This document shows positions 1-21,275 of a DNA stretch of 21,275 bases, piece after piece. The translations under genes were made by a program, and so were the position numbers. The stretch is from a virus. Within the stretch, counting starts at the first letter, position 1. The number at the start of each line of letters is the position of its first letter. The notes beneath the pieces were generated by a model. That model saw nothing but the letters and a program-made list of their open reading frames with translations. It did no database searches and was not told the DNA's origin. The stretch covers positions 1 to 21,275 of IMG/VR virus record IMGVR_UViG_3300009285_000324; one strand, 5' to 3'.

Positions 1-183
1 GAAAAAGAATACATCTTAAAAGGACTGAAGTTAATGAATGATCTAAAACCAAGTGACATGAATCCGGCAAGGTGGTTATCTTTCAAGATTAAGTTCTTGC
101 CTAGATTAACAGCATTTATAAACGGCGAAAAACTAGAAGAAGATAAAAGTTACGAGAATGCCAAGGAGGTGTTTAAGGAATGA
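1..183 (+). CDS. hypothetical protein, 5' end outside the window
   Basis: Frame 1 is open from the first base to a TGA at 181-183, giving the last 60 residues of a protein whose start lies to the left. The visible part is rich in Lys and Glu and predicted helical, with a PARWLSFKIKF stretch near residues 23-33. No family is recognised. Its stop overlaps the next start (ATGA), so the two genes are probably translationally coupled. An AAGGAGGT near 164-171 inside its coding sequence is the ribosome site of the next gene. Confidence 0.7.
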   Translation, partial: EKEYILKGLKLMNDLKPSDMNPARWLSFKIKFLPRLTAFINGEKLEEDKSYENAKEVFKE

Positions 184-452
184 AAATATCAGTTTTACTA
201 TTAGACAACGCTAAACAGATAATGCTAACGCCAGAGAATGATCACGAAAGATCGGCTCTTAAACTCATAGCACCAGACGACAACATAGAGGCTGTTACGA
301 AGTGGGGGACTTTTTATGATCACGAAGACGGGACTTTTGGATTAGAAGTCGGAATGTGCAGAGGTGGATATTATCGAGGATATGCAGATAGTGATTCGTT
401 AATGTTTTTGGTTACGCCAAATACCAAGAAACCGGATAAAAAAGTATGTTGA
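180..452 (+). CDS. hypothetical phage protein, 90 aa
   Basis: An ATG at 180 overlaps the previous stop and is preceded by a strong Shine-Dalgarno sequence (AAGGAGGT, 164-171) at 8-nt spacing, so the start is well supported. The protein is acidic and soluble, with no membrane segment and only two cysteines, which are not paired as a zinc site. A central Gly/Tyr-rich part (GGYYRGYADSD, about residues 62-72) stands out. No family is recognised. It belongs to the accessory gene train left of the packaging genes. Confidence 0.7.
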   Translation: MKISVLLLDNAKQIMLTPENDHERSALKLIAPDDNIEAVTKWGTFYDHEDGTFGLEVGMCRGGYYRGYADSDSLMFLVTPNTKKPDKKVC

Positions 453-580
453 AATTAAACAGATCTACCGGGCGGGGTAATTCTATTAAAGAAATTGATT
501 AAGGTTTAGATCTCCGCCCGATAGTTAGCTTACCTTAGCTGAGCGGGATTATACGCCAGTTGAGCCTATAAGTCAAACAT
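453..580. other. non-coding spacer with inverted repeats
   Basis: No convincing gene lies between the stop at 452 and the HNH start at 581; the only ATG-initiated frame (446-502) would encode 18 residues. CGGGCGG at 469-475 is complementary to CCGCCCG at 514-520 (7 bp, 38-nt loop). The palindrome AGATCT occurs at 461-466 and again at 508-513. The CCCG at 517-520 could instead pair with CGGG at 544-547, so alternative folds are possible. A leftward promoter (separate entry) reads into these repeats, so the stretch could encode a small antisense RNA. Confidence 0.45.
548..576 (-). promoter_or_regulatory. sigma70-like promoter reading leftward
   Basis: On the minus strand, TTGACT (576 to 571) and TATAAT (553 to 548) are separated by exactly 17 bp, a near-consensus sigma70 promoter. 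The predicted start is near 541, and the transcript would run antisense to the two leftmost genes. No minus-strand gene is visible downstream, so the product would be non-coding or antisense RNA. The match could be chance, but both hexamers and the spacing fit together inside a non-coding gap. Confidence 0.5.
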
Positions 581-847
581 ATGAATCAAATAACAGTAAT
601 TTTAGGAAAGATGTACGAAGGTGGAAGAACATTAAATGGGGAAGATCCTGTATTATCGTGGAGAAAAAGAAACCCCGAGAAGCATAAAGCCCAAGCATTG
701 GCATATCGTCACAGAAAAGAGTTGTTAAAAGATGCGTGTGAGATTTGTGGTACTAAAGAAAAACTAGAAACGCACCACCCAGATTATTCGAGACCTTTGT
801 TTGTTAGAACACTCTGCAAGATGTGTCACGAAAAGGTGCAGTGTTAA
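581..847 (+). CDS. small HNH endonuclease-like protein
   Basis: This 88-residue protein has a basic N-terminal half followed by a zinc/HNH core. CEIC (C53, C56), THHPDYS (H65, H66, D68) and LCKMCH (C79, C82, H83) form the compact treble-clef arrangement seen in many small phage HNH proteins. Such proteins are DNA nickases or nucleases, found as homing enzymes or as helpers of packaging and recombination. The ATG at 581 has no clear SD. An internal ATG at 611 has AGGAAAG immediately upstream but too close, so the start is uncertain. Two more HNH-type genes follow within 1.3 kb. Confidence 0.75.
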   Translation: MNQITVILGKMYEGGRTLNGEDPVLSWRKRNPEKHKAQALAYRHRKELLKDACEICGTKEKLETHHPDYSRPLFVRTLCKMCHEKVQC

Positions 848-860
848 TTTAATCCCGTAT

Positions 861-893
861 GAGGGGGATGGAAAGGATTAAACCATCCTCCTT
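861..893 (+). promoter_or_regulatory. hairpin immediately before an HNH start codon
   Basis: GAGGGGGATGG (861-871) pairs with CCATCCTCCTT (883-893) as an 11-bp stem with two G-U pairs and an 11-nt loop (872-882). The loop carries AAAGGA, the only SD-like sequence before the ATG at 896, which lies 2 nt beyond the stem. There is no T run, so it is not a classical terminator. It may end the upstream message, or present or hide the ribosome site of the downstream HNH gene. Confidence 0.5.
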
Positions 894-895
894 AT

Positions 896-1252
896 ATGAA
901 AGAACGTAGAAGTGATATCAGAAAACAGTTATTAAGAAGAGACGGCCCCGGCTGTCAAGCTGAGGTACATCAGGAGGACTGTCCCTGTCAGGACTGCAGG
1001 GGGAGGAATTGTCAGAGATGCAAGAAGATCTCGATAGATCATTTTCTTCCGAGAGCCGTAGCTAAGGTAATAGGAATGAGTAACCGGCAAGTAAGTAGGT
1101 TAGAGAACTTACAGATGTTGAGTATCGAGTGCCATCGCAAAAAGGATTCGGAAACGCCCGGAATGACAGAAGAACTTAGACAGCAGAAAAGAGGAAGGTT
1201 TATACATTTCGGAGAGCATAGAGGACTTAAAGGAACAATATATGAAACTTAA
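896..1252 (+). CDS. HNH endonuclease, cysteine-rich N-terminus
   Basis: The 118-residue protein carries an HNH nuclease core: SIDHFLPRAVA (D48-H49), NLQML (N71) and ECHRKKD (H80). Before it is an unusual cluster of six cysteines (C20, C29, C31, C34, C39, C42) that can bind zinc. HNH enzymes cleave or nick DNA using a metal held by the His residues. The ATG at 896 is the only reasonable start, because the frame is closed by a TGA at 860-862 and has no other start between. It follows a strong hairpin. The role could be homing, packaging-linked nicking or host DNA degradation; sequence does not decide. Confidence 0.8.
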   Translation: MKERRSDIRKQLLRRDGPGCQAEVHQEDCPCQDCRGRNCQRCKKISIDHFLPRAVAKVIGMSNRQVSRLENLQMLSIECHRKKDSETPGMTEELRQQKRGRFIHFGEHRGLKGTIYET

Positions 1253-1328
1253 CTTAGAAGAAATACAAGTAGCCTTTTGGATTATGTGTTTATTAACAGT
1301 AGTGATGATGATTCTTTTTGTCAGATGA
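1242..1328 (+). CDS. 28-residue single-pass membrane peptide
   Basis: An ATG at 1242, overlapping the end of the HNH gene by 11 nt, has AAAGGA (1229-1234) at 7-nt spacing. It opens a 28-codon frame ending in TGA at 1326-1328. Residues 1-9 are polar; from about residue 10 to the end the peptide is one hydrophobic helix (FWIMCLLTVVMMILFV) capped by Arg. The stop overlaps the ATG at 1325 of the next gene. SD, membrane helix and overlaps on both sides argue for a real gene. The function is unknown; a regulatory or holin-like role is possible but not shown. Confidence 0.6.
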   Translation: MKLNLEEIQVAFWIMCLLTVVMMILFVR

Positions 1329-1483
1329 AAACCTTTGAACAAGTAAAACTGGGAATTATGGTAGATGGGAAGTGGACAGAGTTAGAGGGTAAAGTTTTTC
1401 CTGCCACCACTGAAAAGGATGTAAGAAGGGTTATACAGAGCTTTACCGACAACCTGTTGGAAACAATAAGTAAACTTAAATGA
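1325..1483 (+). CDS. hypothetical protein, 52 aa
   Basis: The frame could start upstream at ATG 1277, but the ATG at 1325 is preferred. It overlaps the membrane peptide stop as ATGA, and the extra residues from 1277 are only the shifted reading of the membrane-helix DNA. The 52-residue product begins MKTFEQVKLG and is soluble, with a helical C-terminal half. No family is recognised. The stop overlaps the next ATG at 1480. Confidence 0.6.
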   Translation: MKTFEQVKLGIMVDGKWTELEGKVFPATTEKDVRRVIQSFTDNLLETISKLK

Positions 1484-1815
1484 GAAAAATAACGAAGACT
1501 AGCTTAAAAAGAAAGATGGACAAACTCTTCAGCGAGAAAGTAAGAGAGATAGGATTCTGTCAACACTGCGGATCACGATCTAACTTACAGTGTTCGCATA
1601 TATTTAGCCGGAAGAATTTGAGTGTAAGGTGGGATATAGAAAATGCAGTCTGTCTTTGCTACCGGTGTCATTTTTACTGGGCGCACAAAGAACCGGTAGA
1701 GTACACGGAATGGGTAAGACAATTCAAAGACCTGGGACATTTACAAGGAAAGATAGCAACCGCAAAACCAATGAAGTTATATGATTTAGAAGCAATTTAC
1801 GCAGGACTTAAATGA
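1480..1815 (+). CDS. NinG-like / HNH-type recombination nuclease
   Basis: The 111-residue protein has a basic helical N-terminus (TSLKRKMDKLFSEKVRE), then CQHC (C27, C30), CSHIFSR (H40), N55 and LCYRCHFYW (C60, C63, H64). The order CxxC, SH with Arg/Lys, N, CxxCH and the final YTEWVRQ helix resembles the lambda NinG family of recombination-linked HNH-fold proteins. Family assignment is by motif only; a generic HNH nuclease is the alternative. The start is supported by ATGA overlap with the preceding gene, and the stop overlaps the next gene in the same way. Confidence 0.7.
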   Translation: MRKITKTSLKRKMDKLFSEKVREIGFCQHCGSRSNLQCSHIFSRKNLSVRWDIENAVCLCYRCHFYWAHKEPVEYTEWVRQFKDLGHLQGKIATAKPMKLYDLEAIYAGLK

Positions 1816-1970
1816 CTAAACAAAAGGAAAAGGTGTGTAAGACCTGTCTCGGTTTCGGCCTGTGGGCTATGGGTGATCCATCACCAATGGGGCTAATGGA
1901 TGCCGGTGATGGTTTCCCGACAATAGAATGTCCTGAATGTGGAGCTAACGCAAACCCAAATGAAACCTAA
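1812..1970 (+). CDS. tiny CxxC/CxxC zinc protein, 52 aa
   Basis: An ATG overlapping the NinG-like stop opens a 52-residue frame. It contains CKTC (C9, C12) followed by GFG, and CPEC (C40, C43), a spacing suited to one zinc-ribbon or DnaJ-type knuckle. Nothing else is recognisable, and no catalytic residues are evident. It is the first of a run of very small zinc-type proteins between here and 3574, which suggests small adaptor or inhibitor proteins rather than enzymes. Confidence 0.6.
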   Translation: MTKQKEKVCKTCLGFGLWAMGDPSPMGLMDAGDGFPTIECPECGANANPNET

Positions 1971-1982
1971 CCCAACACCGAT

Positions 1983-2192
1983 ATGAAGGACTTAAGAGAA
2001 AAAATAGCTAAGATGATTACTCCCGCTTGGCCATCAAGTGGTTTATCGAGAGCAGACCAAATCATTAAATTGGTATTAGATGAGTTTGAGTTGGAGTTAG
2101 AGGCTTGGATGGATGTTCACGAAGAAAGACAGAGAACTTTTAAGACAAACGAATTATTGGAACATTTTAGAAAGGTGTTTTTACTCAAATGA
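1983..2192 (+). CDS. hypothetical protein, 69 aa
   Basis: The ATG at 1983 starts 12 nt after the preceding stop and has no clear SD. The 69-residue product is acidic in the middle (DEFELELEAWMDVHEE) and predicted mostly helical. No motif is recognised. The stop overlaps the next ATG as ATGA, consistent with a coupled operon. Confidence 0.6.
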   Translation: MKDLREKIAKMITPAWPSSGLSRADQIIKLVLDEFELELEAWMDVHEERQRTFKTNELLEHFRKVFLLK

Positions 2193-2359
2193 CTAACCCT
2201 ACCCCCTCTACATCCAAAGAAGTAAAACCAACCGAAGAACAAAAACACCCAATTATTTGTCATTTCTGTTCCAGAATAGGTTGGGTTGCTAGTAAAGTGA
2301 ATCTTAAAGATAAGTTTATTTGTCCAATATGTGAGTCGCAAGGAATGAAACTTAAATGA
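2189..2359 (+). CDS. tiny zinc-ribbon protein, 56 aa
   Basis: The ATG at 2189 overlaps the previous stop. After a Thr/Pro/Lys-rich tail of about 22 residues come CHFC (C24, C27) and CPIC (C45, C48), 17 residues apart, a typical zinc-ribbon spacing. The second knuckle closes a FICPIC turn as in transcription-type ribbons. The stop again overlaps the next start. The function is unknown; nucleic-acid or protein binding is the likely class. Confidence 0.65.
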   Translation: MTNPTPSTSKEVKPTEEQKHPIICHFCSRIGWVASKVNLKDKFICPICESQGMKLK

Positions 2360-2523
2360 AACCTAACACATCCAAAGAAAAGATACCGCAGAAAGAACAA
2401 GACAGGGTGCGTCAGATGGTTCTTGATGGGTATTGTAAAAGAAACGGACACCGATTTACGGAGGGATATTACAGAGATTATTGTAGGCATTGCGGGAGAT
2501 ATAAAGATGGCTACCAAAAATAA
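2356..2523 (+). CDS. tiny Cys/His protein, 55 aa
   Basis: The ATG at 2356 overlaps the previous stop and gives 55 residues. The N-terminus begins MKPNTSKE and is close in sequence to the start of the preceding gene (TNPTPSTSKE), hinting that the tails are related. C27, H32, C43, H45 and C46 (YCKRNGH and YCRHCGRY) could form one zinc site. The last 17 nt overlap the next gene. No family is recognised. Confidence 0.55.
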   Translation: MKPNTSKEKIPQKEQDRVRQMVLDGYCKRNGHRFTEGYYRDYCRHCGRYKDGYQK

Positions 2524-2827
2524 CAAAGAGTTTGAAAAGGAGTTTTGCGGAAAGTTTAACCATTTTAATGATTTGTATCTCGGTCACAAAAGAAATGAAA
2601 ATAACCCAGAAGCAGGGAAGCAAATCTGCGATGAAGGTTGTGAAAATGTTTACGACTTAGAAGATGTTTGGTCTTTCATTGACCACGCCCTAGCCAAGCA
2701 AAGGGAAGAGATAAAGAAAGAAATCGAAGGATTTAGAACACAAGGTGGTAGGTTTTATGAGGCAAGAGACATTTTAGTGTTTGACACCTTATTAGATGAA
2801 CTTTTATCCACCCTAAATAAGAAATGA
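2507..2827 (+). CDS. hypothetical protein, 106 aa
   Basis: The frame is open from 2423, but the ATG at 2507 is the better start: GGGAG (2494-2498) lies 8 nt upstream, and the extra N-terminal residues coincide with the coding region of the preceding Cys/His gene. The product (MATKNNKEFEKEF) is charged and helical, with one cysteine pair (ICDEGC) near residues 41-46 and a long Lys/Glu helix (ALAKQREEIKKEIEGF). It is probably a small intracellular phage protein; no function can be assigned. Confidence 0.65.
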   Translation: MATKNNKEFEKEFCGKFNHFNDLYLGHKRNENNPEAGKQICDEGCENVYDLEDVWSFIDHALAKQREEIKKEIEGFRTQGGRFYEARDILVFDTLLDELLSTLNKK

Positions 2828-3129
2828 AGACCCCAATACCAATAACTTATACAGCCAAGGAAATGCTTAGTATTACCAGAGAGTGTAAGAAACGTGCTTA
2901 TGCCAAAGGATACCGTGCTGGGAAGAAAGCAAGTATAGATTCTGTTTTACTTAGGATGAGGGAGGCAAGGCAAACAGGACTAGAAGACGAGTTTGAAGCT
3001 CGTAAGGCTAACGCTGAACGTGAATACAAAGCGAGGCAGATAGGGCAAACTGGATTAGAACGCAAGATGAAGAAAGCATTTGGCGACCCTAAGATTTGGA
3101 GAGAAGGGCAAACAGAAAAGAAATGCTAA
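2824..3129 (+). CDS. hypothetical basic helical protein, 101 aa
   Basis: The start overlaps the preceding stop (ATGA). The protein is strongly charged, with Arg/Lys/Glu-rich helices. It contains two similar stretches, ARQTGLEDEFEARKANAE and ARQIGQTGLERKMKKAF, that look like a short internal repeat around a QTGLE core. No zinc motif or membrane segment is present. Such proteins often bind nucleic acid or act in the virion, but this is only a composition-based guess. Confidence 0.6.
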   Translation: MKTPIPITYTAKEMLSITRECKKRAYAKGYRAGKKASIDSVLLRMREARQTGLEDEFEARKANAEREYKARQIGQTGLERKMKKAFGDPKIWREGQTEKKC

Positions 3130-3278
3130 AGACGTGCCAACATTGTGGTATGGAAGTAAAGGATACATATTGGTGGTTCAGTAATGATTATTGTACAAGA
3201 ACCTGTGCTGAACGGGAAGCCAGAGAATTAAAGGAAAAGTACTGGGAGATTAGAAGGCTTTTGAAAGAAAAAAAATGA
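3123..3278 (+). CDS. tiny FCS-like zinc-finger protein, 51 aa
   Basis: The frame is open from 3096, but the ATG at 3123 is preferred, overlapping the preceding stop by 7 nt. The 51 residues contain CQHCG (C5, C8) and DYCTRTC (C24, C28) followed by a charged helix (REARELKEKYWEIRRLLKEKK). CxxCG followed by YC(T/S)xxC is the layout of FCS/MYM-type zinc fingers. The gene at 16447 in the glycan island has the same layout. Confidence 0.6.
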   Translation: MLKTCQHCGMEVKDTYWWFSNDYCTRTCAEREARELKEKYWEIRRLLKEKK

Positions 3279-3433
3279 GAATACTAACCGAAAGAGAATG
3301 TCCCCGGTGTAAGAAAGTAAAGAGATTCTATTACGAAATATGTGGAGACTGTACATGGAAAGAAACTAAAGCAAGAATGACTAAGAGTGTAGGACATAGA
3401 ATTACAGTTGTCCGAAACGGGAAGTTCTATTAA
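3275..3433 (+). CDS. tiny zinc-ribbon protein, 52 aa
   Basis: An ATG overlapping the previous stop (ATGA) opens 52 codons. CPRC (C9, C12) and CGDC (C23, C26) lie 10 residues apart, an intact zinc-ribbon pair, and a basic C-terminal half follows (KARMTKSVGHRITVVRNGKF). The combination of zinc knuckle and basic tail would suit nucleic-acid binding. No family name can be given. Confidence 0.6.
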   Translation: MRILTERECPRCKKVKRFYYEICGDCTWKETKARMTKSVGHRITVVRNGKFY

Positions 3434-3436
3434 CAG

Positions 3437-3574
3437 ATGAAAAAACTAACATGGGCAGACAAGAAATTCGGAGAGATATGCAAAAAGTGTGGACTAAGAA
3501 AAGGTACTATAATGACTACTTCGGCAGCAGAAGGTGGAAGAGATAGTGTGTGCAAATGTAAAAATGAAAAATAA
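3437..3574 (+). CDS. tiny Cys-rich protein, 45 aa
   Basis: The ATG at 3437 is 3 nt after the previous stop. The 45 residues contain CKKCG (C15, C18) and a C-terminal CKC (C39, C41), giving four possible zinc ligands. Its last 11 nt overlap the next gene. It is credible mainly because the cysteine pattern repeats that of its neighbours; the function is unknown. Confidence 0.5.
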   Translation: MKKLTWADKKFGEICKKCGLRKGTIMTTSAAEGGRDSVCKCKNEK

Positions 3575-3776
3575 ATATAAAGCATTCGCAAAGTTGTGCG
3601 ATCTGGCAGCAGACCGTAGTTCTAATGTGTCCGAATTTTGGCACTATATGAAACCTGTTTTTTACGGGAGGGGGATAGACTCAGTTGATTTGTTTAAGAA
3701 AGCCGATCCCCATTATGAGGAGTGGTGGACTAGGTGGATGGTGAGATGTACTTATAACAAAATAATCAGTGTATGA
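3564..3776 (+). CDS. hypothetical protein, 70 aa
   Basis: A GTG at 3534 would extend the frame, but the ATG at 3564 overlaps the preceding small gene and gives the cleaner N-terminus MKNKYKAFAKLCDLAADR. The product is rich in aromatic residues, including a PHYEEWWTRWMVR helix near the C-terminus. No family is recognised. It is the last gene before the packaging module and is followed by a short AT-rich gap. Confidence 0.55.
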   Translation: MKNKYKAFAKLCDLAADRSSNVSEFWHYMKPVFYGRGIDSVDLFKKADPHYEEWWTRWMVRCTYNKIISV

Positions 3777-3800
3777 AAAATAAATAAGTAATCATTGAAA

Positions 3801-4229
3801 ATGGCAACGGTAAAACAAAAATTGGCAGCTAAGAAAATCATTGAAAATCATGGAAACGTGTCAAAAACAATGGTGGAGGTTGGATATACGCCCGCGACAG
3901 CAATAAACCCAAGTAATTTAACAGAATCTAAAGGTTGGAATGAGTTAATGGAAAGATATCTCCCAGATGACGAGGTTTTAATTGAACATCAAAAAGGACT
4001 ACACGCCACAAAACCAATAGGTGCTTTGGTAATGGTTAAGAAAGATGGGGAAAAAGAGGTTGTGTACAAAGATAATGAGGGAGTCATTGAGGTTGACGAC
4101 ACAATGACCCGACTAAAGGCTGTGGAATTAGCCTATAAAGTGAAGGGAAAAATGGGTGGAGGGGATGGAAACAAACCTCCTGCAGTTCAAATCAATTTCA
4201 ACGCTAATAAGTATGTAAAGGAAAGATGA
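3801..4229 (+). CDS. terS: terminase small subunit
   Basis: TerS binds the phage packaging site and directs TerL to DNA. Residues 1-45 (KQKLAAKKIIENHGNVSKT, then MVEVGYTPATAINPSNLTES) form the helix-turn-helix DNA-binding region typical of small terminases. The middle carries a short beta stretch and the C-terminus is Gly/Asn-rich and basic. The length, 142 aa, is normal. The frame is open from a TTG at 3795, but ATG 3801 is the natural start; no SD is visible. It overlaps the TerL gene by 4 nt, the classical TerS-TerL order. Confidence 0.8.
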   Translation: MATVKQKLAAKKIIENHGNVSKTMVEVGYTPATAINPSNLTESKGWNELMERYLPDDEVLIEHQKGLHATKPIGALVMVKKDGEKEVVYKDNEGVIEVDDTMTRLKAVELAYKVKGKMGGGDGNKPPAVQINFNANKYVKER

Positions 4230-5245
4230 AATACGTAGACTACAGGGGATTTATTCAGGATAATTTCCTCATAAAAGACAAAGAGGGAAATGTTGTGCCC
4301 TTTATATTTAACGCAACCCAGAACTACTATTATGACATCTTGGAGAAGGATTACCCCGACTTTCAGGGGATAAGAGAAAACGATTTGAAATTCAGGCAAC
4401 CGGGTTTCTCTTCTTTGATAGATGGAATGTTTACCGTCGATTTCATACTTGCTGAAATGAATGAAGCACCGATAACAGATTCAGACATTTACTCTCACAA
4501 GATTGATGAAACAAAGAACCTATTTGATAGGGTGAGTGATTATTTTTATGAATCGTGGATTGCGAAAGCATATTCATTGGATTTCTTTAAAGACAAGGCT
4601 GCTGTCAAAAAAATACGCTCTCAACTCCTAGAACTTGATAGCGGTAATAAGATGAAGGGCATCCGGGGTGCACTAATTAACGTACAAACGGCCAGTGCTA
4701 AAGTATCCGGGCGTGGCGGTACTAAACAAAATATACACTGGTCCGAGATAGCGTTTTATCCCAACACTGAAATAATGAGTGCAGAGAATTTGGTTACTGC
4801 GGCAGAACAACAAGTAAAGGAGGATTTTGGAAAGATATTCAGAGAATCTACGGGAAACATAGCCGGTGATTACTTTGATACAGAATTTACTAAGGGTGAG
4901 GAAGGATTGGGAAGTTTCAAGTCACGTTTTTTTGGCTGGTGGATTCATCCTGAATACAAACGCACAGCACCGATTGACTGGACGATACCCGAATATTACA
5001 AGGAGATAATTGACAGGCATAGTGTAACCAAAGATCAGTGTTACTGGCACTACACAAAAACAAATAACCTAACTGACAAAAAGAAAATACGGGAATATCC
5101 AACAACAAAACATGAAGCATTCCTATATGGGGGTGATCAGTATTTCTCCAAAGAAGCATTACAGTATTACGCAGGCATGGTTCAAAAACCGTTAGCTGAG
5201 GGAATAGATTTTATTAGAACTTATGCAACCATTCAGAATATATAG
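4226..5245 (+). CDS. terL: terminase large subunit, ATPase domain
   Basis: This 339-residue protein is the motor half of TerL, which drives DNA into the prohead. An adenine-binding region (FNATQNYYYDIL, 28-39) is followed by a Walker A-like KFRQPGFSS (55-63), a Walker B-like IHWSEIAFYP (170-179) with E174, a coupling motif RESTGN (206-211), and the EYPTTKHEAFLYGGDQYFS segment (290-308) that ends this domain in the family. It stops at 5245 before the nuclease domain, which continues in the +1 frame. The two together give about 555 residues, normal for one intact TerL. Confidence 0.85.
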   Translation: MKYVDYRGFIQDNFLIKDKEGNVVPFIFNATQNYYYDILEKDYPDFQGIRENDLKFRQPGFSSLIDGMFTVDFILAEMNEAPITDSDIYSHKIDETKNLFDRVSDYFYESWIAKAYSLDFFKDKAAVKKIRSQLLELDSGNKMKGIRGALINVQTASAKVSGRGGTKQNIHWSEIAFYPNTEIMSAENLVTAAEQQVKEDFGKIFRESTGNIAGDYFDTEFTKGEEGLGSFKSRFFGWWIHPEYKRTAPIDWTIPEYYKEIIDRHSVTKDQCYWHYTKTNNLTDKKKIREYPTTKHEAFLYGGDQYFSKEALQYYAGMVQKPLAEGIDFIRTYATIQNI

Positions 5246-5891
5246 GAAAATAGAAGTGGGAGAGACTTTCCTTGTCGCGGGAGATTGTTCTCAGGGTGGA
5301 AAAGATAGTAATGTTTGTGCTTTCTTAAGTAAGACTAAGCTGGATTACCCTATTGTTTACAAGAAACGTGGAGTTGCGGCAGACATGACAGTGGATATAT
5401 TTCCGGTATTGGAATGGTTGTTTGACACAACGGGGATTGCTCCTATTGTAGCATTTGAAAGAAACAATGGTGGTGGTAGCGAGATGGAGAGACTAAGGGT
5501 TTTGAACAGAAATAACAAGTATCGTATCTATTTAATGAAGAAGTCTGGGCAAACTACGGGAGAGGAAGAGACAAAAGACATGGGTTACAACACAAACACA
5601 GCGACAAGACCTGTATTAGTGGGGGACTGGAAACAAACCTTCGATGCCAAGCTGGTCAAGATATACGATGAGGACGTGATAGATCAGCACATGGCATTTG
5701 TGGTTAATAATATGGGTAAACCAGAGGCGGCAAAGAACAGACACGATGATGCCGTAATAGCCCCCGCAATAGGTTGGCAAATGTATCAAAACTCCAATAG
5801 TATTTCCAACTATGAAAACGAAAACAAACAATCTTACGGGCCTAATTATGAGAGTATCAACCAAGGTTTGGGTAAAAAGTGGAGCATATGA
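5223..5891 (+). CDS. terL: terminase large subunit, nuclease domain
   Basis: The 222-residue frame is the RNase H-fold nuclease half of TerL, which cuts concatemers. FLVAGDCSQGGKDSNVCAF supplies the first acid (D21), IVAFERNNGG the second (E79), and RHDDAVIAPAIGW the third (D175/D176), all in family order. It overlaps the ATPase frame by 23 nt, with no SD before ATG 5223. A +1 shift within the ATT CAG region would read TYAT-FRIYRK straight through. It is either a real two-gene or frameshifted terminase, or an indel in the assembly or genome. The stop overlaps the next ATG. Confidence 0.8.
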   Translation: MQPFRIYRKIEVGETFLVAGDCSQGGKDSNVCAFLSKTKLDYPIVYKKRGVAADMTVDIFPVLEWLFDTTGIAPIVAFERNNGGGSEMERLRVLNRNNKYRIYLMKKSGQTTGEEETKDMGYNTNTATRPVLVGDWKQTFDAKLVKIYDEDVIDQHMAFVVNNMGKPEAAKNRHDDAVIAPAIGWQMYQNSNSISNYENENKQSYGPNYESINQGLGKKWSI

Positions 5892-6193
5892 TTTCAATAC
5901 CAACTGTCCAACAAGATTACGAGTGTTACGATAAACAACTCGAAGTAAATAATGCAAAGGCTGAAGAGTTATTGGGTCAGTTATTCCCGGAACTTAAACT
6001 ACCCAGAGAAGACATATTTAACATTCTTTCATTCTTACAGGAGACCAAGGTTAACGCTCAGATATTACCCAAGGTGATTAGAGGCGTGTATAACTTAACA
6101 ATCGGAACAGGCAAGGGTCAGGTGATAGTCTACGTCAAAGGCGAAACCGTGAATGTACAAACAAGAGAGACGGATGAGGATATACATTTGTAA
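5888..6193 (+). CDS. hypothetical protein, 101 aa
   Basis: The ATG at 5888 overlaps the terminase stop (ATGA); a GTG at 5879 is a less likely start. The 101-residue protein has an acidic helical N-terminal half, then a beta-rich segment (GVYNLTIGTGKGQVIVYVKGETVNVQ). It sits between terminase and portal. No family is recognised, but a conserved small virion or packaging accessory protein would fit the position. It ends just before the first promoter-terminator leader. Confidence 0.6.
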   Translation: MISIPTVQQDYECYDKQLEVNNAKAEELLGQLFPELKLPREDIFNILSFLQETKVNAQILPKVIRGVYNLTIGTGKGQVIVYVKGETVNVQTRETDEDIHL

Positions 6194-6213
6194 TTTAAGA
6201 AATTGTCTTAATA

Positions 6214-6222
6214 TGTTATAAT
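6214..6222 (+). promoter_or_regulatory. extended -10 promoter of leader A (portal unit)
   Basis: TGTTATAAT (6214-6222) is a perfect TGn-TATAAT extended -10 element, followed by AG. No good -35 lies 17 bp upstream, as is usual for extended -10 promoters. The predicted start is near 6229. It is followed by GAGGT-TGT-ACCTT (6236-6248), which can form a 5-bp mini-hairpin, and then a terminator hairpin. The same order recurs at 11893 and 19338. Confidence 0.6.
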
Positions 6223-6250
6223 AGCTAAGACGTACGAGGTTGTACCTTAA

Positions 6251-6274
6251 GGCGGGCGAGAGCCCGTCTTTTTT
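6251..6274 (+). terminator. intrinsic terminator in leader A, upstream of portal
   Basis: GGCGGGC-GAGA-GCCCGTC (6251-6268) forms a 7-bp stem with one G-U pair and a GNRA-type GAGA loop, followed directly by six T residues (6269-6274). The portal ATG lies 12 nt beyond. With the promoter about 30 bp upstream, transcription starting there would yield a leader RNA of roughly 45 nt unless the terminator is read through. Confidence 0.7.
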
Positions 6275-6285
6275 GTTGCCTAAAT

Positions 6286-8298
6286 ATGCCCAAAAATACC
6301 ACATCATCACTAGTTAGGGGAACCGATGAAGAAATAAAACTCTTCAAAGCCGTTAATGATCACTACAAAATAGCTAGAGAAGATCTTGAAACCCGCATTA
6401 CACGCAAGAATGGGTTTGATGATGCGGACAAGATGTTTGCTTCTTACATAGATGAGGCTAATTGGCCCTACTCTTCTCAACTCTTCGATCCAATTCCCTA
6501 TACGGTTATTTTAGAGAAGTCCGGGCGCTTAGTTGGAAGTAAACCTAAAGGCAGACTTGTTCCAAGGGAGGGTGGAGATTCACTCGGAGCTTTCATAAAT
6601 AACGAACTTCTCAGTTACCAGTGGGAAGACAATACCCGCCTGGGAGAGAGCATGATAGCCAAATGGTCTTTAATGGATATGAATGTTAGGAAGTACGGTT
6701 CATCATTTGCTATTTGTAAGTGGAAAAAAGAGAAAAAGGTCAGTAAAGACGGGGACAAAGTATCAAGCGAAACATTCTATGATGGCCCTGACTTCACTGT
6801 GTGCAATCCGAGAGACGTTCTGGCCAATCCTTCTTACTCTTTCATTAACAAATGGTTTCAGTATAGAGAGTATTCAACGCTCGACGAACTTAAAAGAGTC
6901 AATGATACCTCAGTAAGCAAGAATGTTTACAAGAACCTGGACATATTACAAGCCTCCTTAGACGAAGAGAAAGCACAAAAGGGCGACAGGAGGGACAACA
7001 ACTACACCATTAAGAATAAATCAATGCGCGGACTGTCTGATTACATGGGAACTGATGAGGTTTACCCCGTAATTGAGTTGATCACTGAGTATAGACCCGA
7101 CAGATGGATTACTTTTGCTCCTAAACACGGTGTAATCGTCCGAGACATACCAAATCCCTATAAACACGGAGAAATTCCTGTAATTCATCTTAAATACTAT
7201 CCACTTCCTGATGATTTGTATGGAGTAAGTGAACTAGAGCCAGTTGCAAAGCAAATTAGAGCCATCAACGCACACCTTTCAGCGTATTCAGACACCATTG
7301 CACTGGCTCTAAGACCCCCAATTCACGTTAATCCGGTGAATGTCCGTATGCACACGCTTGAGTGGAACCCTGAAGCTAAATGGTTGATGAATAATCCAAA
7401 TGTAGATGTGCAGCAAATGAAAGTAGATACAAGCATGACCACAAACTTCCAGTCTATCTATATGGTTCTTAAAGGAAGCCTAATGAACGCCTTAGGTGAG
7501 CAGTCTCAGGGCATAAGTAGCAATAACCCACAGGATGCACAAAGGGTAACGGCTACGGAAGTTAAAGACACGGCATTTACCAGAAACATCAGGGACAACA
7601 TGAACCAGGTCTATCTGTCCGAGGCACTGAAGAAACAAATCATGTTCTGGCACATTATGAACCAACAGTTTATGTTCAAGGGTTCGGTGGATAAGCAGAG
7701 AATAATTAGGATTGTAGGACGTGAGGCCAACGAATACTTCAACCAAACAGGGTTGGGAGACATAAGACCCACGGAAGAGGATGCTAACCAAGTGGCCGCG
7801 GGACAATTAAATGAGAAAGACATTCCCCAAGGACCAAGATTTGCAGTTGGGGTGGGGCCGGATGAGATGGGTAATGAATTGGAGATTCCTAAGTATATGC
7901 CTGATGAAAACGGAGTTGGGGGAAATCTGGTTATAGAAGAGGGCGATCTTATGGGTGTGTATGACTACATTCCCGATATCGAGTCTATGGGTGCGCCGAC
8001 GGATCAACAGGTTGAGACCAAACTGACAGCCATATTAGGGATGTTAGTCAACCCCGCCATCCAACAAGGATTGGCGTCTGAAGGAAAGAAGGCCAAATAC
8101 TCTGAGCTTTTGATCAAGATGCTGGAATCGTCCAAGGTTATTAAAGATGCTGATCAATACTTTGAGGATCTTCCCCCGCAACAGCCCATGGCTCCAGAAG
8201 ACCCTAATGCTCCCCCACAGGGCGCTCCTCCTACAATGCCTGGAATGAATCAGACAGCAGGACAGACACAATCGCCACCGATGGCGGGAATGCAATGA
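6286..8298 (+). CDS. portal protein
   Basis: The 670-residue protein follows terminase and precedes scaffold and capsid, the standard position for the portal, the dodecameric ring through which DNA enters the head. Recognisable segments include LFDPIPYTVILEKSGRLVGS (about 66-85), the central DDLYGVSELEPVAKQIRAIN crown/stem region, and TATEVKDTAFTRNI before the long stem helix. The C-terminus is Pro/Gln/Met-rich, a flexible barrel-like tail. No SD precedes ATG 6286; it starts 12 nt after a terminator T run. The stop overlaps the next ATG. Confidence 0.85.
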   Translation: MPKNTTSSLVRGTDEEIKLFKAVNDHYKIAREDLETRITRKNGFDDADKMFASYIDEANWPYSSQLFDPIPYTVILEKSGRLVGSKPKGRLVPREGGDSLGAFINNELLSYQWEDNTRLGESMIAKWSLMDMNVRKYGSSFAICKWKKEKKVSKDGDKVSSETFYDGPDFTVCNPRDVLANPSYSFINKWFQYREYSTLDELKRVNDTSVSKNVYKNLDILQASLDEEKAQKGDRRDNNYTIKNKSMRGLSDYMGTDEVYPVIELITEYRPDRWITFAPKHGVIVRDIPNPYKHGEIPVIHLKYYPLPDDLYGVSELEPVAKQIRAINAHLSAYSDTIALALRPPIHVNPVNVRMHTLEWNPEAKWLMNNPNVDVQQMKVDTSMTTNFQSIYMVLKGSLMNALGEQSQGISSNNPQDAQRVTATEVKDTAFTRNIRDNMNQVYLSEALKKQIMFWHIMNQQFMFKGSVDKQRIIRIVGREANEYFNQTGLGDIRPTEEDANQVAAGQLNEKDIPQGPRFAVGVGPDEMGNELEIPKYMPDENGVGGNLVIEEGDLMGVYDYIPDIESMGAPTDQQVETKLTAILGMLVNPAIQQGLASEGKKAKYSELLIKMLESSKVIKDADQYFEDLPPQQPMAPEDPNAPPQGAPPTMPGMNQTAGQTQSPPMAGMQ

Positions 8299-8603
8299 TC
8301 AAACTGACAGACGAAGAAAAGAAGATTCAATTACAAGGTTCTCAGTTGAGAGTAATGACCGAGACACCCGGATGGAAAGAAGTATTTATGCCTTATTTTG
8401 AGGCCAAGATACGGAATGCTTGGGTGGATCCCCGGGAGTTTAAGAGTGATGAGGAGTATGCCTACGCAATGAAGACGGCTTGGGCGATGGCTAAAGCAAG
8501 TGATGAAATTATCGAGTTTGTAGAAAAGACCATAGAAGAGGGAATTGCTATGGGTGAGAAACAAAAAGGGAAGGTGAACAAATTGACCGAGTCAATGAGT
8601 TAG
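8295..8603 (+). CDS. small conserved phage protein after portal
   Basis: The ATG at 8295 overlaps the portal stop and has GCGGGA about 5 nt upstream. The 102-residue protein has the pattern TPGWKEVFMPYFEAKIRNAWVD then EFKSDEEYAYAMKTAWAMAKASDEI, which I recognise as a helical small protein often found directly after portals. No enzyme motif is present. A structural or head-assembly role is inferred from position only. Confidence 0.6.
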   Translation: MIKLTDEEKKIQLQGSQLRVMTETPGWKEVFMPYFEAKIRNAWVDPREFKSDEEYAYAMKTAWAMAKASDEIIEFVEKTIEEGIAMGEKQKGKVNKLTESMS

Positions 8604-8620
8604 AAAGCGGGTGAGTATAT

Positions 8621-8875
8621 ATGACAACAACAATAGTAAATAGAGGAATTTGGGAAAGAGACACAAACGGCAGAAGAACAACCAATCTTAGGAAATCCTT
8701 TGGTGAAGTTGGAACAGTACGTGTTGTTTATCAAGGAATCGAATATGTATTCGGTCCCGGAGAAACCAAATCCTTTAGTGATGATGGAATTGCAGCGGGG
8801 ATAGTAGCGGCTGATTCAAGGCTTGGTGCAGTTGACACAAGGGAGGGTTTCAGATCAACAGGTGGAAGAAGTTAG
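8621..8875 (+). CDS. hypothetical virion-type protein, 84 aa
   Basis: ATG 8621 is preceded by GCGGGTGAG (8607-8615), an SD-like sequence. The 84 residues are beta-rich (VRVVYQGIEYVFGPGETKSFSD) with an acidic Ala/Gly-rich tail. Such short proteins between portal and capsid are often minor head or decoration proteins. There is no firm family match. Confidence 0.6.
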   Translation: MTTTIVNRGIWERDTNGRRTTNLRKSFGEVGTVRVVYQGIEYVFGPGETKSFSDDGIAAGIVAADSRLGAVDTREGFRSTGGRS

Positions 8876-8881
8876 CATGAA

Positions 8882-9118
8882 ATGGAAAATAAACAAAAAC
8901 TTGATGATCTACCCCAAAGTGATGACAAGTTTTGGGAAGGCGCTGAGATCCATATGGGACTTGTTACCAAAGACGATCCTGCAGACGTTCATTACTTTGT
9001 CAGGACAACGGGTAGACAGGCACAATGCAGGGGTTGTGATTGGGGATTTGAATTAGATCCGGGGGATTGGATAGAAGACGGACATTTATATACAAAAGAA
9101 GGAAAACTTGTGATTTGA
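8882..9118 (+). CDS. small CxxC protein, 78 aa
   Basis: Two ATGs lie close together, at 8877 and 8882. The frame at 8882 encodes a protein with WEGAEIHMGLV, a single CRGC knuckle (QCRGCDWGFEL) and a DGHLYTKEGKLVI end, which reads like a conserved small phage protein with one half-zinc site. The overlapping 8877 frame gives a low-complexity basic shadow. It ends just before the hairpins upstream of the scaffold gene. Confidence 0.6.
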   Translation: MENKQKLDDLPQSDDKFWEGAEIHMGLVTKDDPADVHYFVRTTGRQAQCRGCDWGFELDPGDWIEDGHLYTKEGKLVI

Positions 9119-9163
9119 GTTCAGGGGAAGCCATCTTTCCCTTGAACCTAGACCACAAGTCTA
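9119..9163 (+). promoter_or_regulatory. two hairpins upstream of the scaffold gene
   Basis: Right after the stop at 9118, GTTCAGGGGAA (9119-9129) pairs with TTCCCTTGAAC (9137-9147) as an 11-bp stem with one G-U pair and a 7-nt loop. A second small stem TAGAC/GTCTA (9149-9153, 9159-9163) follows. There is no T run, so a standard terminator is unlikely. An mRNA-processing or stability element between head genes is an alternative. Confidence 0.5.
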
Positions 9164-9212
9164 TGCGGACCCGCCAACCGTTAAACCAGGCTGAAGAAAG
9201 GGGGTGAGTATT

Positions 9213-10028
9213 ATGACAGTCCAAAACTCTGTAAAGGCAGAAGAAAGCGTGGTAGAGCCGGAACCTACCCAAGTAGCCCCGCCAACTACTGAAGAACCAA
9301 CTACTGAGGTTCAAACGGAAGTTAAAGAGTCCTTTGATCAAGGCTCTGTAGCTGAAGAATCTGTTGATATGCCTGAAGACGTAGAGGAACAACGAAGGGC
9401 GTTCCAAGAACAACGTCAGGAAATCAAAAGGTTGAAGTTGGAGAAGCAGAATCGTGCAAAAGGGGAATCTGCATTTAGTGCGTTTAGACAGCAGACACCT
9501 CCAGTTGGTCAAGTTAATGCTGTGAATATACAGGACTTTCAAGATCCTATCACAGGCGAGACAAACTGGCAGGCTTATAACCAGCAAATCAACAACGCTC
9601 TAGTTCAGAATCGCCAGAGTGCGACATATGAAGCGCAGCAGGCAGTTAGGGAAGAGATGGACGAGCAAACAGCCCGCACCAAATATCCCGAACTGTTTAG
9701 CGATCCAGAAGTCGAGCAAGAAATTGCCGATAGGTGGATTGCCGCCAAGCTTAGGGATGAAAATCCCTCAGTCACCGACATTGCTGATCGTGTATCGAAG
9801 CGATTTGGCAAGACCATATCCAAAGCCGAAAAAATAGGCGCGGAGAAGATTCTTAACGAAGTATCTGAAAAGGAGCAGGCAAGTTTAACCGTTTCCGGTC
9901 AGACTTCCCAACCAGCAAAACAAGCAGCTTCGGCTGAACAACTTGAAGAACTGAGCAGGAAGACAAGATTTGGAGACGATGACGCTATTGCGGCTCGTAT
10001 TTCAAAGATACCTTGGGCAAATAAGTAG
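9213..10028 (+). CDS. probable head scaffolding protein
   Basis: The 271-residue protein lies directly before the major capsid gene. It has the usual scaffold composition: an acidic Glu/Pro/Thr-rich N-terminus, a Lys/Arg/Gln/Glu-rich helical segment (VEEQRRAFQEQRQEIKRLKL), then an extended helical region and a basic Trp-containing C-terminus (ISKIPWANK). ATG 9213 is preceded by AAAGGGGG-TGA (9197-9207), a strong SD; an upstream GTG at 9204 sits inside that SD and is rejected. It assists prohead assembly and is normally removed from the mature head. Confidence 0.7.
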   Translation: MTVQNSVKAEESVVEPEPTQVAPPTTEEPTTEVQTEVKESFDQGSVAEESVDMPEDVEEQRRAFQEQRQEIKRLKLEKQNRAKGESAFSAFRQQTPPVGQVNAVNIQDFQDPITGETNWQAYNQQINNALVQNRQSATYEAQQAVREEMDEQTARTKYPELFSDPEVEQEIADRWIAAKLRDENPSVTDIADRVSKRFGKTISKAEKIGAEKILNEVSEKEQASLTVSGQTSQPAKQAASAEQLEELSRKTRFGDDDAIAARISKIPWANK

Positions 10029-10033
10029 CCCTA

Positions 10034-10079
10034 TCCAATCTAAGGCAATAGATTGGACCAGGGGGCGACTATTGCTTTA
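10034..10079 (+). promoter_or_regulatory. mutually exclusive hairpins before the capsid gene
   Basis: TCCAATCTA (10034-10042) and TAGATTGGA (10049-10057) form a perfect 9-bp hairpin with a 6-nt loop. The same central stretch TAAGGCAATAG (10041-10051) can instead pair with CTATTGCTTTA (10069-10079), 11 bp with one G-U pair. The second stem ends just before the capsid SD (AAAGGAG, 10081-10087), 11 nt upstream of ATG 10099. The two folds cannot coexist, so translation or processing of the capsid message could switch. Confidence 0.5.
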
Positions 10080-10098
10080 GAAAGGAGAAAAAACAAAT

Positions 10099-11019
10099 AT
10101 GTTAACGACATTTTATGATACAAGCAGGAGAGAAGATCTTTTGGATGTAATCGGAGACGTTACACCGGATGACACACCATTGGCAACAATGTTGGGCACC
10201 AGTGTCGCCAAAGATACAGTCCATCAGTGGTTAGAGGATTATATAACTCCTCCGACCTCCGTTTCCTTCTCAGCAGAAGGAGCAGCAGCGACATACGCCG
10301 CTCTTGATCAACCGACTAGAATCACAAATCTTACAGCGATCTTAACCGAAAACTTCCGTGTTTCCGGTACAGAAATGGCTGTCACCCCCGCGGGTGGTGA
10401 TCCTCTCAATTACCAATCTGGTAAATCTTTGAGAAGTTGGAAGATGAAGCAAGAGTACGCTCTTGTAAACGGAGCTTTAAGCTCAGGTGTTTCAGGAACT
10501 GGTGCCTCAATGGCAGGGTTAACCGGAGTCATTACGACTTTGGCAACCTCCAGAAATTCTGGTACATCACTATCTGAAACCGAGTTCCAAGATATGCATC
10601 AGCATTCATGGGACAAAGGTGGAACAGATAATGCTTTCGACTTAGTCCTTGTTCCTTTTAATCTTAAGAGGAAAATTGACGGGTTTACAGCAGGAGCGAC
10701 GAAGTACGTTGATCAATCCGACAAGAAGCTTACACAACCAGTAGCTACTTACGAGACATCAGCTGGAGTTGCAAGAATTATGCAACACAGATATGTTCCC
10801 GGAACCGCAGCGTCAGTTGCGACAGCTATTTCGAGTGCAAATGCTTTCTTGGGTATTAAAGAAGATCTGTTTAAAGTAGCTTACCTACGTAAGCCGTTTA
10901 AAAAGATGCTTGCCGTCGATGGTGACCGTGAGAATGGTCAGATCGTTGGTGAGTTTACTCTTGAGTACCGTGGAGAGAGAACCTCTGTCTATCGACAGGG
11001 TTACGCAGTCAACGGCTAA
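10099..11019 (+). CDS. major capsid protein, SU10-like
   Basis: The 306-residue protein has the N-terminus MLTTFYDTSRREDLLDVIGD followed by VTPDDTPLATMLG, characteristic of the SU10-type HK97-fold major capsid family (Pfam DUF5309-like). The C-terminal YRGERTSVYRQGYAVNG also matches this type. It forms the icosahedral head. A strong AAAGGAG lies 11 nt upstream of the start, consistent with high expression. The immediate neighbours are the scaffold gene before and small head-completion-type genes after. Confidence 0.85.
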   Translation: MLTTFYDTSRREDLLDVIGDVTPDDTPLATMLGTSVAKDTVHQWLEDYITPPTSVSFSAEGAAATYAALDQPTRITNLTAILTENFRVSGTEMAVTPAGGDPLNYQSGKSLRSWKMKQEYALVNGALSSGVSGTGASMAGLTGVITTLATSRNSGTSLSETEFQDMHQHSWDKGGTDNAFDLVLVPFNLKRKIDGFTAGATKYVDQSDKKLTQPVATYETSAGVARIMQHRYVPGTAASVATAISSANAFLGIKEDLFKVAYLRKPFKKMLAVDGDRENGQIVGEFTLEYRGERTSVYRQGYAVNG

Positions 11020-11040
11020 TAAAAAGCCTTGACGAGCACG

Positions 11041-11083
11041 AAACGGGTGACCGTTTTATAGTACCAGCCCCTTACTGGTACTA
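11041..11083 (+). promoter_or_regulatory. two tandem hairpins after the capsid gene
   Basis: AAACGG-GTGA-CCGTTT (11041-11056) is a 6-bp stem with a GNRA-type loop. TAGTACCAG (11059-11067) and CTGGTACTA (11075-11083) form a perfect 9-bp stem with a 7-nt loop. They fill the space between the capsid stop and ATG 11089, which has no SD. No T run follows. They may protect the 3' end of the capsid message or damp expression of the next gene. Confidence 0.5.
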
Positions 11084-11088
11084 ATAAG

Positions 11089-11562
11089 ATGGACACTACA
11101 CAGCTTGAAACTGTTGATCCCTATATGTCTCATTATGTATATGAGAAGACCGTTGATCCCAAGGCTCCCATTGTGTGGAAACAGTATCAAAAGAGGTTGG
11201 TAGATAGGACCAATAGGATTATCGAGTTGGCGCACGGAGAAAGGGACACCGTCAAATCCCAAAGCGATTGGACGGTAGTGGAGGAACTTTTAAACTTTTG
11301 GGCTGATGAATATCCTCTAGAGTATGGAGAATTTAGAAAGACCATTCCCGAAATCAGGGGTTCAAGGAATGCGGGAGGTTATTCAAGCAGTGGAGAGATC
11401 AAATACTTGGGTGCGTTACCCCCGAGGTTTGTGAAGATGATTAAGGTAATCTTTCCTTTTCAACAGTTTGACAAGGCATTTATGTATAAGTTAATTAAGA
11501 GATTCCCGATGTTCAAGATAGGTGGAGAGGGAAACTTGTCGAAAGGCAAGAGTATAATATAG
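11089..11562 (+). CDS. hypothetical head-region protein, 157 aa
   Basis: The ATG at 11089 begins 5 nt after a 9-bp hairpin, without an SD. The 157-residue protein starts with an acidic segment (VDPYMSHYVYEKTVDPKAPI), has a central helical region, and ends basic (FMYKLIKRFPMFKIGGEGN). The position after the capsid gene suggests a head-completion or connector-type role, but no family motif is visible. Confidence 0.6.
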   Translation: MDTTQLETVDPYMSHYVYEKTVDPKAPIVWKQYQKRLVDRTNRIIELAHGERDTVKSQSDWTVVEELLNFWADEYPLEYGEFRKTIPEIRGSRNAGGYSSSGEIKYLGALPPRFVKMIKVIFPFQQFDKAFMYKLIKRFPMFKIGGEGNLSKGKSII

Positions 11563-11564
11563 TT

Positions 11565-11885
11565 ATGGCAATTCAAAACAAAACAACCAGCGCAGCAGAA
11601 CACGATTGGTATGCTACCCGCAGTGGTTTACCCAACACGGCACCTCTAGGAGATCACAAAGCAACCTACTTTGGGACTAAGGGTTTTGGTGCAAACATGA
11701 GCATCGCTAAACCCTTAAGTCAGATAGAGGATGAATGGTTAACTAGCGTAGGCGGGGCAACGTGCGGTGGTCCGTATGAGAAATGGACAATGGCCTGTAT
11801 AGCTCAGTCAGTGCCGGTTGGGATAACAATAGACGAATGTAAACGCAACTTCTTTACGGGTGTGGCTTCAGGTACAAATCCTTAA
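11565..11885 (+). CDS. hypothetical virion-region protein, 106 aa
   Basis: ATG 11565 comes 2 nt after the preceding stop. The protein (MAIQNKTTSAAEHDWYATRS) is Gly/Ala/Thr-rich with three cysteines (ATCGGP, MACIAQ and IDECKR) and no membrane segment. It is the last gene before leader B and the glycan island. A small structural protein is plausible from position. A TATAAT at 11553-11558 upstream lacks both TGn and a -35 and is not called a promoter. Confidence 0.6.
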   Translation: MAIQNKTTSAAEHDWYATRSGLPNTAPLGDHKATYFGTKGFGANMSIAKPLSQIEDEWLTSVGGATCGGPYEKWTMACIAQSVPVGITIDECKRNFFTGVASGTNP

Positions 11886-11892
11886 CATATTG

Positions 11893-11901
11893 TGATATAA
11901 T
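11893..11901 (+). promoter_or_regulatory. extended -10 promoter of leader B (glycan island)
   Basis: TGATATAAT (11893-11901), followed by AG, matches the extended -10 element of leader C exactly over 11 nt and that of leader A at all but one position. GAGAT-TGC-ATCTT (11918-11930) downstream aligns with GAGGT-TGT-ACCTT of leader A, with a compensatory pair change (G-C to A-T), so the mini-hairpin looks conserved. The predicted start is about 11908. A terminator hairpin follows before ATG 11961. Confidence 0.6.
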
Positions 11902-11936
11902 AGCGCAGTACCAAAACGAGATTGCATCTTTAGCTT

Positions 11937-11960
11937 GGGACACAACCGTGTCCCTTTTTT
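11937..11960 (+). terminator. intrinsic terminator abutting the glycosyltransferase start
   Basis: GGGACAC-AACC-GTGTCCC (11937-11954) is a perfect 7-bp stem with a 4-nt loop followed by six T residues (11955-11960). The next base is the A of the ATG at 11961. Transcripts that end here would stop just before the coding sequence, so the island genes should need read-through. Confidence 0.75.
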
Positions 11961-13715
11961 ATGTCAAAAATTGCCCTAAATATGATTGTAAAGGATGACA
12001 CGGAGGAGGAAATCCTTGTTCGTGCACTTCGGTCAGTCTCCAAATATGTAGACGCAATTTACATTACAGGAACCAAAGAACCCCAGAAAAGAATCAAGAA
12101 AGTTTGCAAGAAGTTTAATGCTCATTGGAGTTGGTTTCCTTGGGTTAAAGACTTCTCCGCTGCCAGAAACTTCGCATTAAATCAAGTGCCCAAAGAATAT
12201 GAGTGGATTTATTGGCAAGACAGTGATGATATTTTGGTTGGGGGAGAAACGTTCAAGGATGCCATCGAACAAGCCGAGAAGAATAATATGAAGGCCATCT
12301 TTGCCCGATACCTCTATCAAGTTGAGTTGGACGAAAAGGGAAATGTCAAACAAGTACTTATAGAACACCTTAGAGAGAGAATAATCCGAAATGATGGCAC
12401 CTATAAGTGGGTAGCTCCTATCCATGAAACACTTATAGAGCAGGTTCCGTCGGGTAAATTCGACTATCCGGGATTTATGGTGGTTCACTTGATTACTCCT
12501 GAAGAAATGCTTGGTTCGATGTATAGAAACATAGAGATATTGGAAGAAGAGGTAATGAAAAATCCCGCAGACCCAAGACCTATTTACTATCTGGCTAAGG
12601 CTTATTTTGACACCGGGGCACAGGAGCTTTTATATGACTCAGCTGGCCCCGGTCTTGAATCCATAACCATTGAGTTGATTAAAGACTATCTAAGGAAATC
12701 TGGTTGGGCCGAAGAAAGAGCTCAGGCGTGGGAATATCTTTCGATGATTTATCGGGAGATGGGAGACTCCAAGAAGGGAATTACCTGTCTCTTGGAAGCG
12801 TTAACCGAGAATCCTCTATTTACTTCGACCTATATTCAACTGGCACTTTTCTATGTAAACCTTAAAGATTGGGCCAAGGCACTTCATTGGGTGAAACTTG
12901 CGGGTAAAGTAGAAATTCCCAAAACAACCCTGGTGGTTAACCCCAGAGATTACAAGTCAATGATACTTGAAGCTTTGTTCCATATCTATCTGAATACGGG
13001 GCAACTTGAATTGTGTCAAAAAGTAGCCCATGGGTTACAGGAGGTCTTGCCAAACGACATAAACAGTTCAAGAGTTGCACAGATTGACGATCTTAAACAC
13101 CGAAACGACATGGCACATTGGACACTCCAGTTGGCAACCCATTTAAGAGATACGGGGCAGAACGAACAGCTTGTTAATCTTATTAACGCTATCCCCAACG
13201 AGATAGCGGGAGAACCTACACTCGTAGACCTGAGAAATGCCTACTTACCACCGAGAAAGTGGAAAGATAACGAAATAATGCTTTACTGCGGTCCGCACTT
13301 TGAACAATGGAGTCCGAAGAACGTAAGTAAAGGAATTGGAGGTTCAGAGGAGGCTGTAATCTATTTGATGAGAGAGATGGCCAAACTAGGTTGGAAAGTT
13401 ACCGTATATGGAGATCCCCGCGAAGACGTGGGAGTGTATGACGGAGTAACTTACCTCCCACACTTCCACATCAACTGGAAAGACGAGTTTAATATCGTTA
13501 TTGCCTGGAGACAGATTCAACTAGTGGATGTTCCGGGACTTAAAGCCAAAAAGATATACCTCTGGAACCACGATCTACAAAACGCAATGACCTACACACC
13601 TGAAAGAGTAGCCAAATTGACTAAGGCAATGTTCCTTTCAAAGTTCCACAGAGACAATGTGCCTGATTTACCAGAAGACAAGGTTATGTTAACGGCCAAC
13701 GGAATAAATATATGA
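11961..13715 (+). CDS. GT2 glycosyltransferase + TPR + N-terminal half of a GT-B domain
   Basis: The 584-residue protein starts with a GT2-type GT-A domain (KIALNMIVKDD at 3-13, nucleotide-sugar DSDD at 87-90, APIHET at 152-157), then a helical TPR-like region (about 185-420), then the N-terminal Rossmann half of a GT4-type GT-B domain. That half shows NEIMLYCGPHFEQWSP (437-452), GIGGSEEAV (458-466), YLWNHDL (533-539) and FLSKFHRDN (558-566), and stops at LTANGINI. The C-terminal sugar-nucleotide half normally following is absent here but present in the protein at 13845. ATG 11961 begins directly after a terminator T run. Confidence 0.8.
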   Translation: MSKIALNMIVKDDTEEEILVRALRSVSKYVDAIYITGTKEPQKRIKKVCKKFNAHWSWFPWVKDFSAARNFALNQVPKEYEWIYWQDSDDILVGGETFKDAIEQAEKNNMKAIFARYLYQVELDEKGNVKQVLIEHLRERIIRNDGTYKWVAPIHETLIEQVPSGKFDYPGFMVVHLITPEEMLGSMYRNIEILEEEVMKNPADPRPIYYLAKAYFDTGAQELLYDSAGPGLESITIELIKDYLRKSGWAEERAQAWEYLSMIYREMGDSKKGITCLLEALTENPLFTSTYIQLALFYVNLKDWAKALHWVKLAGKVEIPKTTLVVNPRDYKSMILEALFHIYLNTGQLELCQKVAHGLQEVLPNDINSSRVAQIDDLKHRNDMAHWTLQLATHLRDTGQNEQLVNLINAIPNEIAGEPTLVDLRNAYLPPRKWKDNEIMLYCGPHFEQWSPKNVSKGIGGSEEAVIYLMREMAKLGWKVTVYGDPREDVGVYDGVTYLPHFHINWKDEFNIVIAWRQIQLVDVPGLKAKKIYLWNHDLQNAMTYTPERVAKLTKAMFLSKFHRDNVPDLPEDKVMLTANGINI

Positions 13716-13855
13716 AGAAGATTAAATTTGGTACATCACCACCGCCACAGTGTAGACATTTTAGGGTTCTGGGGTTGAAATATGTTCCACCCAAAATGGG
13801 AAAGATAAAATGTCCTGATTGCAATACTTTAATTTATATTAACAATGAACGCTAA
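13712..13855 (+). CDS. tiny Cys/His protein between the glycosyltransferase halves
   Basis: An ATG overlapping the preceding stop (ATGA) opens 47 codons. The cysteines are QCRH (C14, H16) and CPDC (C34, C37), enough for one zinc site, and the N-terminus is basic (MKKIKFG). Its last 11 nt overlap the ATG at 13845. It lies exactly where the glycosyltransferase domain is broken, so it may have arrived with the inserted segment. The function is unknown. Confidence 0.55.
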   Translation: MKKIKFGTSPPPQCRHFRVLGLKYVPPKMGKIKCPDCNTLIYINNER

Positions 13856-16454
13856 AGATTTAACATTTTACGGAAACGACAAAGAGGATCAGTTCCTATA
13901 CGAACAATTTAATCTAATGCCCGATAATGGGGTAATGGTTGATGTGGGAGCGGGACCTGATGGTATTCAAGGATCAAACTCATACTTCTTTGAAAAGAAT
14001 GGTTGGAAAGTAATATGTATTGACGCTGATCCTAGAAACGTTCAAGGGTTACAAAAAAACAGGAAGGTGGGTGTGGGTGCATTGGTAACCAACAAAAAAG
14101 GAACACTCAAGTTTTACATGAACCGAAAGACACCTGATATATCGGGAATTATAAAGACCACAGACAATGCCGACTATTCAGCCGAGTTAAAAGGTACAAC
14201 CCTCGAAAAGATATTAGTAGATCATGGTGTGTCAAACATAGACATTCTTTCGATTGATACCGAGGGTAGTGAAATAGATGTGTTTGAGTCTATGGATTTT
14301 GGCAAACACAAGCCGAAACTGCTAATTATTGAAGTTGTAACTCAGGGAAAGTTTAATCCAGAAGTTCAACCTTATTTTGAAGACAGGGGTTATCACATGG
14401 TTGCCGAAGTTGGTGCCAATCAAATATTCGCACTAAAAAAACCCATTGTTAGAAATCCTCATAGAATCATATACGGTTCAAGCTATGACAGAGGGCTGGA
14501 ACACTTACTCAAAATGTGGCCGGACGTTATAAAGGAAGTGCCTGATGCGGAACTCCATATCTTTTACGGGTGGAATTTGTTTGATTTGGGTTATTCAGAC
14601 AACCCAGAACGCATGGCATGGAAAGAAAAGATGAACGGGCTGATGAATCAACCGGGGATAACCCACCTGGGACGCATAAGTCACGACCTGGTTGCGTTAG
14701 AAAACAAAGAAGCGGGAATTTGGGCGTACCCGACGCACTTTGGGGAAATATCTTGCATTACGGCGATGAGAGCACAAGCTTTAGGTGCAGTGCCCGTTGT
14801 AATCGACTACGGAGCGGTACACGAGACCGTACAGCATGGAATTAAAATTCCCGGAGATGTATATGATCCTGAAACCAAGGCTAAATTTAAGGAAGAACTT
14901 ATATCGTTACTTAAAGACATAAAACGCCAGGAAGACATCAGAGAACCGATGGTTAAATGGGCCAAAGAGCATTTCTCTTGGTCTAAGGTGGCAAAAAAAT
15001 GGTCGGATGAATTTAAAAAGGAAGAAACGGTTGAAGAACGTGCCATGAAGTTGATTTTAGCCGATGAACCCCTAGAAGCAGCTCTGCTTTTGAAAGAAGA
15101 CTCTCCTTTAAGACAAAAACTACTTAAAAAATTGGATCACATGACCAATCCCGAAGCCTATGCTAAAAAATATGCAGATGACCCCATGAATTGGAAGCCG
15201 GAAGTAGACGCAGTAGACATGGCAAGGCACGCGTGGATATTAGACGAGGCAAAAGACGCTAAAAACTTAATAGATTTGGGTTGCTATGAAGGAAGTCTGC
15301 TTAAAAGATTCGGAAAAGGGGCAAGGGGTGTTGAGATGTGCAAAGAGGCGGTAAAACTTGGTAATAGCAGAGGACTAAATATGGTTCAGGGTGATGCCTG
15401 TACTTACCAGGATGCCGACAGGTATGATGCTGTTTGTGCTTGTGAGTTGATAGAACACGTAGCCAAACCCAATGACTTGATAGAAAATATGCTTAGGTTA
15501 GTTTCCGATAACGGTTGGTGTTACGTAACAACTCCCAACGGACCCGTTGATCCCAAAGGTACTTTCAAGACATGGATCGATGAGGACGCTTTAATAGATC
15601 ATGTCAGAGCCTACAATAAATCAAAAGTTGAAAAACAACTCAGGGGCTTAGAGTATGAGATATTTGAACACGGCAAAGAGTTGTGGTTTAAATTCAGGAC
15701 TAATTTAGACAAGCACGTTGAGGCACTTCTTGAAGATAATCAGGCACTAAAAGCATGGGAGTTAGTCAAAGACACCAATTCACCACTAAAGGAGAAGTTG
15801 TGGCCAAGAGTCAAACACGCTTTTAATAAAAAAGATTATGTTAAATACTATTCAGAGGACTTAGTTGAAACTCCGATACCAGAAGAACTTTGTACCGAAG
15901 CAGATAGAATGTACCCACGTATAGGTTGGCTTATTAAGAGGATTGAAGAACAAAAAGCTAGAACTGTAATAGATTTAGGGTGTGCGGATGGGTATGTTTG
16001 TTTGACTCTAGCAAAAAGGGGAGTTTTTCAATGTATGGGGGTTAATCTCTATAAACCATCCGTAGATATAGCAGAAGAGCGTGGAATGAAATATAGATTG
16101 AATACAAAGTTTAAGTGCATGGATTTATTTGATGTAGAGAATAAAGCTGATGCAGTTGTACTATTTGAAGTCCTTGAACACCTACCCGATGCGAAGAAAG
16201 CAATAGATCATTGTATGTCCTTGGTAAACAAAAGGGGAAGATTCTATCTATCAACCCCATCCCCTGATCATCTGGGAATAATACTTCACAAAGAAGAGGG
16301 GCACGGGACAGACTGGACAGACACCAAACCGTCGGGACACCTAAGAATCTATACGGAGTCCGAACTCAGAGAATTATTAAAAGACTACAAGATAGAAAGG
16401 TTTGAGATTGATGAGCAAGGGTGTTATTTAATGGAGGTGAGTCACGTTGTATAA
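13845..16454 (+). CDS. FkbM methyltransferase + C-terminal half GT-B + two methyltransferase domains
   Basis: An 869-residue multidomain protein. Residues 1-200 are an FkbM-type SAM methyltransferase (MVDVGAGPDGIQGSNSYFF at 31-49, ICIDADPRN at 57-65, SIDTEGSEIDVFESMDF at 136-152). Residues 204-391 are the C-terminal half of a GT4-like GT-B domain (HRIIYGSSYDRGLEHLL, PTHFGEISCITAMRAQALG). Residues 404-620 and 626-869 are two class I methyltransferases (LIDLGCYEGSLL with CELIEH; VIDLGCADGYVC with FEVLEHLP), each preceded by a related helical linker. Likely substrates are glycans being built by neighbouring glycosyltransferases. The GT EX7E second acid is Arg (R309). Confidence 0.8.
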   Translation: MNAKDLTFYGNDKEDQFLYEQFNLMPDNGVMVDVGAGPDGIQGSNSYFFEKNGWKVICIDADPRNVQGLQKNRKVGVGALVTNKKGTLKFYMNRKTPDISGIIKTTDNADYSAELKGTTLEKILVDHGVSNIDILSIDTEGSEIDVFESMDFGKHKPKLLIIEVVTQGKFNPEVQPYFEDRGYHMVAEVGANQIFALKKPIVRNPHRIIYGSSYDRGLEHLLKMWPDVIKEVPDAELHIFYGWNLFDLGYSDNPERMAWKEKMNGLMNQPGITHLGRISHDLVALENKEAGIWAYPTHFGEISCITAMRAQALGAVPVVIDYGAVHETVQHGIKIPGDVYDPETKAKFKEELISLLKDIKRQEDIREPMVKWAKEHFSWSKVAKKWSDEFKKEETVEERAMKLILADEPLEAALLLKEDSPLRQKLLKKLDHMTNPEAYAKKYADDPMNWKPEVDAVDMARHAWILDEAKDAKNLIDLGCYEGSLLKRFGKGARGVEMCKEAVKLGNSRGLNMVQGDACTYQDADRYDAVCACELIEHVAKPNDLIENMLRLVSDNGWCYVTTPNGPVDPKGTFKTWIDEDALIDHVRAYNKSKVEKQLRGLEYEIFEHGKELWFKFRTNLDKHVEALLEDNQALKAWELVKDTNSPLKEKLWPRVKHAFNKKDYVKYYSEDLVETPIPEELCTEADRMYPRIGWLIKRIEEQKARTVIDLGCADGYVCLTLAKRGVFQCMGVNLYKPSVDIAEERGMKYRLNTKFKCMDLFDVENKADAVVLFEVLEHLPDAKKAIDHCMSLVNKRGRFYLSTPSPDHLGIILHKEEGHGTDWTDTKPSGHLRIYTESELRELLKDYKIERFEIDEQGCYLMEVSHVV

Positions 16455-16593
16455 AAATAAATGTGGAACTTGTGGTAAAGAGATGATGTCATTTGCTAAA
16501 GACAAACAGGGGACATTACCGGTAGTTTACTGTAGCAAAGCGTGTGAGGTTAATGCTAAGTACGAAAAGAGGTTTGATAAAAGATTCAAATGA
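16447..16593 (+). CDS. tiny FCS-like zinc-finger protein, TTG start
   Basis: A TTG at 16447, overlapping the previous stop, is preceded by GGAGGTGA (16433-16440) at 6-nt spacing, one of the best SDs in the window. This supports the unusual start. The 48 residues carry CGTCG (C6, C9) and YCSKAC (C29, C33), then a basic tail (AKYEKRFDKRFK). The layout matches the protein at 3123 (CQHCG then YCTRTC), so the two may be related zinc fingers in different modules. The stop overlaps the next ATG. Confidence 0.6.
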   Translation: MYKNKCGTCGKEMMSFAKDKQGTLPVVYCSKACEVNAKYEKRFDKRFK

Positions 16594-17399
16594 AAATCGC
16601 TGTTATTTGGTACTTCGGCAAGGCCAGTCAAGTTTATGATAACTGGCGCGATGGTTTGCGTGCTGCAATAGAGATTCTGGGTAAAAAACACCAAATAAGT
16701 TGGTTTTTGGATAAAAACGTACCAACCCCTGAAGATAAATACGACTTCTACTTGGTTTGGGATGACTCTAATACAGAATCTACCAAGTTTTTGCCAAAAG
16801 ATGCCAAAAAAGGGCTCTGTCTGACAACCGATCCGACCAACTTTGATAATCTAAGAAAATTTGATGTAGTCTACTGCGAAAGTGAACCCGTCTATGACCA
16901 AGTCAGACGTGAGGGTATACGGGCAATAAGGGCATTCGGCACAGACACAGACTTTTTTACTCCCCAAAAGGTAGAGAAAGATATCGAGTATTTTTATCCG
17001 GCCACTTTTTCGCCGTGGAAACTTCAACGGGACATTGCTTATCTAGGAAAGAAGATCCTGTGTGTGGGAACTTTCCAACCGGATGGTTTTGAAGACTACG
17101 ACAAATGTGTTAAAGAGGGTGTCCAGATTAAACTGGGGTATTTTCCTCCGCAGGTAATTAGAGATTATTACAGTAGGGCCAAAAAAGTGATTGTTCCCGC
17201 CATCCACGGCTCGGAGCGTACAGTTTTAGAGGCAATGAGTATGAATATCCTACCGGAAGTAACTAATTTAAGGAATGTACGTACCAAATCTTACATTTAC
17301 GAGTTCAAGAGATCTGATTGTGTTACACCCAGAGAGTTTGTTATTAAAAACTATTCGGCATGGCAATACGCAGCAGATCTGGAAAGGGGTATGGAATGA
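16590..17399 (+). CDS. GT-B glycosyltransferase-like protein (GT4-like)
   Basis: ATG 16590 overlaps the preceding stop. The 269-residue protein opens with a beta-strand (MKIAVIWYFG) and an N-terminal domain with the acceptor-side FYLVWDD (53-59). It then has KKILCVGTFQPDGF (154-167), the start of the donor Rossmann half, and RAKKVIVPAIHGSERTVLEA (196-215), which resembles the GT4 donor loop where SERT replaces the usual E-rich motif. It is short for GT4 proteins, so it is a compact or divergent member. A glycan-building role is inferred from the island. Confidence 0.65.
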   Translation: MKIAVIWYFGKASQVYDNWRDGLRAAIEILGKKHQISWFLDKNVPTPEDKYDFYLVWDDSNTESTKFLPKDAKKGLCLTTDPTNFDNLRKFDVVYCESEPVYDQVRREGIRAIRAFGTDTDFFTPQKVEKDIEYFYPATFSPWKLQRDIAYLGKKILCVGTFQPDGFEDYDKCVKEGVQIKLGYFPPQVIRDYYSRAKKVIVPAIHGSERTVLEAMSMNILPEVTNLRNVRTKSYIYEFKRSDCVTPREFVIKNYSAWQYAADLERGME

Positions 17400-18091
17400 G
17401 GGTTATAATGCCTTGTTGGCTTAGAGATTCTGACCTCGTAGACCTAACCGAAAATGCTATCAAATCTTTACGTGAGAACGATGTTGAAATTACTATTATT
17501 GATAATGCTTCTCCTATTGGTGGCGGTGCTCTCCGAGAATGGGCTGATGAGTACGTCAGGAATCCGATAAATTTGGGTTACGCCAAGGCGGTCAATCAGG
17601 GTTTGAAACTTCATATAGGGGAGGTTGTGGCCGTGGCGAATAACGATATTAGAGTCAGTAAGAATTGGCTTTCCGTGTCGGAAGACATAATGAAAGATCC
17701 AGAAGTTTGTTCGGTACACTTCAGAATGGTCCTATACGATCAACCATGGAATCCGAGTAATGAAACATTTATCGGAGGCAAAGAGAGGTGGTGTTCGTCG
17801 TCGTTCTTCGTTGTGAGAGGCGATAGATTGTACGACGAGCACTACCTCAATAGTTATGACGATTGGGATATGTGGAAATGGTGGAGATCGCAGGGATTAA
17901 AACAGGCTTATACAAACAAGGCCGAATATCAACACCTAGATTCATCAACCGTTAACAGAATGGAAAAACACGAAATTGCCAACGTGGAGAACAGGGAATA
18001 CTTCAAAGAGAAGTGGGGCAAGTATCCGGAGGAAGACTTTGCTGAAGAATTTGGAGAACAACTAAAAACCCCGTGGAAACCTTTTCCTTGA
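17396..18091 (+). CDS. GT2-family glycosyltransferase
   Basis: ATG 17396 (ATGA overlap, AAAGGGG at 17383-17389) gives 231 residues; the longer frame from 17360 is rejected because its extra residues only re-read the previous gene. GT-A features are clear: ITIIDNASP (32-40), NLGYAKAVNQG (59-69), the DXD-equivalent NND in VANNDI (80-85), and SSSFFVVRGDRL (134-145) before the DDWDMW acid cluster (155-160). It resembles rhamnosyl- or galactofuranosyl-type GT2 enzymes and transfers a sugar from a nucleotide donor to a growing glycan. Confidence 0.8.
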   Translation: MRVIMPCWLRDSDLVDLTENAIKSLRENDVEITIIDNASPIGGGALREWADEYVRNPINLGYAKAVNQGLKLHIGEVVAVANNDIRVSKNWLSVSEDIMKDPEVCSVHFRMVLYDQPWNPSNETFIGGKERWCSSSFFVVRGDRLYDEHYLNSYDDWDMWKWWRSQGLKQAYTNKAEYQHLDSSTVNRMEKHEIANVENREYFKEKWGKYPEEDFAEEFGEQLKTPWKPFP

Positions 18092-18092
18092 T

Positions 18093-18608
18093 ATGCTCAG
18101 TACAACGATAGACTTTGTAAAAAAGTTTAAAAAAGAACACCCCTTCTTGGGTAGGGTTTTGGACGTTGGTTCATTAGACATAAACGGAAACTTAAGAGGA
18201 GAGTTTGAGGAATTTGACTATATCGGTATAGATATGCGCCCCGGAAAAAACGTAGACATAGACATCAACGGGCACGACTTAAAAGAAACATTTAAAAAGG
18301 GAGAGTTTGATATAGTGATGTGTTTTGACACACTTGAACATGATATCCAGTTTTGGTTGACGGTTGAAAACATGAAGTGGGTACTTAAAAAGGGCGGATG
18401 GTTACTCGTGGGCGCTCCATCAATCAACCATCCTAGACACAATCACCCCTACGATTATTATAGATTTACAAGAGATTCTTTTTCACAATACATCTTTGGA
18501 GACATGACGAACGTTTTTATTAGAGAGGATTATTACAACGTACCCGAAAACTCAGATTACAACGAAGACAAACCCGATCAAGTATTTGGATGGGGACAGA
18601 AACAATGA
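18093..18608 (+). CDS. class I SAM-dependent methyltransferase
   Basis: The start is 1 nt after the previous stop. The 171-residue protein shows motif I VLDVGSLDING (22-32), an acid after the second strand (YIGIDMRPG, 43-51), DIVMCFDTLEHD (73-84) and WLLVGAPS (103-110), then HNHPYDYYRFT (116-126). This pattern matches small Methyltransf_11/23-type proteins in glycan clusters, where they O-methylate sugars or act on carrier-linked intermediates. The substrate is unknown. The stop overlaps the next start. Confidence 0.75.
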   Translation: MLSTTIDFVKKFKKEHPFLGRVLDVGSLDINGNLRGEFEEFDYIGIDMRPGKNVDIDINGHDLKETFKKGEFDIVMCFDTLEHDIQFWLTVENMKWVLKKGGWLLVGAPSINHPRHNHPYDYYRFTRDSFSQYIFGDMTNVFIREDYYNVPENSDYNEDKPDQVFGWGQKQ

Positions 18609-19345
18609 TTTCAATAATTACACCAACAACCAGGCCTGAGCTTCTCCCGATTATCGAAAAATGCCTTAAAAGGCAGGATTTTACCGACTGGGAATGGATA
18701 ATCGTGTCTCCCAAAGAAATAGACACAGTTAAACCAACGCTTCTACTCAAAGACCCTCCTAAACAACCTAATGACTTCTGGACACTCTGCAAGGGGTGGA
18801 ATAAAGCCTATGCTCACGCTAAAGGAGGTTTGGTCGTGAATATTCAGGACGGGATTTGGTTTCCGCCTGATATACTCTCAAAATTCTGGTTTCACTATCA
18901 AAACCAGCCTCGGATTTTAGTGTCTGCAATAGGACACCAATATGGGGGCTTTGATGATATGGGTAAGCCCGTCAACGAGGTTTGGCACGATCCCCGGTCA
19001 AGAACAGACGTAAGCTTTCAGGAAGTTCCCCCAAGTGAGATGGAGATGGTGATGTGTTCTATTCCTAGACAGGCAATACTTGAGTGTGGTGGAATAGACG
19101 AGATTTATGATACCTGTAACGGGGCACAGGAAAAAGAGATGTGTTGGAGGCTAAATAAGTTGAATTGGGACTTTTACATAGACCACACGATTGAATACCG
19201 CGCCATTCACCACCCCAGACTTACGGAAAATTGGGACAAGGTGTATACGGAAAAAACCACTCCTTTATTTGTTAAACACATGACCGAGTTAGACAACGAA
19301 ACAAGAACCTTAAATGTCGATAGTATTAAGAAGTACATGATATAA
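18605..19345 (+). CDS. GT2-like glycosyltransferase, divergent DXD
   Basis: ATG 18605 overlaps the methyltransferase stop; an in-frame ATG at 18590 is less likely. Residues 1-10 (MISIITPTTR) are the GT2 opening strand. QDFTDWEWIIVSP (24-36) and NKAYAHAKGGLVVNIQDGIW (66-85) follow, with QDG where the DXD normally sits, and GGIDEIYD (162-169) plus GAQEKEMCWRL (173-183) as the catalytic-acid region. It is a 246-residue GT-A protein, probably active but with an unusual metal-binding motif. Its stop codon lies inside the -10 element of leader C. Confidence 0.7.
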   Translation: MISIITPTTRPELLPIIEKCLKRQDFTDWEWIIVSPKEIDTVKPTLLLKDPPKQPNDFWTLCKGWNKAYAHAKGGLVVNIQDGIWFPPDILSKFWFHYQNQPRILVSAIGHQYGGFDDMGKPVNEVWHDPRSRTDVSFQEVPPSEMEMVMCSIPRQAILECGGIDEIYDTCNGAQEKEMCWRLNKLNWDFYIDHTIEYRAIHHPRLTENWDKVYTEKTTPLFVKHMTELDNETRTLNVDSIKKYMI

Positions 19346-19346
19346 T
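19338..19346 (+). promoter_or_regulatory. extended -10 promoter of leader C
   Basis: TGATATAAT (19338-19346), followed by AG, is identical to leader B over 11 nt. It overlaps the stop codon (19343-19345) of the upstream glycosyltransferase gene. No -35 is seen 17 bp upstream. The predicted start is about 19353. The leader then has GTCAA-AGC-TTGAC (19353-19365), which can form a 5-bp mini-hairpin, before the terminator. Confidence 0.55.
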
Positions 19347-19372
19347 AGGTGAGTCAAAGCTTGACACTTATG

Positions 19373-19396
19373 GCCACTTAATTGGTGGCTTTTTTT
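19373..19396 (+). terminator. intrinsic terminator of leader C, abutting the next start
   Basis: GCCACT (19373-19378) pairs with GGTGGC (19384-19389), a 6-bp stem with one G-U pair and a 5-nt loop. Seven T residues (19390-19396) follow, and the ATG at 19397 comes immediately after. This is weaker than the leaders A and B hairpins but in the same position relative to promoter and gene. Confidence 0.65.
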
Positions 19397-19762
19397 ATGG
19401 AAGACAAAAATCCGACAGTTCATATAGAAGATCCTTTCTCATATAACTACATTGCGTTAAAAAAAACACAAGTAGACGAAAAACAGTTGCCGGGAGTAAA
19501 TGATGTGATAGTTGATCCGTTAAGTAATGCAATAGGGCATGAATTGGGAATAGACAATCCTCACAAATGGAACAAACTATATCAAAAAGTGTTTGTAATC
19601 ACCGAATGGGCAAAAGAAAGGTCGGGTCTTACCGATCCGGGAGAAATCATCAAATGGATCAATGAAAAATCGCAAGGAATGGCAACACTTGGAGCCAAGA
19701 AAATAAACAGTCTGTATGCAAATATTATGTTAGGAATTAGAAGGGGTAAAAATGAGTCTTAA
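19397..19762 (+). CDS. hypothetical virion-region protein, 121 aa
   Basis: The frame can be extended to a TTG at 19382 inside the terminator hairpin, but ATG 19397 right after the T run is the natural start. The 121 residues begin MEDKNPTVHIEDPF and include HKWNKLYQKVFVITEWAKER, a helix with aromatic residues, and a basic end. No family is recognised. It overlaps the next gene by 11 nt, so it is probably part of the tail or fibre unit. Confidence 0.6.
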   Translation: MEDKNPTVHIEDPFSYNYIALKKTQVDEKQLPGVNDVIVDPLSNAIGHELGIDNPHKWNKLYQKVFVITEWAKERSGLTDPGEIIKWINEKSQGMATLGAKKINSLYANIMLGIRRGKNES

Positions 19763-20033
19763 TTTTCAAGACATAATTAGAGATGTCTACAATCCAAAAA
19801 CACACGCACTTCAAATGGATAGTAGTGGAGCCGTAGCAAAAACATTACTAGATGTAGTGGGTTTAATTACTTATGTTGGAAAATCTAAACCTGGATCAAA
19901 TATGGGTGATCCAGTTTGGCAAATTAAAAAAATAGATGAGTCTAGCGATCCAGAGATGATAACTTTGTGGGCTGATGGGAATGATGATTTTGACAATATT
20001 TGGGATGATAGAACCAGTTTAACTTACTCATAA
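19752..20033 (+). CDS. small virion-type protein, 93 aa
   Basis: ATG 19752 has AAGGGG (19741-19746) at 5-nt spacing. The product has the pattern VVGLITYVGKSKPGSNMGDP then VWQIKKIDESSD and ITLWADGNDDFDNIWDDRTS, which I recognise by eye as a common small phage structural protein near tail or fibre genes. The exact role is not known. It is acidic, with no cysteines or membrane segments. Confidence 0.65.
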   Translation: MSLNFQDIIRDVYNPKTHALQMDSSGAVAKTLLDVVGLITYVGKSKPGSNMGDPVWQIKKIDESSDPEMITLWADGNDDFDNIWDDRTSLTYS

Positions 20034-20034
20034 T

Positions 20035-21275
20035 ATGGCAGCACCTACATACACAACCGACTTAATTACAATAACCGATGGCTCTGCTAGTTTTACAGAA
20101 CCCGCAGGTGACGTTCAAGGAACTTTAGCAGCAGGTGAAACAGACTTCTTTATTCAGGGAACTAACTGTACATCTAAAAGCATTGGTACAGTATCATCAC
20201 CACCCAAATTAGCAGGGGCTGGTTATCAAGCTGCAGGTGCTCTGACTATTCCTACAAATGGTGCGGTTATGGTATGGATGTATTTTGCTTGTCCTAACGC
20301 TATCTCGGCTGAGTCTGCTGGTGGTTTGCAGTGTATATCTGGTCAAGATGTAAATAATTATAAGAGACATTATGTCCGAGGTTCTGACACTTATACTTAC
20401 GGAGGTTGGTTATGTATCCCATTTGACCCAGCCAATGCAACTGACGGAACTGCCTATGGTTCACCATCTTCTACTGTTCAATATCTAGGGTGGAGTGCTT
20501 CGGTAACAGCAAGTATTTCAAAGGGTAATCCTTACGGGGTTGATGCTATCAGATATGGCAGGTGTGAACTTTCTTTCACAGGTGGGGATTCGGGTAGTGG
20601 CTATGCTACTTTTGGGGGTGCAGTTACTCAAAACGATTTGGTGGCAAACAGATGGGGATTACTGCAAGACGTTGGTGGTTCGTATCTTCAACAGGGACTT
20701 ATTTTGATAGGGAAGTCCACAAGGACAACAACTTATCGTGTAAGAACAACTAATGTAGTTACTCTTACTACTTCTACCGCACATTTATTAAATGTTGGTG
20801 ACACAGTAGTAATTTCTGGTGTTGGGGGTACTGGTTATAATGGTACGGTTGTAGTGCTTAGTGTTCCTTCTACAACAACCTTTACTTACAATAATGGCAC
20901 TTACTCTAATGAAGGTTCAACGGCAGATACGGGCGGTTCTATAAATGCGGTGTGTGAATTTGTAGATTCAAATAAAGTCATTAACATTGCCAATACTAAA
21001 AAGGTACCTTCTGCTTTTAATACTTTTGAAGTTAGAAATGCCTCTTCTATTTTAACTTTAACAAATGTCATTATTACTGCTCTTGGAACAGTATCTAAGG
21101 GGAATTTTATTGCCACTGATAATGCCGATATAAACTTAACTACTTGTGCCTTTACAGATATGGGTACGTTTGGTTTTCAGTCTAATTCTACTGCTACCAA
21201 TTCAACCTTTAGAAGATGTGGACAGATAACAACAGGTGGGGCAACTTTAACTGGATGTACTGTTGATAGTAGTAC
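20035..21275 (+). CDS. fibre or beta-helix virion protein, C-terminus outside the window
   Basis: ATG 20035 starts 1 nt after the previous stop, and the frame stays open to the window end (413 residues visible). The sequence is Thr/Ser/Gly/Asn-rich with short repeating beta strands and few charged residues. Residues 230-290 look like an inserted small beta domain (VVTLTTSTAHLLNVGDTVVI, then YNGTVVVLSVPSTTTFTYNN). The end (NVIITALGTVSKGNF, INLTTCAFTDMG) has the rhythm of a parallel beta-helix. Codons end in T more often than in neighbouring genes. A receptor-binding tail fibre or head fibre is likely. Confidence 0.7.
   Translation, partial: MAAPTYTTDLITITDGSASFTEPAGDVQGTLAAGETDFFIQGTNCTSKSIGTVSSPPKLAGAGYQAAGALTIPTNGAVMVWMYFACPNAISAESAGGLQCISGQDVNNYKRHYVRGSDTYTYGGWLCIPFDPANATDGTAYGSPSSTVQYLGWSASVTASISKGNPYGVDAIRYGRCELSFTGGDSGSGYATFGGAVTQNDLVANRWGLLQDVGGSYLQQGLILIGKSTRTTTYRVRTTNVVTLTTSTAHLLNVGDTVVISGVGGTGYNGTVVVLSVPSTTTFTYNNGTYSNEGSTADTGGSINAVCEFVDSNKVINIANTKKVPSAFNTFEVRNASSILTLTNVIITALGTVSKGNFIATDNADINLTTCAFTDMGTFGFQSNSTATNSTFRRCGQITTGGATLTGCTVDSS

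Follow-up and report, generated by a model that had tools for sequence, protein, structure and literature searches.

Why should a phage operon begin with a promoter that is followed, before the first start codon, by an intrinsic terminator? The question is raised by three places in a stretch of 21,275 nt (positions 1 to 21,275 of IMG/VR record IMGVR_UViG_3300009285_000324), which was analysed over its whole length and is called the window here. It covers 21 kb of an uncultured tailed phage. The three places, named elements A, B and C, head the portal block, the glycosyltransferase block and the tail block, respectively, and together with their relatives they look like a reusable RNA switch that would turn on late genes. 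The observation is real, and it is more general than was supposed in the sequence-only reading of this DNA, in which it was first reported.

Three elements in the window

The features are listed below; the strict topology named in the list is defined in a later section.

4226-5245 and 5223-5891: terminase, two overlapping ORFs
6195..6222, + strand: promoter of element A, with -35-like TTAAGA at 6195-6200 and extended -10 TGTTATAAT at 6214-6222
6223..6248, + strand: leader of A, with inner mini-hairpin AGGT-TGT-ACCT at 6237-6247
6231-6233 with 6252-6254, + strand: weak outer helix of A, 3 bp, CGT with GCG, outside the strict topology
6249..6274, + strand: intrinsic terminator of A, AAGGCGGGC-GAGA-GCCCGTCTT and T run
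6286..8298, + strand: portal protein, first gene after A
9204: scaffold-like gene
10099: SU10-type major capsid protein (PF17236)
11893..11901, + strand: extended -10 of element B, TGATATAAT
11902..11936, + strand: leader of B, with inner hairpin AGAT-TGC-ATCT at 11919-11929
11911-11914 with 11935-11938, + strand: outer helix of B, CCAA with TTGG, within the strict topology (p 0.014) and matched by the covariance model
11937..11960, + strand: intrinsic terminator of B, GGGACAC-AACC-GTGTCCC and T6
11961..13715, + strand: first gene after B, a glycosyltransferase-block protein with TPR repeats
11961-19345: glycosyl- and methyltransferase block
19317..19346, + strand: promoter of element C, with -35-like TCGATA at 19317-19322 and extended -10 TGATATAAT at 19338-19346
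19347..19371, + strand: leader of C, with inner hairpin GTCAA-AGC-TTGAC at 19353-19365
19347-19351 with 19375-19379, + strand: possible outer helix of C, AGGTG with CACTT, a variant outside the strict topology
19372..19396, + strand: intrinsic terminator of C and T run
19397..19762, + strand: first gene after C, a tail-block protein
from 19397 on: tail-type genes

The layouts reported earlier at 6214, 11893 and 19338 were all found to be present. The motif TGNTATAATAG occurred three times in the window, always on the + strand and exactly at sites A, B and C, compared with a mean of 0.05 and a maximum of 1 in 300 dinucleotide shuffles of the window. The ordered unit of promoter, 25-35 nt leader, terminator and start codon was observed three times on the + strand and once on the - strand, compared with 0.18 in the shuffled window with both strands summed. 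Taken alone, generic consensus matches to promoters and terminators were no more frequent in the window than in shuffles. Counted from the last base of TATAAT up to the terminator stem, A, B and C have leaders of 26, 35 and 25 nt, respectively. The distance from the T run to the ATG is 0 nt for B and C, as had been stated, but 11 nt instead of 12 nt for A. The mini-hairpins of A and B follow a common plan with a compensatory base-pair change, which confirmed the earlier description, and the hairpin of C is unlike both. The -10 of C overlaps the stop codon of the preceding gene. It was also correct that no Shine-Dalgarno sequence stands before the three ATGs, but this carries little information and is not special to them, because such a sequence was found in only 44 of 145 (∼30%) other genes longer than 100 aa in five of the related records, so that ∼70% of these lack it as well.

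With regard to the host, no relative was found in two scans of genome contigs. The portal had no match among annotated phages, and a scan with the exact mini-hairpin sequence gave matches only in known near relatives.

Recurrence at late operon starts in related contigs

Related contigs were collected by IMG/VR portal searches (28 contigs), and more were obtained with the block-B protein and with capsid protein profiles. By inspection, a -10, a leader with mini-hairpin, a terminator with T run and an ATG were found directly 5' of the portal gene in ∼43 distinct contigs, the portals of which had identities down to about 32%. The eight contigs found last served as a held-out set that was inspected after the architecture had already been described, and all eight portal junctions kept the -10, the leader hairpin and the terminator. 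Homologues that keep terminators only, the outcome which the sequence-only reading had named as speaking for chance, were not seen among most relatives. The portal element was absent or incomplete in L019, L026, L045, L057, L058 and L067, and in contigs with portals below 30% identity. The element at junction B was found in near relatives only; in farther ones, the upstream gene runs straight into the block-B gene. Relatives of the tail-block protein that follows C are likewise preceded by an element (G002 36642, G021 16663 and G001 22006).

In 24 long records of up to 44 kb, an automatic scan looked for a -35/-10 followed after 20-46 nt by a terminator and then, within ∼40 nt, by a start codon. 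The strand that encodes the capsid protein had 64 such sites and the opposite strand 7, with 5.8 expected from shuffles. The layout count was 0 for phiEco32 (first 50 kb), 0 for T7 and 1 for lambda. More copies at unit boundaries of homologous genomes had been anticipated, and G001, G002 and G021 were found to carry 5, 7 and 6 sites, respectively. These sites head late blocks, namely those with the portal, the glycosyltransferases, the tail genes, the adaptor and other virion genes, and none was found in the small-gene stretch 5' of the terminase; the labels 'late' and 'early' are from gene content, not from expression. In the small-gene stretch of G002, a perfect promoter with no terminator behind it was observed directly 5' of a basic ORF of 45 aa.

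Leader fold and its overlap with the terminator

The leaders have a conserved fold, a 4-bp hairpin inside a short helix, in which the 5' arm of the terminator serves as the 3' strand. Because the outer helix uses this arm, the antiterminator and the terminator are mutually exclusive. In the near portal group the leader is CGYY-A-AGAT-TGT-ATCT-AA-RRCG, with RRCG sitting within the terminator 5' arm. Given the plain alignment, RNAalifold chose the same 4+4 pairs unprompted. In the ungapped subset of this group, 97.9% of cells were paired, compared with 27-56% when the partners were slid, and both-sided changes were observed at three pairs. The plan was kept with other letters in farther relatives, such as L046 (GCCT-AACA-GCTT-AGA-AAGC-ATA-AGGC) and L049 (AGTC-CGAA-ACCT-AGA-AGGT-AGA-GACT). 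The MAFFT alignment of all leaders was poor and was left out of the covariation analysis.

A strict topology was defined as an inner stem of 4 bp with a loop of 3-5 nt, and an outer helix of 4 bp with its 3' strand extending into the terminator arm. With this definition, made post hoc from the training sequences, the topology was present in 25 of 44 non-redundant elements, compared with 3.2 expected from shuffled leaders; for some of the others its absence was owing to mis-set terminator borders. In the window it is satisfied by B alone, with A having three outer pairs and C being a variant. At held-out sites with frozen criteria, it was found in 15 of 56 (3.26 expected), and after removal of four re-found training sites in 12 of 52 (∼3.1 expected, Poisson P 9e-5). 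A Fisher test of the per-element scores in the held-out set was not significant (0.14), and in minimum-energy folds of leader plus arm the count of linking-base/leader-arm pairs showed no excess; the evidence is therefore that of topology and covariation, not of stability. The antiterminator fold is less stable than the terminator. The conserved fold, the covariation and the topology excess support the earlier suggestion that selection acts on the RNA structure.

A covariance search with the leaders, as had been proposed, gave further copies at other operon starts. The model, built from nine leaders, recovered its own nine sites and five others over 632 kb, with nothing beyond known elements at E up to 5; one of the five was B of the window, and all five had already been found by the layout scan. 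No Rfam family reached its curated threshold in the window or in 130 kb of relatives.

It was found that leaders are more alike within than between genomes (p 2e-4), and the within-genome likeness of the promoter DNA was a smaller effect (p 0.011). The loop is constant and the stems vary in several genomes, among them G015 (AAGAC) and G013 (GAAAA). BoxB-like hairpins with the loop GAAAA, as in lambda boxB, were observed in G013, L128 and L129. The within-genome likeness and the constant loops suggest that the RNA may be recognised by a genome-specific factor, presumably of the phage.

Proposed attenuation and its alternatives

Considering the computed layout, its enrichment and conservation, its multi-copy distribution over late blocks, the alternative pairing with covariation and the likeness of leaders within genomes, we favour on balance a reading in which each element would head a late operon as a promoter-proximal attenuator of transcription, opened by a stabilised antiterminator. 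Host RNA polymerase would start at the extended -10 promoter and transcribe the leader of 25-35 nt. By default it would stop at the intrinsic terminator just 5' of the first start codon and release a short RNA of ∼45-60 nt. In the alternative leader fold, the 4-bp mini-hairpin within the outer helix that uses the terminator 5' arm would act as antiterminator. As this fold is weaker than the terminator, we infer a phage-specific factor, made earlier in infection, which would bind the mini-hairpin and the internal loop, hold the antiterminator and admit polymerase to the late operon. Since the leaders on the late operons of one phage are related, one factor would open several of them together. 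Termination, read-through and their timing are predicted by this model, as are the existence and nature of the factor.

In a fuller version, to which we give slightly less than even credence, the late switch would consist of as many as 5-7 RNA antiterminators that form one regulon. Each late operon would have one of them, overlapping the terminator of that operon, and a single phage-specific RNA-binding factor from an undescribed family would read the whole set, in place of a phage polymerase, sigma factor or Q. If true, an RNA-switch route would be added to the ways in which phages time late genes, and the switch would be used several times per genome in diverse uncultured phages with SU10-like capsid proteins. 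Short leader transcripts and factor-dependent read-through are its testable predictions, and an early gene whose RNA specificity tracks the loop sequence of each phage would be a route to the factor. The elements also form a set of small natural candidate attenuators.

Searches of 17 records for a single-subunit RNA polymerase and for a sigma-70 region 2 domain found neither, so host polymerase is likely the enzyme for these sigma-70-like promoters, and late transcription is likely carried out by it. In 17 records a CAT_RBD (BglG-type) protein and a NusG paralogue were not found (0/17 each, controls positive; a host-encoded CAT_RBD copy is possible), and the Q families PF06530 and PF03589 were absent (E. 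coli control positive), a result that covers these Q families only. The ANTAR-domain search gave no match in the phage records, yet its controls were silent too. Clustering of all ORFs gave no RNA-binding family shared among the phages. With Pfam and PHROGs, the hits among 107 mostly early proteins were to HNH, NinG and endolysins, with single ones to HTH or sigma-70 region 4, and no common RNA-binding family was seen. For the conserved protein encoded 5' of element A (window 5888-6193), the structure model had a pLDDT of 87; the best PDB fold match had E 0.26, with no convincing PDB sequence match and no PHROG. It is not claimed as the factor, because it is also present in genomes without the element. 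Leader-peptide attenuation was rejected, because by inspection the leaders leave no room for a translated leader peptide.

The main rival, which we regard as unlikely but serious, is lambda-type processive antitermination. Here a boxB-like mini-hairpin, or a promoter DNA site as for Q and AlpA, would load a phage protein on polymerase, the downstream terminators would all be ignored, and the overlap of leader and terminator would be secondary. The boxB-like GAAAA loops and the conserved loop with varied stem in G015 are consistent with it, and the order of parts matches pR'/tR' and AlpA target promoters (PMC7969949). However, pairing of the leader with the terminator arm is not predicted by it, a Q-family protein and a NusG paralogue were not found in 17 records, and within-genome likeness is lower for promoter DNA than for the leader. 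The suggestion in the sequence-only reading that antitermination controls late transcription as at lambda pR'/tR' is supported in its first part, but the leader is not a mere site 5' of the terminator, since its 5' strand can pair with the terminator 5' arm around the mini-hairpin.

The remaining explanations were given far less weight. It is quite improbable that the elements are only compact operon borders, at which the leaky terminator of an upstream operon falls in the next 5' UTR and the leader has no regulatory role: the elements do adjoin the last gene of the preceding block, with the -10 of C reaching into the upstream stop codon, but the leader fold, the covariation, the within-genome leader likeness and the promoter-then-terminator order in most relatives would be left unexplained. 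A leader that senses a small molecule or host physiology, like a riboswitch or a host-protein attenuator, would need no phage-made factor, and none was found; the two-state architecture is typical of riboswitches too. This is nevertheless very improbable, as the recognition part is very small (4-bp stem, 3-5 nt loop), varies between phages while being common within one phage, and matches no Rfam family. The small RNAs of ∼45 nt that had been offered as an alternative are a weaker reading. Trans-acting RNA genes of ∼45-60 nt, with the downstream genes expressed by other means, would accord with a promoter and a terminator that bracket a folded RNA of constant size several times per genome, but the position is always immediately 5' of a block's opening gene, leader and terminator are coupled by the outer helix, and no alternative promoter turned up for the late blocks in G001 or in the window, which makes them highly improbable. 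Chance plus ordinary terminators can hardly be entertained: it agrees with the generic consensus counts within the shuffle range in the window, but it is already contradicted by the ∼43 conserved portal junctions, and by 64 against 7 sites by strand with shuffles giving ∼6.

Two features of the attenuator class were found, namely a promoter, leader and intrinsic terminator 5' of the first gene, and an alternative fold using terminator bases (in the window strictly at B alone). For the RAT, ANTAR-target, lambda Q, put and LoaP/NusG types, a tested defining feature was lacking. In the RAT of BglG/SacY/LicT, an RNA-binding protein holds a leader fold of 23-30 nt, part of which overlaps the terminator (PMC4347634). 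The phage leader fold also overlaps the terminator; unlike RAT, the elements occur in late operons in several copies per genome, with loop and stems varying by phage, and no CAT_RBD protein was found in 17 records. In the ANTAR/EutV system, a mini-hairpin precedes terminators that lie ahead of several genes in a single locus and a second hairpin overlaps the terminator, both hairpins having hexanucleotide loops with A as the first and G as the fourth base (PMC3369931). The mini-hairpin before terminators and the overlap of antiterminator with terminator are alike, whereas the phage leader has one inner hairpin with loops of mostly 3-5 nt and lacks the two-hairpin feature.

Lambda N/nut (boxB) resembles the elements in its small leader hairpin with a conserved loop in several copies per genome, the loop being GAAAA in some of the phages. 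It differs in that the phage hairpin lies 1-5 nt 5' of the terminator, its enclosing helix shares terminator bases, and the elements, judged by gene content, head late operons and not early ones. The systems of lambda Q at pR'/tR' and of AlpA likewise have an intrinsic terminator close behind a promoter, and it is opened for late (or lysis) genes. In lambda a single late promoter is of this kind, whereas up to 5-7 per genome occur here, with a structured leader pairing with the terminator and with no Q-family gene found. At AlpA target promoters, the terminators begin 26-54 nt after the start site (PMC7969949). HK022 put is likewise a leader RNA element against terminators with more than one copy per genome, but it is about 70 nt in size, is made up of two long stem-loops and works without a protein (PMC9378689). 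The phage fold is 22-30 nt in a leader of 25-35 nt, has one inner hairpin in place of the two stem-loops and matches no Rfam family; a put-like RNA, as the sequence-only reading had considered, is therefore not indicated. No account of attenuators of this kind forming a late regulon in a phage was found in the open-licence literature, and an earlier account elsewhere is possible. The elements are best read as resembling a BglG/ANTAR switch that would be deployed as a multi-operon late regulon.

Genes upstream of the portal element

Two features precede the portal element, the promoter–leader–terminator element directly before the portal gene:

4226-5891: large terminase, as two overlapping ORFs in different frames
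5888-6193: protein of ~90–110 aa, conserved among relatives, directly 5′ of the portal element

The split of the large terminase was found to recur in at least three relatives (contigs L001, L003 and L031), and because of this recurrence it may reflect a genuine two-ORF or frameshifted gene rather than a sequencing error. In the alignment of the 5888-6193 protein (A7, 45 relatives), its position before the portal gene was kept in nearly all relatives, including some that lack the element. The predicted model of this protein exhibited three helices and a β-hairpin, and no match to the protein was obtained in PDB, PHROG or fold comparison.

Further promoters and the small-gene region

Two promoters and a group of short ORFs were observed:

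576-440 (– strand): near-consensus promoter, TTGACT-17-TATAAT, and the stretch that follows it
581-1815 (small-gene region): short ORFs resembling HNH endonucleases
L144 15110-15290 (related record G002), early region: perfect promoter, TTGACA-18-TATAAT, without terminator, and a short basic ORF

The minus-strand promoter is directed into intergenic DNA that contains an inverted repeat of high GC content, CCGGGCGGGG ... CTCCGCCCG; this stretch possibly encodes a small structured RNA. The small-gene region of the relatives carries HNH and NinG/Rap-type genes. The G002 promoter lies 7–13 nt 5′ of a 45-aa basic ORF (31% K/R), which is a candidate early regulator.

Glycosyltransferase/methyltransferase block

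11961-19345: long glycosyltransferase and methyltransferase gene block, between head and tail genes

This block was retained across the phage family (the window and its relatives); its element B was present in near relatives only.

Follow-up and report, generated by a model that had tools for sequence, protein, structure and literature searches.

P0001 and P0003, two genes of a 21.3 kb virus record that was analysed as a whole (hereafter the window), very probably encode the two halves of one GT4-like glycosyltransferase with a GT-B fold. The halves would be separate, coupled polypeptides that assemble non-covalently, and the gene would have been split before other sequence, here called cargo, entered between them. 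The preliminary description of this DNA had considered a functional split enzyme possible, and at the sequence level both conservation and recurrence strongly support this. The window runs from terminase-like, portal/adaptor-like and SU10-type major capsid genes into a block of glycan genes, flanked by the capsid genes and other structural genes, a placement that points to late expression. Other glycan genes, at 16590-19345, encode GT2-type proteins, a small methyltransferase and a 269-aa protein, the latter without significant Pfam match.

Table 1. Features of the split glycosyltransferase locus (window coordinates).
Feature	Position	Strand	Description and evidence
P0001	11961..13715	+	584 aa: GT2-like domain, TPR and GT4 N-half
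GT4 N-terminal Rossmann half, ending NGINI	13230..13712	+	AlphaFold2 pLDDT 93.7, pTM 0.88
ATGA stop/start overlap, N-half to tiny ORF	13712..13715	+	sequence
Tiny ORF	13712..13848	+	45 aa, CxH/CxxC pattern (CxH...CPDC), possible zinc ribbon; translation
Second ATGA overlap, tiny ORF to P0003	13845..13848	+	sequence
P0003	13845..16454	+	869 aa: FkbM, GT4 C-half and two methyltransferases; Pfam, blastp domain map
FkbM methyltransferase domain	13941..14396	+	residues 33-184 of P0003; PF05050 E 4.2e-13; cargo fused ahead of C-half
GTT-AGA-AAT (V-R-N)	14448..14456	+	free C-halves of L005, L008, L010, L015 and L016 start ATG-AGA-AAT/AAC (M-R-N)
GT4 C-terminal (nucleotide-sugar) half	14451..15014	+	C-half HMM 2-189/189 E 1e-86; PF00534 E 2.5e-9
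Methyltransferase 1, MetW/Methyltransf_23-like	15051..15644	+	Pfam, blastp
Methyltransferase 2	15687..16439	+	blastp

Two half-domains and their fused relatives

P0001 begins with a region (residues 3-377) matching phrog_13126, a beta-1,4-glycosyltransferase (E 1.3e-30), and ends in VMLTANGINI followed directly by TGA. Its last ~160 residues cover the entire GT4 N-half profile, an HMM built from related sequences (1-158/158, E 6e-66). The preliminary description had taken LTANGINI as the end of a Rossmann half and had named a C-terminus without such a half as an outcome that would overturn the idea; the AlphaFold model of this region is a Rossmann fold. In a PDB fold search its best matches were PimA, BshA and other GT-B enzymes, the half alone giving a marginal best E of 2e-3.

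The complementary half was correctly placed from residue 204 of P0003, N204 of the motif NPHRIIY lying at 14454, and Pfam matches residues 215-367 to Glycos_transf_1. FkbM precedes it in the same reading frame, so that a methyltransferase is indeed fused to the donor half. Of the intervening "tiny zinc ORF and FkbM", the FkbM assignment stands, while the zinc nature of the ORF, which overlaps both neighbours by ATGA, is suggested by its Cys/His pattern, all zinc-ribbon matches in Pfam falling below cut-off. The two methyltransferase domains downstream of the C-half in the same ORF had previously gone unmentioned. Homologues of the second one (blastp, 44-59% identity) form the C-terminal domain of the C-half ORF in L005, L008, L010 and L246, and the stand-alone methyltransferase between the halves of L018 is also homologous to it. 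No close relatives of the whole of P0003 or of its FkbM part were found among the viral contigs searched.

What is divided over two polypeptides in the window is a single protein in its relatives. Loci L011-L014, 57-61% identical, encode both halves in one ORF with a linker of ~13 residues after NGI. Since these fused relatives join exactly the P0001 end and the start of the P0003 C-half, the matching ends cannot be attributed to chance. We collected 170 distinct phage loci, 124 fused and 46 split, from the best 80 loci of each search, and these fractions are not population frequencies. GenBank genome MW202524 also has both halves in one ORF. Among the bacterial matches listed, 16 of 17 distinct loci are fused (cyanobacteria, Gottesmanbacteria, Taylorbacteria, Rhodothermales, Granulicella); only L167 is not, a locus that looks degenerate and lacks a cut at NGI. 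A polypeptide in which NGI runs straight into the C-half, proposed beforehand as the homologue to look for, thus exists in bacterial genomes as well as in 124 distinct phage loci. A fused relative at 57-61% identity was modelled as a complete GT-B enzyme (pLDDT 96.3, pTM 0.92) with two facing Rossmann domains, the window's N-half having been modelled itself, and this model matches PimA, BshA and sucrose-phosphate synthase (Foldseek E 1e-13 to 1e-12).

Position, cargo and history of the split

All 46 split phage loci among the matches listed are cut 0-13 residues past the NG(I/V/L) motif, which is the domain crossover, and none of the phage loci listed is split elsewhere in the GT4 domain, in-frame intein-like inserts aside. 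A single clade of all splits was rejected (AU p 2.7e-5). The fused or split label changes nine times on the tree, eight of these being forced by well-supported branches, and the changes may be a mixture of fissions and re-fusions. Whole clades have kept the split; L025, which bears HNH, is the single split member of an otherwise fused clade. For the wider clade of 24 members that includes the window, a single split origin was not rejected (AU p 0.335), and either several splits or one followed by re-fusions may apply. Six fused loci with an unusual linker, NG(F/Y/L).EH, are placed among split members and are possible re-fusions (L019, L020, L098, L102, L176 and L151); L151 sits in a Gottesmanbacteria contig.

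Among the matches listed, the C-half lies within 50 nt of the N-half in 15 of the 46 split loci, most of which, the closest relatives included, join them by ATGA, and other sequence, including tiny ORFs, intervenes in the remaining 31. The N-half stop forms an ATGA in 29 of the 46 (ATGA or GTGA in 31). Cargo comprises HNH endonucleases (L006, L025, L100, L111, L253), methyltransferases (L018, L089, L126, the window and, by a weak Dam match, L105) and GroEL, the last in eight distinct IMG/VR loci and in MW202497 among the matches listed. One clade has a phage GroEL (Cpn60) gene between the halves in all its members, the N-half there ending NGI..EQF; junctions of this type were seen in L004 (5640-7208), L063, L069, L083, L131, L136, L137, L139 and L140. 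By Pfam, the window junction contains no homing endonuclease gene, its contents being the Zn-like ORF and FkbM.

Some members carry intein-like in-frame inserts within the C-half, at the conserved EI(S/N)C motif (L024:6820-7870, L042:6805-7860, L134:502-1420, L259:7280-8030). Where read through, these begin with Cys and end in VHN before Cys; their middle part appears by eye long and LAGLIDADG-like in two and HNH-like in two. L259 is split and intein-bearing at once, and the phage of L024 has a group I intron (RF00028, 54.4 bits) at 2290-2494, upstream of the glycosyltransferase.

The window belongs to a clade of seven members, all split (99% SH-aLRT), with the fused pair L011/L170 as neighbour. 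Four of its six split relatives (L005, L008, L010, L246) have no insert, and GTT-AGA-AAT stands in the window where free C-halves start ATG-AGA-AAT/C. This V-R-N is probably the relic of a lost start codon, as expected if that codon disappeared upon fusion to FkbM, and together these two observations argue that in this lineage the split is probably older than the cargo. FkbM appears to have entered the junction of an already split gene and fused with a free-standing C-half gene; an insertion of about 740 bp into an intact gene, as initially envisaged, is probably not what happened. The same order of events is seen in L100, whose HNH/NUMOD3 ORF (5396-6001) ends in a remnant of the old N-half end (KWHRDNVSKLPEEKVFITSNGL) followed by ATGA and the C-half. 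The L100 N-half gene bears a complete, divergent replacement end, so the integrity of the N-half was kept. The similarity exists at the protein level only, no long DNA repeat being present around the HNH gene, and a DNA-level duplication was therefore rejected.

Proposed mechanism and alternative readings

We propose that a GT-B gene was divided at the crossover from N- to C-terminal domain, that two genes linked through ATGA overlaps, and probably translationally coupled, now yield its halves as individual polypeptides, and that the junction between the two genes later took up cargo. Non-covalent assembly is the most likely mechanism by analogy with Alg13/Alg14 and the NrdA of phage Aeh1. In GT-B folds a helix at the C-terminus normally returns to pack against the N-half; here the C-half would supply this helix along with the nucleotide-sugar site, while the N-half protein would contribute the acceptor side, the GT2-like domain and a TPR arm, and a further three domains, all methyltransferases, would come with the C-half protein. 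Acting late in infection, the unit probably assembles a glycan and adds methyl groups to it, with the virion or the host surface as its location.

Instead, the GT4 domain could be decaying, its halves being leftovers beside a GT2-TPR part and methyltransferases that still work. Mobile HNH genes in several junctions fit such decay, and one split clade may stem from a single accident. Both split halves, however, keep the same invariant residues as fused proteins (GGSE, WR, HD and NG; S..DRG, YG and the E of EI.C), and purifying selection acts in both groups (dN/dS 0.06-0.15 in split pairs, 0.08-0.22 in fused pairs). Where dS can be measured, both halves give a dN/dS of about 0.1, dS being near saturation in many pairs, and this already weakens the case for decay. 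Moreover, splits last across clades without any seen inside a half, and the C-half has been retained and further fused to new domains, so we consider decay quite improbable. It also seems unlikely that the halves work separately, with the C-half no longer pairing with P0001 and serving methyltransferases on its own as a scaffold or donor-binding domain. Its fusion to methyltransferases in the window clade would suit this, as would its distance from the N-half, up to 2 kb in some loci outside that clade, but wherever a junction is readable the halves remain linked, in an unchanged order. GT-B catalysis requires both domains, and GGSE, WR and HD of the N-half remain invariant. In favour of the split-enzyme reading, the N-half distances of split pairs track those of their C-halves (r 0.87), a correlation that shared phage ancestry also predicts.

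A single polypeptide could be restored if the halves were rejoined by an intron, an intein or recoding, mechanisms brought to mind by the intein-like C-half inserts and the group I intron of the family and by the short junction of some relatives. We give this very little credence: Rfam found no intron at any split junction tested, nor at the window junction at E up to 1; no intein sequence lies at the junction; FkbM is in frame with the C-half; and three in-frame stops between the halves, besides the TGA of P0001, rule out simple read-through. An assembly or sequencing artefact has a negligible probability. Most sequences are metagenomic contigs, and the stop codon of the split is precisely where that of L001 ends, but this reading is refuted because the split recurs: contigs from many samples carry it, two or three metagenomes yielded matching copies (L008/L009, L089-L091), and it is present in the circular GenBank phage genome MW202497.

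If the halves are coupled through ATGA and still assemble, the GT-B crossover could be a reusable slot whose joint gains and loses endonucleases, methyltransferases, chaperonins and tiny ORFs at no cost to glycosyltransferase function, and through which phages diversify their glycan machinery, re-fusion included; this seems possible to us, though we lean slightly against it. The family offers a natural series of one enzyme, fused, split, cargo-bearing and possibly re-fused, which allows direct tests of how a two-domain GT-B enzyme survives cutting and of whether mobile genes drive or merely exploit the cuts. It also holds a warning for annotation, as phage halves get called unrelated partial glycosyltransferases, as in MW202497.

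Comparison with known systems

PimA, BshA and sucrose-phosphate synthase, GT4 enzymes with the same fold as the fused relative, are single polypeptides with an E-x7-E motif. In the phage family, by contrast, the first Glu is invariant and the second is Arg or Lys in 34 of 38 split and 62 of 76 fused members. With E-x7-K/R in most members, the enzyme is termed GT4-like rather than a canonical retaining GT4, and its chemistry should not be taken as standard; it may be different. No report of a split phage glycosyltransferase was found in the non-subscription literature searched.

Alg13/Alg14 and bacterial EpsE/EpsF-type proteins are split GT-B N-acetylglucosaminyltransferases whose domains are separate proteins that must pair; for Alg13/Alg14, a split followed by re-fusions has been proposed, and the C-half pairs through its C-terminal helix (PMC8993221). 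The phage enzyme likewise has its N- and C-terminal GT-B domains on separate proteins, which would pair in the same manner. However, Alg13/Alg14 are related to GT1/GT28, whereas the window protein matches GT4-type folds and Pfam models (Glycos_transf_1 and, weakly, Glyco_transf_4), and in the phage family there are several distinct groups of split members, with cargo at the junction and additional enzymatic domains.

Phage genes in pieces have also arisen by homing endonuclease insertion, as in nrdA/mobE of Aeh1, gene 60/mobA of T4 and 43A/43B of an Aeromonas phage; the split nrdA and gene 43 polypeptides reassemble to activity, and a UAAUGA overlap was described for mobE (PMC2988022). Split phage enzyme genes and HNH genes in the junction are common to both cases. 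Unlike those, the gene described here encodes a glycosyltransferase and its cut coincides precisely with the domain crossover, an endonuclease is absent from many split members, the window among them, and the junctions hold other cargo including methyltransferases and GroEL.
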